A DNA stretch of 64,000 bases from Hamiltosporidium tvaerminnensis (taxonomy: Eukaryota > Microsporidia > Dubosqiidae). Below the pieces are notes generated by a model. The model was not told the origin of the DNA. It did not search any database and saw only the letters and a list, made by a program, of their open reading frames with translations. Below, in pieces: positions 1 to 64,000 of the stretch. Location of the stretch: the NCBI GenBank assembly GCA_022605425.2, contig JAKIMF020000004.1:186001-250000 (forward strand), written 5' to 3'. The stretch's first letter is position 1. Every line of letters begins with the position of its first letter. Position numbers and translations under genes: made by a program.

Positions 1-476
1 TACTTGTTTCACTTTTTTACACACATTTTATGTCTAAAACATTGTATAAGCCATTTTTTGCAAATATCATAACCTTAAATCCTTCTAGTATTTTATTAAA
101 TACTGTTAAGTAATACACGGAAGCTAAGATTGGATACAAACTTTAGCTGTATCATTTTTTAAAGGTTTTTTTGTGAATCTTTATTAAATCAAGAAAAACT
201 ATTTAGAATTTTATAGAAAAAACTTCGAATTCAAAACCTATAAAATTTTTATCTATTAATTACAATGTTCATATAAAAGAAACATAATAAAAGATAAAAA
301 TAAAAGAAGAATATGAATATATTTCAAAAAACAATATTAAATATTAGATAAATTCTCCATATAAAGAAATAGTGTTAGAAACCCAGGCATATCTTTTGTT
401 AATGAGTGAAATAAAATTATTTGAATTTTTAAATTGAGAAATATAAAAATAGAATAAAGTTAAAATGAATTTTTTT
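1..476. other. AT-rich intergenic DNA
   Basis: No ORF, repeat family member or RNA gene is visible. The right end is the 3' flank of the large minus-strand gene that follows. Confidence 0.6.
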
Positions 477-3400
477 TTATTTTTTTGAATCTTTCTTTAA
501 GTTTTTTATATTTTCAAAATATTCAACTAATCTGGCGACTCTACCTTTTCCTTTGGTTCTAAGTTTTCTAGAATTTGTTGCGCTATCAGTTCTAATCGTG
601 TCAAAATATATGAAAATTGGATTGTTCATAGAAGTTTCGAGCCTTTGAAGTTCCTCTTGGTCTTGTGTTAAATCACTGGCTAAAGTCTGTTTTTTATTCT
701 GGTTTTCATTTTTATCACCTGATTTAAGATTGTAATGTGTTACAACAAATTTTTCTGTTGGTTCTTCTTTTTCATTTACGACGATAGAATCTGATGTTGT
801 TTTTTCTGATACGTTTTCTTCGTTTTTTGAAATTATTTTTGAAGCTGTTTTAATCTCAGACACCTTTTCTAATTCAGCTTGGCATTCTAATTTTTGAATT
901 TCTTGAATCTTCCCGATTTTTGGTTCTGATTTTCCAGATTCTTGTCCTTCCGAAACCACATCTGACGGTTTTCGCTCGCCGTTGCTATCTTCATTCTTAT
1001 CTACCTTATTTATGTCTTTGGTGGGTTTATTAGCGTATTCGCTCTGTTTCTGATCAGAAGTTAGAGGTTGAATGATTTCTTTATCTTCTTCAATAGATTT
1101 ACGTTCTCTTGCTTCTTTTGGCTTGTTTTCATCTAATTTTATGTGTTCTTTTGATTTTCTTTCATCTGGTTTTAATTGTTCCTTTGGTTTGAATGAATTC
1201 AGTCTTTCTTCTGGTAGTTTTTTAATTTCTTGCATTGGTTTTCTTTCGCTCTTTTCATCTTTTTCTTCGGTGGATGATGTTTTGGACGAAAATCTGCTCT
1301 GTGTGGATAAACTATTACTCGATGTTTCGGTTAGTTTCATCTTTAACTCTTCTTTTGGTTCCGTTTCTATTTTTTTACCGTTTTGTTTTTCAGAACTGCT
1401 TTCAATAGATTTCTCTGTGTTATCCATACTATCTTGCTTATTATCGATTTCTTTTTGATCCTTATTTAGATTATCTAATCTTTCATTGGAAGATTTTTCT
1501 TCTTCAGGTTTTGAAAAATTTTGATTGCCATCACTTCTTTCTAAACTTAAATGACCACTTTCTCTAGAAGATTTTATACTTGAGATGTCACTTTTATCAA
1601 TAGATTGGTCAGTTAAACCTTTATTATCAGTTCTCCGATCGTCTAACACTTTTTTGTTAGGATCGTTGGATTCTATAATTTTATCTTCCCTAGAATCCAC
1701 AGGATTGTCTTCAGATGGTTTGGATTTTGATTCAAACGCATCGCTAATTTTTTCATCTTTAACTACCTCATTTTCAGAAAACGCTTCAGTCGGATTTGGG
1801 TTTTCTACATGGTATTTCGAAAAAGATGCACCTTTTTGCACAGGAAAATTTTCACTTATTTCAGAACTTAAAGTAGAAAAAGGATCATATTTAACATTTT
1901 CTTTGCTTTTAGTAGATCCTCCATAGGGCATTTCTTTACTTGATTTTGTTGCATCGCTCAATGATGATCCATCAACATTTTCATAAATATTTGTATTTTT
2001 CAAAAGTTCTCCGGGCTCTTTTTTAACTTCTGCCATAGAAACAGATACTTCTTTGGTCGATATATTTTCGTCAGATCCATTTGCTCCGGATGCTGATTTT
2101 TCAGAAGATGAAATTTCTTCTGCAATATTTTTATTATTTGAATTATTTTCATCAGAATTTTGTGCTAAAGAATCCGAATCTAAAAGATCTAATAATTCCG
2201 GTGAGGATTGAGTATCTCTTGATGGTTTATGATGTTCGTTTTTTTGTGCCGTAGTAGCTATACTTGCACCTGCAAAAAATAACCCGAGTGAAGTAAATAT
2301 TCCAGAAAATCCTTCATTTCTTGTAATTACATTCGTATTTTCATTTTCTTGATCGGATTCTAATCCAAGAATTTTTCCGTTACCATTTTCTTCAATAAAA
2401 ATAATTTCTTCTGGCTTTACATTATTTTTACTGTCGTCTTTTGCATCATCTCCTTCTTTTTCTTCCTTTTTTTCAGTCTTAATCGTTTCGACTTCTTTTT
2501 CGTTTTTAAGCCTTTCTCCGTTTTCTTTCGTACAAGTGAGATCGTGGTCACTTTCTGTACCTTTTTTATCTTGAATTTTTAAATTTTCACTTCCATAAAG
2601 AATAATATTTGGGGTTTTGTTGTTGCTTAAACTCTCTTCTTCTTTCTCGTTTTTTCCCGTAAAAGATTCAACGTCAACTTCCTCGAGAGATTCAAAGCTA
2701 CGATTCTCTTCTGATTCTTTCGACTGATAAATCGGATTTTGCGTAGATAAATTCGATGAAGTAAAAACATCATCTCGGATGTTTTCACCTCGTAAAAGAT
2801 CTGATATTTCGGGATCTGTTGATGCTTTTGAGCGAGATCTAATTTCAGCTTCCTCTTCCTCCTCTGAAAAACTTGAGAAAATCTTGCTGGTGTCTGAGTG
2901 TTGCCAAAAAGATTCAGTATCCTCATCGAATTTTTTATCTTCGTTTACATCAGTCTTTTTTGTTATAATTTTTTCTTTTATCTTTTCCTTTTTGGGCTTA
3001 ATTTTCTCAATACACTCTTCTATATAATCTAATCCCCATTCTTCAGAATCACTTGAATGAATCTCACTTACCTCGTATGAAGATGATTCGCTAACAAATG
3101 TTTCATATAGTTTTTTCTTTGCACTAATCTCAAAATCGTCGTTTATTTTTTTAAGTTTCGGTGTCGAAAGAGCTGCTCTAATCACTCTTTTTTCCACTTT
3201 TTTCATACATTTGCAACACATCTTATTTTTTGTTTTTTCCTTGCCGCACTTTGAACAACTCTGGTCACTTTCATTCCCCACATTCGTTTCTTCAGAATCC
3301 AATACCAAATTTTCTTCCTTACACGTTAAAATCAATGTTCGTTTCTTTTTTACTTTGCTTGTCCCGATGCTATCTTTACTATCATCACATACTTTTTTAA

Positions 3401-3590
3401 CAACATTATTTTCGTTAATATTATTTAACTTACTATCCGATTTTCCACAACATTCCTTACATTTAGTATTATCATGCTTACATTCACCTCCACATTTATC
3501 TTTCTTATCTTCTTGACTCTCATTTTCATCCATATTTTTACGGTTATTTGATTTCTCATTTAAACTTTTCTTATTATTATCTTCATACAT
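477..3590 (-). CDS. Large charged Ser/Glu/Lys-rich protein with Cys-rich N-terminus, function unknown
   Basis: A single uninterrupted 1037-codon frame starts at a true ATG (3588-3590). I do not recognise it. The N-terminus holds two cysteine clusters, one near residues 33-48 (CGGEC, then CKECC) and one near 111-130 (CSKC, then CCKC), which could bind metal. The rest is mostly low-complexity Ser, Glu, Asp and Lys with KEE/KPKE-type runs and probable coiled or disordered structure. One hydrophobic stretch near residues 429-447 (around GIFTSLGLFFAGASIA) could be a membrane segment. There is no N-terminal signal peptide. The C-terminus turns basic. No CCC run lies immediately upstream; the sequence just before the ATG reads CATACCAGAAA. 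Because such a long frame is unlikely by chance in DNA this AT-rich, I am confident it is a gene, but no function can be given. Confidence 0.85.
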   Translation of the reverse strand: MYEDNNKKSLNEKSNNRKNMDENESQEDKKDKCGGECKHDNTKCKECCGKSDSKLNNINENNVVKKVCDDSKDSIGTSKVKKKRTLILTCKEENLVLDSEETNVGNESDQSCSKCGKEKTKNKMCCKCMKKVEKRVIRAALSTPKLKKINDDFEISAKKKLYETFVSESSSYEVSEIHSSDSEEWGLDYIEECIEKIKPKKEKIKEKIITKKTDVNEDKKFDEDTESFWQHSDTSKIFSSFSEEEEEAEIRSRSKASTDPEISDLLRGENIRDDVFTSSNLSTQNPIYQSKESEENRSFESLEEVDVESFTGKNEKEEESLSNNKTPNIILYGSENLKIQDKKGTESDHDLTCTKENGERLKNEKEVETIKTEKKEEKEGDDAKDDSKNNVKPEEIIFIEENGNGKILGLESDQENENTNVITRNEGFSGIFTSLGLFFAGASIATTAQKNEHHKPSRDTQSSPELLDLLDSDSLAQNSDENNSNNKNIAEEISSSEKSASGANGSDENISTKEVSVSMAEVKKEPGELLKNTNIYENVDGSSLSDATKSSKEMPYGGSTKSKENVKYDPFSTLSSEISENFPVQKGASFSKYHVENPNPTEAFSENEVVKDEKISDAFESKSKPSEDNPVDSREDKIIESNDPNKKVLDDRRTDNKGLTDQSIDKSDISSIKSSRESGHLSLERSDGNQNFSKPEEEKSSNERLDNLNKDQKEIDNKQDSMDNTEKSIESSSEKQNGKKIETEPKEELKMKLTETSSNSLSTQSRFSSKTSSTEEKDEKSERKPMQEIKKLPEERLNSFKPKEQLKPDERKSKEHIKLDENKPKEARERKSIEEDKEIIQPLTSDQKQSEYANKPTKDINKVDKNEDSNGERKPSDVVSEGQESGKSEPKIGKIQEIQKLECQAELEKVSEIKTASKIISKNEENVSEKTTSDSIVVNEKEEPTEKFVVTHYNLKSGDKNENQNKKQTLASDLTQDQEELQRLETSMNNPIFIYFDTIRTDSATNSRKLRTKGKGRVARLVEYFENIKNLKKDSKK

Positions 3591-4685
3591 TTTCTGGTAT
3601 GTTTATCTCCTAAAATAGAAAAGATAACAAGTAACCAATCATTTATCATTTTTTCACACTGTTTCTCCTTTTTCTTAAAGTTTTTTACTTTTTTTATTCA
3701 TTTAGTTTAAAACTGTTTTATGGTTAAGATTAGATTTTTTTAAAAAACTATTATTTTTCATTTAAAAAGCAAATAAAACTTGATTTAATAATAGATATTT
3801 CTAAATATCAAGCAAACTAAACTTTTTTAACATTTGTTTCATTAAGTGGCCACTCTATGTTAATATTTGTATCCTTCTTATAAATAACAATTTGATGTTT
3901 ATCTAATTTTCAATTTAGATTTATTAAATACTTATTTTATTTTCGTAATTTTTTCTATTCACCAAAGGAATTTTTGTTCACCACGAGATCTAATATTCAA
4001 TTTAATACTTTATCTAAAATCTATTTTGTTTTATGTATAAATACTTCCTTAAATATCTCAATAACTAATATTTTTTGAATATTATAGTTTAGTTATCAAA
4101 TTTCATCTAATCTAATATATTATCAAATTAACTTAAAAATATATATATTAGAATACTTTATTTTTTTATAATTTCAAATATATTTTTTTTTCAAAAATAG
4201 AAAAACACGTGTTTTAATTTAATCTTTCGAGTAAAGTTTTTCTATTTAATAAATTTTTAATAATTTGCAACACAGTGGAATTATTATATTGTTATTAATT
4301 TTAATCTTTTTAAATATAATTTTTATTCGTGCATATGTTACAATAAATAAAGTTTTAAAATATAATTTAATAAAAAATTTAAGTATCTTTTCTAATTCAA
4401 ATTCTATTTCTATTTAAAACCAAATTCTAAATAATTTTGAATTAAAATATTTAAAAAGTAATATATAAGGAAATGCCGCAATTTCTTTTCTTTTCTTTTC
4501 TATTCAAATTCTAAATTAAAAATTCTAACTTCTAATAAAAAAATATCTTTAATAAATTAATGTTTGAAACATTTGTGTTCATTTTTTTAAGTTTAATTAA
4601 GAAACAATTATTATTTAAAAATTCCTTTTTTATTCTTACCTAAATTCTAATTTAATAATTAAAAAAAAAACACATCCCTTGCATA
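3591..4685. other. Divergent intergenic region, AT-rich
   Basis: About 1.1 kb between two divergently transcribed genes. It contains poly-A/T runs and a short pyrimidine microsatellite (TTTTC repeated about four times near 4482-4500). No ORF or transposon fragment was recognised. Confidence 0.5.
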
Positions 4686-5870
4686 ATGAAAGAATACGAT
4701 ATAATTATATATGGAGCAAGTGGATATACAGCGAGATTTGTAATTGAAAGATTGATAAAAGAACAGAAACGAATAGCACTTGCTGGTAGATCCTTATCTA
4801 ATATAAATAAAAATATAATTAGTTTGGACTTAAAAGAAGATATAGAAATATTTGAAGTAACTGTTGATAATATTGATATAATTACTTCTAAAACCAAGGT
4901 ATTAGTAAATTGTTGTGGTCCGTATATTTTTACAGGAGAAAAAATTGTTAAATCTTGTATTGAACATAGGACACATTATTTGGATATTACTGGTGAAACT
5001 CTGTTTATTGAAAGAATACTTAATAAATATGGGGAAATGGCAAAAAGAAATGGTGTTTTTATTCTAAATTGTTGTGGATTTGATTCCGTACCAGCTGATA
5101 TGGGATTTGAATATTTAAAAAAACATATGAATGTGGATAATTTTGAATGTGAAAGTGTTATGAGTTTAAAGAATTCGTTTGTAAATGTTGCAACTTATCA
5201 ATCTTTAATCTATGGATTGGGAAATATTCAAGAATTACGTAAATTAAGAAGAAATGAGAAAAAAGTGAAAAATAAAAAAATTAAGAAAATATTTTATAAT
5301 AAGTTGACGCAATCATATTGTGTGATATTTATGGGAACAGATGCCAGTGTTGTGAAAAGATCACAAAATATGTTAGAAGAGCATGATTTATCTAAAAAAG
5401 GGGAATATTCTGCGTATTTCGAAGTTGGCTCGTTGAAAAATTTAATATTATTTATGTTTTATTTTGGAATGATTTATTTTCTTTCTAAATTTAAATTCGG
5501 TAGAAAAATTTTGTTGGCTTTTCCGGGTTTCTTCTCGTGTTATCGAATAAAACCAAATGGACCAACATTGAGTGAAATAGAAAATGCGAGTTTTAGCATT
5601 GTCTTTTGGGGGAAAGGAGTAGCTTCAAATGGTGAAATAATAAGAAATAAGCTCAAAATTGATGGTGGCGATCCTGGCTATATTACTACTGCGACATGTT
5701 TAACTCACTGTACAGTAGTTTTGTTAAATATGTTAGAAGAAAAAGAAATGGGAATTAAAAATAGTTTAAGTTTGTTGGAAGGGGGAATATTTACTCCTGC
5801 TAGTGTTTTTAGTGAAACCGATCTGATTGATAGATTGTGTTTGAAAGGTGTTAATTTTAATATTGAATAG
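4686..5870 (+). CDS. Saccharopine dehydrogenase-like oxidoreductase (SCCPDH family)
   Basis: The 394-residue product opens with a Rossmann dinucleotide-binding motif (IIIYGASGYTA, residues about 6-16) followed by an AGRS motif. It then has the family hallmarks NCCGPY...GE, HYLDITGE and NCCGFDSVPADMG. In this family these mark the SCCPDH / trans-acting enoyl reductase group rather than true lysine-pathway saccharopine dehydrogenase; members are lipid-droplet or membrane associated NAD(P)-dependent enzymes of uncertain substrate. A hydrophobic segment near residues 252-270 fits a membrane anchor in the usual position. A CCC run at 4676-4678 lies eight bases before the ATG, the common microsporidian start-proximal signal, and supports this start. 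Length matches fungal homologues, somewhat short. Family assignment is firm; the substrate is unknown. Confidence 0.88.
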   Translation: MKEYDIIIYGASGYTARFVIERLIKEQKRIALAGRSLSNINKNIISLDLKEDIEIFEVTVDNIDIITSKTKVLVNCCGPYIFTGEKIVKSCIEHRTHYLDITGETLFIERILNKYGEMAKRNGVFILNCCGFDSVPADMGFEYLKKHMNVDNFECESVMSLKNSFVNVATYQSLIYGLGNIQELRKLRRNEKKVKNKKIKKIFYNKLTQSYCVIFMGTDASVVKRSQNMLEEHDLSKKGEYSAYFEVGSLKNLILFMFYFGMIYFLSKFKFGRKILLAFPGFFSCYRIKPNGPTLSEIENASFSIVFWGKGVASNGEIIRNKLKIDGGDPGYITTATCLTHCTVVLLNMLEEKEMGIKNSLSLLEGGIFTPASVFSETDLIDRLCLKGVNFNIE

Positions 5871-6039
5871 TTAAATGGGTCTGTCTTTATTTATTTATTT
5901 GCCATTATTTTAGTTTATTTTATAGTTTTAATTTTAACAATTCCACAATATATTTAGCGATTAATTTTACGTTGTGATTTTTTCTGAAATTAAAAACAGA
6001 TGAAATATTTAAAATTTGTTTGTTTATTTTCTTTATGCA

Positions 6040-6475
6040 TGAATCAAAGTAGGCACCGTATGGATAAAAAAGGATTTCAGAGTTGAATCCCAAACCAGAT
6101 TTTATTATTTGAACAGGAGACTGAACATGATAAATTTCATTTAAAATGACTCTCTTTACAAAAATCACTTCAAATTGATGAAACTAAAAACAAGAGAAGT
6201 ATGACCTGCTAACCAACAATTTACGTTTTATTTATGAATTTGGTATGGAGATACGTTCTCTTAGTTAATCTAGCACAATATTTGACAAAATACTATAAGA
6301 TGTATATAAAAGACAATCAATAACTAAAATGTAGATATGTACATTCTGTAGACATTGCCTAAAATACAGTCCAAACAATTTATTTTGATCGAAGAAGAGG
6401 ACTTAAGTCAGGACCAAGTACTGAAGAGAGTCAAAAAAGAGTGTATTCGAGTTTTGGCGTCGTTTCTTTATTCCG
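6040..6475 (+). mobile_element. Decayed non-LTR retrotransposon fragment (endonuclease 3' part)
   Basis: The plus strand matches the 3' third of the element at 49905-53640 at the nucleotide level: the stretch around 6165-6230 parallels 53085-53165 (CACTTCAAAT...GAAAC... ATGACCTGCTA) and 6375-6430 parallels 53305-53365 (TTTGATCGA-GAAGAGGACTT). All frames are broken. Antisense open frames here are incidental. Confidence 0.75.
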
Positions 6476-6519
6476 GTCACGTCTTTTTATAAAATATTAA
6501 ATTATTTTTCATTTTTTGT

Positions 6520-7990
6520 TGTGTAAAACTATACAATCCCCTTTTTATCTTAAAGGAGGTATAATTCCTGTTTTATTTTCTGTTTCTGGCATAACACGCA
6601 TAGCTGCACATTTCCGTGGTTCTGCTGCCATTTTATTGACTAAATTACTCTTCTCATATTAAAAGAAATTGTTCCAAATGATTTTTTAAGAACTATTGCT
6701 TTTCCCGACTTTAAGTCTTAAGTATTTAAAGTCTTGTAAGGAGTGACAATAATATTTTGCCACAATACAGTCTTAGGTTATCTCATAAAGAGTTATCTCA
6801 ACACCAAACTCATAAATAAAATCCAGATCGTTATTTAGCAGATCATACTCCTTTTTATTTCTGTTTCAACTATTTGAAGTGAATCTTGTAAAATATTTCC
6901 TACTTCGTTATGTGTTATTTTCTTTATAATTTTATTTAACAGAAATATATCGGATCTATTAATCTGAATCTCAATATCACTTTTTATTCAGGTGTCCACT
7001 TTTATCTCTGCATACTCAATTTCGAAATTTTTTTGAACCAGTGGCTCCTAATTTGTTTTGCAGACACAAATTTGTAGCCAAATAATCTGGGAAAGATTAG
7101 GTCCATAATCCCTTCATTATACCGTCCAATTAGTAATATTCACACATTTTCTCACATAGAGCTGCCAAATTATTTACTGTTTCACCAGATTAGCTGCAGT
7201 ATTAACACATAACTTCTGCACCTCATAATTTATTTATATCTTGAATATAGCAGAATACTGTTTCATCGCATGGCCTTATATCGATTTCTCCATATATCTT
7301 AAAGAGACACTGACGCATACAAGTTTATTTTTTAATGAATAAATAACTTTGACTGAAGTTTTTGTTTTCCTATTTCGTTATATAATTTTGCATGTTGAGC
7401 TTCCTCCGATTTATTTTTAGTGACTTCTTCTTCTATCCAATATTTTATTTGTAAAAAAGCTTCTAATAGTGCAGGGTGTGTTTTCTTATCGTTCTACATT
7501 TAGGATTGCTGCTTTTCTGGTAGATTTATCTTTGTGTTTTTCCATAAATCTAAGAATTTCAAAAGCAATGTTCGCTTTTGAACTCAACACCATGTAAACC
7601 TCTTCCAAGTTTAGTAAGGGAGAGGTTTAGAAGTTTTTTACATTCTGGAAAATGATGTATCTTATTTTCTACAAGCACTGGACGCACTACATAATCCAGC
7701 TCGAGAAGTCGGTTGGTTCAAGTCGAAGTAACCTTTTAGTGATTATTAATCAGAAATATCGCAGATTGATAAATTGAACAAAAGTAAATTTTCTCGACTT
7801 AATCAAGTGTGAATAGGTATATCTCTTGATATCAGTTTGCTTTGTACTTCTTCGAATGTGCTAGGTGTCGAAATACCTCTGGTATCTTCTACTATTCTCA
7901 GATATTTATAAACAGCAACAGCTTCTAGAACAGTAGCAGTATCTTCACAACACGTAAAGTTCATGGGCAACTTCGTGTGATTCAATCGAA
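6520..7990 (-). mobile_element. Decayed non-LTR retrotransposon fragment, reverse strand
   Basis: Read on the minus strand this runs from the late reverse-transcriptase region through the endonuclease to the 3' end. A surviving minus-strand reading frame at 7803-7985 carries TCCEDTATVLEAVAVYKYL and FEEVQSKLISR, matching the intact-looking copy near 52005-52145. Further along, a degraded KSDIEIQINRSDIFLLN matches the RPD endonuclease motif. Many stops and frameshifts are present. It lies tail-to-tail with the plus-strand fragment just before it, so two separate insertions or an inversion are implied. Confidence 0.78.
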
Positions 7991-10900
7991 ATAAATTTCA
8001 AAATAATTTATTAAAAAGTTTTTCAAGTTTTCATGAAGTTTTTAATGAACATCTTTTAGTATTTTTTAAGTTTTATTGCTTACTTTTATATGCGTGTTAT
8101 ATTGATATAAAATGGATAATATCTATATTTAGCTCTATTAAATTATTATGGTTTTGATTTAATATTTTTATGGGATATAAAATTTAACATTTTAATTTAA
8201 ATCTTTTTGGCATTTTTCCGAATATTCTTTAATATTCTTTAATATTTGTATGTGGAATTTAAACTTGATATGCTTATTTATTTATTGTACCAAGTTTTTT
8301 TTGTCAAAGAATAAATATTTTTATTGAAAAAACTGCATTCAGAACAAATCATTATGAAATGATTTACTCGAATGATTTAATTCCAGTGAGATTTCTATAG
8401 TTTTCTATTCCTCTAGCGCATCTAAATAACAATAGAATGATGCGAAATGAAATCAATATAATACATTGGAGAATTTATGTTTTCTACAGTTACTCGAATA
8501 CACCGAAACTTTGGTTTATAATTGATTTATTAGAATATTATTCTTGTTAACATTAACTTAAAATGTATTTTCATTAACTAAAAATATTTGACAGTTTTTT
8601 TAATTTGTTATGTCATACAATAAATTTGAAATACAAATAAACTAATTAAAATATTTAAAAAACTAATCTAATTCTAAATGCATAAAAATATTTTTTTAAA
8701 TATGAAATAAAGAAAAAAATAAAATAACTCATTGAATATGAAATAAAGACAAACTAAAATAATTGTTTAACAAAAAATTAAATACAAAATAAAAATAAAT
8801 TTTCTAAAATTTATTAAAGAAGATTCGAAATACTTTTTTAAGAAATACAATCTGAAAAAATAACAATTAAATAGGAAATTAAATGTCTTTGATGTTAATA
8901 TATCTTAATTTGACTTAAAATAGGAATTTATATTTTCATGTCAAAATGATAGTTTAATTTTTCTATTAGAAATAATTTACCCATAAAAATTTTATTTAAT
9001 AAAATTCTGGGTTAACAAATTTTCTCTTTCGAATAATTAAACTATCATTTCAACCACTTCTTCCCATAAAAATTTATATTGAAATTAAAATGAGCTATTG
9101 GAAATGAAGTCATGGAAATAATCGAGTAAATTTGAAATATTTTATAATTCCTAATTAAATAAGAAAGACCATCGAAATATTCTGTAAATTTCTTAGTTGA
9201 AATAAAATTTGAAATTATTTAAGATATTAAAATAGTTTGATATCAGTATTTCTTTCCGGTATTGATCAAGTTGTGATAAGCAGATGTTCATATTTTTAGT
9301 TCTTTTTGCCACAAAAGTTAAATACATACCACAAATGGTTCATATCTTTGCTTATTTCCTTGATTTTTTTCGTTGAGAATTAAATTTTGTGTAAGCAGAG
9401 TTTTCGATCCAACTTTCAATCCGGGGATTATGAAACATAAAGAGTGTATCAACTAAAAACCATTCAATTTCTGATTTGGATGGCATTCCAACCACTAAAG
9501 AACCGGGATGAATATTAATTTCAGTTATAAACTATTATGTATCACATACATAGTAAATAAATTTTAAGAAGAAAAATGTTTCAGATTATTTAAGTGCATT
9601 CCTTTATTTACTAAAAACATTGTTTATTGAATTGAATCAACACAGCCAAAATCTAAAGATTTTTCTTAGAATTAATGAACTTAATTATATATTGAGATAG
9701 TAATATATAATGAAATATTAGAGAGGTTTTATTAATTATTTTAAATTTAAAAACAGTTAACAATTATTTACTCATATTTGTTAACAAGGGCAGCAACAGA
9801 CAGATTTATAAAAATTCACTGAAATAGTTACACATGAATTTTTTTTACTTTGAAATAGGTTTTTATTTAAATATATTTTGGTCTAAATTCATAATAAGCA
9901 TTCCTAACATAAAAAGAATCTTTGATAAAATATAAAAAAAAGATCTTATAAATAATCTTGTGTTCAAATATCCGAAGTTAAAGTTTTAAAGTGGTTTTTA
10001 AGCTTTGCTTGTGAACTCTTTAGTTTTTGTAAAACAACAGGATTTATTCTGGATTATACAATCTGACTAATAATAACAAAAATTTCTAAGAAATTCCGAA
10101 CAATAAAAACCCCAAGATTATGATTCATAAATTAATCATATTTAATTTTAGGTTTATATCAAGCTACAAAAAAATAATATAATTGAATCGCGTTTTTAAA
10201 TTATTCATGTCTTTTGAATAAAAAGCTCATGATGAGACTAAAAAGAAAAATATTAAATTGAAATATAAAAAACAAGCACCTATAATATGAAAGGCATAAT
10301 TATTGCTCAACAGTTGTAAATGGTTTGAAAAACAAAAAAAATTGAAAGACCAGGCTCTTAAATAAAGCTTAATTATTGCTCAAAAATTTCCAAATTGATT
10401 GAAAAAACAGAAATATTATAATTGAATCAACAATGATTAAGTAATTGTATTTTCTGATTATAAAATAATTCAGAAGCCGCCTTTATTATACGGATCTTAT
10501 ATACCTAAATATATTTATGTTGGGAAAATATTAGACATGTGAAGAAACCGATCTGAGTTTAAAAAACCATAAATCTTTATTTTTTTAAAATATTCTATGT
10601 AAATAAAGGAACAAGAATTAGCCTTTTTGAAGCAAACCATAGAAAAAAATTTGGGGAGTATAAACAAGAATAATCATCACAAATATAATCAAAAATTGGG
10701 AAGGGAAACAATCATTTGAATGCGGATTTATGAATCTTCGAGCCTTAAACTTAAAAGTGTTATAGACTAACCATGAAATATTAACTTTAATAATTCTATA
10801 GATTAGTTTAAATTCTAGATTTATATTTAAAAACAATGAATGGTGAATAATTATAGAATCAAAGGATATAGGATATATATAGAATACAATATTATCACTG

Positions 10901-12337
10901 TAATTAAACAAAGAAGAACTATATGGTTGAAAAACGTAAAAAAATACTTGCGAAATTGGGTTTTATTTAAATTTATACAGCCATATACTCGTAGGTAGGA
11001 AAAAATGTTATGGAAAACGAAAAAGATGACTATAAACTGTATAAGGGTCTAAAAAAACACAATTATTTATAATAAAGAAGTTTTATACAAAATAGGTTGA
11101 AAATAGAAAATGATCATAGAGGCTGTTCCTTATTCTTCAAATGCTGTGGAGTCTCAAATAAGATTGAATTATATGAATTGTAACTTGGACTCAAAAATTT
11201 TATTACACGGAGGATACATATTCTTTACGTCTAGAACGTAATGTGCAATAAATCAAGTATGAATAATTACTTAAAAACGGTATCTCTTCAATAAAATGCT
11301 GTAAAAGTCATTTTAAAATTGTTTGATGATTTAATTGATTTTTCGTCTATAAATATTCAAAAGTTTTCAGAAATAAAAATTTATTATTTGATTGTGGAAC
11401 TACTAATATGTATGTCGGTAAAATCAAGAGTGAACACCATAATGAAAACCAAGACCATGATTATATCCAATTTTTTTATTCAAGACAAAAAATAAAATAA
11501 GTCGATTCATAAATGAGTAAAAACACACATAAAAGCGTTGCTTCAGACTCTTGGAATCCAAAAACTTAGAAAATAGTATTTTATAAAGAACAAAGTTTTA
11601 CATTTAAATGTAATATTTTAATATTTTCTTATAGTTTTCAGATAATATTCTGAAGAAACGTAACAACATATTAAAGATTGAAATCCACCAAAATTAGAGA
11701 TATATACTTAATCTAAAGTATCAAAAAGACAGTTAAAACAATTTCCTTTGATTAATGAACATGATTTGATTGAATACTTGGTTCTATCGTAGGCTGGAGA
11801 ATAATACCAGTGATACTTTAGAAATAGCCACGTATTTACAACTCATTTCATATATGCTTTAAGAAGAAAACCTATCTGAATCAACCAAAATATCAGACTA
11901 ATAAATTCCTTAATTATTGAATAGAATAACTGAAATTTAAACTTTTATTCCCATTTTAGAGTGAAAGTAACCTTTGAAAGCTTTTGTTAAGATGAATATA
12001 TTGATGAGATAAAAAAAGGGAAATTTAAATCAAAATTTGAGAAACTGCTATCATATGAAACAGACATTTTACTGACATAAAATATGTTACACGTTTTACA
12101 TTTTGATTTGCTAAATATAATTTTTCCAATCCAATTCAAACTATTTTCCCTAAAATAAACATTTTATAGTCCCAAAAATTAAGAAATTCGCTTATAATTT
12201 ATTCTTTTAAAAATAAATTATTGCGCTTTTTTCTCATAATTTTATCTACTAATTTAATTTATTATAATTTAAGATCAACATTTTATTATCTTTGAAATCA
12301 ATTAAAATAAAAAAGAAACCCCCTTTTCAAAACAAAA
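7991..12337. other. Long gene-poor AT-rich region
   Basis: About 4.3 kb without a supportable gene. It includes a retrotransposon 3'-tail remnant near 8985-9075 and a 59-codon open stretch on the minus strand at 9352-9531 with non-random composition (three Trp, HPGSLVVGMPSK) but no convincing start. A 97-codon frame at 10618-10911 (minus) has no upstream signal or family resemblance and is not called. The rest may be older, unrecognisable transposon debris. Confidence 0.45.
8985..9075 (-). mobile_element. Non-LTR retrotransposon 3'-tail remnant
   Basis: On the minus strand this matches the 3' end of the element at 53560-53640: AAGTGGTTGAA..., then AACCCAGAATTTTATTAAATAAA. A similar tail lies at 63700-63770. 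Only the tail is recognisable. Confidence 0.5.
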
Positions 12338-12955
12338 ATGCTTCATAAAATGGAAGTACCAACAAGGCTTAATAAAGAATATCTTTTAAAATATCGTTCT
12401 TATAAATCTTTAAATATAATTATAAAAGATAAATATATAGAAGATTTGAATGACATTCAATCTTCAACGAAAAAATTCTCTAAAAGTACTTCTTCTGTTG
12501 CCAATAAAATTATTTCTAAAGAAAAATCATTATTAGATTTTTCTAAAAATGACGAAAATATTTGTGACCAAGAGTATTTAATTGTAAGCGAAGAAGAAAG
12601 TGGAGAAATTACAAATATAAATCTTAATAAAAGAAAAAATAAAGATGATCATATTTCTAAGAAAATACAAGATACCGATACTAAAAAGAAAAATGTCAAT
12701 TATAGAACTCAAATATGTAAATTTTTTATTTCTAATTCTTGTACACGTGGTGATGAATGCACATTTTCGCATGATACTTCTAAATTTCCATGTAGAGCTT
12801 ACCACTTAAGAAATTCTTGCACAAGAAAAATCTGCTTGTTCTCACATAAACCTATTTCTTTAGAAGAGCTTAAGCGAATGAAAGATGAGGAAGAAGGTGA
12901 CGTATCTGAAGCTATAAATTTTATATCACCGCTGACCAACGAAAAGTCACAATAA
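12338..12955 (+). CDS. CCCH zinc-finger protein, ZC3H4/6/8 (Suppressor-of-sable) type
   Basis: The 205-residue product has two CCCH fingers near its C-terminus. Finger 1 uses Cys127, Cys135, Cys141 and His145 (C-x7-C-x5-C-x3-H). Finger 2 uses Cys152, Cys161, Cys166 and His170 (C-x8-C-x4-C-x3-H). The second finger context, KFPCRAYH...C...CLFSHKPIS, resembles the FPCK-YH...C.FSHDPL finger of animal ZC3H4/6/8 and Drosophila su(s), nuclear RNA-binding proteins that restrict non-coding or aberrant transcription. The first 120 residues are charged and unconserved. A CCCCC run at 12319-12323 lies 14 bases before the ATG. A second in-frame Met at residue 5 could also serve. Finger assignment is sure; orthology is inference from one finger. 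Confidence 0.85.
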   Translation: MLHKMEVPTRLNKEYLLKYRSYKSLNIIIKDKYIEDLNDIQSSTKKFSKSTSSVANKIISKEKSLLDFSKNDENICDQEYLIVSEEESGEITNINLNKRKNKDDHISKKIQDTDTKKKNVNYRTQICKFFISNSCTRGDECTFSHDTSKFPCRAYHLRNSCTRKICLFSHKPISLEELKRMKDEEEGDVSEAINFISPLTNEKSQ

Positions 12956-13677
12956 ATTTTTTTAAAATTATTCTAAGTTTTTTTTTTCTTTTATTATAAT
13001 ATTCTTTATAAAATTTTATTTTAGACAAATAATTATTTAATTCTGTTAATACTTTAAATTTAAATTTAAAAGGTTGAGTTTTCAAAGTTTAAATTACTTT
13101 TGAAGAAATATTTGAGTTTTTTGAAATTATAGAGGGAAAAGAACTTTCTTCTTATAATAATTCCATATTTCATATAAAAGCATTTTTGTTTTTAAGGTTG
13201 CACATATAAAAATGGTGATTTTAAATTTACAAATATTTCCAATAAAGATAATGTTGTTTTCTCAAACTAAAAGTATTTTTTTTTGCGATATTTTAATTTT
13301 ATAATTTTTGATTCTACAAGCAGAATATTTTCTTAGTAAAAACATTTTTGGATATTATATTTAAATAATTAGAACGTGAAAGACAAACAAAAATATAGTG
13401 AAAAATTTAAATAAATTCTTTTTAAAACAGCTACTCAATCAACTCTTTCAAAGTAAATGAAAAAAACATGCTTTATAAAGTTTATATTCAAGGCTTAGAA
13501 ATTTATTGTATGTTGATTTAAAAGTGAATACTTATTCATGTATTTTTATATTTCTTCTATATTTCTCGTTAGATTGGTTTTCATTTACATTTTAATGTAT
13601 TTCTTTATTAAATTACTATCACTGTATTAACAATAATTAGTTGATTCTATAAATTTGTTCAGTAGAAAATATCTTAG
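12956..13677. other. AT-rich intergenic DNA
   Basis: Poly-A/T rich, with no gene, RNA or repeat recognised before the repeat B copy that follows. Confidence 0.5.
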
Positions 13678-14060
13678 TCGAGGGAGAATAATTTTATTAA
13701 ACACTATCTGCTTGGCCACGAGTGTGTGAATTCGTATTAAAATCACTGCTGCCATTGTGGTGAGATATTAGCCACACGGAATCTATAGGTCAATTCCCTA
13801 TAATTCCGAATTCATCCTTGGCACTACAGCCCTGTGCGAGTCTTGGCCTCCCTTACTAATACCGCCTACCGGTCTTTTTCCAGTGGATTTGTTTACATAT
13901 CGGGTTTCGTAACAAGGTAGTTTTAAAGGGTGGGCTGTTAGCCCTACGCCAAACCCCAACATGAAGGATCAGTCCCTTTAAGTCGCCTCTAACGAAAAGC
14001 AGAGAATACTCCAAGAAAATTCTGCTCTTGGCATGTTGGGGAAATAATCCCGAATACACC
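13678..14060 (-). repeat. Interspersed repeat B, copy B1 (partial, reverse orientation)
   Basis: The reverse complement matches 43560-43960: the shared 3' end (CTCATTGCCAAGCAGAT-type sequence, here as ATCTGCTTGGCCACGAGTG) and the internal segment with GGGTTTCGTAACAAGGT and CCTACGCCAAACCCCAAC. It is noticeably less AT-rich than its surroundings. A 67-codon frame in it (13856-14059) is incidental, since other copies do not keep it open. Confidence 0.75.
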
Positions 14061-14271
14061 GATTAAAAGCTGCAATTAAAAAACTTTATTAGAGTATCTT
14101 CGACAGCGAAAGGTAAAATAGGATTGAATAAGTTTGTAATAAATATTCATTTAAAATAACGACTATATTGTTAGATTTGTCGCTGAATAATAAAAAAAGA
14201 CTAAAACATGTGATTTTTTAGATAAAAAAAATAAAATAATCTTTTTTTACTCATTTAAAAAACCCAAATTT

Positions 14272-14940
14272 TCATACATTCATATAATATATGTTCATTA
14301 CAATATTATTTTCATAATTTGTTAAACAGTTTATAAATGAAAGAATACTGCTTAACTTATTAATCATCTTCGCTATATAAATAGAATTTTTAGTATGTTT
14401 CTTGTCATATTCTTTTTTATCATGTGTATTGACATTTTTACTTATTTCTGTAAATTCGTTAAGTAATTGTAGGTTTAAGTTTTTTATAGAAACTATAATA
14501 CTTTTTATATTTTGATTAGTTTCTTTTAAATATTCATTATTATAAATCTGATTGTTTTCTAAATACGATATTAAGTTTTTAATGTTCATGGTTTCACTTT
14601 TCTTATTTAAAAATTCTAACAAAAAAATGATTTTTTTATTAATTTTTAAAAGTTTATCGATGTAAATAATTAATTTAAAAATGAATATTTTGTTGTATTC
14701 GCCAGAGTTTTCAATTGTAATAAATTTGTTTCTTTCAATAGATAGCCACATTGAGTTTTCTTCAGCTATCAATAGTAATTTCTCAGACTTTATTTTAATA
14801 TTACATTCACATATTTTAGCATCAATCTTATTTATAGTTAAATTTTCGATCTTTTCAAGTCCCAAAAAATGATTAGAATAACTGGAATATAGAATATAAC
14901 TTAATAAAAAAAGTGAGATAGGAAAGTAAACACTGAGCAT
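14272..14940 (-). CDS. Secreted protein of unknown function, copy 1
   Basis: The 222-residue product starts at a true ATG with a clear signal peptide (residues about 1-22, core FPISLFLLSYILYSSYS). The mature part is Ile/Lys/Asn-rich, predicted largely helical and partly coiled, with few cysteines (C46, C48 and one near residue 206). It is not a family I recognise. It is transcribed away from the subtilisin gene, sharing a 164-bp divergent promoter with it. Its copy at 48344-49012 differs at four residues (S3G, C46S, M-to-L and F-to-Y near the C-terminus). Conservation of the frame in both copies, and the pairing with the protease, suggest a real gene, perhaps a secreted partner or substrate; that is inference. 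Confidence 0.8.
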   Translation of the reverse strand: MLSVYFPISLFLLSYILYSSYSNHFLGLEKIENLTINKIDAKICECNIKIKSEKLLLIAEENSMWLSIERNKFITIENSGEYNKIFIFKLIIYIDKLLKINKKIIFLLEFLNKKSETMNIKNLISYLENNQIYNNEYLKETNQNIKSIIVSIKNLNLQLLNEFTEISKNVNTHDKKEYDKKHTKNSIYIAKMINKLSSILSFINCLTNYENNIVMNIYYMNV

Positions 14941-15104
14941 CTTTTTAATATAAAATTTATTTCGAATTTTATTTAAAAAAACAAATTCAAATTAAAAACA
15001 TGCTTATATTAATATTTCCTTAAATAGTCAAATAATTATTTACTCTTATCAAAATTTAAAACTGTTTCAATAAAAATTTATATTTGTTCTGAATTTTACA
15101 CTTG

Positions 15105-16709
15105 ATGATTTTATTGTTCTTTTTACAAATTCTAATTGAAATTTATGAAATCCAAGCTCGAAATTTCAGTTCTAATATTGATATAAAATCCTCAATACAC
15201 GATCAAGATTTAGATGTTCATAAACCCATTATTAAAGAGATAAGAGTAGAACCATTAATTAACGATTATAAAGTAGATTATGACGATAATATTCAGAGCC
15301 TTGATAAAATAATAAATGAAAAACTTGTTACCACTTTGCCAGAAAATAGCAAAGAAGTATGTAACTTAAACACAGAAAACAAAGAAAATTCCACAGAGGA
15401 GAGTATCTTAAATACAGAGAATTGTACTGATGATTTTGGTGATTCAATTGAGAAATGCTACATTGTAAAAACAAAAAGTTCTGATATAACTAAGAATCAA
15501 GAGCTAATAAGCTTTTTAAAATCAAATAATATAAAACCTACGAAAACTTATAGTAAATTGTTCGGCGGATTTACTTTTTGTACAAAAAATCCAAATATTT
15601 CAAAGAAAATCAAATATTTAAGTATTGTATCAGAAATAGAACCGGATTTAGAATATAAGATAAATTCAGTTCAATCAACAATACCATTTTATATGTTTCT
15701 TATGAATAATCTAGATAATACCATATTTAAGAATTATATTATTAACAATCGATTATTTGACTTACTTGGTATAAATACAATATTCAATTATTTATTTGGA
15801 TCTTACACATATAATTTTACAGGAAAAAATATAGAAATCTATGTTTTAGACACAACAGTGGATATAAATGATAGTGAAATTAAAGGAAGAGTTTCTAATT
15901 TATTTAAAAATGATTTATGTAATACACATGGAACAAATGTCGCAAAGGTAATTGGCGGTAAGAATATGGGATTTGCTAAAGATTCTAATTTAAAAATTTT
16001 AAACGTTGTAAATTGTTCAGGTATTGTAAAATTATCTGAAATTATTTCGGGTTTAGAAAAAATCCCAAAAAATTTAAAGAAACCAACGGTTTTATATTTA
16101 AGTATAAATGGACCAAAATCAAATCTTTTCAATCGAATAATATCTAAAATCACAGAAAACAATGTGATTGTTGTTTCTGCTGCTGGAAATAATCATGATA
16201 TAGCATGTAATTATTCACCCGGTAGTAGTGAAAATGTTATAAATGTTGGTTCTATTAATCAAGATGGAGACATATCCAAGTTTAGTAATTTCGGGGGTTG
16301 TATTAGAATATTCGCACTGGGTGAAGAAATTGATTCCAATTCTAATTTAGGAAATAAATTAATGGGTACTTCATTTTCAGCTGCAATAGTAACCGGAGCA
16401 GTAGCAATATATTTAGAAAAGTTTCCAAATGCCACACAAACTGAAATATGGAATTATTTGAATTCCAATTCTATATGGAACAAAAACGGCTATCTAGCAT
16501 TAAAAATACCCCAACTAGATAAAGAAACTGATTCTATAGAGTCTACAAAAAATATTATACCTAATCAATCCACTTACAGCTTTAAAACAATGTGTTTGAA
16601 ATATTATTTTATAGGAATAACTATTCCTATAATATGTATCACATTTTTAATTTTAATTATTTTATATTTCATTAGAAGACACAGAACAAGAAAGGAAATA
16701 ATTATTTAA
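15105..16709 (+). CDS. Subtilisin-like serine protease with C-terminal membrane anchor, copy 1
   Basis: I start at the ATG 15105 because the preceding in-frame codon is TTG. The 534-residue protein has a signal peptide (residues 1-18), a linker, an I9-like propeptide near 117-182, and an S8 catalytic domain. The triad is visible: Asp249 in YVLDTTVD, His275 in THGTNVA and Ser423 in GTSFSAA, with the oxyanion Asn362 in SAAGNN. The usual DTG after the Asp is DTT here. A hydrophobic segment near 497-522 followed by RRHRTRKE predicts a type I membrane protein. Microsporidian subtilisins are known in spores (SPL/SLP proteins) and act in sporulation or polar-tube germination. A GTTTCA at 15064-15069 and an AT-rich TATA-like stretch at 15076-15085 precede the ATG. 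The copy at 46569-48179 is nearly identical. Confidence 0.93.
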   Translation: MILLFFLQILIEIYEIQARNFSSNIDIKSSIHDQDLDVHKPIIKEIRVEPLINDYKVDYDDNIQSLDKIINEKLVTTLPENSKEVCNLNTENKENSTEESILNTENCTDDFGDSIEKCYIVKTKSSDITKNQELISFLKSNNIKPTKTYSKLFGGFTFCTKNPNISKKIKYLSIVSEIEPDLEYKINSVQSTIPFYMFLMNNLDNTIFKNYIINNRLFDLLGINTIFNYLFGSYTYNFTGKNIEIYVLDTTVDINDSEIKGRVSNLFKNDLCNTHGTNVAKVIGGKNMGFAKDSNLKILNVVNCSGIVKLSEIISGLEKIPKNLKKPTVLYLSINGPKSNLFNRIISKITENNVIVVSAAGNNHDIACNYSPGSSENVINVGSINQDGDISKFSNFGGCIRIFALGEEIDSNSNLGNKLMGTSFSAAIVTGAVAIYLEKFPNATQTEIWNYLNSNSIWNKNGYLALKIPQLDKETDSIESTKNIIPNQSTYSFKTMCLKYYFIGITIPIICITFLILIILYFIRRHRTRKEIII

Positions 16710-16784
16710 AAAGACTTAAAAATCGAAGAAAAATTATTTTTTAAAAAACATTTATTTTTATATGACAAATCTTTTGACAGATAT

Positions 16785-17066
16785 TTATTTTTCGTAACTA
16801 GTATTGTAAACCCAAGTTTGCGTATCTAAAGGACATATTGGCTTGGATTTAAGCCATCTAGAAATACAGTGAGAATGAAATGCATGATTACACATTCCCC
16901 ATGCAACCACACAGTCTTGATCAGCAGCAGTTTTACCATTTTGGCATTCTACACACGTATCCATAATATGATTTCTACATATTGCGCATGTTTCTACTTT
17001 CATGTCCAAAGACCAAAGAGCTACAGGCATCCATCTTTTTAGTTTTATTGTTATCTTTTTTTCCAT
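16785..17066 (-). CDS. RBX1: RING-box protein RBX1 (SCF ubiquitin ligase), copy 1
   Basis: The 93-residue protein is an almost full-length RBX1/ROC1/Hrt1: a short beta strand ([10 protein letters not shown]) that docks into cullin, then ALWSLDM, then an H2-type RING with Cys27, Cys30, Cys38, Cys41, Cys52, Cys59, His61, His64, Cys67, Cys78 and the diagnostic Asp81 as last ligand. [10 protein letters not shown] and [18 protein letters not shown] match the RBX1 signature and exclude APC11. It recruits the E2 enzyme to cullin complexes. A CCCC run (CCCC on the coding strand at 17078-17081) lies 11 bases before the ATG. It is convergent with the subtilisin gene, 75 bp apart. The second copy (46212-46493) encodes an identical protein. 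Confidence 0.95.
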
Positions 17067-17402
17067 GATTTTTTTATGGGGTTTTTGTTATTTAAATTTC
17101 TTTTTCGAGATCTAATTTTAGATATTTAAAAATATTTTAACCAATTATTCTCTAGTTCAAGCTTCCATCTTTAGAAAATATTTTTCCATTATTTTTCCTT
17201 CAATTTTACTGACAAAAATATTTTAAAAAGTTTAGAATTTAATTCATTCAAATTTTATTGCAAAGATACTTTTAAGATATATCAAAGAATTTGAATGAAT
17301 TTAAATTTATTTTAATACTTTTAAAAGTTATTTTCTATCTTTTTAATCATTTAACATCGAATTTCTATATTTCTATAAATAGAATATTTTACTTAGAAAT
17401 GC

Positions 17403-17927
17403 ATGAAAATAGCTTTAAACAAACAGAAGAATAAAAATACAGAAACTTTTGATTCTCTTCTTAAAATAACTGATGAAATAAAACAGAGAAACGTATCTTT
17501 CGTCAGTAAAATTAAGTCTGATTTAAATAAAATATACGAAGAGAAAAATGCAGAAACAATCAGTTTATTTCAAAGTAAAGAAGAAGATTTAAAAAAAATT
17601 ATAAAGAAAATGAAAAAAGATGTTGAATTAGTTTTAAAAGAAAGAAAAGATTCTTTAAAATTATTAAAAAGAAAAGTAATTGAAATAAATGAAAAATTAG
17701 CAGAAGAAGAGAATAAAGAAGAAATAATTAATAAAAAATTAGAAGAACTGAAAAATCAAATCGAAGAAAATTTTAAAAAGAATTTAAAATCAATGGATAA
17801 TAACAAAAATAAAAATTTCGAAGAAATTAAGAATCATAAAAAGCAAATCGATAAGAATATTGAAGAATTTGGCGAATCAAAAGATCAAATGAGTGTTATT
17901 AGTAAAATAATCGCTTCGATATTTTAA
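17403..17927 (+). CDS. Lys/Glu-rich coiled-coil protein, copy 1
   Basis: The 174-residue protein is nearly all predicted coiled coil with heptad-like Leu/Ile spacing between about residues 15 and 150, ending in a short hydrophobic tail (ISKIIASIF). No catalytic or binding motif is seen. A TATAAATAGAA box lies near 17374-17385, some 20-30 bases upstream. An out-of-frame ATG overlaps just before the start. The copy at 45349-45873 differs at four residues (Q to K, F to Y, D to E, F to L), all mild, so the frame appears to be maintained. It could be a structural, kinetochore or vesicle-tether component; I cannot choose. Confidence 0.8.
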   Translation: MKIALNKQKNKNTETFDSLLKITDEIKQRNVSFVSKIKSDLNKIYEEKNAETISLFQSKEEDLKKIIKKMKKDVELVLKERKDSLKLLKRKVIEINEKLAEEENKEEIINKKLEELKNQIEENFKKNLKSMDNNKNKNFEEIKNHKKQIDKNIEEFGESKDQMSVISKIIASIF

Positions 17928-18239
17928 TAAAAAGCTTTATGTCGTGTATTTAATATTTCGGTTATAATTTATATCATTGTTTAATCAATAGAAAAGAACT
18001 TAAATTAAAACACATTCTATGAATATCTTACAAAAAATTTCTTATAAAATTTTTGGATTAAATATTGTTGAATAAAAAATAAAATAATTGATTCTAAAAT
18101 AAATACTTTGGAAACAAATCAAAAAATAATTTAAGTTTTCCTAACTAATCATGCTTTTAGGTAAAATAAATATTTTTTTTTCTAATTTATTCATAAGTTT
18201 ATTTCATAGCTAATCCTTGATTCTTTTATTTACATTCAT

Positions 18240-18800
18240 ATGATAGTTGGCATAGGAAAGATAGCCACATAAAAAATTATCTGCTTTGCAACGAATATGT
18301 GAAATTGATTTATAAAATTCTTTTTTGGGTTTTTGGTGGAATGAAAACCGCATTGCATTTTAGGTTTTTTCCATAAGAGATTGTATAAGAAGCCGAATCA
18401 CTAAAATTTGTAAACCTTTTCAGCAAACATAGCTAGTAGTTTTTATGTAACTAGATTGGAAACCAATGGGTGTCTTTTTAGGTAATTACGATGTAAAAAT
18501 GGAAACCCAACCTTGCTCATTCGAGCCAGAAGACTTGTGCCTGAAAGATACAAAAAAAATACAATTAAAAAACTAGGAGGTAAGTAGCAGGTTATATATG
18601 TTGGTATGACATTGCAATGTCTAAGTGAAACCAATGTAAATCTCCAAAATATATCTTATATAAAGAGGGTATTTGTCTTCGGAACTTTAGAGTAAGTGGA
18701 ATTCTACTAGTCTTGGGTGTATAATATGAGCTTCTACTGGCGATAACAATACGGGCTACGTATATTAACGAAACCTGACTACCCCGGCTCATTTAATGTC
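18240..18800 (-). repeat. Interspersed repeat A, degenerate copy A5 (reverse orientation)
   Basis: On the minus strand it follows repeat A but with many substitutions and gaps. Recognisable parts are GATAGCCACATAAAAAATTATCTG at the terminal end, GGTATGACATTGCAATGTCTA and TAGAGTAAGTGGAATTCTACTAGTCTTGGG. The small frames across it are not genes. Confidence 0.7.
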
Positions 18801-19413
18801 TTCAAAAGCACTTCTAGATTAAAAATTTTAGGATTTAGGAATTTTAGCAAATAACTCTAGAGCCGTTGAAAAAACAGTTAGCTATGTAAAACTTATAAAT
18901 ACATAAATATCACTAAAAAACTATAAATATGCTGCTTTGAAACAAAGATATGATATCATTGGATGAAAAATATTGTATGTTAAATATTATACAACCTATT
19001 TGTTTTTTCATTTAAATTTTTACTCGACAGGGATTCGAATTTTTGTATAATTTATTTTATTTTCAAACTGTTCTTTATAAAATAACCAATCCAAATTTAT
19101 TTCATTTGCCCATAGAAAATACAAAATTTTCCCTTTTTTAGAATTACCTTTCAAAATCAATGAATATTTTAGTATTAAAAAAATATAATTTCAACTATAG
19201 ATTTGATAATATTAAAATAAATAATAGAGATTTTTGATAACTAATAATATTAAATCAAGTAATAACCTATATATAGTTAAATAATTTCTATACATTTTTT
19301 TGAAATATATGGCAAAATATTATCAAATATAAGAATTAAGATATAAAATAGATATTTATTGTATAAAAAAAATATTTCATTTATTAATTTAATTTTTACT
19401 TTATTTAAAATAT
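18801..19413. other. AT-rich intergenic DNA
   Basis: No gene or RNA recognised between repeats A5 and A1. A TTCGAATCCC near 19032-19044 (minus) looks like a tRNA T-loop but no cloverleaf can be built round it. Confidence 0.5.
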
Positions 19414-20124
19414 CACATCTTTTTCAAAACAGTGGCAAGTGTTATATTTGTTTTCATGACATTAACGCAGTTCTAGGTTTAACATAAATGACTGCTACCC
19501 CAACACTCCATCGGTAACCCCTGCGATACCTACGTCCCAAAGCCTTTCATCTACCAGGTGTGTAGAACCTAATTAATAGGCGAGGCAGTTGCCCGGAGTT
19601 CGTTAATGTCCGTTGGCTGGAGTGTGATCGAAGGCCGAAGCCCCCCCCCTGGGCTCCCCCAAGACTATGCAGCATTCCCACTTACTCTACACTTTCTGAC
19701 CCCAATAAACTTCTAGCTAAGATATATTTCAGAGATTTACATGGGGTCCACCTAGACAGTGCAATGTCATACCAACAGGTATAACCTGTTACTTAGCTTT
19801 CCCGGCTTTTAATGGTTTCTATTTTTATATCTCCCAGACGCTAAGTTTTCTAACCCGAGTGAGCAAGGCTAGGTTTCCATGATTTTACATGGCAATTACC
19901 TACATGTACAGCTGCAATCTGGTTACATAAAAAACTACAAATAAATTTGTAGAAAAAGTTTCTCCATTTCTTAGACCTCTCCTCCTCATACAAACTCCCA
20001 TGGAACAACCAAAGATGTAGTGTGGTTTTATTCCCACCAAAAATCCAAACAATGATCTCACACCAGTTTCACACACTCATCGCCAAGCAGAAAGTTTTTT
20101 ATGTGGTTATCCTCCATCCACCCG
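19414..20124 (+). repeat. Interspersed repeat A, copy A1
   Basis: A 700-bp non-coding element, clearly less AT-rich than its flanks, starting CACATCTTTTT...AAACAGTGGCAAGTG and ending ...GTTTTTTATGTGGTTATCCTCC. Near-identical copies are A2 (25210-25923, reversed) and A3 (31231-31935), with degenerate copies A4 and A5. It has no coding capacity. Its last ~90 bases are shared with repeat B. Its end lies only 64 bp from the ATG of the kinase gene. Class unknown: a non-autonomous transposon or solo LTR are both possible. Confidence 0.85.
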
Positions 20125-20188
20125 TTTAATTTTTATAGAAATATATTTTTAAAAAATATTTAATCTAAATAAAAGTAAAACCCTCATA

Positions 20189-22723
20189 ATGTCGAAACAA
20201 AAAATAAATATCAATGCACTTATTGACTGTGCTGAGGTTGTAAAATCACAAATTAAAAATAAAAAAACTCCATATACTGATTCACAAGTAGAAACTTTAA
20301 AAATTTATACTGATGAACTAACAAGAACAAGAATATCAGATTTTGAAATAATTCGGAGTTTGGCGAAAGGTGGGTATGGTGCGGTTTATATTGTAAAGAA
20401 TAAAACGGATGGAAAAGTATATGCAATGAAAAGAATATGTAAAAGTGAAGTAATCAAGCAACCGCATACTGCATTGTTTATGTCCGAGAAAGATGCAATG
20501 TTGGATGCTATTAATTCAGAATGGCTGGTTTATTTATATTCTGCTTTTCAAGATAAATCATACCTTTATTTTGTTATGGATTTTGTTCCTGGTGGGGATT
20601 TTATGGCTTTATTGGCCAGAAAAGGTGTCATTCCGGAGGAATGGATACGGTTTTACGCTGCTGAGATTTTATTGTCGTTGGAAGAGTTACATTTGCTTGG
20701 ATATTTACATAGAGATATAAAACCAGACAATATTTTAATAACTGCCAGTGGTCATATTAAATTGGCTGATTTTGGTAGTTGTGCCAAAAAAGTGGACGGA
20801 AAAGCACATTCTTCTGTAACTGTCGGTACACCAGATTATATAAGTCCAGAAGTATTAAATTCTATGTGTGAAGAATGTCAATATGGCGAAGAAGTTGATG
20901 TCTGGTCTTTTGGTGTTGTTTTGTACGAAATGATTTTTGGTGAACCGCCTTTTTATTCCAATTCTTTACAGGAAACGTATAAAAGAATTTCTAATATTTC
21001 ATTCAGTCTTCCATCAGAAATATCCGAAGATTTAAAAGATCTTTTGAAGAAGACAATTTGTCACAAAGATCATAGATTGAGTATCCAAGAACTTAAAAAA
21101 CATGCATTTTTTAAAAATTTAGATTTAAAAAATATTAAGAAAATGAATCCACCTTTTGTACCTAAAATATTAGATGAAACTGATATTTCTTACTTTGAAG
21201 ATGTTTGGGAAGATAAAGATTTTAATAAAAATGAAAAAGATGAAGGATTTTTAAATTTTGTTGGATTTACTTATGATTTAAAAATTATGGACAGTTTCTA
21301 TGATCTTATAATAACTAACAAAACAGATATTAAAGATAAAATAAAATATGAAAATTTTAATTTTAAAGAGATGCACGATACATTGAATTATACAAATTCG
21401 ATTGCACCAGGCGTGAATTATACAATAAAAACTGACAAAATTTTGAAAGATGAAAATTCATTGAATCAAACTATTTTAAAACCTAATTATTCAAATGAAG
21501 ATCATCCACCATCACCAATTTATTCAGAATATATAGAAAAAACATTTGGGCCTGTCATAATCGAAAAAACTTCAAAAGATTCAATCGTTGAAAATTCAAT
21601 CTATTTTCGTTCTAAATCTGTAATCTTAGAAAATATTGAAGATATAAAAAATATTGTTTTAAAAATAAGCGAAATAGAAAAAGATGTAGATTTATTAAAT
21701 CAGGAAAATAAGTATTTATCAAGTGAAATATTTCTTTATAGAAGACGATTAGATGAAATGGGAAATCTTACTAGTATGTATGAAGCAGAAGCAAAAAGTC
21801 TAGCCGTAGGTGTACCCGACATATCAGTAGAAGAAATCAAAAAACAACTTCGAATGAAAAAAACAGAAATTAGAGAATATCAGCAAAGGTTGGAAGAAGA
21901 GATTGTTCAAAGACAAAGATTAGAGAACGAGTTAATTAAAATAAAAGAAGAAAAAGAAAAAATTGCAAAAGAAAAAGGCAATATTTGTACAAAAGGCATT
22001 TTCAATGTTAAAATATTACAAATCAATAAAGACGAATCATACGAGAACTCAATTATCGATATAGAGGACAATAAATTTAGTTTCCAAGACAAATCTTCGA
22101 ATATAAATAATGTTTACCTTGAAAACTTGCGAAACAACGAACTTTATCATTTAACTATGAAAAAAAGAGCACTCATAATCAAAATAACTTTTATAAAAGA
22201 CGTAGAAAAAAGTATAAGTTCAATGTCTAGAACCAGTCTCAAAAGAGTAGAACAAGAGATTGATAGAGAAAATCAAATCAAAAAAGGAATTGAAGATATG
22301 ATTAAAATGCTAAATGGACAGGTTTTAGAAAATGCAATTAAACAACTCGAAGGATCAAAAAAGAAAATACATCAATTACAATTTGAATTAGAAAAAATCA
22401 AAAGATGCAGTTTAAATGAAGATTCAGAAGAAGAAGAGCAACCTTCAAATATCAAAGCATACGAATTTAATAATCATCGTTTTATTATAAAATCTTTTCC
22501 ACCTCATACTCTATGCTATCACTGTAATGAAGTACTTTATGGATTATGTGATCAAGGATATGAGTGTAGTGAATGTAAAATGATTGTTCATAAGTGTTGT
22601 TATGTATTAACTGATGTGTCTTGTGAAGTATATAAGGCTATGAGGAAAGGTGTATCATATTATGTTATGTTGAGAAATTTAGAAGAAAAAGAAAAATTAT
22701 TTAGAATTGTAAAAGGACTGTGA
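20189..22723 (+). CDS. AGC-type protein kinase with coiled coil and C1 domain (ROCK/MRCK/DMPK-like)
   Basis: The 844-residue protein has a kinase domain near residues 52-310: glycine loop LAKGGYGAVYIV (first Gly of GxGxxG is Ala59), Lys81, Glu100, catalytic HRD with Asp176 and Asn181, DFG at 194-196, and TVGTPDYISPE in the activation segment, all typical of the DMPK/ROCK branch of AGC kinases. A coiled coil runs roughly from 490 to 745. A C-terminal C1 zinc finger (about 761-812) shows H...C..C, HCNEVLYGL and CSECKMIVHKCC. ROCK and MRCK kinases act downstream of Rho/Cdc42 on actomyosin and morphogenesis. No PH, CNH or CRIB domain follows, so it is shorter than animal forms. A CCC at 20181-20183 lies six bases before the ATG. 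Repeat A1 ends 64 bp upstream. Confidence 0.93.
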   Translation: MSKQKININALIDCAEVVKSQIKNKKTPYTDSQVETLKIYTDELTRTRISDFEIIRSLAKGGYGAVYIVKNKTDGKVYAMKRICKSEVIKQPHTALFMSEKDAMLDAINSEWLVYLYSAFQDKSYLYFVMDFVPGGDFMALLARKGVIPEEWIRFYAAEILLSLEELHLLGYLHRDIKPDNILITASGHIKLADFGSCAKKVDGKAHSSVTVGTPDYISPEVLNSMCEECQYGEEVDVWSFGVVLYEMIFGEPPFYSNSLQETYKRISNISFSLPSEISEDLKDLLKKTICHKDHRLSIQELKKHAFFKNLDLKNIKKMNPPFVPKILDETDISYFEDVWEDKDFNKNEKDEGFLNFVGFTYDLKIMDSFYDLIITNKTDIKDKIKYENFNFKEMHDTLNYTNSIAPGVNYTIKTDKILKDENSLNQTILKPNYSNEDHPPSPIYSEYIEKTFGPVIIEKTSKDSIVENSIYFRSKSVILENIEDIKNIVLKISEIEKDVDLLNQENKYLSSEIFLYRRRLDEMGNLTSMYEAEAKSLAVGVPDISVEEIKKQLRMKKTEIREYQQRLEEEIVQRQRLENELIKIKEEKEKIAKEKGNICTKGIFNVKILQINKDESYENSIIDIEDNKFSFQDKSSNINNVYLENLRNNELYHLTMKKRALIIKITFIKDVEKSISSMSRTSLKRVEQEIDRENQIKKGIEDMIKMLNGQVLENAIKQLEGSKKKIHQLQFELEKIKRCSLNEDSEEEEQPSNIKAYEFNNHRFIIKSFPPHTLCYHCNEVLYGLCDQGYECSECKMIVHKCCYVLTDVSCEVYKAMRKGVSYYVMLRNLEEKEKLFRIVKGL

Positions 22724-23317
22724 TTAGTCTATTAATGGTAAAATTGAGTATAAAAATAATATAATGTTGAATTTTAAAATAAAAACTTTAAAAATAATTT
22801 TTTTAAGCAAATGATTTTTATATAAAAATGTATGGTTAAAACAAAAAAATTTAATGACTAAAAACAGACAAATTTATGCTGATTGCTAAATAGAAGTTTG
22901 GTGGGTATTTATTTTAAAATTACTAATGATTTACCTCTTCAATTTATAGAAAAAAAATCAAAAATGCTTGATACAAGTTACTTTTCATTAGTATGGCATT
23001 TTATGTTGTTCTCAGTGATAACCGATTGTATTTTTTAGATATTTGCGTACGAAATATGTACAAGAATTATGAATTTTATGAATCTGATCTTGAACTAAAT
23101 CGACTAATGAGATTAAATTTAAAATAGAAAGTTTTTTGGCAGATCAACGGAAATTACCTGAAATATTTTTTAGGTAAAGAATTGTGTATCAATCAATGCT
23201 TGAAGATAATGATAGGTCTTTCAAATTCTAGGTTCAATGTATTTATTTACTGTTGAACCCATTCCACGCCCACGATTTTTTCGCATTTAAGCTTAAAAAT
23301 AATATATATCTTCAAAT
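22724..23317. other. AT-rich intergenic DNA
   Basis: 3' flank of the kinase gene; nothing further recognised. The right part may already belong to the decayed integrase element. Confidence 0.45.
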
Positions 23318-25010
23318 TTACATATTATAATGATTTTTACAGCATTTTTGTTTCGTTTCTAATTTCTTTCGTTTCCTAATTTTTTTGATTTGAATAAATC
23401 TAATTAAGGAGAAAAACAGTAAAAACAAAATGAAAATCATTAAGAAATTTAAATGGAAAATGGAAAATGAAAAGTAAAAAATGGAAAATGCTATTTTTGA
23501 GGAAATAAGCAGTTTATGTTCAGATTTTGGCTTTTTATCATTCATACTCTTGTAAAGATGTGATAATTCCTCATGGTCATACTTCTTAATACAATTTTTG
23601 CAAGTAATTTTCTTTTTTTTTTGCATTTTAATAGAAAGCTATCACTACCAAATAGCAATAAATTTCCAAGCTGTCTCTCTTAAAAGCGAGCTATTTTGCT
23701 TTTACTTGATTTTGGATTAGTATCAAAACCCTTTTTAGTAGTAAAACATCATTTAGATTAATATAAACGAAATAAATGTAAATTCACATTATTTTTCATC
23801 TGCGCCACATATTTTTCTGGATAAGTAAATTAACCAGTTAGGGCAATGCCGATTTTATTTGATACTTTACGCCTCAAGATCTACTTTATTCTAATAAATG
23901 TCATTTTGATATTTAAATTTGTTTTTCAGTTATTTCTTTAATTTTGAGTTACCGGAATACTCTTCATAAATTGCATATTCTTCGAAATTAACAGCATTTT
24001 TGCATTCGCAACGTTTGAACACCTTAATAAGGGTTTTGCATATTCCAACGCCCTAAGTTTTAATCTGGTTAATCTCGAATTTATATCATAAACTAATTTA
24101 TCTTATTCGGTAAGGCATTTTAAATTTAAAGCAAGTTTGCGTTATTATAGTCTAATATCATCTCCAAATTTGTTCCTGATTTTGTGGATGTTTTGCTCTT
24201 GTAGTAATGGAAGAAATGTTGTATTGCGCACATATTTATCTTATTCATTCATTTACAAACTCTTTCCCTTATCTGTTTCTAGTGAGCAAGATCCATCTCT
24301 ATAAAACTATGATTTTCAGGTTTGGTCTCAAAATTGACTATTGACATGTTTGGTTTGGTATCATAAATTAAAACTTTGTGTGTAAATCCAAAATGTGTAA
24401 GATTCATCTAAGTCGATTATTATTTGTTTAGTATTTTCACATATGAACAAAATTTATTCGAACTTTTTTCAATGAATAATTCTCAGATATAAATGAATTC
24501 ATTATTTTGACTTCGATGCTGGTTATATTGGCTCGTTATAAGTAATTTTCTATTTTTTAACCTAAACCAGCAGTATTTTCTGGTAATTCACCGCTGCATT
24601 CTTTTATACCAATATTACAAGGAATGTGTTATATTACAAAGATTATCTTGCGCTATCTTGTTTTAATCAACTAAACTTTTTATAAGGTTGTCAACATCTG
24701 TGTATTCGCCTTATTACTTTCGATCCATATGTATCGGCTAGTCATTTCAAAGGCCATGTTGTCTAATTGTTATTAATTTGGAAGGTATTTTTCTTAAAAT
24801 TTCGAAGACTTTGGTTCTTCTAATTTAATATTTATCACAATCCACTTAATTTTGATTAAAATTTTTACCTGTTAGAAATACAATATATTTCATTCCTTCT
24901 GAAACATGAATATAGACAAAATTAAATCGAAATCTTTATTATATGAAAGTTCAGCTAAAAAAATAATTGATTTATTTAAAGTTATTTTTTAGTTTTTTTA
25001 TACTGGTTGT
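23318..25010 (-). mobile_element. Decayed integrase-type element, copy 1
   Basis: It is colinear, on the minus strand, with the region 29380-30850: shared pieces include TTTGCAA-TAATTTTCT with a CKNCIKKY peptide near the 23.5 kb end, a middle part around 23930-24260, and the outer end around 24800-24990 (TTTTGATTAAAATTTTTACCTGTTAGAAAT, then ATGAATATAGACAAAA). Frames are destroyed. The better-preserved second copy suggests a retroviral-type integrase (see there). Some of the match is by eye and fuzzy. Confidence 0.55.
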
Positions 25011-25209
25011 GGAATAGGTTCGACGATAAAAAAATTATTTATCAGGCAGCTTGGATAGTAATTTAGGCGCAAATAAAGTTGTATTTTAGAAATTAAATAA
25101 ATTAATTCTTAGCGGCTTATGTTTCATTGGCTCTATAATATTTTTCGCGGAAAAAGTACTTTTAATCCTATCATCAGCATAATAAATTTATTTATTCTTT
25201 AGCAAATAT

Positions 25210-25923
25210 GTGGTGGAGGAAGGATAACCACATAAAAAACTTTCTGCTTGGCAATGAGTATGTGAAACTGTTGTGAGATCATTGTTTGGATTTTTGATGG
25301 GAATAAAACCACCCTAGATCTTCGATCGTTCCCGGGAGTATTTATGAGGAGGAGAGGTCTAAGAAATGGAGAAACTTTTTCTATAATTTATTTGTAGTTT
25401 TTTATGTAACCAGATTGCAGACCGCAGCTGAACATGTAGGTAATTGCCATGTAAAAACATGGAAACCTAACCTTGCTCACCTGGTTAGAAAACTTAGCGT
25501 CTGGGAGATATAAAAATAGAAACCATTAAAAGCCGGGAAAGCTAAGTAACAGGTTATACCTGTTGGTATGACATTGCACTGTCTAGGTGGACCTCATGTA
25601 AATCTCTTAAATATATCTTAGCTAGAAGTTTATTGGGGTCAGAAAGTGTAGAGTAAGTGGGAATGCTGCATAGTCTTGGGGGAGCCCAGGGGGAACTTCG
25701 GCCTTCGATCACACTCCATGTGACGGACATTAACGAACTCTGGGCAACTGCTTTTCCCTATTATTTAGGTTCTAGACACCTGGTAGATGAAAGGCTTTGG
25801 GACGTAGGTATCGCAGGGGTTACTGATGGAGTTTTGGGGTAGCAGTTATTTATGTTCAACCTAGAACTGCGTTAATGTCATAAAAACAAATATAACACTT
25901 GCCACTATTTTAAAAAAGATGTG
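25210..25923 (-). repeat. Interspersed repeat A, copy A2 (reverse orientation)
   Basis: The reverse complement is nearly identical to A1 over its length, including both termini (GTGGTTATCCTTCCTCCACC at one end, TATCACATCTTTTTT at the other). Together A1 and A2 bracket the kinase gene and the dead integrase element as inverted repeats about 5 kb apart. A 61-codon frame at 25657-25842 is incidental. Confidence 0.85.
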
Positions 25924-26585
25924 ATACTTTTAAATAAACTCAAGCAAATATGATTGACACATGTTTAAAATAAAGATCTATGAAATTTATTATTTTAAAT
26001 TATGTTACATTTCATTTCTATAGTTGTTAATAAATTCAAATATTTTGTAGAAATGATTAAACTGGTATTTATATATGTTAATTTACAAACATTTTTCAAA
26101 ATAATATCTTCTGGTCTGAAAGTTTATTCATATATCAAATTGAGATAATATCTTTTTGAAAAATTATCCAAAATTTTAATTGAAGTCGATTTCGCACATA
26201 CAAAATAACTTTTAAGTACATATAATGCTCTCGATGTGAGTAAATTATCTAATTCATGTTTTTTACATTGCAAAAAATATTTTGTTCTTGATTTTTATCT
26301 AATTTATGAATATTTCAGGGCAAAAAATAAGTAATTAGTTTGAGAAATTTGCAAAATTTATATTTTAGCGTTTGTAGTTACAAACTTATCTTTTACTTTT
26401 TAAGATTTAAAGTTGGGTTTTTACCAATATTATAAACAATTTGGAATAAAATAATAGATATCTCTTCTTAAAAACCTAACGTAAAAAATAACAATTATAC
26501 AAAAAAAACATAATTCTTCTGACCCAAAGAAACTATAATTATAAACTAAAGCACATAAAAGCAAACTAAACTTTATTAGTTGAAA
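25924..26585. other. AT-rich intergenic DNA
   Basis: No gene, RNA or known repeat seen; 3' flank of the small secreted gene. Confidence 0.5.
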
Positions 26586-26828
26586 TCATGGTAAACCAAT
26601 GCCAGTGCGAGAATATCCTCCCGCAGCATAAGGGCCTAAATGATCAAAAGGTGATACTAACGCTTTTGGCCCTAACCCATAAAAACCTCCATACAATTGA
26701 CTTCTACCATTTGGTATATCCTCAAAGTTTTCTTTTAAATTACTAGTTTTATCAGAGGATCCATATTTTAAGCAAAGTGCGGATGCAATAGAAAATATAA
26801 AACAAAGTGCTTTTTTCATTTTAAACAT
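26586..26828 (-). CDS. Small secreted protein, NGRSQ-FG family, member 1
   Basis: The 80-residue protein has an N-terminal signal peptide (MFKMKKALCFIFSIASALC, cleavage likely near residue 19-22) and a short mature part. The core LKENFEDIPNGRSQLYGG is followed by GLGPKAL, PFDHLG-PYAAGGYSRTG. Four paralogues lie at 34578-38869, all on the same strand. It is not a family I recognise. Mature peptides rich in Gly, Pro and Tyr suggest a secreted structural or host-directed factor; this is inference. The upstream promoter block (26851-26880) is shared with the paralogues, which argues that this is a genuine expressed gene despite its size. Confidence 0.8.
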   Translation of the reverse strand: MFKMKKALCFIFSIASALCLKYGSSDKTSNLKENFEDIPNGRSQLYGGFYGLGPKALVSPFDHLGPYAAGGYSRTGIGLP

Positions 26829-26850
26829 AATTTATTCCGATTTTTTTGAA

Positions 26851-26880
26851 ATTTATATTTAATTTTGAAACCTATTTATC
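26851..26880 (-). promoter_or_regulatory. Shared promoter block of NGRSQ-FG family, member 1
   Basis: Coding-strand order is GATAAA, GTTTCA, then AATATAAAT, ending 22 bases before the ATG. The same three elements with the same spacing stand before all five family members. The last looks like a TATA box; the other two are unassigned. Confidence 0.65.
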
Positions 26881-27974
26881 TCTAGATTCTACTTTGGTTG
26901 AAAAAAAGTCTTTTTATTCTTAAATTTAAGTTCTGGTGTATTCTTTTTCCATATATAAAACATTAAAAATTTCATTTTCAGGATTTAATCGCAGATATGA
27001 ATGTTGAAACAATTATTTCAATTTTTTAATTTAAAGTATTAAATTTTTCTATTCGTTCAATTCAAAACAACAAGAACATGTTTCCTTTCTAAAGAATAAA
27101 GAAATATATAATCTTTGAACATTTTTTTACAGACTCAAATTCCGAATACATCGAACTCATGATAATATTCATCATAGCACAAAGTATTCTATCTAATGGA
27201 TCATAAAAGAAAGATAACGATTTGAGAACCAATTATAAAACACACAAAAAATTGACTTCTATTATCTATAAAATATGTAATTTGCAACTTTATTCTTAGA
27301 TATTTTTATATTAAATTACACTATTTTTTTCAAATAATAATTTTAATAGAAATATACAACACTAGTAGATCTTACTTATCCATGCATTTTCTTAATTGTA
27401 ACCATATTAAATTTATTAAAAAAAAAATACTATCATTAGTTAGCAACAGCTAAAATCGCTATTATAACTTTATTTTCCATTTTCAATGCAATAAATAAAT
27501 GAATGAATTTATAAAAAATAAATTACTTGTAAAAAATAAAATCAAAAATGTAGAAACAAATTATGATGAGCTGAATACAAGTAAAAAGTCAGTGCAAAAA
27601 TAAAAAAAAAACTTATCGGATGATCCAAATATTATCTTTCATGACACAAAAAAAAAACACATTCACCACCAAGTCAAACAGAAATCTAAACCAAGTTGCG
27701 AATTAAATATAATACCTTCGAACAAAACACTACCTCGATCTTAAGTAGTAGAATCTGTTTACGAGTCCTCGAAAAACTATCAAACCTTAATATTGTAGCT
27801 TCTCTTCAAAAGCGGATATCGAAGTGTGAATCATAATCAATTTTTTTTAGCTTACAGGTGGAATGACTTGGCTTCTTTTTTAATATAAATATGGCTAAGA
27901 GAATACACATAAAAAACGCATCAGAGTTTTTTTGTACTTCGATCAGAGAATTTACATGCAATCATATACTTATT
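26881..27974. other. AT-rich intergenic DNA
   Basis: Poly-A/T rich; no gene or known repeat recognised. Confidence 0.5.
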
Positions 27975-28175
27975 ATCTTATTCCCGTTCTCTCTTACCTC
28001 TCGGTGTCGAGGGGGAACAAATGAAAAAATTATAGTTGCCTATTTTAATCTGTTAATACTCGAGATTATAGGCGGTTAGCCTATAGATTAAGTATGCTTA
28101 TATGCCACCAAAATGTCAACAATCGATTTCAAACAATTCTACAGATTCATTGCAAGCAGATGGTTTCTAATATAG
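27975..28175 (+). repeat. Interspersed repeat B, short copy B2
   Basis: It begins with TTATTCCCGTTCTCTCTTAC and CTCTCGGTGTCGAGG like copies B3-B5 and ends with ACAGATTCATTGCAAGCAGATGG, the shared 3' end. The interior of the longest copy (B4) is missing. Confidence 0.6.
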
Positions 28176-29379
28176 TTAGTCCTCATTCAACGGCAATTAT
28201 AGTAGCAATACATTAAAACGAATCACGGTGCAAAATAAGGTCGATAAACGAACGAGAAAGAGAACAAAGGAAAACGATTTAGAATCGCCTAAGGACACAT
28301 CGAGGTATATTATTTGGCCAAAGAATTGGGGCATGTCTTGATATATAAGTATTTATGTATTAATTAAAAAATCTCGATTAGGAAACGTGGAGAATTTTAT
28401 TTTAAACTAAAACATAAACAATTTGTTTGATTGTGAAATTTTAGAGCCAATTAATCAAAAATCAGGAGGTTTTTTAGAAGTAAATTTTCTTTGTATATTA
28501 TAAAGAGAGAATATTATACAGGCTGCATTTAGTTTATGGCGAAGCAAACAAAAGAAAGTATAAAATAAAATTATAAGCAATAAATTTCAAAGAGTTTTCT
28601 GGAATTTTGTAGACAAAAGAGGCTAAATACTTCTAAAATGATGAGCTTTGGGAAAATCATGTGTGCTTTTAAATTCAACTAACAACCTAAGGATTTAATC
28701 TAAATTATTTTTAGTAAATATAGTAAAAAATTTCTTTCGCAAAGATGATTTAATGTATTTTTTTGAACTCAATTTGGAAAAAAGCTGTATATTTTAGCTC
28801 TTGCGAGATAGTATTTATCTGGGGTTGGTTATGGTTTTATATGGCTGGTTAATACGTTAATTTTTAATTTCAAGCCTATAGATTTTATGTAAAAAATATT
28901 AAAGAATAATATGAATAATTGCGTAACATGAGTATACAATGCCATTAAGACCAAATGCTTCATAAAGTATGGTTTTTTTCGATTGAAAGTATGTAAATAT
29001 ATTTAATTGTCATCTTGGTTGGTAACTTACCAGAATCGTTACTTCAGTATTTTCTTCATAATGGCTTACTACCATGCTGCAATATCTTTATATAATGTCA
29101 ACCCATTCCGTACCCATATTTTTTAAAAATCCATAAAAAGCTTTGAAATTATTTCATATGCCAGTTCTATTAAAAAAATCATTTAGCCACTCTAATTCAT
29201 TTCTTAATCCATTTCTTGATCGTTTAATATTTTTCGTATTTCTTTTTTTATATTTTAGGAAATAGAAATAACTAAAAAAAGAAAAAAAATGTTATTAAGA
29301 AGTTAAAACAAAAATAAACATAGAAAAACATAAATTTTGAAGATATAAACCATTAATCTTAAAAATTAAAGTTTAATCA
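28176..29379. other. Gene-less region
   Basis: AT-rich with no ORF; possibly old transposon debris, not identifiable by eye. Confidence 0.4.
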
Positions 29380-30850
29380 TTCATATTTTTGTCAGGATGA
29401 GGTAATTCATTATAATAATACTTCTTAATACAATTTTTGCAAACAATATGTTGTGTGCCCCTTACATTCTATTAAAAAGGCAGCATTGTCATCGTAAGCA
29501 ACAACTTTTAAAAGTTTTTCCTCATAGGAGCTAACCATTTTGCTTTTTTTTCGTCCTTAGATTGTTCTCGAAATCTCTCTTTAGTGTCAAACATCACCAG
29601 GATTCGATTTTAAACGAAAAAGGTGTACATCCGTATCATTTTTCATACGAGGTAAAAATTTGTCTCGATATTTAAGTTAAACTGTTGGAAGCTATCAATT
29701 TTATTGGATACTTTATTCTCAAAGGCTACTTGATCCTCATCAGATGGCATTTCCATGTTCTGAAATGTATTTTCAAGAAATTCATTAAATCCGAGCTTGA
29801 GGAATATTCTTTATAAATAGCATCTTCTTCATATTTAACTGCAATTTTGTCTTTACGACCTCTAAATACTTCCATTGGAGTTATCCTTATTGCACTGCTC
29901 TTGGGTTTGATTTAACCATGTACGATTTTCTTATATAAATCGATTCATCTTTTTTGGCTTGATATTCTTAAATTTATAGCAAGCTTGCGTATGGTTGTAT
30001 GGTTGCATCCCATAACTTTCGCTTGATTTTTTGGGTACTTTGCCCGTTCCATAATAAACGATATTTTTTGCTCAACACGTATTCTTTTTATTCGTTCGTT
30101 TAAAAACTCTTTTAATTATCTGTTTGTAAAATTCTAGGCGCGCCTTCAAGAAAAATAGGATTTACAGGCTCGTTTACAACACAGGCTGCTGACTTATTTT
30201 GCAATCGTACTCAAAATAAAACTTATAATATTCATTTAAATGTGTAAAATCGACCCATGACCTCATTATCTATGCAGTATTTCCGCATATCAACAAGATC
30301 TATCTGAATTCTTTCCCATAGATAATTTCCAGTTTTTGTCTGAATTGCATCGTTTCGCTCAAAAACTTATAATAATGGCAATCTTGGCAGGTTTTAAAGA
30401 ATAGTTCTGTTTTCTATCGCTAAATCCGCAGTAGCTTCTTGCAGTTTCCTCGTAATTGCTTTTATATCAATATAATCAAGTGGATGTATAGAAGCAAACA
30501 GTTGGCTTGCGTTTCTGCACAGTCATTTGCTTTAACTTCTTTAATAATATTTTTAAGACACGTCGTACATGACTTGGCGTTTTCAATGTATATATCACCT
30601 ACTCGTTTTAAATATCATCTTTTCTGATAGCGAATCATATTGGATGGTAACTTTCTTGAAATTTTAAAGTTTTTTAAGTCTTATAATTCCAAATTAGTCA
30701 CAATTCAGCTAATTTTGATAAAAATTTTTACTTGTTGAAAATAAATACATTTTTTCGCATCTAAACATGGATATAAACAAAAAAATCGGCTCCTCATTAT
30801 CAGAAAGTATACTTTAAACAATTCATTTACTTAAAAGCATTTTTTATCGT
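29380..30850 (-). mobile_element. Decayed integrase-type element, copy 2 (LTR-retrotransposon-like)
   Basis: Minus-strand translation, across stops and frameshifts, gives an HTH-like segment (LNERIKRIRVEQKISFIMER, near 30050-30110), then a segment with ITPMEVFRGRK (near 29865-29900) resembling the C-terminal end of retroviral-type integrases (TP-E--GRK), and a CKNCIKKY motif near 29420. Copy 1 is at 23318-25010. Assignment to Ty3-like or another integrase element is tentative. Confidence 0.5.
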
Positions 30851-30879
30851 TTTAATATATGAGTGGGAGATAAGCATTG

Positions 30880-33730
30880 TGTCTAACATAAAGTTATAAA
30901 ATTTATGTAGACAGAAAACTTGCCCGAGCTGGTTTATTTCCCTGCGGAGTTATATGTTTTTACTCAGAAAAGATCGGGATAGGTCAAATACCTGTGTTTT
31001 GACCCCAACCCTAATTTGACCACAGAAAGTAGAATAAGTTTCGTTCAAAATGAAGTGGAAGGCAAGTTTTTCTGGCCTAAAATCAATTAGAAGCAGATAA
31101 AAGCATAAAAATAGCAAAATAGTGTTATACTATATTTTAAGTAAATTACATTATAAGAAAAAAAGAAATGAAATTACTTTTTATCTTAAGAACATTAAGG
31201 CTAATAACAAGTAACTTTGTTTAAAAGAAGCACATCTTTTTAAACAGTGGCAAGTGTTATATTTGTTTTCATGACATTAACGCAGTTCTAGGTTTAACAT
31301 AAATGACTGCTACCCCAACACTCCATCGGTAACCCCTGCGATACCTACGTCCCAAAGCCTTTCATCTACCAGGTGTGTAGAACCTAATTAATAGGCGAGG
31401 CAGTTGCCCGGAGTTCGTTAATGTCCGTTGCATGGAGTGTGATCGAAGCCCTCCCCCTGGGCTCCCCCAAGACTATGCAGCATTCCAATTTACTCTACAC
31501 TTTTTAGCCCCAATAAACTTCTAGCTAAGATATATTTCAGAGATTTACATGGGGTCCACCTAGACAGTGCAATGTCATATCAACAGGTATAACCTGCTAC
31601 TTAGCTTTCCTGGCTTTAAATGGTTTTTTGTTTTGTATCTCCCAGGCGCTAAGTCTTCTAACCCGAGTGAGCAAGGCTAGGTTTCCAGGTTTTTACATGG
31701 CAATTACCTACATATTTTGCTGTGGTCTGCAATCTGGTTACGTACAAAACTAAAACTAAATTTGTAGAAAAATTTTCGCCATTTCTTAGACCTCTTCTCC
31801 GCATAACAACTCCCATGGAACGACCGAAGATGTAGGGTGGTTTTGTCCCACCAAAAATCCAAACAATGATCTCACAACAGTTTCACACACTCATTGCCAA
31901 GCAGAAAGTTTTTTATGTGTGTTATCTTCTTTCTACATAACGTTATGAATTATATAATTATTGAAATTTAAAAAAAAATTTGAGAGGCAAGCCAGGCTAA
32001 AAAATCTTTTAACTCACAGATAATATACTATCATAATCCAAAATTTCTTTATCTTAAGACCGGAAACCCTTAAATAATACTCAAAAGCATTCTAAGGAAA
32101 GATAGTTTATTGCCTTTTTTATACATGTTATATATCCATCTGGCGAGCCGAACCTAGAATTGAAATATAAAGGTTGGCAGCATTTTCTAATACGAGTTTC
32201 CCCATAACCAATAACCATTTTAATTATTTATCTTAAGTTTTCTGCGGTGAGTAGGGATAATCTAGCCGATATAAAGAATTAAGTAAAATCTTCTTGTTCA
32301 GGGTAAACTTAGAATTAAAAAACCAGCTACTTACAATACGTGTTATGAAGCCTGCTATTTTTATAGAAGAAGGCAACTATTTAAACATTTGGAAATATTA
32401 GAAGATAGAAAAAAAAACATGAGGTACATTCACGGAAGTTAAAATTAATTTACTTTAACTTAGAGAACTTTTTTTGCCAAATCAATTCCTGCAATTTTTA
32501 GACATCCGATATCGTTTTTTAATCATCGGATAGGAATAATCGGGCTTTAGGCGCAAATCTCTTCGAGTTAGAAGCCAAGATATATGTCGTTAAGTGAAAA
32601 ATAAGACAATACAGACTAGGTTATAAGAAAGCGCCTATCTGCACTTTTGTCAGAAATTCTAAGAAATTTTCATTGTGGCGAGCAGCAAGTGAACACATGA
32701 TTTTGCAATTCTTTGATTGCTTGAGAATAAATATCTATCATATAAAAAACAAAATTGGCGATCTAAATCATAATGAAACATGCCCGCAACTATAAAATCT
32801 TAGGTTCCGCAAAATATACATTAGAAAGGTTTAAGAAGAGAGAAATTTTTCAAAATAAATAAATTAGACAATTTAAATATCGAAATAGAAATCAGAAAAT
32901 TACATTTAAAGCTATATAATGCCAAAAAAAGGATTTGGTAGCTGATGGTGATGCTTATAATTGGCATGTTAAAGGTTACATCAGGCCTCATTACGAGCGA
33001 GTTGGCTATTACATATAAGATAAAAATATATTTCGAGCTACAGGGTGAAATGTCAATGCTGTAAAAGCTCTTGAAAATCGGATGAGCATTTGACGATTAG
33101 GTGTTAAAAAATTCCAGATCTGTGTAAAAAAAGACTTCAAAACGATGTCTTAGTTAAACACATACATTTTTTTAACCACATAACTTCACGTAAGCAAAAA
33201 AAATAAAGTAATTCTGCATGTGAAATCTTATAAGACTGGTACGGAATAAGAGGCAACACTAACATAAAAATCGATGTCAAATATCCTGATATCGGATCAG
33301 TAATTTGTATTTTGAATAGGAAACTGAATATGAATATACTAATTGAAAACGGAATAAACCTAATTTGATTCTTTGTAGACCGCACCAACGAGATAGCTAA
33401 GGTAGTACGAATTATTTTCAATGCAATGAATTTTATTTATAAGTTAAATATAGATATAATTACATATGTTCGGACCGGGGATGGTTTAGGGGGGGATAAA
33501 CCAAATGCAATCTCAAAATCTAAATATGAGCATTAAAACTGGCCTGAAATTTGAGAGATCTTACTCAAAAACAGTTTTAAATCTTTATTTGATCGACGGA
33601 AGATTAAATTATAAAAATATCGATCGGGCTGCGAAAAAGCGTCATATGACGTCATATAAGAAGCTGAGAGAGAAGAGCAATTCATGCCACTACTATATAT
33701 GTGTACCAATGAGTTAGAAGGTCTCGATTG
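30880..33730 (+). mobile_element. Decayed non-LTR retrotransposon, interrupted by repeat A3
   Basis: Colinear matches to the 49905-53640 element: 30920-31110 with 51300-51500 (reverse transcriptase; GAAGTGGAAGGC), 32325-32400 with 52005-52085 (ACGTGTTATGAAG, ATATTAGAAGATAG), 32480-32545 with 52190-52240, 32870-33060 with 52585-52765 (KLHLKLYNAKK, YYI-DKNIFRATG), 33245-33340 with 52975-53060 (endonuclease), and 33590-33700 with 53315-53420. Removing the 705-bp repeat A3 restores the expected spacing, so A3 inserted into this copy. All frames are broken; the small frames at 33137-33421 and 33505-33717 are incidental. Confidence 0.78.
31231..31935 (+). repeat. Interspersed repeat A, copy A3 (nested)
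   Basis: Nearly identical to A1 from CACATCTTTTT to the TTATGTG-GTTATC end. It splits the decayed retrotransposon 30880-33730, giving relative ages: the retrotransposon first, then repeat A. Confidence 0.85.
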
Positions 33731-34577
33731 AACAAACGGTAAAGTTAATGTAATATAGATGGATAAAATAAAAGGAATAAATTCATATACTTAAAATCTA
33801 GAAAATGATTCACTTTAAAGAATTGATATAATAAAAAAGGAGTAAAAACTTGGGTAAACTAAATGAAAACAATCGGGAAATAAATCGGATCTAAAATTCT
33901 TTGCTTTTTGTAAAAACAACAGTCACATATGGATTAAAAATAAAATATAATTTTTTTTGAAATATCAAGCAAATTTATTTTGAAAGATTGTCAAAGAGTT
34001 ACAACCATCTTGCTGAATTACTCAATTAATTTAAAAATTTTTAATATTTAATTTTTCTAACTTTAGTAAATAAACAGAGTTAAATCAAAATTTATATTAA
34101 ATATCCATTAGTAATGTACCTTAATATGATTCGAAACAACAATATTAAATTATTAAAAGATTTTTTACGTTTTCTGGATTTTTACACATACAAAATACTT
34201 TTTATCAGTTTGAAAAATCACAATATAATTTGCTCCTTAAATATATTCTTATTCTATTATATTTCAAATAGTAAATACCTTTATTATTCTTTTAAAGTTT
34301 TCATATTTTGGTTAAAAAATTTGTTTATGGTTTTGTAATTTAAATTTATCTATATATTTTAGGGTTTCGTAGTCTATTTTTTTAATTTTTAAGGTTCGAT
34401 CGTTTTTGGTCAAATATAGCTTTTTCCAATTTGAATAAGTGTTTTAATCAAAAAAAGTCATGTATGAAGCAACAAAATTCAATTGAACAAAGACAAAAAG
34501 GTTTTTTAAAAATACGATGAAAATTTAATAATATATTCCAAACATGTAAAATCAAACATGAGCTTTATTGCTATAAA
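33731..34577. other. AT-rich intergenic DNA
   Basis: A 74-codon frame at 34114-34338 (plus) is Phe/Ile/Tyr-rich as expected of random AT-rich DNA and is not called. Nothing else recognised. Confidence 0.45.
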
Positions 34578-34828
34578 TCATGAAAAACCCAAACCCGTAT
34601 GAGGATATCCCCCCATGCCATATGGATCAATTGTTGAAGTTTCGTAAGGCGAGACTACCTTTCTTGAGCCTAAACCAACATACTTCCAAACAATTGACTC
34701 CTACCGTTTGGAATATATTCTGGGTTCTCTTTTAAACTATTCGCATTTCTCGAAGCCCTATAATATTTGTTGCAGAATGTAAATGCAATATAAAATATAA
34801 AATACCATGATATTTTCACTCTAAAAAT
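34578..34828 (-). pseudogene. Small secreted protein NGRSQ-FG family, member 2, disrupted
   Basis: The family pattern is evident: a hydrophobic leader (SWYFIFYIAFTF), then LKENPEYIPNGRSQLFGSM. A one-base frameshift right after this, near 34675, ends the frame at a TAG; in the next frame the family C-terminus continues (GLGSRK, SPYETS, DPYGMGGYPHTG) to a stop at 34578-34580. The codon aligned with the paralogues' initiator ATG is ATT (34826-34828). An upstream in-frame ATG at 34877-34879 exists, but it lies beyond the promoter block, so it is unlikely to be used. Two independent defects make this a pseudogene, apparently a recent one. Confidence 0.8.
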
Positions 34829-34849
34829 AATATATTTTGTTAATTTTAA

Positions 34850-34880
34850 ATTTATATTTAATTTTGAAACTAATTTCATC
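34850..34880 (-). promoter_or_regulatory. Shared promoter block of NGRSQ-FG family, member 2 (degraded)
   Basis: GTTTCA and AATATAAAT are intact, but the outermost GATAA element reads GATGAA. This agrees with decay of the gene behind it. Confidence 0.5.
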
Positions 34881-35117
34881 TTTTGATTTCATTCTAGTCG
34901 AAAAAAGGAATATTGGAATAAATATGTTCTCATATATTCTTTATTTTATATAAAATATACTTAATATTTTTCTAGACCGAATGAAACTTATGAATGATGA
35001 AACAGTTATCTAGAAACATGTTTTTAATTTATTTAATTTTTAATAATAAAACTTGACTAAGCTAAGATTTTTTAAAATTTAAGAAATTTGTTACTTAGAC
35101 TTTATTTTTTGTTGAGA

Positions 35118-35366
35118 TTAGGGAAAAGCTGAACCTGGAAGATAATATCCACCATGAGCATAAGGACCCGTGCTTAATGGATCATAAGGCGATGTAAAAG
35201 GTTTCGAGCCCACTTCTAGCATACCTCCAAATAATCTACTTCTACTTACAGGAATATCTTCAGGTGCCGCCTTTAATTTGTTTATAATATTGAGTCTATG
35301 TCCTTTTTTGCAAAATGATAAAATGATGTAAAATATAAAATACAAAAAATTTATTTTCATACACAT
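35118..35366 (-). CDS. Small secreted protein, NGRSQ-FG family, member 3
   Basis: The 82-residue protein has a signal peptide (KINFLYFIFYIILSFC) and the family core in variant form: EDIPVSRSRLFGGMLEVGSKPF, then SPYDPLSTGPYAHGGYYLPG. The NGR tripeptide of the other members is VSR here, so the Arg-Ser-x-(L/M/Y/F) part is the better-conserved bit. Met1 (35364-35366) or Met3 could start; Met3 places the ATG at the same distance from the TATA-like element as in the paralogues. Frame and domain pattern are intact. Confidence 0.78.
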   Translation of the reverse strand: MCMKINFLYFIFYIILSFCKKGHRLNIINKLKAAPEDIPVSRSRLFGGMLEVGSKPFTSPYDPLSTGPYAHGGYYLPGSAFP

Positions 35367-35380
35367 ATTTGCTCATTCCT

Positions 35381-35415
35381 ATTTATATTTAAATCTTTTT
35401 GAAACAAATCTTATC
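35381..35415 (-). promoter_or_regulatory. Shared promoter block of NGRSQ-FG family, member 3
   Basis: GATAAG, GTTTCA and AATATAAAT in order and at family spacing, 15-21 bases from the candidate starts. Confidence 0.65.
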
Positions 35416-36164
35416 GTTGTCAAATAACCGATAAAAATGAACTATCTTAAGTTTGATTTTCAGGTTTTCTATTTAAAACATCGATTATTCTATCTCGTGT
35501 ATTCCATAAAAATTTTATAATAAAATTAGCTTATTGTCATTAATACTTTATCTTTCTATTTGTATCAATCTGAACAAAAAACCTCGATATTTATGAAATA
35601 TATTATTGTATGTGTAATTCTAATTTGTTTTCATTGAAAGAAGTTGTTAAAAACAAAAACCAAAGTTAAATTTTTGTTAGAAAAAGAAGATCTAGCATAT
35701 AAGATGTCAATAAAATGTTTATATACTATAAGCCCGGTTTTCTTTATCATCTTGAAAACACCGTTTTTAATTTATTCAATATCTCAAATTTATTTTAGTT
35801 CTATTTCTCTATTTAGAACACCATATGTTTCACAATATAAATACATCTGCCAATGAAGATATTACACCCTTCTCTTTTTTAAACTTATTTGCTTCCATTT
35901 TTTTATCGTTTCTCATCTATTTTATAACTCATTCTACTTCGGATTTGAGTTTTATCTTCGTTTAAAAAATGAATATTTTGAAAAGAACATTATTTAAAAT
36001 TTACAATTTTGCACATAAAACAATCTAAACTCAAGCTTATGAAATATATAATAGCATTATTAATGAAATAAATTGATTGTATGTACAATCTTTATTTATA
36101 ATAAATAAATCGAGACTTTAAAAAAATGTGAAAATATTAATCAAACTAGACTTTATTATTGAAA
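35416..36164. other. AT-rich spacer between family members 3 and 4
   Basis: No gene recognised; the open frame around 35644-35856 lacks an ATG start. Confidence 0.5.
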
Positions 36165-36413
36165 TTATGGTAAAAAAGTACCTGGTCCGTTTCTAGAATA
36201 TGGATATCCACTGCCAGTACCCAAAGAGCCATAGGGCCGCCCCAATGGTGTTGGACCTAATCCATTCAAATCCCCAAACATTTGACTCCTACCGTTTGGA
36301 CTATCCTCTGAATTCGCTCTCAAGTTACTTCTTTGATACGCACCAGCATTTTTATTACAGCATATATATGTAATGTAAAATAAAAAACACAATAAACATT
36401 CCATTCTAAACAT
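36165..36413 (-). CDS. Small secreted protein, NGRSQ-FG family, member 4
   Basis: The 82-residue protein starts MFRMECLLCFLFYITYICC, a signal peptide, followed by LRANSEDSPNGRSQMFGDLN, GLGPTPLGRPYGSLGTG and a Gly/Tyr/Pro-rich C-terminus. It keeps a true ATG (36411-36413), an intact frame and the shared promoter. With member 1 it is the best candidate for a functional gene of the family. Function unknown. A basic residue in the middle of the conserved core (NGR|SQ) would suit processing by a trypsin- or kexin-like protease; that is speculation. Confidence 0.8.
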   Translation of the reverse strand: MFRMECLLCFLFYITYICCNKNAGAYQRSNLRANSEDSPNGRSQMFGDLNGLGPTPLGRPYGSLGTGSGYPYSRNGPGTFLP

Positions 36414-36433
36414 ATTTTCTTGGATTTTTCATG

Positions 36434-36464
36434 TATTTATATTTTATTTTGAAACATATTTTAT
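36434..36464 (-). promoter_or_regulatory. Shared promoter block of NGRSQ-FG family, member 4
   Basis: GATAAAA (36459-36464), GTTTCA (36451-36456) and AATATAAATA (36434-36444), the clearest example of the block. Confidence 0.68.
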
Positions 36465-38617
36465 CTTTTGATTTTCTTCTGGTCAAATCGTCAGGATGAA
36501 ATTAAATTATGTTTTTCCTGATAGGCTCTTTTTCATGTACTAAACAAAAAACATTCTATCTTTTAATTTAATCAGAGTTGGGAATGCCAAAAAAAAATTA
36601 AAAATTATTTGTCCTTAGATATTTTGATACCAAATATGGAAATCCCATATAACTTTTTTTTAGACTAATAGGATGTATAGAGTTAACACAACATTAATGT
36701 AAATAACAGAAAAATTCATCATAGATGGCTTTATTATATTGATATCTATCAGATATTTAAAGTTGTTAAAGGTGTATCATAAAATGATGGCAATTTTTGA
36801 AACTGTTACTAATATCACCATACATTTGAATTCGATTATTTGAAATATATTACGGCTTACGATATTACTGCTTTCTCTTCGAATTCGATAACTCTTAAGA
36901 CAAATATAGGAGCAACATGAAGAATACGGCCTTTTATTCAAAACATAAATTTCTTAGGTTTCCTTACATTTAAATTCATTTTTAAATGCAAATTTTGCAG
37001 ACAAAATATAATTTGCCACAATCAATTAGGGGAAGTTAAAAACAAAAATACAAATCCGTGATGATGGTGTACACATATTTGTTTCTCGTAAGAAAGACAT
37101 TTGCTGACATGAGATTGAATTTAAAACGTATAAAAAAATAAATTTTCTTGCAGTTTTGCCATATCAATGTTGATTGAAACAATATCTTTGTAACCGAATT
37201 AACTTATAATATTTAACTACCGCAAAATTATACTAAAATTCGAAATTTCTTATTTCTTAGCTTTTTTTGTTGTTAAAGCATACTACTTTATATTTATATT
37301 TTTAGTATTTGTTACATTGTTTTTGGTTGCTAATTTTGTTTAAATAAGTTTTTTGTGATTATTAATATTGAATTTTAGTTCTTTTCTTGTTAATAATCAA
37401 AATGGACAAAAAAACCATAAAAATTATATCTATTTCGGTTTAATTGCTTTATATATGAAAATATGCAATCTGAAAGAATATGTTTCTTATATAGAATTTA
37501 GTAAAGTTTAGATATAAATTTGTTTTTTGAAATAACAAACTTGGTTTGGCCATTAAAAGAGGTTTTTAACCATTCCATCGACTATGAAATGATTCTTAAC
37601 CTCTTGTATATATTATTGCGAATTCATTATGAAATTATCAAAAAAAGTATAGGTTCTCTATGAAAGAGTAGGTTAGTTCTAAACATATTTTTATACATAG
37701 TTTAGTAAAACTGGTTTTTTACGATCATGACCGAGTAAGGAAAAAAACTATATGATTTTCCAACATAAAAATGAAAAAAAACGTTATATTACAGAGAAAA
37801 CATTGACTAAATATATTTTGAATTCTATAAAAAGCCTGGGAATGATCTTTGTATGCGCAAGCGAAATAGCATAGAAATTTTAAGACTTTAAAGTAGCGAA
37901 ATATTATATTAGGTTCTAGTCGTTTCAACTTTTTTTTTTACCTAAACTAAATAACTATAGTATTTTTTATTCCAGTATTTTGGTTATTTAACAAATCTAT
38001 ATATGATATCATAAATTTGACTTAGTGAAATTGATTTTTCCACTTTTTTCGTTTGTTTTTAATAAATACCGAACAAACATTCTTTTAATATTGTTCAAAC
38101 TTAGTCTAATGGGCTATTTTAACCCATTCGAAAATACAAGCTATTTACAAGACACGATAGTGGTTTAACCGTCATCGTAAATAATTTCAGTTTAGCCATC
38201 ATATCCAAGTAATATAAGAAAATGGTTTTATTTGCATCTTAGTTAGCATTTTATAAGTTCGGTTGGTAAAATATTTAATTAAAAATTATTTTTTTGATCG
38301 GTAATATCTTATATTCGATATTATTATTTTACAGATTGCACGTTTTTATATTTTTTCTTATTTTAAATATCCATGCTGTTTAGAGATTATTCATCTAATA
38401 TTTTTATATTTTGAATCTTTTTGTTGTGATATGCTTCATTAATTTTATATCGAAAATTATATTTGATAAGAAGTTAATTTAATTTGTATAAAACGAAAAA
38501 GAATAAGTTTTGAATACCAATAGTTCAATTAGTATATAATATATAATAAAATGGTTAGGTATATAGTAAAAAAATGATCTATTTTTTTAATTTTGAACAT
38601 ATCTTTATTTACTTAAC
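36465..38617. other. Gene-less AT-rich region
   Basis: About 2.1 kb between family members 4 and 5. A 67-codon frame at 37725-37928 (minus) has no upstream block or family similarity and is not called. No repeat recognised. Confidence 0.45.
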
Positions 38618-38869
38618 TTATGAAAAACCTGCGCTTGCGCCAGACCACCTCGATCCGAAGGAATTATAATATCCACCTAGGGGATCGTATGGTCGTGCTA
38701 AAGGTTTAGGGCCTAATCCAAACATACTAGTAAACATTTGGCTTCGATTATTTAGAATATCTTCCGAATTTGACATTAAATAATCTTTTTTGCTTATAAT
38801 ACTTTCACCAATGCCCAAAACGAATGTTATATAAACTATGAAACACAATATATTTTTTATTCTGAACAC
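38618..38869 (-). pseudogene. Small secreted protein NGRSQ-FG family, member 5, initiator ATG lost
   Basis: The frame is intact over 83 codons with signal-like FRIKNILCFIVYITFVLG, then LMSNSEDILNNRSQMFTSMF, GLGPKPLARPYDPLGG. The codon at the position of the family's start (38867-38869) is GTG, not ATG, and an in-frame TAA lies five codons upstream with no ATG between. The ATG overlapping by two bases (38869-38871) is in another frame. The next in-frame Met (about residue 28) would remove the signal peptide. Either this copy is newly dead, it uses a non-ATG start, or there is a sequence error. The promoter block is well kept. Confidence 0.65.
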
Positions 38870-38887
38870 ATTTTGCCTGAATTACTG

Positions 38888-38919
38888 TATTTATATTATA
38901 CTATGAAACAAATGTTATC
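38888..38919 (-). promoter_or_regulatory. Shared promoter block of NGRSQ-FG family, member 5
   Basis: GGATAAC, GTTTCA and AATATAAATA in the same order and spacing as in the other members. Confidence 0.6.
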
Positions 38920-39821
38920 CTAGATTTTAATGTCATTAAAATCACGAATTAATTCGAATATGGTCGTTCTATAATGTATTCTTTTAATAGATAATGTATC
39001 TAAATACTTTCTTTTGTATTCGATATGGATATTAAATGGAAAATATATTTATAAATATTTTTTTGTAGTCTAAAATAGTAAAAAAAATCTAATTTTTTAT
39101 AATTTTTTTAAGAAAAACTCTATGAATTAAATTATGAAACACACGCACAACCATTTGAATATCCATCGAAATATGAGCTGTTATAAATTATAGCTATAAA
39201 TAGTCTGAAAATTTTGCCTCCATCTTATATATATTTGGAAAAGTTAGATTCTTACGTTTAGATGTTTTCACAATTCATCATGAAATACTGAGTTTTGTCT
39301 ATAACACTGCATTCAACCCCTAATAGATCGTAATGTAAAATTCAAACAATCATATATCTTTCTCAAAATATTTGTGCTCTTTGGTCCTTTATAGGCCATT
39401 TTTAAAATATTAGACCTTGCAGCAGATCCAGATTTGGAAGCCAAGATTAAATAAAAATATATTTATACAAGATTTTATTTTTTTTTTTCGTATAACACAT
39501 TCTATATTGCTGAATGTTATCATAATTATACATTTATAAACATAATTTGGATAATTTTTAACAGTTTGAAATATTTATGTATGTAAATACCGAACTATTC
39601 CCCATATACTTCCATAGTCTTTTAAATAGCTTTAATTTATAAAGATTGAATTTATTTCTTAGCCTTCTCTAATTGAAGCACCTAGACTGATTAAAAAACA
39701 GTTCATTTTTTTAAAACTTTATAGAGAAAGATCAAATTTCGTATGTAGTGTACCTTTTTTAAAAAAATTATGTTGAAAATTTCGACAGAATATAAACAAT
39801 TATATTAATTTATACTTTATT
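38920..39821. other. AT-rich intergenic DNA
   Basis: No gene, RNA or known repeat recognised. Confidence 0.45.
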
Positions 39822-40235
39822 ACTTATTCCACTCATCTTCTACCTCTCGATGTATAGAATGAAAAGATGGAAACCAATATATTCTGTCTCCAATCAATGT
39901 ACTGGTATTTCCTTTATCTATTCTTCTTTGACGAAAATTCGTTTAATGTTTCAAACTATTATGACTTTCACAAATTCCTCTATTTTTCGACAATTTGATT
40001 GCTTTTTATATTCCCTATGCAATATTTTAAATTCCTTACCATTCATTTATTTTCGAGACAGTCCTTTATTGTTCCATTTGTTTCTTCTAATATTTTGTAA
40101 TTCATGATTATAGGTAATGATTCATAAATCCACTGTGGTTTATATCCTACTAAATTTTAACAATAAATTTCAAATTAATTTCACAGACTCATTGCCAACC
40201 ATATGTTTTTAATGTGGTTATTCTCTCTCCACCTA
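39822..40235 (+). repeat. Interspersed repeat B, copy B3
   Basis: It starts with ATTCCACTCATCTTCTACCT and CTCGATGTATAGA, contains CTGTGGTTTATATCCTACTAAA, and ends with ACAGACTCATTGCCAACCATATG and GTGGTTATTCTCTCTCCACC. The central ~250 bp of B4 is absent. The 85-codon frame inside is incidental. Confidence 0.7.
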
Positions 40236-40551
40236 AAGACGACAATAAATGAAAAAAATTACTGTAAAAAAAATTACTGTAAAAAATATTTATTATAGAG
40301 AATATATATTGTGAATATAGAAACTTTTTTAGTAATTGTATTTTTGGTAACAAAGGTGACTTTTAAGAATTAAAGATAAATGTAAAAGATTAAGAGGAGG
40401 TGATGTAAAATAAAGCTTACTGTAAAAAAACCAACCGGATCTTTAAGAATATAACGGTAGTATTTGACCAAGAAATTAAAAAAAATAAATTTCATTTTTT
40501 TTTTAATTCAAGAATTCGGTATTGCCAAAAATATTTTCATAAACCCATATA

Positions 40552-40794
40552 ATGGACAATTTATTGATATTAAAAGATATGTTAGTTAAAAATAGAAATA
40601 AAGAAGATATATTGTGTCAAATAAACATTTGCTATGATATTATTTTATCGAATTATGATTATTATTTTACAACTATATTTATAAAGCTTGTAAAGGAACT
40701 TAAAAACGTTCCTTTTTACAGTTTGGAAATTAAAAAAATTTTGAAAACAATTGATTTTATAATATTTCCCGTAAAAAAGTCACTAATTAAATAA
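40552..40794 (+). CDS. Small protein of unknown function
   Basis: The 80-residue Ile/Lys/Leu-rich helical-looking protein (MDNLLILKDMLVKNRNKEDI...) has no signal peptide and no motif I recognise. The main support is its start: a CCC at 40544-40546 lies six bases before the ATG, as in other genes here, and the codons follow the AT-rich coding style. It is convergent with STE14, 265 bp apart. It could be a small subunit of a larger complex, or a chance frame. Confidence 0.5.
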   Translation: MDNLLILKDMLVKNRNKEDILCQINICYDIILSNYDYYFTTIFIKLVKELKNVPFYSLEIKKILKTIDFIIFPVKKSLIK

Positions 40795-41059
40795 TTATTT
40801 TTTTTGCAATAAATGCTCTAATTTTCTATTTTTTTTAAATTCTTTTAGACAAATCCTTCATTTAGAAATCTTAAAATATTTTTACGTCAGAAATAGAGTG
40901 GCTTTTTTTACCAAATGTTTTTCAAGAGGTTGACTACAGAAGTGTTTAACTCCGGGTATAAAAAATATTTTTTATCTAAAATTTCTTTAAAATAAAAAAG
41001 TTTTACTGAAATAATTTTTTTAAATAAAAATTTACCGAAAAATATATTTTATTATTAAT

Positions 41060-41653
41060 TCATTTTATAATATAAAAGAATCCTGAAGGTGTATTATTTT
41101 TATATTCCTTGTAACTAGAATGTCTATCCAGTAAAACACCTTCTTCTTCTTCAAGTTGATGGGCAAATTTATTTTTTAAAACGTACAAAACAACTACTGG
41201 TGAAGTCGTGTTTCCTAGATAGAGAAGTGTTCCTACTAAATGTAAAAATGCAGCAACATAGAAAGGATGACGTGCATGAGCATATAAACCACCGTACAAC
41301 ATTTTATTACATTCAAAAGCCAAAGAATATATTATGTAAAGCATAAGCCCGAAACCAATCAAAAGCAATATTGCCCCAGATTTTTGTATAATATTATATC
41401 TAAATTTTGGTATAAAATATGAGAAAAACAAGTATTCGCTTGCTATATAACCCAACAAAAATTTATATTCGTTAATATCGAAGGGCATTGGCACAAAAAG
41501 TGGATGTTTCTTGATTTTATCGCCATATAGTTGAAAAATAAAGAATAAAAATGCTTCCATTGCAAAAACATGACTCAATGGACTGTGTTTTGAATAAAAT
41601 GCTCCATAACTAAATAAAACACCGAGTGCAAAATAAAATATTTTTTCTCGCAT
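41060..41653 (-). CDS. STE14: Protein-S-isoprenylcysteine O-methyltransferase (STE14/ICMT)
   Basis: The 197-residue membrane protein has several hydrophobic segments and the ICMT signature at its C-terminus: GGLYAHARHPFYVA (residues 121-134), a hydrophobic turn, the EEEE cluster at 168-171, then YKEYKNNTPSGFFYI (181-195). These residues form the SAM and substrate site in the family. It methylates the C-terminal farnesyl-cysteine of Ras/Rho-type GTPases and mating factors in the ER membrane. A CCCC run (41657-41660 on the plus strand as GGGG) lies three bases before the ATG. A little shorter than yeast Ste14 (239 aa), mainly at the N-terminus. Confidence 0.93.
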   Translation of the reverse strand: MREKIFYFALGVLFSYGAFYSKHSPLSHVFAMEAFLFFIFQLYGDKIKKHPLFVPMPFDINEYKFLLGYIASEYLFFSYFIPKFRYNIIQKSGAILLLIGFGLMLYIIYSLAFECNKMLYGGLYAHARHPFYVAAFLHLVGTLLYLGNTTSPVVVLYVLKNKFAHQLEEEEGVLLDRHSSYKEYKNNTPSGFFYIIK

Positions 41654-43279
41654 TCTGGGGCTTTTTATTTTTTGTAACTTGTTTGTTCTAAAATGAAAAA
41701 ATTATATAAATAAAGACTTTTTTCAAATAAATGAAACATATTTCAACCAAAAGACATAAATTGAGAAATAATTGATTCTTTGCAGTGTTGAAATGTAGAA
41801 TTTCAAAACACAGAATTATTGGCAGTGATAGTGAAACGGTTGATCTGTTTTAAACATTATTAACAAACTATATTATCTAAAATGAGATATAAAAATTTTA
41901 AAATATAAATAAGATTAATTGATGTTAAAAAATGTAAATTTTATATCGCTTGAAGTATCTTTAAAGTTTCTATGAGTTAAATAAAGTAAAATTTACATTT
42001 TAAAGAATCTATTCTTAAAATCTTTAGCAATTTATTTAAAAAAATTACAAATCCAAAAAGACTGTAAATATACGTTAAAATGCAAACTTTTAATAAAAAT
42101 TTAAAATAAAGAGGAAAAAAGAAATTGAAAAAATAAAAACTGCAAATAAATAAAGGAATTCAAAAATTATTTGAATTTCAGAAATTTATAATCTAACGGT
42201 TCTAGAAGAAAACGGGAATAAAGGAGGTAAAAATACAGAATAAAAGTTTAATTTTTAAATTTTCAAATCTATATTGGAAGTTCTAAAGGCCAGTGAAAAT
42301 CAAAATATTTTTATGCAAATGAAAAGATTATATGTAATATAAATTTCTTTATAAATTATAAAATTTTTAAACGATATTTAAGCTTTCCGATCAAGTTTGT
42401 GAAAGAATATTATTTATAGATTAATTCATAATCAAATATTTTAAAAAATAGAATTATTTCATTAATTGTTATAATTATAATGAGATATTAATATAAACAT
42501 CTCATATATAATCGAGTGATGTCTAGAACGACGACTCACTTCTAAATTTTAATTATTAAAAAAATAAAAATATTATAATTATAAGTTTAAGGCAAAGGGA
42601 AGCAATCTTGATAGAAGACTGCTAAGTGAAATATGAAATACATGATATAATCATCTTTTATGGTAAAAACTAATTTTGAAGCTAATATAATTGTTGTGGT
42701 AATGGCAGAATTGAAATAAAAAATATCATCTCATATTCCTTATATAAGAATAAAAAATAGATTCTAGGTATATAAATACTATTTGGTACGCCTAAAAACG
42801 AGATCAATTTTATATTCCACAAAAAAATAATATTAATGTGTAGATTATTTCTTTAAGTTTATTAGTAGATCTATAATTTATTGATCTTTTATTTAATGCT
42901 TTGATAAACCCGCCTGGTTTATTACTCGTATATTTTTTTAATATTTTATATGCATTGTACCAACTTTGGGTAAATTTCTAATAAAAAGTCAAATTATTTT
43001 ATATTCAGCATTTTTTCGTCTTCTGATCTAATTGATTTTGTTTTTTTAAAAATTTCGGCTGATTATATTCAGTTTGTTTTGTTAATTTAACATCTATTTT
43101 AGCTCGATCGTTTTTATTTTATGGCATTTATCGGTTTGAGACAACTTTTATATCTGAAAAAACAGTTTTTGTAATCAATATGATTCAATTATCAATTAAA
43201 TACTATAAGAACTTCCTATTAATCTTCATTCAAAGAATTTTGATTTAAGAAGGTATAAAATTCTATGCTAATATTTTCT
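41654..43279. other. AT-rich intergenic DNA
   Basis: About 1.6 kb with no gene, RNA or repeat recognised. Confidence 0.5.
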
Positions 43280-43950
43280 TCTTACACATTCCAGTTCCCT
43301 TCTACTTCTCGGTGTTGATGGTAAACAGATATAATGGAAATGTAGTCTGTCGTTAGTCAATGTCTCTTGATTTCTTGCGTCTATGCCTCTTTCACCAAAA
43401 GCTAATTTTAAAGAATCAAACCAGTTCAAAATCTAAAAGATTTCTTATTTCACTCCCCTTCAAAAATCTATTGCTTAAATGTTGCATAAGTCATAGTCTG
43501 ATTTACACACCAGGCCAGTGATGGTGGGGATATTCTTTGGTTTTCCTTTATTTGTATCTAAGTTAATTCAAGATGCCATAGGAATGAGTCATTCCCTACC
43601 ACACCGGGAGCAGAATTGGTACGAAATATTCTCTGCTTGTTCTAAGACGCGACTAAAAGGAACTGATCCTTCAGGTTGGGGTTGCACGTAGGGCTAACAA
43701 CCTACTTTCATAAACCACCTTGTTACGAAACCCGAAAAAGCAAACAAACCTATTGGAAAAAGATCGGTGGGCTATATTATAGAGAGCGACCAACTCCCTG
43801 CAGGACTTTAGTCTTGAGAAAAGATGTATAGAGGACGATTCTATAGATACAGGATGGTTTATATCCTAGCAAAATGTAACAATGATATTTCTACCATTCA
43901 ACATACTCATTGCCAAGCAAATGGTTTTTTATGTGGTTATACTTCCTTGA
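43280..43950 (+). repeat. Interspersed repeat B, longest copy B4
   Basis: It starts CACATTCCAGTTCCCTTCTA and CTTCTCGGTGTTGA, has the internal block GGTTGGGGTTGCACGTAGGGC and TTGTTACGAAACCCG (also in B1), then AGGATGGTTTATATCCTAGC, and ends CTCATTGCCAAGCAAATGG, TTTTTTATGTGGTTAT. About 670 bp, no coding capacity. The last ~45 bp match the end of repeat A. Confidence 0.75.
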
Positions 43951-44164
43951 ACGTTCATTGTATTTGCCTAAGCAGGATTTTTTATTTGTACATTATTAAG
44001 AATATAAATACCTGTCTCATTGAAAACCCTTAAAATATCAATTATAGTTTAATATTGTTCGTGTATGCTAAGAATTATTAGAAATGAAATCCGAGAAATG
44101 TGTTAAAATTTAATATGCTTTGAAAAGTAAAAAAAATGTTTTTATTTTTTTTAAATAAACTTAA

Positions 44165-44240
44165 TATTCCCGTTTTCTTTTATCTCTCGATTTCAAGGGT
44201 GTACAAAGTGAATTATCCGATTTTATTTCATTAAATCGGT
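44165..44240 (+). repeat. Interspersed repeat B, 5' fragment B5
   Basis: Only the start of the element is recognisable: TTCCCGTTTTCTTTTATCTC, then TCGATTTCAAGGGTGTACAAA. Confidence 0.5.
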
Positions 44241-45195
44241 CTAAATCAAGATTATTGAGAATTTGGCTTATATATACTTTGTTATTCTTAATATACTATA
44301 ATCTAGAAAGGTTTTTTAACAATTTTGGTGCGAATAGTTTTGAAGCAAAAAAATAATTCGGAGTTTTTCATGTTCCGCTTCTTCATGGAATTATTGATAT
44401 TGCTAGATTTATAAACAAATCATATTATTCATTTTCTTAATCGTAAAACTATTACCGATGTCTTACATTTTCTGAACTCCTTGAAGATTTTGAGTTAAGT
44501 CATTACTTGGGGGTAATATTACTACATTAATCGATCATCTAGATCAGATATCTTAAAACTACCGCAAACAAGCAGAAGCCGGTCTGAAGACACTTTTCAT
44601 TCGGCCACAGGCCACATTTTTCCCGGCTAAGATTTTTCTAAATAAGGAAATAAAATAAAAAAAATATAGATAAATCTTACAAAAATAATTGCAATTATAG
44701 ATAATTTAGACATGATTTTGTAATACAAGAAAGATTCATAGAATTTTCGCTATTTTTTTACACTAGCAATTATTTTTTTAATATTTTATACTAAAAAATC
44801 AAAATGAAATTACAAAAAAAATATGGAATAATTTTTAATTAATGAGATTATTGTTAATAAAATTTTTTAGTGTTAAATTTACAGGTGAAAATTACCAGTA
44901 ACGACTCCAAGGTTTTTATTTGTTATTTAAATCTGTAAATGTTTTTTGTATATTTCATTTTAGAGAATATTTCAATGCAAAATTAGGTAGAGCCGAAGGC
45001 GAGAAAAACCCCCGAGTAAATTTATACGCGATTAAATTATGTGGCTGGAAGACACATATTAAATTTCAGTAATTTATTTATCTATTTTTATATAGAAATA
45101 CCCTTAATAATCATGTTTATTTTTATGAACATCTATATGAAACTTTAAATATCTGAATTACTAATATTAATAATTAAAATCGCAGAAATATTTAT
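44241..45195. other. Gene-less region, possibly inside a hAT-type element
   Basis: No ORF. Short less AT-rich patches (GGTAGAGCCGAAGGCGAG near 44990; GTGGCTGGAAGACACA near 45041) may belong to the non-autonomous transposon whose end is at 45289. Confidence 0.4.
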
Positions 45196-45199
45196 CGGT

Positions 45200-45289
45200 A
45201 TGGTGGCATAAAAAGTAATGAGTTCTTGGCCCGCATGACTTTTTTTAGAGGTCAATGTGGCTCGCGAATCAAAAAGTTGGAGACCCCTG
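45200..45289 (-). mobile_element. Probable hAT-superfamily transposon terminus
   Basis: Read on the minus strand the sequence begins CAGGGGTCTCCAACTTTTTG and continues with GCGAGCCACATTGACCTC and GCGGGCCAAGAAC. That is the classic opening of hAT elements (CAGGGGT...CCAA...GGCCACA). A matching opposite end was not found with confidence; CAGGTGAAAATTACCAG near 44881 is a weak candidate. The terminus stops 3 bp before the duplicated block begins. Confidence 0.6.
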
Positions 45290-45348
45290 AAATAAACAAT
45301 GATATAAATTAAAACCGAAATATTAAATACACGACATAAAGCTTTTTA

Positions 45349-45873
45349 TTAAAATATCGAAGCGATTATTTTACTAATAACACTCATTTGATCTTTTGAT
45401 TCGCCAAATTCTTCAATATTCTTATCGATTTGCTTTTTATGATTCTTAATTTCTTCGAGATTTTTATTTTTATTATTATCCATTGATTTTAAATTCTTTT
45501 TAAAATTTTCTTCGATTTGATTTTTCAGTTCTTCTAATTTTTTATTAATTATTTCTTCTTTATTCTCTTCTTCTGCTAATTTTTCATTTATTTCAATTAC
45601 TTTTCTTTTTAATAATTTTAAAGAATCTTTTCTTTCTTTTAAAACTAATTCAACATCTTTTTTCATTTTCTTTATAATTTTTTTTAATTCTTCTTCTTTA
45701 CTTTGATATAAACTGATTGTTTCTGCATTTTTCTCTTCGTATATTTTATTTAAATCAGACTTAATTTTACTGACAAAAGATACGTTTCTCTTTTTTATTT
45801 CATCAGTTATTTTAAGAAGAGAATCAAAAGTTTCTGTATTTTTATTCTTCTGTTTGTTTAAAGCTATTTTCAT
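45349..45873 (-). CDS. Lys/Glu-rich coiled-coil protein, copy 2
   Basis: Paralogue of the gene at 17403-17927, 174 residues, four substitutions (EIKKR for EIKQR, ISLYQ for ISLFQ, EEELK for EEDLK, NKNLEE for NKNFEE). Nearly all predicted coiled coil with no recognised domain. The copy retains its TATA-like box upstream (around 45891-45905). Nothing suggests that either copy is dead. Confidence 0.8.
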   Translation of the reverse strand: MKIALNKQKNKNTETFDSLLKITDEIKKRNVSFVSKIKSDLNKIYEEKNAETISLYQSKEEELKKIIKKMKKDVELVLKERKDSLKLLKRKVIEINEKLAEEENKEEIINKKLEELKNQIEENFKKNLKSMDNNKNKNLEEIKNHKKQIDKNIEEFGESKDQMSVISKIIASIF

Positions 45874-46211
45874 GCATTTCTAAGTAAAATATTCTATTTA
45901 TAGAAATATAGAAATTCGATGTTAAAAATTGTTAAAAAGATAGAAAATAACTTTTAAAAGTATTAAAATAAATTTAAATTCATTCAAATTTTTTGATATA
46001 TCTTAAAAGTATCTTTGCAATAAAATTTTCATAAAAAAAATTCTAAACTTTGCAAAATATTTTTGTCAGTAAAATTGAAGGAAAAATAATGGAAAAATAT
46101 TTTACTGAAGATTGAAGCTTGAACTAAAGAATAATTGGTTAAAATATTTTAAATATTTAAAATTAGATCTGGAAAAAGAAATTTAAATAACAAAAACCCC
46201 ATAAAAAAATC

Positions 46212-46493
46212 ATGGAAAAAAAGATAACAATAAAACTAAAAAGATGGATGCCTGTAGCACTTTGGTCTTTGGACATGAAAGTAGAAACATGCGCAATATG
46301 TAGAAATCATATTATGGATACGTGTGTAGAATGCCAAAATGGTAAAACTGCTGCTGATCAAGACTGTGTGGTTGCATGGGGAATGTGTAATCATGCATTT
46401 CATTCTCACTGTATTTCTAGATGGCTTAAATCCAAGCCAATATGTCCTTTAGATACGCAAACTTGGGTTTACAATACTAGTTACGAAAAATAA
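46212..46493 (+). CDS. RBX1: RING-box protein RBX1 (SCF ubiquitin ligase), copy 2
   Basis: The 93-residue protein is identical to that at 16785-17066, with all RING ligands and Asp81, and has the same CCCC run (46197-46200) upstream. It is the most conserved gene of the duplicated block, which fits strong purifying selection on RBX1 or recent gene conversion. Two RBX1 genes are unusual for a fungus; some animals have RBX1 and a diverged RBX2, but here both are RBX1. Confidence 0.95.
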
Positions 46494-46568
46494 ATATCTG
46501 TCAAAAGATTTGTCATATAAAAATAAATGTTTTTTAAAAAATGGTTTTTCTTCGATTTTTAAGTCTTT

Positions 46569-48179
46569 TTAAATAATTATTTCCTTTCTTGTTCTGTGTC
46601 TTCTAATGAAATATAAAATAATTAAAATTAAAATTAAAAATGTGATACATATTATAGGAATAGTTATTCCTATAAAATAATATTTCAAACACATTGTTTT
46701 AAAGCTGTAAGTGGATTGATTAGGTATAATATTTTTTGTAGACTCTATAGAATCAGTTTCTTTATCTAGTTGGGGTATTTTTAATGCTAGATAGCCGTTT
46801 TTGTTCCATATAGAATTGGAATTCAAATAATTCCATATTTCAGTTTGTGTGGCATTTGGAAACTTTTCTAAATATATTGCTACTGCTCCGGTTACTATTG
46901 CAGCTGAAAATGAAGTACCCATTAATTTATTTCCTAAATTAGAATTGGAATCAATTTCTTCACCCAGTGCGAATATTCTAATACAACCACCGAAATTACT
47001 AAACTTGGATATGTCTCCATCTTGATTAATAGAACCAACATTTATAACATTTTCACTACTGCCGGGTGAATAATTACATGCTATATCATGATTATTTCCA
47101 GCAGCAGAAACAACAATCACATTGTTTTCTGTAATTTTAGATATTATTCGATTGAAAAGATTTGATTTTGGTCCATTTATACTTAAATATAAAACTGTTG
47201 GTTTCTTTAAATTTTTTGGGATTTTTTCTAAACCCGCAATAATTTCAGATAATTTTACAATACCTGAACAATTTACAACGTTTAAAATTTTTAAATTAGA
47301 ATCTTTAGCAAATCCCATATTCTTACCGCCAATTACCCTTACGACATTTGTTCCATGTGTATTACATAAATCATTTTTAAATAAATTAGAAACTCTTCCT
47401 TTAATTTCATTATCATTAATATCCACTGTTGTGTCTAAAACATAGATTTCTATATTTTTTCCTGTAAAATTATATGTGTAAGATCCAAATAAATAATTGA
47501 ATATTGTATTTATACCAAGTAAATCAAATAATCGATTGTTAATAATATAATTCTTAAATATGGTATTATCTAGATTATTCATAAGAAACATATAAAATGG
47601 TATTTTTGATTGAACTGAATTTATCTTATATTCTAAATCCGGTTCTATTTCTGATACAATACTTAAAGATTTGATTTTCTTTGAAAGATTTGGATTTTTT
47701 GTACAAAAAGTAAATCCGCCGAACAATTTACTATAAGTTTTCGTAGGTTTTATATTATTTGATTTTAAAAAGCTTATTAGCTCTTGATTCTTAGTTATAT
47801 CAGAACTTTTTGTTTTTACAATGTAGCATTTCTCAATTGAATCACCAAAATCATCAGTACAATTCTCTGTATTTAAGATACTCTCCTCTGTGGAATTTTC
47901 TTTGTTTTCTGTGTTTAAGTTACATACTTCTTTGCTATTTTCTGGCAAAGTGGTAACAAGTTTTTCATTTATTATTTTATCGAGGCTCTGAATATTATCG
48001 TCATAATCTATTTTATAATCGTTAATTAATGGTTCTACTCTTATCTCTTTAATAATGGGTTTATGAACATCTAAATCTTGATCGTGTATTGAGGATTTTA
48101 TATCAATATTAGAACTGAAATTTCGAGCTTGGATTTCATAAATTTCAATTAGAATTTGTAAAAAGAACAATAAAATCAT
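46569..48179 (-). CDS. Subtilisin-like serine protease with C-terminal membrane anchor, copy 2
   Basis: Paralogue of 15105-16709; start set at the ATG 48177-48179 because the upstream codon is not ATG. Same layout: signal peptide, I9-like propeptide, S8 domain with Asp, His and Ser triad and oxyanion Asn intact, transmembrane segment, basic tail. It differs at eight residues plus a Leu-Ile insertion in the membrane segment. Two of the changes sit directly after the catalytic His: HGTNVVRVIGG here, HGTNVAKVIGG in copy 1. Another is in the propeptide (IKSLS for IKYLS). The insertion looks like slippage in a TTTTAA-type repeat. Confidence 0.93.
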   Translation of the reverse strand: MILLFFLQILIEIYEIQARNFSSNIDIKSSIHDQDLDVHKPIIKEIRVEPLINDYKIDYDDNIQSLDKIINEKLVTTLPENSKEVCNLNTENKENSTEESILNTENCTDDFGDSIEKCYIVKTKSSDITKNQELISFLKSNNIKPTKTYSKLFGGFTFCTKNPNLSKKIKSLSIVSEIEPDLEYKINSVQSKIPFYMFLMNNLDNTIFKNYIINNRLFDLLGINTIFNYLFGSYTYNFTGKNIEIYVLDTTVDINDNEIKGRVSNLFKNDLCNTHGTNVVRVIGGKNMGFAKDSNLKILNVVNCSGIVKLSEIIAGLEKIPKNLKKPTVLYLSINGPKSNLFNRIISKITENNVIVVSAAGNNHDIACNYSPGSSENVINVGSINQDGDISKFSNFGGCIRIFALGEEIDSNSNLGNKLMGTSFSAAIVTGAVAIYLEKFPNATQTEIWNYLNSNSIWNKNGYLALKIPQLDKETDSIESTKNIIPNQSTYSFKTMCLKYYFIGITIPIICITFLILILIILYFIRRHRTRKEIII

Positions 48180-48343
48180 CAAGTGTAAAATTCAGAACAA
48201 ATATAAATTTTTATTGAAACAGTTTTAAATTTTGATAAGAGTAAATAATTATTTGACTATTTAAGGAAATATTAATATAAGCATGTTTTTAATTTGAATT
48301 TGTTTTTTTAAATAAAATTCGAAATAAATTTTATATTAAAAAG

Positions 48344-49012
48344 ATGCTCGGTGTTTACTTTCCTATCTCACTTTTTTTATTAAGTTATATTCTATATTCC
48401 AGTTATTCTAATCATTTTTTGGGACTTGAAAAGATCGAAAATTTAACTATAAATAAGATTGATGCTAAAATAAGTGAATGTAATATTAAAATAAAGTCTG
48501 AGAAATTACTATTGATAGCTGAAGAAAACTCAATGTGGCTATCTATTGAAAGAAACAAATTTATTACAATTGAAAACTCTGGCGAATACAACAAAATATT
48601 CATTTTTAAATTAATTATTTACATCGATAAACTTTTAAAAATTAATAAAAAAATCATTTTTTTGTTAGAATTTTTAAATAAGAAAAGTGAAACCATGAAC
48701 ATTAAAAACTTAATATCGTATTTAGAAAACAATCAGATTTATAATAATGAATATTTAAAAGAAACTAATCAAAATATAAAAAGTATTATAGTTTCTATAA
48801 AAAACTTAAACCTACAATTACTTAACGAATTTACAGAAATAAGTAAAAATGTCAATACACATGATAAAAAAGAATATGACAAGAAACATACTAAAAATTC
48901 TATTTATATAGCGAAGTTGATTAATAAGTTAAGCAGTATTCTTTCATATATAAACTGTTTAACAAATTATGAAAATAATATTGTAATGAACATATATTAT
49001 ATGAATGTATGA
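48344..49012 (+). CDS. Secreted protein of unknown function, copy 2
   Basis: Paralogue of 14272-14940: 222 residues, signal peptide MLGVYFPISLFLLSYILYSS, helical Lys/Ile/Asn-rich mature part. Four residues differ, including loss of one of the few cysteines (AKISECN for AKICECN). It is divergently arranged with the subtilisin copy over a 164-bp shared promoter, exactly as in the left arm. Confidence 0.8.
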   Translation: MLGVYFPISLFLLSYILYSSYSNHFLGLEKIENLTINKIDAKISECNIKIKSEKLLLIAEENSMWLSIERNKFITIENSGEYNKIFIFKLIIYIDKLLKINKKIIFLLEFLNKKSETMNIKNLISYLENNQIYNNEYLKETNQNIKSIIVSIKNLNLQLLNEFTEISKNVNTHDKKEYDKKHTKNSIYIAKLINKLSSILSYINCLTNYENNIVMNIYYMNV

Positions 49013-49111
49013 AAATTTGGGTTTTTTAAATGAGTAAAAAAAAGATTATTTTATTTTTTTTATCTAAAAAATCACATGTTTTAGTCTTTTTTTATTATTC
49101 AGCGACAAATC

Positions 49112-49904
49112 AAACAAGCCACTATTTTAAATCTAATATCTAATATAATAACCCAAAACATAAATAATAAGATTTATGTTGAACAATATTTTTCTTGTAT
49201 TGTTCAGGAATAAACTATTCTCAATTTATTTCTAATATGTATTTATTTCATAGAAATGCAATTTTAATATAATGCAGATATAATAAGATAAAAAGGTTTA
49301 ATTTTGCTTTTTATATTTTTTTATAAAACAAATCTTGCTATACTTAAATCAAATAAAACAATTTGTTTTTCGCGTCTCTTTTCCACAAAAATTTTTATTA
49401 AACCTATTTTTTAAAAAGTGATTTTTATTTTTAAGGTCGAATAAACCCAACATAATATGTTTATAAATTAGATGAAATCAACAATGTATGAAATCATTCT
49501 GCCGTATTTTCTGGAAGGCGGTTAAGTTTAAACTAGGTATCTAACAAGAAAATCATCTTCCTGCTAACTGTTTCTTTGTTATTATTAAAATAATCGTTTT
49601 TATAAAAAAAGAATTGTCTTTATTGGTTTTATTCACCTTGGCACCCCTATCTCTCATTACCACATAAAATAAAAATATTATAGCTTTGAGATATAAATAA
49701 TATCACACATTCTTTGACAGTTTATAATATTGTATTTTTATTTGAGCAAATATTTCAAATCATATAAAACTAATAATATATCTGAAACTAACAAAGTAAT
49801 TATGAATAAATTAAATGTTAATAACCAAGGATACAATTATTGGTATTTTGAAATATATAATGGGTAGAAGGAAAAAAGTAGACAGCGAAAATATAAGAAA
49901 TGAA
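49112..49904. other. AT-rich intergenic DNA
   Basis: Unique DNA between the duplicated arm and the retrotransposon. The small minus-strand frames at its right end run into retrotransposon sequence and are incidental. Confidence 0.5.
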
Positions 49905-50052
49905 AAAATAAAGGCTGTAAACAACTTGGAGAACAGCGCAGGAAGATTTTGATGTGTGATGTAGATGTAGCAATGTTATCCGAGAGACTTCCACATCCAC
50001 CGACCTTCCATAACACCACCCACCAACCACCAAGCCGTAGTTGCCAGCTTAG

Positions 50053-50631
50053 TCCGTCTGCTTGGTTAACACCATACCCTCGTCTTCTGGTACCAATGCC
50101 ACTGCGTTTGGACCAGCCAACGGCATGACAAACCTCAATACAGATGCCATTCTAGAAGGGAATCGACTGATGGTATTGCACTCAATACTTGACTCTGTCA
50201 CAGTCATAGAGCAAGAATGGCCTAGAACTGCTATTCTAGCAGTGCAAAAGAGGTTTGAGAGAATGCCCAGAAATGGCTGGCCCGCTACTCTGAGGTACTA
50301 TAATGAGAAATTCAGCTACACACTAGATATCGATGCGTTTAAAAAACTCGCACAAAATGAGGCAGAAAGTGAAATAAGGCAAGAAGAGAATGGAGAGCGA
50401 TGTAGAATTGCCACTTGTCTCACTGAGCCATGCACCCTGACTGACACTACGGAGTACATAAACCCGAGAGATAAAGCTTTGAGTAAAATTAAAGAAATCT
50501 CTGGGAAGAACTTTAAAAAAGTGGTGGTCCGAACTCGAAAGCTTTCAAGTGAATCGGTTGACAGTAAATTTTTGGACCTTCTAATCGAATTATCGGTGAG
50601 TATGCTGATTCTTGTGTGCCGATGTCGTTAA
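50053..50631 (+). pseudogene. Retrotransposon N-terminal polyprotein part, frameshifted
   Basis: Open from just after a TAG at 50050-50052; the first in-frame ATG is near 50125 (MTNLNTDAILEG). The peptide has no recognised domain and would lead into the reverse transcriptase in one long frame. A single missing base in the TCTAATCG run near 50583 shifts it out of frame and the next frame takes over (RIIGEYADSCVPM). Confidence 0.65.
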
Positions 50632-52436
50632 CGGCAGTGGCACGGATAATACCTGCAGCCCAGGTATGCTATGACGAGGCAACACGCAAAGAAAAGCCTA
50701 GATCCGCTTGGAAGGAAAACATAGAAAGTAAAATTTCTAAGTTAGTACTTTCCAAAGATCTTCTCGAGAAGGCTCGTAAGCAGGAAAAGCACTCCACTTC
50801 GGAAACGAAGAGCGTTAAGAAAATCATGCGAGAGTTTAATTTAAACTTGAGCAGTGTAAATGATCTTTCTGAGGCTTTAGTTAAGAAGAATGAGTCTTTG
50901 AATGTGTACGAGAAAAAAATTACGATGCATGAAAGTAGGAAGCAATTCCGAAAAGAGAATCGTATGTTTGATCTTTTCCGAGGTCGATTTTATCGTGGGT
51001 TATCTGAGCGTGTGGAATCCGAGCATGTGGTTAGTCGTGATAAAAATGTGAGTTTTTGGTCTACAATGTGGAACGAAAATGATGACACAGTCACGTACGA
51101 TGATTATTTGATTCCATTTGTATCAGATAATCATCCGACCACGTTTCCTTTATTTGATGAATTTGTAAATATCAGTAATTGGCTTCCTAATTGGAAAGCT
51201 GCTGGAATTGATGGCATTTACAATTTTTTCATTAAGAAACTTACAACTCTTCACAAATATATTTATGATATTGTGAAAGTTATATGTTTAGAAGGAAAAC
51301 CTCAAGCTGATTGGTTTTACTGCGGGCTTACGTATTTGATACCGAAAGGAATTCCACGAAGAGGCTCTGAATACAGGTCAATCACTTGTATGTCCAACCT
51401 CTACAAGTTAACGACAAAGTGTGTAACAAAGGTCGTTCAACTTGAAGTGGAAAGGCGAGGGTTGCTTGCTGAGAACCAGTTGGAAGCAGTTAGAGGTGTG
51501 CAGGGAGCGAAAGAGCAGGCTCTACTGAATATTGCCCTAAATAAAGAGTACGGAAACAATCTTAAGGCAACATGGATTGATGTTAAAAAAACTTATGATT
51601 CAATATATCATGCTTATTTAACTCAATGCATTGAAAACCTTAATTTACCTGATTAGATCCTGAAATTTATCAAGGTAATTACATCAAAATGAAAAATTGA
51701 TGTATCAGTAGGGCCTGAAAAAATCATGAGCAAGAAGATTGATAGAGGGATTCTGCAAGGAGATAGTTTGTCACCATTGTTGTTTGTTTTGTGTATGGAT
51801 CCATTAAGCCGAAAGCTTAATGAAAAATACACAAAAGTGACAGTACAAACAGATGCAGAATCCCATTCTACTAATCATCTCTTGTTTATTGATGATCTTA
51901 AGCTCCTTGCAAAAGACAGCTCCACATTGAGTGCTATGACAGGCGAGGCAAAGGAATTTTTAGAGGTGATTGGCTTAGAGATTAACAAAGAGAAGTCAGC
52001 CACAAATGATACGTGTTGTGAAGATACTGCTACTCTTCTAAAAGGTATTAGTGTTTACAAATATTTAGGAATAATAGAAGATAGCAGAGGAATTCCAACA
52101 CCTAGCTCATTTGAAGAAGTACAGAGCAAACTTATATCAAGAGTTGAAAGACTTTGTCACACTAGATTAAATGCAAAAAATTTATTTTCTGCAATCAATC
52201 AACATGCGATATCGTTAATCAACTACCACATAGGAGTACTTCGACTATAACCGGCTGGCTTCTCTAAGTTAGATGATGCAATGCGTGCGGTGTTGGTGAA
52301 GAAAAAAATACATCTCCGCCCAGGATGTAAAGAGCGTTTATACCTTCCTAGAACAGAACTTGGAAGAGGCCTACATAGTGTTGAGTTGCGAAGCGAACAT
52401 ATGCTTCTGCAACTCTCGGATTGTCTTGAAAAAAAG
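50616..52436 (+). pseudogene. Retrotransposon reverse transcriptase, with three stops
   Basis: Visible motifs: a fingers segment (LIPKGIPRRGSEYRSITCMSN), motif A (ATWIDVKKTYDSI, first catalytic Asp), motif B (GILQGDSLSPLLF) and motif C with FIDD in place of YxDD (LLFIDDLKLLAK). The frame is interrupted by TAG at 51654-51656, TGA at 51690-51692 and TAA at 52248-52250. The first two stand where Trp (TGG) fits the reading, so each is one G-to-A change. A frameshift in an A-run near 52430 moves it to another frame. The frame starts at a GTG, so it is not an independent gene. Confidence 0.85.
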
Positions 52437-53486
52437 TAAAGAAATATCAACTAGACGAGCAGCAATACTCAAGGATGAGAATAATAATAAAACCCATCTT
52501 GCACTAATAAAAGGCTTCTTAAAAGTAAAGTACAGGTTGGTAGAAGAAGTCACTAAGAAAAGTTTAGAAGAAGCTCAACTTGCAAAACTATATAACGAAA
52601 TAGAAAAACGAAAACTCCATTCAAAGTTATATAATGCAAGGAAAAATGAGCTTGTGAGTGTTAGTGACTCTTCAAGATGGCTAAAGAGAGGAAATATTGG
52701 GCCACGAAATGAAGCTGTATTCTGCTATATCCAGGATAGAAATGTATTCTGGGGAGCAGATGGTGTGTGTCAACATTGCGGGAAGTCTGGTAAGACTGTA
52801 GATCATCTAGCAACTCGATGTGAAAAATGCTAGGTCATGATTACACTAGACGGCATAATGAAGTGGTTAGATACCTACACCTTCTTCTTCTAAATAGATA
52901 TAAGTTTAAGTCTTCAAAACGAATAAGGAGCCACTCAGTTTAAGAAATTCTTGATAATGAGTATGCAGAGATAAGAGTGGACACCAGAATTAAAACTGAT
53001 GTTAAAATTCGGAATAACAGACCCGACATATTTATTTTAGATAAGAAGAAGAATAAGATAACACTCATTGAAGTAGGAATCACTTCCCAAGATTCACTTC
53101 AAATAGTTGAAACAGAAAAACTTAGGAATTATGACCTGCTAGCCAATGAATTGGGTCTTATTTATAAGTGTAGTGTTGAGATAATCCCTTATGTGATGAC
53201 CTGGGACGGTATTGTGACAAAATACCATAAATCTCATCTTAAAAGACTAGAAATACCCATGAATTTAGAGGCATACATTCAGTCTATAGTACTTAAAAAG
53301 ACAATCGAAACAATTTCCTTTGATCGACGAAGAGGACTTCTGTCAGGACTAAATGCCGAAGAGAGCTGGGAGAGAGCGTCAATGAGTGTTATTATGAGGT
53401 CAGAGATGCATGAGGAACCAATACCCCCTTTAAAAGAAGCGAAAACAGAGGAAGATGGTGCAAAAAACTTTAAACCAAAAAAATAA
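52437..53486 (+). pseudogene. Retrotransposon restriction-like endonuclease domain, disrupted
   Basis: A CCHC knuckle (CQHCGKSGKTVDHLATRC, C-x2-C-x8-H-x4-C) is followed by the PD-(D/E)xK-type endonuclease RNNRPDIFILDKKKNK and ITLIEVGITS, then a conserved tail (FDRRRGLLSGLNAEESWERAS). A base missing from an A-run near 52828 causes a frameshift, and CAA has become TAA at 52941-52943. This domain nicks target DNA to prime reverse transcription in R2-like elements. Confidence 0.8.
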
Positions 53487-53640
53487 AGCACCCCTTATTT
53501 CACAAGGAGGAACCACTTTAAAGGAACCAACCAATAACATAAATAAAGAGTCTGATTTGGAAGAAGAGACAAAAGTGGTTAAAGAGGTAGAAGAAAACAT
53601 GTAAAAAATGGTAAAAATATTTTAACCCAGAATTTTATTA

Positions 53641-56600
53641 AATAAATAAAAATTTAATCTATAATTAATTATATATGAAAAATATCGAAAATTATGTTTA
53701 TAATGTTGCATAAAATATTTAAATACCAGATTTTTATGTATAAAAAAGAAATTAAATTATTCTAATGGCTATAACTTTTGAAATGATTTTGCTTTGGATT
53801 AAAAGTATGTATAGTTAAAATATTCACCCAAATATTTAGAAAAATGTATTTTAAGATCAAAAGTATATATCTTGTACGTATTAGAAGCTTTGTAGTTAAA
53901 ATTTGTTTCAAAAAACAGAAATTGTTCGACCAAACTCTTGGTAAGCTATAAATGTCGTTTTTTAAGTACGAATAATAGATTTTTTAGTTCCTGGAATATA
54001 TTTTTTTTTATTAGAAGCCAAAATTTAGACAAAAATTTAGTTTATACCCAATAAAATAATAGACTTTTGGTTTCAGAAGTAATTATTCATGTTAAGAAAA
54101 TTTTCAAAGATTAATTATTAAATATCTACGTTGTTACTAAATCACTTATCGCTTGAAAAATACCATGACACAATTTAATTGCTTTTATTCGTATAATTAT
54201 GAAAGTAACAGGTTATATGTATTTAACGTTAAAATTAGACCTATATTAAAAGATGCTAAATTAAAAAAAACAAGAACTTCTAAGAATAATAACAGACCAA
54301 AACTTCACAGTTTCAAACTATCAAATAATATCGAAAATTTCGTAAAAAAAACACTAGATCTATATATTTGCTAAAAAAACAATTCTATTTATGAATTGCT
54401 TCTTTTGGTTGATATACAACTAGAGTACAAATTATACAAGAATATATAATACCTTCGACATATTCTTTAAGCTCGTTCATGAAACATTTTTTTCAAAATT
54501 AGGTTTTCCACCCAAAACAACAAGAATCCTCTAGGGCATATATTTTTTTAAACATGTTTTTATGAAAGATAGATTTATTTAAAAAGTATGATGTCCCGAT
54601 ATCCCCCAAAAAAGAATTATTTTAGATGAAAAAATGATGCCTTATCTATAAACAAGATAAAAATGCATTTTTCCTCTAAATATCACCTTTAAACAGTAAA
54701 GACAAAAAATACTGTCTCTATATTGCTTAAATGCTATATAACATTATTAATAGTATAAAAAGTTTTTACTTTATAAAAAAATAGAATAATAACGAATATA
54801 AAAATAAGTGTAAAGCTTCAGATATTATCGTTTTGTCTTTTTTTTTCTCAAATAAGAACACGGAATATCATGTATGTTTTTGTTTATAGCGTAAGTAACC
54901 AAATTAGGATGTTTATAGTTAAATTATAATTTTTTTTTGGAAATTTCACCCGATAAAATTATTTACAAATCGCCCAATTTAAGTAGTATATATGATGTAG
55001 GTGATTTTAAATATGAATTTGTAGTATTAAGTAAAAAAAATATTTTTTAATCGAACACAATATTAGGATCGATTCCACCAAAATTTTAAATAAATACATG
55101 TTTTCTTTACATATATTCTTTTTACATTATATTGTAAAAGTAAAATAGTTGACAAAATATAGTAAACTACCAAGCCGTAAAAGATTTATTCCTATATTTA
55201 TTTTTAAAATAGAAATCCAAAGTGTTTTCTTGCTGTATAATAGATAAAAAAATCACAATGAACTACTCTTTTTGAGAAAAACTTTAACATTTTGCAGACT
55301 AAAGCAATAGAATTGAAAGGCCGATTTCAATTTTACAAATCCAAAGCATATAGGCTTCTAAAAGATTAACTATCATCTTTATAGTTTTTTAACAAAATCA
55401 AATATGTAAAAAGTATTTTTCAATTCTTAGGAATGGTTTAATTTACAAAAATTTAAATAAAAAAGTTAAAATTTCAACAAATGAATTTTCGTGATTATAA
55501 TTTAAAGAATCGATATTTTGCAGTATGTGAAAAACTAGTAAAATACTAAATTATAGCTATATTTTTAATTCTTGAATAATTAATAAAAACAGAATTTAAA
55601 AGAAAAGAAATTTATATCGGTCTACAACCAGAAAGTATTTAATATTATTTTACAGATGCATATCTTAAAAAAAGTGGTTTAAAATATAAGTCATGTTAAA
55701 TAATAACATGATTTCGCAGTTCTGCACTTTATTTCTTAACCTAGTTTTTTTTCATTTTTTGTAGTAGAATTCTTTTTTATATCAAATGGAAATACTAATC
55801 AGTCTTTAGCAAAGACCAAGAAAACCACAGACTCAATTATTTTGAAATATATTTATTAGTTTAAATATTACTTTTAAAATGTCAAGATATATGTTCATAT
55901 CGATATTTCAAGAGATATTATGACGTATTTTTGATAATCCTAACTAAGTAAACTTCAATTTAATATTATATTAGTCCTTCTTCAGACTACATCAAAAACT
56001 TTTTAAAAAATTCATTGATCTAAAAATCTCTTACTTGGTAAATTTTTAAAAGTTTGAAAAAAATATAAAAAAAATATGTATGATAATAAATCAATCCACA
56101 TTTTTGATATATAATTGTTAATATGACTCTTCATGCTTCCGGATAAGTTTTATTCAGATTCAATTAAAAATCTTATCTAAAGTAATAAATTTAGTTCCAA
56201 CATATATATATTTCCAATCTACACTCTGATTATTTAAAGCCTATTTTATCAATTTTTGAGCTATAAAAACACCAGATATGGTTTAAAATTCAAATTTATA
56301 TTAATTCCAGTTATAAATCAAATCAGTATAAGAAAATCCTTATAGTAACCAATCGATCTAAAGGTTTACTTTGAAAAACGAATGTTTTTGATTTAAATTC
56401 AAATAAAAATACACGGAAGACTTCTTTTCTTCGAAATAAAAAAATTTTTGTGTCTGTATAAACACATCTTTTCGTTATTTTATAGATCTATTGGGTCTTA
56501 TTAAAAACCATTCATGAAAAATTCATATTAATCAAGCAAGATATAGAATCTGATTTTCTCATAATTCTTTAATAATCTTATAGCAATCTACTTTAAGCAG

Positions 56601-57136
56601 ATAATAACCATCTGTAACCACAAAAAAAATAGTAGAATCTATACTATTTAAATTATGAATCAATGTGTGCTTATTCTTTAAATATTTTTTCACATTACTT
56701 GAATAACTTAATTTTAATTTTGAAAATCTAGAATTCAATTTTTATTAAATAATTAATTTCGTCAAAATATATATAAAAACAATCTTAATCCATAGACTTT
56801 AAATTCAACTTCAAAACATATGTCAAAAGATAAGCAATCTTTTTGTTAATAATTAAAAAACAAAAAATTGAATTTAAATTTGCTAAAATTTATACCAATT
56901 TTAAAATTTTACTTAGATTATATCTATATTTTTTAAAAAATGTATTTTAAAAATAAAAGCAAAATAAATTTTAAATTTAAACGAATTTTTTTAAAAATAT
57001 ATCCATTTACAATCATTTTCAAGAAATATTTTAAATTTTTCTTAAATGAATTTTATAAGGAATAAAGAACTTAAAAACAAATACAAATATCACAAAATCA
57101 AGACAAAATAATTCTTGAAAATTACAATTTTTTTTA
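53641..57136. other. Long AT-rich gene-less region
   Basis: About 3.5 kb with poly-A/T tracts. A 73-codon frame at 54153-54374 (plus) lacks support. No repeat A, B or retrotransposon match was noticed. Confidence 0.5.
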
Positions 57137-58453
57137 CTATAAAGTTAGTTTAATTTTTTTGTTTAAATGAACAATATTAGAAATTATTTCTATATTTGGT
57201 GTAACATCTTCGGAAAAGCCTATAATAATATTACGATCGTTACCAATAACTTTATAAACACCAGAAACATTTTTTTTAAGAAATCTTATGAACTTACCTG
57301 ACTTCAAGTCGTACATTTTTACATTATAAACAGTAGAAACGATGAGAAGATCACATATTACAAACATGGATGTTATTTGTTCATTTTCTGATATTTTATA
57401 AATTAGATTTCCTGTCATTATGTCCCATTTACATACATAGCCATCAGCTCCTGATGTAATAATATATTTTTCGTATTTTAATTCTTCTTTTATACCGTAA
57501 ACTAAGAATAGCCAAGCCACAACCAATCTATGTGAACGTAACACCGCAATCAAAACCCCATCTATTTTAGATAAATTTATTGTTGCATCTTGACTTCCAG
57601 ACGCAATATAATTTTTTCCAAGAACCACAGAATATACTCTATTTGAATGTCGAGCCATTTTTTTTATAGTTTTTCCATTTTTATAATCCCACAAGATTAC
57701 ATCACCATCGTACGATCCCGAAAGTAAAAATTTATCGTTTATGTCCATACATCTGACACTAGCAGAATGTCCAGAGAGAATATGAAGACAATCTCCTTCA
57801 TAATTCCAAACTCTTATATCAGAATCTCTAGATCCACTAATTATAAGTTTTTCATATATTTTTAAACATCTTACAGTTGATCTATGTCCTGTAAGAACTT
57901 TAATAGTCCACCCAGTAGAAATATCCCATATTCTAATACTTTTGTCTGTACTTCCGCTGATCAAATATTTTCCATCCGAACAGAAACACCAGACACCACC
58001 CAAATGACCAATCAATGTTCTAATATATATTCCATTATAAGAAAATATTTTTATGGTTTGATCATCAGATGAAGAGATAACATATTTATCAGTTGAAACC
58101 ATTTGTGTGATATCAGTTTGATTTGTAACCACACAGCATCTTCTTTCATCCGTTCCTTTTTTCCAAGATTGTTTTAAGTATTTGTTTTTTCTAATAATTG
58201 ACAAAAATTCTGTATTTGATCTTAAAAATGGAAGTCCATACGGTTCACATTTATTTTTCCATAAAAAATAGCAGTTTCGTATTTTATTTAGATATTCTTT
58301 TGAAACTAAAAGCATTTTTTTAATTTGTGTAAAGCCCATATGCATTAAAATTGAGGATAATACTTCGTTTGGAACTTCTTTACAAATATTTATACGCATT
58401 TTCTTTGCAAATTTTTTGTTAATTAACACGGAATCTTCTGTAGTTTCTGGCAT
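57137..58453 (-). CDS. CDC4: Cdc4/FBXW7-type F-box and WD40 repeat protein
   Basis: I start at the second in-frame ATG (58451-58453) because a CCC lies 14 bases before it and none precedes the first (58481-58483), giving 438 residues. An F-box near residues 30-75 (EVPNEVLSSILMHMGF...LVSKEYLNKIRN) is followed by at least seven WD40 blades. Blade wording such as GHLGGVWCF, TGHRSTVRCL, GSRDSDIRVW, GHSASVRCMD and SGSYDGDV matches Cdc4/Fbw7 rather than Met30. Cdc4 is the substrate receptor of SCF ubiquitin ligase for phosphorylated cell-cycle regulators; RBX1 of the same complex is encoded twice in this window. Orthology is inferred by eye. Confidence 0.9.
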   Translation of the reverse strand: MPETTEDSVLINKKFAKKMRINICKEVPNEVLSSILMHMGFTQIKKMLLVSKEYLNKIRNCYFLWKNKCEPYGLPFLRSNTEFLSIIRKNKYLKQSWKKGTDERRCCVVTNQTDITQMVSTDKYVISSSDDQTIKIFSYNGIYIRTLIGHLGGVWCFCSDGKYLISGSTDKSIRIWDISTGWTIKVLTGHRSTVRCLKIYEKLIISGSRDSDIRVWNYEGDCLHILSGHSASVRCMDINDKFLLSGSYDGDVILWDYKNGKTIKKMARHSNRVYSVVLGKNYIASGSQDATINLSKIDGVLIAVLRSHRLVVAWLFLVYGIKEELKYEKYIITSGADGYVCKWDIMTGNLIYKISENEQITSMFVICDLLIVSTVYNVKMYDLKSGKFIRFLKKNVSGVYKVIGNDRNIIIGFSEDVTPNIEIISNIVHLNKKIKLTL

Positions 58454-58465
58454 TTTGATGTTCAA

Positions 58466-58470
58466 AGGGT
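58466..58470 (-). promoter_or_regulatory. CCC start-proximal signal of CDC4-like gene
   Basis: The CCC (ACCCT on the coding strand; GGG at 58467-58469) falls between the two candidate ATGs. In microsporidia such a run usually lies just upstream of the start codon, so it favours the downstream ATG. Confidence 0.5.
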
Positions 58471-58699
58471 GTTTCTGGCGCATTAAAATAATTCTTAATG
58501 CTAGAAACTTTTTTGTTTTATAAAATATTTATTTACATATTAAAAACCAATAAGATGGGTATAAAAAAAATTTACAGTATAAATTTCAAAAAATTTACAA
58601 AGAAACGATGCTGATGAATTGGATAAGGGGAAAAGATGTGGATTTTTGCAAAAAAATAACGAAATTAACACCTTTATCTCTCTACACACAAACAAACAG

Positions 58700-61620
58700 C
58701 CACCATGAGGTCAGATTGCATGAAATTCAAAATCATATGCTTAAGATTCAAGTTTCGTCAAATAGATCACCTCTCTCTTCGGTTGAAGTCTATGCGTGGT
58801 AGCGATCGGTATCATGTAAAACTTATGTACTCTAATATCCTGGATGAAATTAAGCCAATATACTTCAAAAACACTCGATTTTATACAGCTGAATCTAAAA
58901 AATCCTCAGTTGTTTTTCATTACACTACAGATAAGATTTAGAAAATATTTCTAAATATCTGGATTAAAACTTTGGAGGTACGATAGTGAAAAATTTTGCA
59001 GTGCCGTAACACTGATATGTTGAAGATTTACTGAACATAACGGAAAGAGGAATATTGTCGGTGAAAGAGCACGTATAGTCACCACATTTCTAACTGAACT
59101 ATATTCTTTAGTTAGATTATCTAGTAAATATACCTTGATGATAAGCATTTGAATAAATTAAATGATTTTAATAAAGAAATAAAACTAGATTTTCGAAGTA
59201 TAAAGTTACCAAACGATTTTTTTGGATCCAAAAGCATTGAACTATAGTGATCTAAGGACATGTGGATACGCAGATTTCATTGTTTCGGGATTAAATACAA
59301 ACCCCCATATCATACAGGCCGTGTAGGTACTTTATAAAGCAACAACCACAGCGAGAATTCTAGATTCGATTATAAAGAAACACCGAGATAGTAATTTCAA
59401 AAGTTTTTGCAGAGAATTAATGCTGCCGAACCCTCTGTCTATAAGTTTAATTTCTAAAAAACCATGCGAGCAGTTTAATTTTAAATTAGGCAGTATAAAT
59501 GATCATTCGAAACCAAATTTAGATGAAGGAGTCTTCAAATTTTTAAGCTAAAAATAAATTTTCGATGTATATATATGGAAAGACATACAAAAAAGACATC
59601 GTATGCTCGAGCTATCGGTTTCGATTTTATCGCTATCTGGCCGTATTCAATGAGACAATCTTGTTGATCGTAATAAAATTGAAATATTTTGTTCACAATA
59701 CGGAATAAAACGATGAAATAGAACCCTATTATAATTACCTTGTACTTTTCGTTCCGAATATATTTCAAACAACTTTCATAATTTAATTATTTTCAAAATA
59801 TCAGTAAATTTGTTGATCAATCTTAAAGCAGCTGAAATATATTTTTTTAAAATTGTTTAATCAAAAACTTATACTTTTCATAAATGTATGCATTATATCA
59901 GGAATGTCATAAATTTTGAAGAAGCACCCAAAACTGGTATGTTTTACAACCGACCGTGCATCTGATCTTGAGAAAAACTTTAAGACGAGACTTTGATTAC
60001 AGATAAATTTCCTATGCCAAACCCTATAAGTTAATGAAAAGTTTGTGACAAAAATCGTTCAACTTAAAGTGGAAGGCGAATCTTTTGGCAAACATCAGGT
60101 TAGTTCAATGAGAAGAAGACAAAGACCAAAAGAAAAAAGTTTCATGTAGGTTGTTCTTAATATAGTGTATGCGGAATATATTAAGCTAAAAAATGTTACA
60201 TAAAGAAGCATGTTATTTTATAGATTAGTCTTATTTCTTCAATACATTAAAAACCATGATTAATATGATCACACCCTGAAATTTATTAAAGTAAATTAAT
60301 AAAAATAGAAAATGTATTTACCATATAGGTTGAAAAAATCAATAATAAAAAATAAAGATTAAAATGCAAAGAAAAGAACTGAAGCATTCGCTCTTTATGG
60401 TGTATATGACCAATTGATTCAAACTCAACGAGAAATACAGCAAATGGACAAACCTACAGATGACACCTCTTACATTAAAATTTATTTCTTGTTCCTTATT
60501 GATTCTTAGACACTTTGTAATATACAGTTGAAAATTAAGATCTTTGATAGGCGATATAAAAACCTCTAAAGATTATTAAACCAGAAATATAGAGAGAATT
60601 CTGCCACGAATGAATCATGTACGGAATACTTCTAATGTTTAAGAAGATGTCAGTCCGTGGGATAAATAGAGATATTTCAGTCCCAACTGATACTTGATGT
60701 GAAAATTCTGCTACTCCTGGAGAAAATTTAGTGTTTAAAAACATTTAGGAATATTAGAAGATAGCAGAGTTTATTTTGGAATGTAGCTCAATCTAAGAAA
60801 CACAAACCAATCCTATAGCGAATGGAAAACAATCTCACAATAGATTGCATACAAAAATATTATTTTTTACAATCAATAATTACGCAATATCATTGATTGA
60901 CCACCACTTCGAATAACTTCTAATTGAAGAGCTGAATTCACAAAGTAAGATGCAGCAGTGTATATTTTTTGGGTAAAAAATTAAGAAAACACAGATCGGG
61001 TTGTAAAAAAGTCTGTATATTATAACAAAAACCTAAAAGCGGTCTCCTCGGTGTTTAGTTTCGAAGCGAACATTTACTTTTGCAACTATTGGATTATATA
61101 AAAAAAGTATATCTACATCAACTAGGAAAAAAAGAATTCTTTGGGCAGAAAAGGCAAACCAAATAAATCATGAATTAATATAAGACTTCTCAAATGTAAA
61201 ATGCACGTTGTTAGATGCAAACGAAAAGAAATAAGAAAAGTTACTCTTGCCAAATTTTATATGAAACAGAACAAACAAACCTTCTATAGAAGTTAAATAA
61301 TGTAAAAAAAGCATATGATTTTAAATGACTATTCAGACGATATAAGAAAAGGAATATGTTGCATGCACGAAACAGCATTCGAATATATCCAGGAGAAAAA
61401 TGTATTTTCGGGATCTGAAAATATATATCAACACAGCAATAAGTCTCGTAAAACAGTAGAATTTGAAGGGACTCGATGTATGAAAGAGCTTAACTATGAA
61501 AAAACTTGTCGGTGGATGAAAGTGATAGATGCAACCACATGCTCATTTGTTGCAGCCTTCTTATACATCCTAGTCTGGGTGATACACAGCTGGAATGCTA
61601 AATAAATTTGCTGATTGATG
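58700..61620 (+). mobile_element. Decayed full-span non-LTR retrotransposon copy
   Basis: Colinear with 49905-53640: 58985-59015 with 50290-50325 (TGAGGTACTATAATGAGAAATT), 59355-59410 with 50695-50745, 59465-59500 with 50825-50870, 60060-60110 with 51435-51490, 60280-60330 with 51660-51710, 60735-60770 with 52050-52085 and 61360-61480 with 52710-52815 (YIQEKNVFSGSENIYQHSNKS). All frames are broken; the 96-codon frame at 61315-61605 is a piece of the knuckle region. Confidence 0.75.
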
Positions 61621-61789
61621 TTCTAGCATAGCCCGCATCTATTTATTTGCAACGAAAATGCTGTTCGCAGAAGTCAAACCTTTTTGAAATCCACAGGTTC
61701 TTATGTTTTTTTATTCAAATCATTTATTTGACGTTCACTAATTCATAGTCGATTTCTACTTTAAGTAATTAAACTTTAAGACATTCTTT

Positions 61790-61960
61790 CATTTTATCCC
61801 TTGTTCCTTTAATTTTGTTATCATTCCGAATTATGTTAAGTTGGTCATAGATCTGGTGTAGTTTATATCCCACTAAAACGCTAACAATGATTTTCACAGA
61901 TATTTTACGCAGTCATTGGTAAGCAGATGATTTTCAATAGGGTTGTCTTATCTCTATATA
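61790..61960 (+). repeat. Interspersed repeat B, 3' part, copy B6
   Basis: AGATCTGGTGTAGTTTATAT, CCCACTAAAACGCTAACAATG, then CAGTCATTGGTAAGCAGATG match the 3' portion of B4. Confidence 0.6.
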
Positions 61961-62919
61961 GCATGTACCCAGCGTTTAAAATGTATAAATTCAATTATAC
62001 AAAACCAATCCGGTGTCATTCTGTTCAAGATAATTATTAAAACGTGTATCTGAGATTACGATTGATTGCCAGAACAAAACTTGACGGTAAATTTCGTAAA
62101 ATACACCTGACTTTTTTTATTACAAACAATGGCACAATAAGATGCTCCAAACAAATTTGGAGTTCCTTATAAGCCATGTTTCTTATGTTCAAACCAAAAA
62201 GCCAAACTAAAACAAATTTTTAGCCACCTAGATAGGCTTTTTTATTTAGCATCGCAGTTCTCGCATGATTACGTGAGAAATATTATAATCAAAAAAAATG
62301 TACGTTCCAAACTACTGATCTGCTATAAAAAAAAGAATACATCAATAAAAAGTACGCAAATATTCTGCCAAAGTAATATTTTTATTACACAGAGAGAATA
62401 TAAAGCAAAAAAAATCCGGCTTAGGTCAAAGAAGAGCATATAGAGACCCGTTTTAAAATCAAAACACCCCAACAAGTATCTAAAATACGCATTGATTCTA
62501 TTAAGAAGAGGCTGTTAAGTATGTGAACAACAAAATGCGCGGCTCCAACGAGGTATAAAATTTACCGACTCAAAGCTCTAACTTAAATATTAGAAAAAGA
62601 GTAAAATATCTAAATAAATTTTTGTGGGTATAAAGAGTGGAATTATGCAATTAAAAACAAAATCGAATCAATTTATTTAAATAAAATATATTTTATTATC
62701 TACTACTTAAAAAGGTATTTATAAACCACAATCAAATATATTTTTTTCGAATTTTTAAATTTTTCACTCAGTTATTTTTAAAGGTAGAGAGTTCGGGCTT
62801 GTTTCATGCTAAATTGTATTTGATAAAGCCCTTATTCACTACTTTTATAAATACATTGTTCCGTTTAAATATCGCTTTGAGCTCTATTATAAAACTACAT
62901 ATTTTTTTTCTCTTCTATA
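61961..62919. other. AT-rich intergenic DNA
   Basis: No gene or known repeat recognised. Confidence 0.45.
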
Positions 62920-63630
62920 GCATTTTTTTTACAAAATCGGTAGTATCTTTTATATTGTTTTGATGACGTTAACGGAGTTCTAGGTTTAAAATAAATACCT
63001 GAAACCTCAACATTCCATCGGTACCTCCACGATATCTACATCTCAACCCCTTTCAACAACCAGGTGTGTAGCACATAATTTATAGGTAAAGCAGTTGCCC
63101 GGAGTTCGTTAACGTCCGAAGTATGGAGTGTGATCGAAGGCCGAAGCCTTCGGGCTCCCCAAAGACTATGCAGCATTCCCACTTACTACACACTTTCAGA
63201 ACCGAATGAACATCCAGATAAGATATATTTCAGAGACTTACATGAAGGCCACTTAAACAGTGCAATGTCATACCAACAGGTATAACCTGCTACTTAGCTC
63301 ACCCGGCTTAAAATTGTTATATTTTTTATATCTTCCAGGTGCTAAGTCTTCTAATTCGAGTGTGCAAGGCTAGGTTTCTATGTTTTTACATGGCGATTGC
63401 CTACAATTTCTGCTGCAGTCTCCAACCGGTTACATAAAAACCTAATAAAATATATTTGTAAAAAAAGTTTCGCCATTCTAGAAGACCTCTTCTCCTCATA
63501 CAAACCCATGGACAACCGAGAATTTAGTGTGATTTTATACCCATAAAAAACAAATACCGATCTTTACACCGATTTTCAAGCTCATTTCCAAGTAGAAAGC
63601 TTTTATTGTGGTTATCCTAATTCCACTATC
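62920..63630 (+). repeat. Interspersed repeat A, degenerate copy A4
   Basis: Follows A1 throughout with many point changes (GACGTTAACGGAGTTCTAGG, GGTATAACCTGCTACTTAGC, CATTTCCAAGTAGAAAGC). Clearly older than A1-A3. Confidence 0.8.
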
Positions 63631-63694
63631 CACTTCATATAATAATAAAAAATTTAAAAAAATAAAAAAACAACCCCTATGTGGCAAAAATGTA

Positions 63695-64000
63695 TTATTT
63701 AATTAAAATCTGGGTGAACAAATTTTCTCTCTTTTAGATAATCTCTTGCTCTTTTTCAACCACTTGATTATCTTCTTCTAAATCTGATTCTTTGTTTATA
63801 TATATTGTCGGTTCCTTCACTGTGGTTATGTCATCCAAAATATGGGGCATAATATTTTTTGTATTTTCTTTTTTACCACCATCTTCCTCTTCTTCTTGTT
63901 GCTTAAAGGGGTGTTAGTTGTTTATGCATCTCTGCTCCTAAAATAACACATAATGACGCTCTCTCCCAGCTCTTTCCGGATTGGTCCTGACTCAAATCCT
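63695..64000 (-). mobile_element. Non-LTR retrotransposon 3' end, running out of the window
   Basis: The minus strand matches 53335-53640: GAGCTGGGAGAGAGCGTC, AGCAGAGATGCAT, GAAGAGGAAGATGGTG, then the AAATTTGTTCACCCAGATTTT tail. The body would lie beyond 64000. Confidence 0.75.

Follow-up and report, generated by a model that had tools for sequence, protein, structure and literature searches.

A cluster of related genes for short, secreted-looking proteins in the microsporidian Hamiltosporidium tvaerminnensis

We identified a local gene cluster in Hamiltosporidium tvaerminnensis, a microsporidian parasite of water fleas, that encodes short, secreted-looking proteins with a core kept by selection. 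Five homologous sequences (c1 to c5) lie on the minus strand of the window, by which we mean the whole 64,000-nucleotide stretch that was analysed and in whose numbering positions are given unless the contig, C13, is named. A first-pass annotation had placed five related minus-strand sequences at the positions listed below, and all five are borne out, with similarity far above chance. The reading that we favor, with a probability of roughly 0.45, is a genus-restricted, locally duplicated secreted family that acts outside the parasite plasma membrane, most likely facing the host, with its core as a binding module.

Six loci on one contig and their flanking signals

Searches of the whole genome with five protein queries return the same six loci, each of them within the 185.6-224.9 kb interval of contig C13, which rules out a larger dispersed family; six is a lower bound, and one of the six is broken. 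When c1 is used as the query, c4 (E 2.6e-15), c5 (3.4e-11) and c3 (4.7e-10) match most strongly, and the c2 fragment (2.3e-7) and c6 (4.1e-6) match more weakly. A profile scan of the window, 30 kb of flank and the loci L028 and L029 gives a best E of 0.31 besides the six.

Three copies in the window are intact frames with an ATG start. These are c1 (26586..26828, minus strand, 80 amino acids), c3 (35118..35366, minus strand, 82 amino acids) and c4 (36165..36413, minus strand, 82 amino acids). The database protein P0002 (77 amino acids) has 100% identity to c1 across 96% of c1, and the sequence of c4 is that of database protein P0001. The copy c2 (34578..34828, minus strand) is a pseudogene whose frame is broken in the core and which lacks an ATG where the other family members begin, c5 excepted. 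Its 251 bases do not form a single frame; the N-terminal part meets a stop in the core and the tail lies in another frame, and each half has its own match to the family profile, in a frame that the other does not share (34673-34888, E 1.9e-15; 34581-34700, E 0.0027). The copy c5 (38618..38869, minus strand) is open for 83 codons, carries GTG at the start position of the intact copies, and has no in-frame ATG upstream of the leader. It represents either a non-AUG start or a start-loss pseudogene. The first-pass count of five copies is an overstatement, as the window holds three intact members, one with an altered start and one that is broken; it also did not include c6 (C13:185659-185937 plus stop), an intact plus-strand copy of 93 amino acids located about 60 bases beyond the window.

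The GC content of the five window copies is 33-38%, versus 19-22% in their 300-bp flanks. Three ATG-started open reading frames (ORFs) of at least 80 amino acids occur in the 26-40 kb region, where 200 shuffles give a mean of 0.53 and a maximum of 4. ORF length alone is not decisive because the observed three falls within the shuffled range, and the case for real genes is carried by homology and constraint. Chance ORFs are ruled out by the whole-genome E-values together with the omega values described below.

An upstream element, GTTTCAAAATNAAATATAAAT, is present in exact form on the minus strand before c1 (26851..26871; C13:212851-212871), c2 (34850..34870; C13:220850-220870) and c4 (36435..36455; C13:222435-222455) and nowhere else in the genome, and is degenerate before c3, c5 and c6. 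With one mismatch allowed, two more genome sites are found, L028 and L029; the reversed pattern, used as a control, has one match in the genome. As a marker of further members the element was rejected, for neither L028 nor L029 contains a family ORF (ATG-started, at least 40 amino acids) or a match to the profile. All six copies have AATAAA 2-14 nucleotides past the first base of the stop codon, which matches the 3'-end motif published for this species, A[A/U]UAAA (PMC10542269). By comparison, AATAAA lies within 20 nucleotides in two of nine other window genes (three duplicate arm genes being left out of the table) and at 5% of minus-strand positions in the 26-40 kb region; because the six copies descend from a common ancestor, their motifs do not count as six separate observations.

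Constraint on the mature part and features of the predicted proteins

A codon model of c1, c3, c4, c5 and c6 (c2 was left out) gives an overall omega of 0.204 (2dlnL 66 against an omega of 1). From the core to the end omega is 0.253 (2dlnL 40, 46 codons), and in the leader it is 0.943 (2dlnL 0.01, 20 codons), although these values are rough because dS is near saturation. The mature part is under constraint, and the leader, at 20 codons, is not detectably constrained. The first-pass annotation had proposed dN/dS as a check, and the overall value of 0.20 is far from 1. Its further claim that the leaders diverge and the core is held is modestly reflected in mean pairwise identity (0.46 in the core against 0.35 in the leader, with 0.17 in the linker and 0.36 in the tail) and more clearly in omega (0.94 versus 0.25). 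The literal motifs that it ascribed to all copies are rarer, with exact GLGPKPL and PYDPLG only in c5 and exact PNGRSQ only in c1, c2 and c4 (three of five).

Among the Hamiltosporidium magnivora relatives, only the protein CWI39_2194p0010 allows a full-length comparison, and it is identical to c3 at 79 of 80 positions. This divergence, one residue in 80, is about the BUSCO-based rate for the species pair, given as 0.012-0.017 amino acids per site (PMC12558613). Taken together, purifying selection on the mature part and the typical divergence of c3 count against a strongly diversifying effector, and are unlike what would be expected of an effector in a fast arms race.

As had been anticipated, each of the five proteins tested (c1, c3, c4, c5 and c6, again without c2) is hydrophobic at the N-terminus, where the maximum 12-residue Kyte-Doolittle mean is 2.23-2.97. 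Maxima later in these proteins are lower (0.17-1.26), and among control ORFs of 60-110 amino acids in the window only one of 24 has a mean of at least 2.0. The putative signal peptide rests on this hydropathy, and UniRef names one relative of the family 'Secreted protein'. An AlphaFold model places a helix at residues 2-32, and 42 of its 80 residues have a pLDDT below 50, nearly all of them past the helix. Built on five sequences and with a mean pLDDT of 54, the model is too weak for a fold search, and a thin alignment by itself lowers AlphaFold confidence; it suggests a helical leader followed by a low-confidence remainder that is perhaps disordered. Past position 45, Gly, Tyr and Pro make up 0.37-0.51 of the residues in the five proteins, and the tail of c6 is a Gly/Tyr-rich run. 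The net charge of the mature part is +4 in c6 and 0 to +2 in the other four. Inspection of the alignment by eye reveals no dibasic site conserved across all rows.

Relatives within Hamiltosporidium

A protein database search with the family profile yields six matches at E up to 1. Four have a named source, two from H. tvaerminnensis and two from H. magnivora, and are thus all from Hamiltosporidium; the remaining two are proteins of the window. Two single-sequence queries at E up to 10 return no additional relatives from this database, in a search that requires shared 5-residue words and could be escaped by remote relatives. None of the five proteins matches a Pfam family at E up to 1, and a search of PDB sequences has no matches. 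These results agree with the first-pass proposal of a lineage-specific, probably secreted microsporidian family. We found no description of the family in titles or the starts of abstracts among the literature matches listed.

The four relatives were singly deposited as hypothetical proteins and are here grouped as a family. In H. tvaerminnensis, CWI37_0073p0010 is c6, and CWI38_0491p0030 is a member with a different predicted N-terminus. In H. magnivora, the c3 relative described above is joined by CWI39_0030p0030, which is nine residues shorter within the core. The differences in CWI38_0491p0030 and CWI39_0030p0030 stem from either gene models or real indels.

Possible roles of the family

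In the reading that we favor, a putative signal peptide, formed by roughly the first 20 residues, would be cut off in the ER, leaving a largely disordered mature product of about 60-70 residues. This product would include some 26 conserved residues, centred on E-D-x-P-N-G-R-S-Q-L-F-G...G-L-G-P, and the Gly/Tyr/Pro-rich end. If expressed and secreted, it would act beyond the parasite plasma membrane, with the conserved core as a putative short binding module, and the family would turn over through the birth and death of neighbouring copies.

The host-facing location is suggested by analogy with the behavior of a class. Proteins shown by experiment to be exposed to the host in Nematocida include an excess of clade-specific proteins that carry targeting signals, and proteins of this type are predicted to be host-exposed across microsporidia (Reinke et al. 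2017, PMC5423893). The Hamiltosporidium family is clade-specific in the sense applied there, and resembles those proteins in having a putative leader, restriction to one genus, no known domain and paralogues. In contrast to the large gene families of that source, for which the limit is at least 10 homologues per species, it has six loci. It also differs from the host-exposed proteins described there in that its own exposure is putative, and the one relative compared, that of c3, shows no sign of fast evolution. Microsporidia are already known to have secreted proteins that are specific to one clade, and the family is real and not unusual; as known now, it alters no general idea. Genus-restricted secreted proteins are an expected place where a microsporidian meets its host or builds its coat, and Daphnia and Hamiltosporidium are a studied coevolution system, in which a well-delimited family, some of its members intact and others damaged, offers a manageable subject for studies of expression and localisation.

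Microsporidian spore wall and polar tube proteins (the SWP, EnP and PTP families) are secreted and often have a biased composition. It is possible, if less probable, that the family has a structural role in the spore wall or in another extracellular coat; its proteins would then be secreted while the spore forms, with the Gly/Tyr/Pro-rich end packing or cross-linking into the wall and the core docking. The composition past position 45, the c6 tail, the constraint on the mature part without a sign of diversification, and the typical divergence of c3 would all fit such a protein. However, the proteins are just 80-93 amino acids long and, in a comparison made through Pfam models and PDB sequences, have no match that would tie them to SWP, EnP or PTP; a literature word search for Gly-rich spore-wall proteins was also empty, which says little.

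A dying family, in which relics of a formerly useful gene are left as open frames by chance, is improbable. An omega of 0.20 despite near-saturated silent sites argues against it, since unconstrained frames would not be expected to remain open and alignable under those conditions. AATAAA is retained in every copy, and the c3 relative is nearly unchanged in H. magnivora, though the two species are very close. Decay would nonetheless account for the two of six copies that are damaged or start-altered, and is compatible with ORF lengths that are not extreme by themselves. In addition, c1, c3 and c4 are not on the database protein listing of the contig, where c6 appears as P0004; this is a weak hint that these three may have neither Iso-Seq support nor transcript-based annotation.

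We consider it more doubtful still that the genes encode precursors of a short secreted peptide, such as a Gly/Tyr-rich antimicrobial peptide, a class that the family may resemble, or a signalling peptide. Small size, the leader and the charge of c6 are what such a precursor would lead one to expect, but the other four proteins carry less charge, a dibasic site kept in all alignment rows is lacking, and the constraint extends over all 46 codons of the region that begins with the core.

The left arm (14134..17983) and right arm (45293..49148) of an inverted repeat, measured at about 3.85 kb each and 98.2% identical over 3861 columns, flank a 27-kb stretch containing c1 to c5. That this is a new secreted family with a disordered, conserved core that serves as a module for binding host or wall, and that it is maintained in an island which recombination between the arms could flip, sustaining the turnover of its copies, is very improbable. 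The near-identical inverted arms also carry two subtilase genes.

Members of the family and their range

We identified five stretches on the minus strand of the window that are homologous to one another. The window sits on contig C13, at 186001-250000, of the genome searched (21,638,905 bases, 17 contigs). Hamiltosporidium tvaerminnensis is a microsporidian parasite of Daphnia magna, and its near-chromosome assembly is summarized as 21.64 Mb in 17 contigs (PMC10542269). The copies c1 (26586..26828, 80 amino acids), c3 (35118..35366, 82 amino acids) and c4 (36165..36413, 82 amino acids) are intact and start with ATG. Copy c2 (34578..34828, 251 bases) is broken, with no ATG at the family start position, loss of the frame within the core, and a tail in a different frame. 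Copy c5 (38618..38869) is open for 83 codons, has GTG at the start position and has no in-frame ATG ahead of its leader. A further intact copy on the plus strand, c6 (C13:185659-185937 plus stop; L030:9659-9940; 93 amino acids), lies about 60 bases beyond the window. The first-pass annotation thus had the homology, strand and places of the five copies right, but not the break in c2, the GTG of c5 or the copy outside. Its shared literal motifs are a blend: exact GLGPKPL and PYDPLG occur in c5 only, and PNGRSQ in c1, c2 and c4.

Five whole-genome protein queries gave 6, 4, 5, 6 and 5 matches, counts that are lower bounds. Not every query recovered all members, but together they point to the same six loci and none further. 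Scanning the window, two other loci and 30 kb of flanking sequence with a profile gave a consistent result. Among 5.8 billion proteins a profile search returned six, two of which are proteins of the window and four of which have a named source, always Hamiltosporidium (two H. tvaerminnensis, two H. magnivora). Two further searches up to E 10 yielded no additional relatives, in agreement with the original proposal of a lineage-specific family. We conclude that the family is real, with six loci of which four are intact with ATG, that it is found only in Hamiltosporidium, and that it is probably secreted.

Copy c3 and its H. magnivora relative are identical at 79 of 80 residues, about the BUSCO-based rate outlined for this species pair (0.012-0.017 amino acids per site; PMC12558613), one gene being a small sample. 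In the H. magnivora database relative of c6, nine residues are missing within the core, through either its gene model or a true indel. Another H. tvaerminnensis gene model, CWI38_0491p0030, differs at its predicted N-terminus. Among database proteins c6 is the only member listed on the 1,547,981-base contig, which hints weakly that the copies in the window lack transcript-based annotation.

Coding constraint and predicted proteins

The GC content of the window copies is 33-38%, versus 19-22% in the flanks. The comparison of dN/dS between copies suggested at first pass gives overall values far from 1, which are rough because synonymous sites are close to saturation (pS 0.63-0.80 across whole pairs). 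A codon model fitted to five copies, all but c2, puts omega at 0.204 and rejects omega = 1 (2dlnL 66); the four ATG-started copies give 0.229 (2dlnL 44) and the four window copies c1, c3, c4 and c5 give 0.181 (2dlnL 57). When the model is split by region, omega = 1 is not rejected for the leader (0.943, 20 codons); the linker gives 0.176 (13 codons, 2dlnL 5.1) and the core to the end 0.253 (46 codons, 2dlnL 40). Unconstrained frames of such age would hardly still be open. Frame length is not decisive by itself, with three open frames seen against a shuffled mean of 0.53 and a maximum of four in 200 shuffles.

All five proteins tested have a strongly hydrophobic N-terminus resembling a signal peptide, compared with one of 24 control ORFs. 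The AlphaFold model from a five-row alignment has a helix at residues 2-32 and low confidence thereafter (mean pLDDT 54), consistent with a leader followed by disorder, although the thin alignment also depresses confidence. None of the five proteins has a Pfam match, and a PDB sequence search found none.

The leader would direct the protein into the secretory path, and the 60-70 residues of the mature product, which are constrained and probably disordered, may act outside the parasite cell via the conserved core. We lean towards a host-facing role, since microsporidian proteins shown by experiment to be host-exposed are reported to be enriched for clade-specific proteins that carry targeting signals (PMC5423893). 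A role in the spore wall comes close behind, since fast evolution is lacking and the end of the protein is Gly/Tyr/Pro-rich.

Flanking signals and genomic surroundings

AATAAA lies 2 to 14 nucleotides past the first base of the stop codon in all six copies, which share ancestry and hence do not represent six independent events. Of nine other window genes, two have it within 20 nucleotides (ATTAAA was not scored, and the three duplicate genes of the arms were set aside), as do 5% of minus-strand positions between 26 and 40 kb. In H. tvaerminnensis A[A/U]UAAA is summarized as lying about 20 nucleotides ahead of the commonest mRNA 3' ends (PMC10542269). Upstream of c1, c2 and c4 is an exact GTTTCAAAATNAAATATAAAT, with no other exact occurrence genome-wide; c3, c5 and c6 have degenerate versions. 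As a marker of more members it was rejected: two one-mismatch places elsewhere in the genome have no family ORF. The reversed control of the pattern also gave one match.

Inverted arms, each about 3.85 kb long, flank the 27-kb stretch in which c1-c5 lie (14134-17983 and 45293-49148; about 27 kb apart; 98.2% identity over 3861 columns). Each carries three genes, open in both arms: a subtilase (534 and 536 amino acids; Pfam Peptidase_S8, left copy run only), whose right copy differs from the left by 15 bases and 6 gap columns, a 222-amino-acid gene whose start looks leader-like by eye, and a Lys/Glu-rich 174-amino-acid gene, a coiled coil by eye.

An interspersed repeat of about 0.7 kb occurs in both orientations at 19404-20122, 25212-25933, 31237-31919 (between c1 and c2) and 62928-63610; the first three are partly up to 99% alike and the fourth is more divergent. 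A broken reverse-transcriptase element lies at 50125-52250 (RVT_1, E 5.5e-5, below the Pfam cut-off). Towards lower coordinates from c6 there are a long open relative (1219 amino acids, L030:3319-6978, alike by eye) and a frame that by eye resembles a retrotransposon polyprotein (L030:2-3265). An open 844-amino-acid protein kinase (20189-22723) carries a C1 domain plus an HR1 match that falls short of the Pfam cut-off, a domain set like that of protein kinase C, which would be unusual for a reduced parasite genome.
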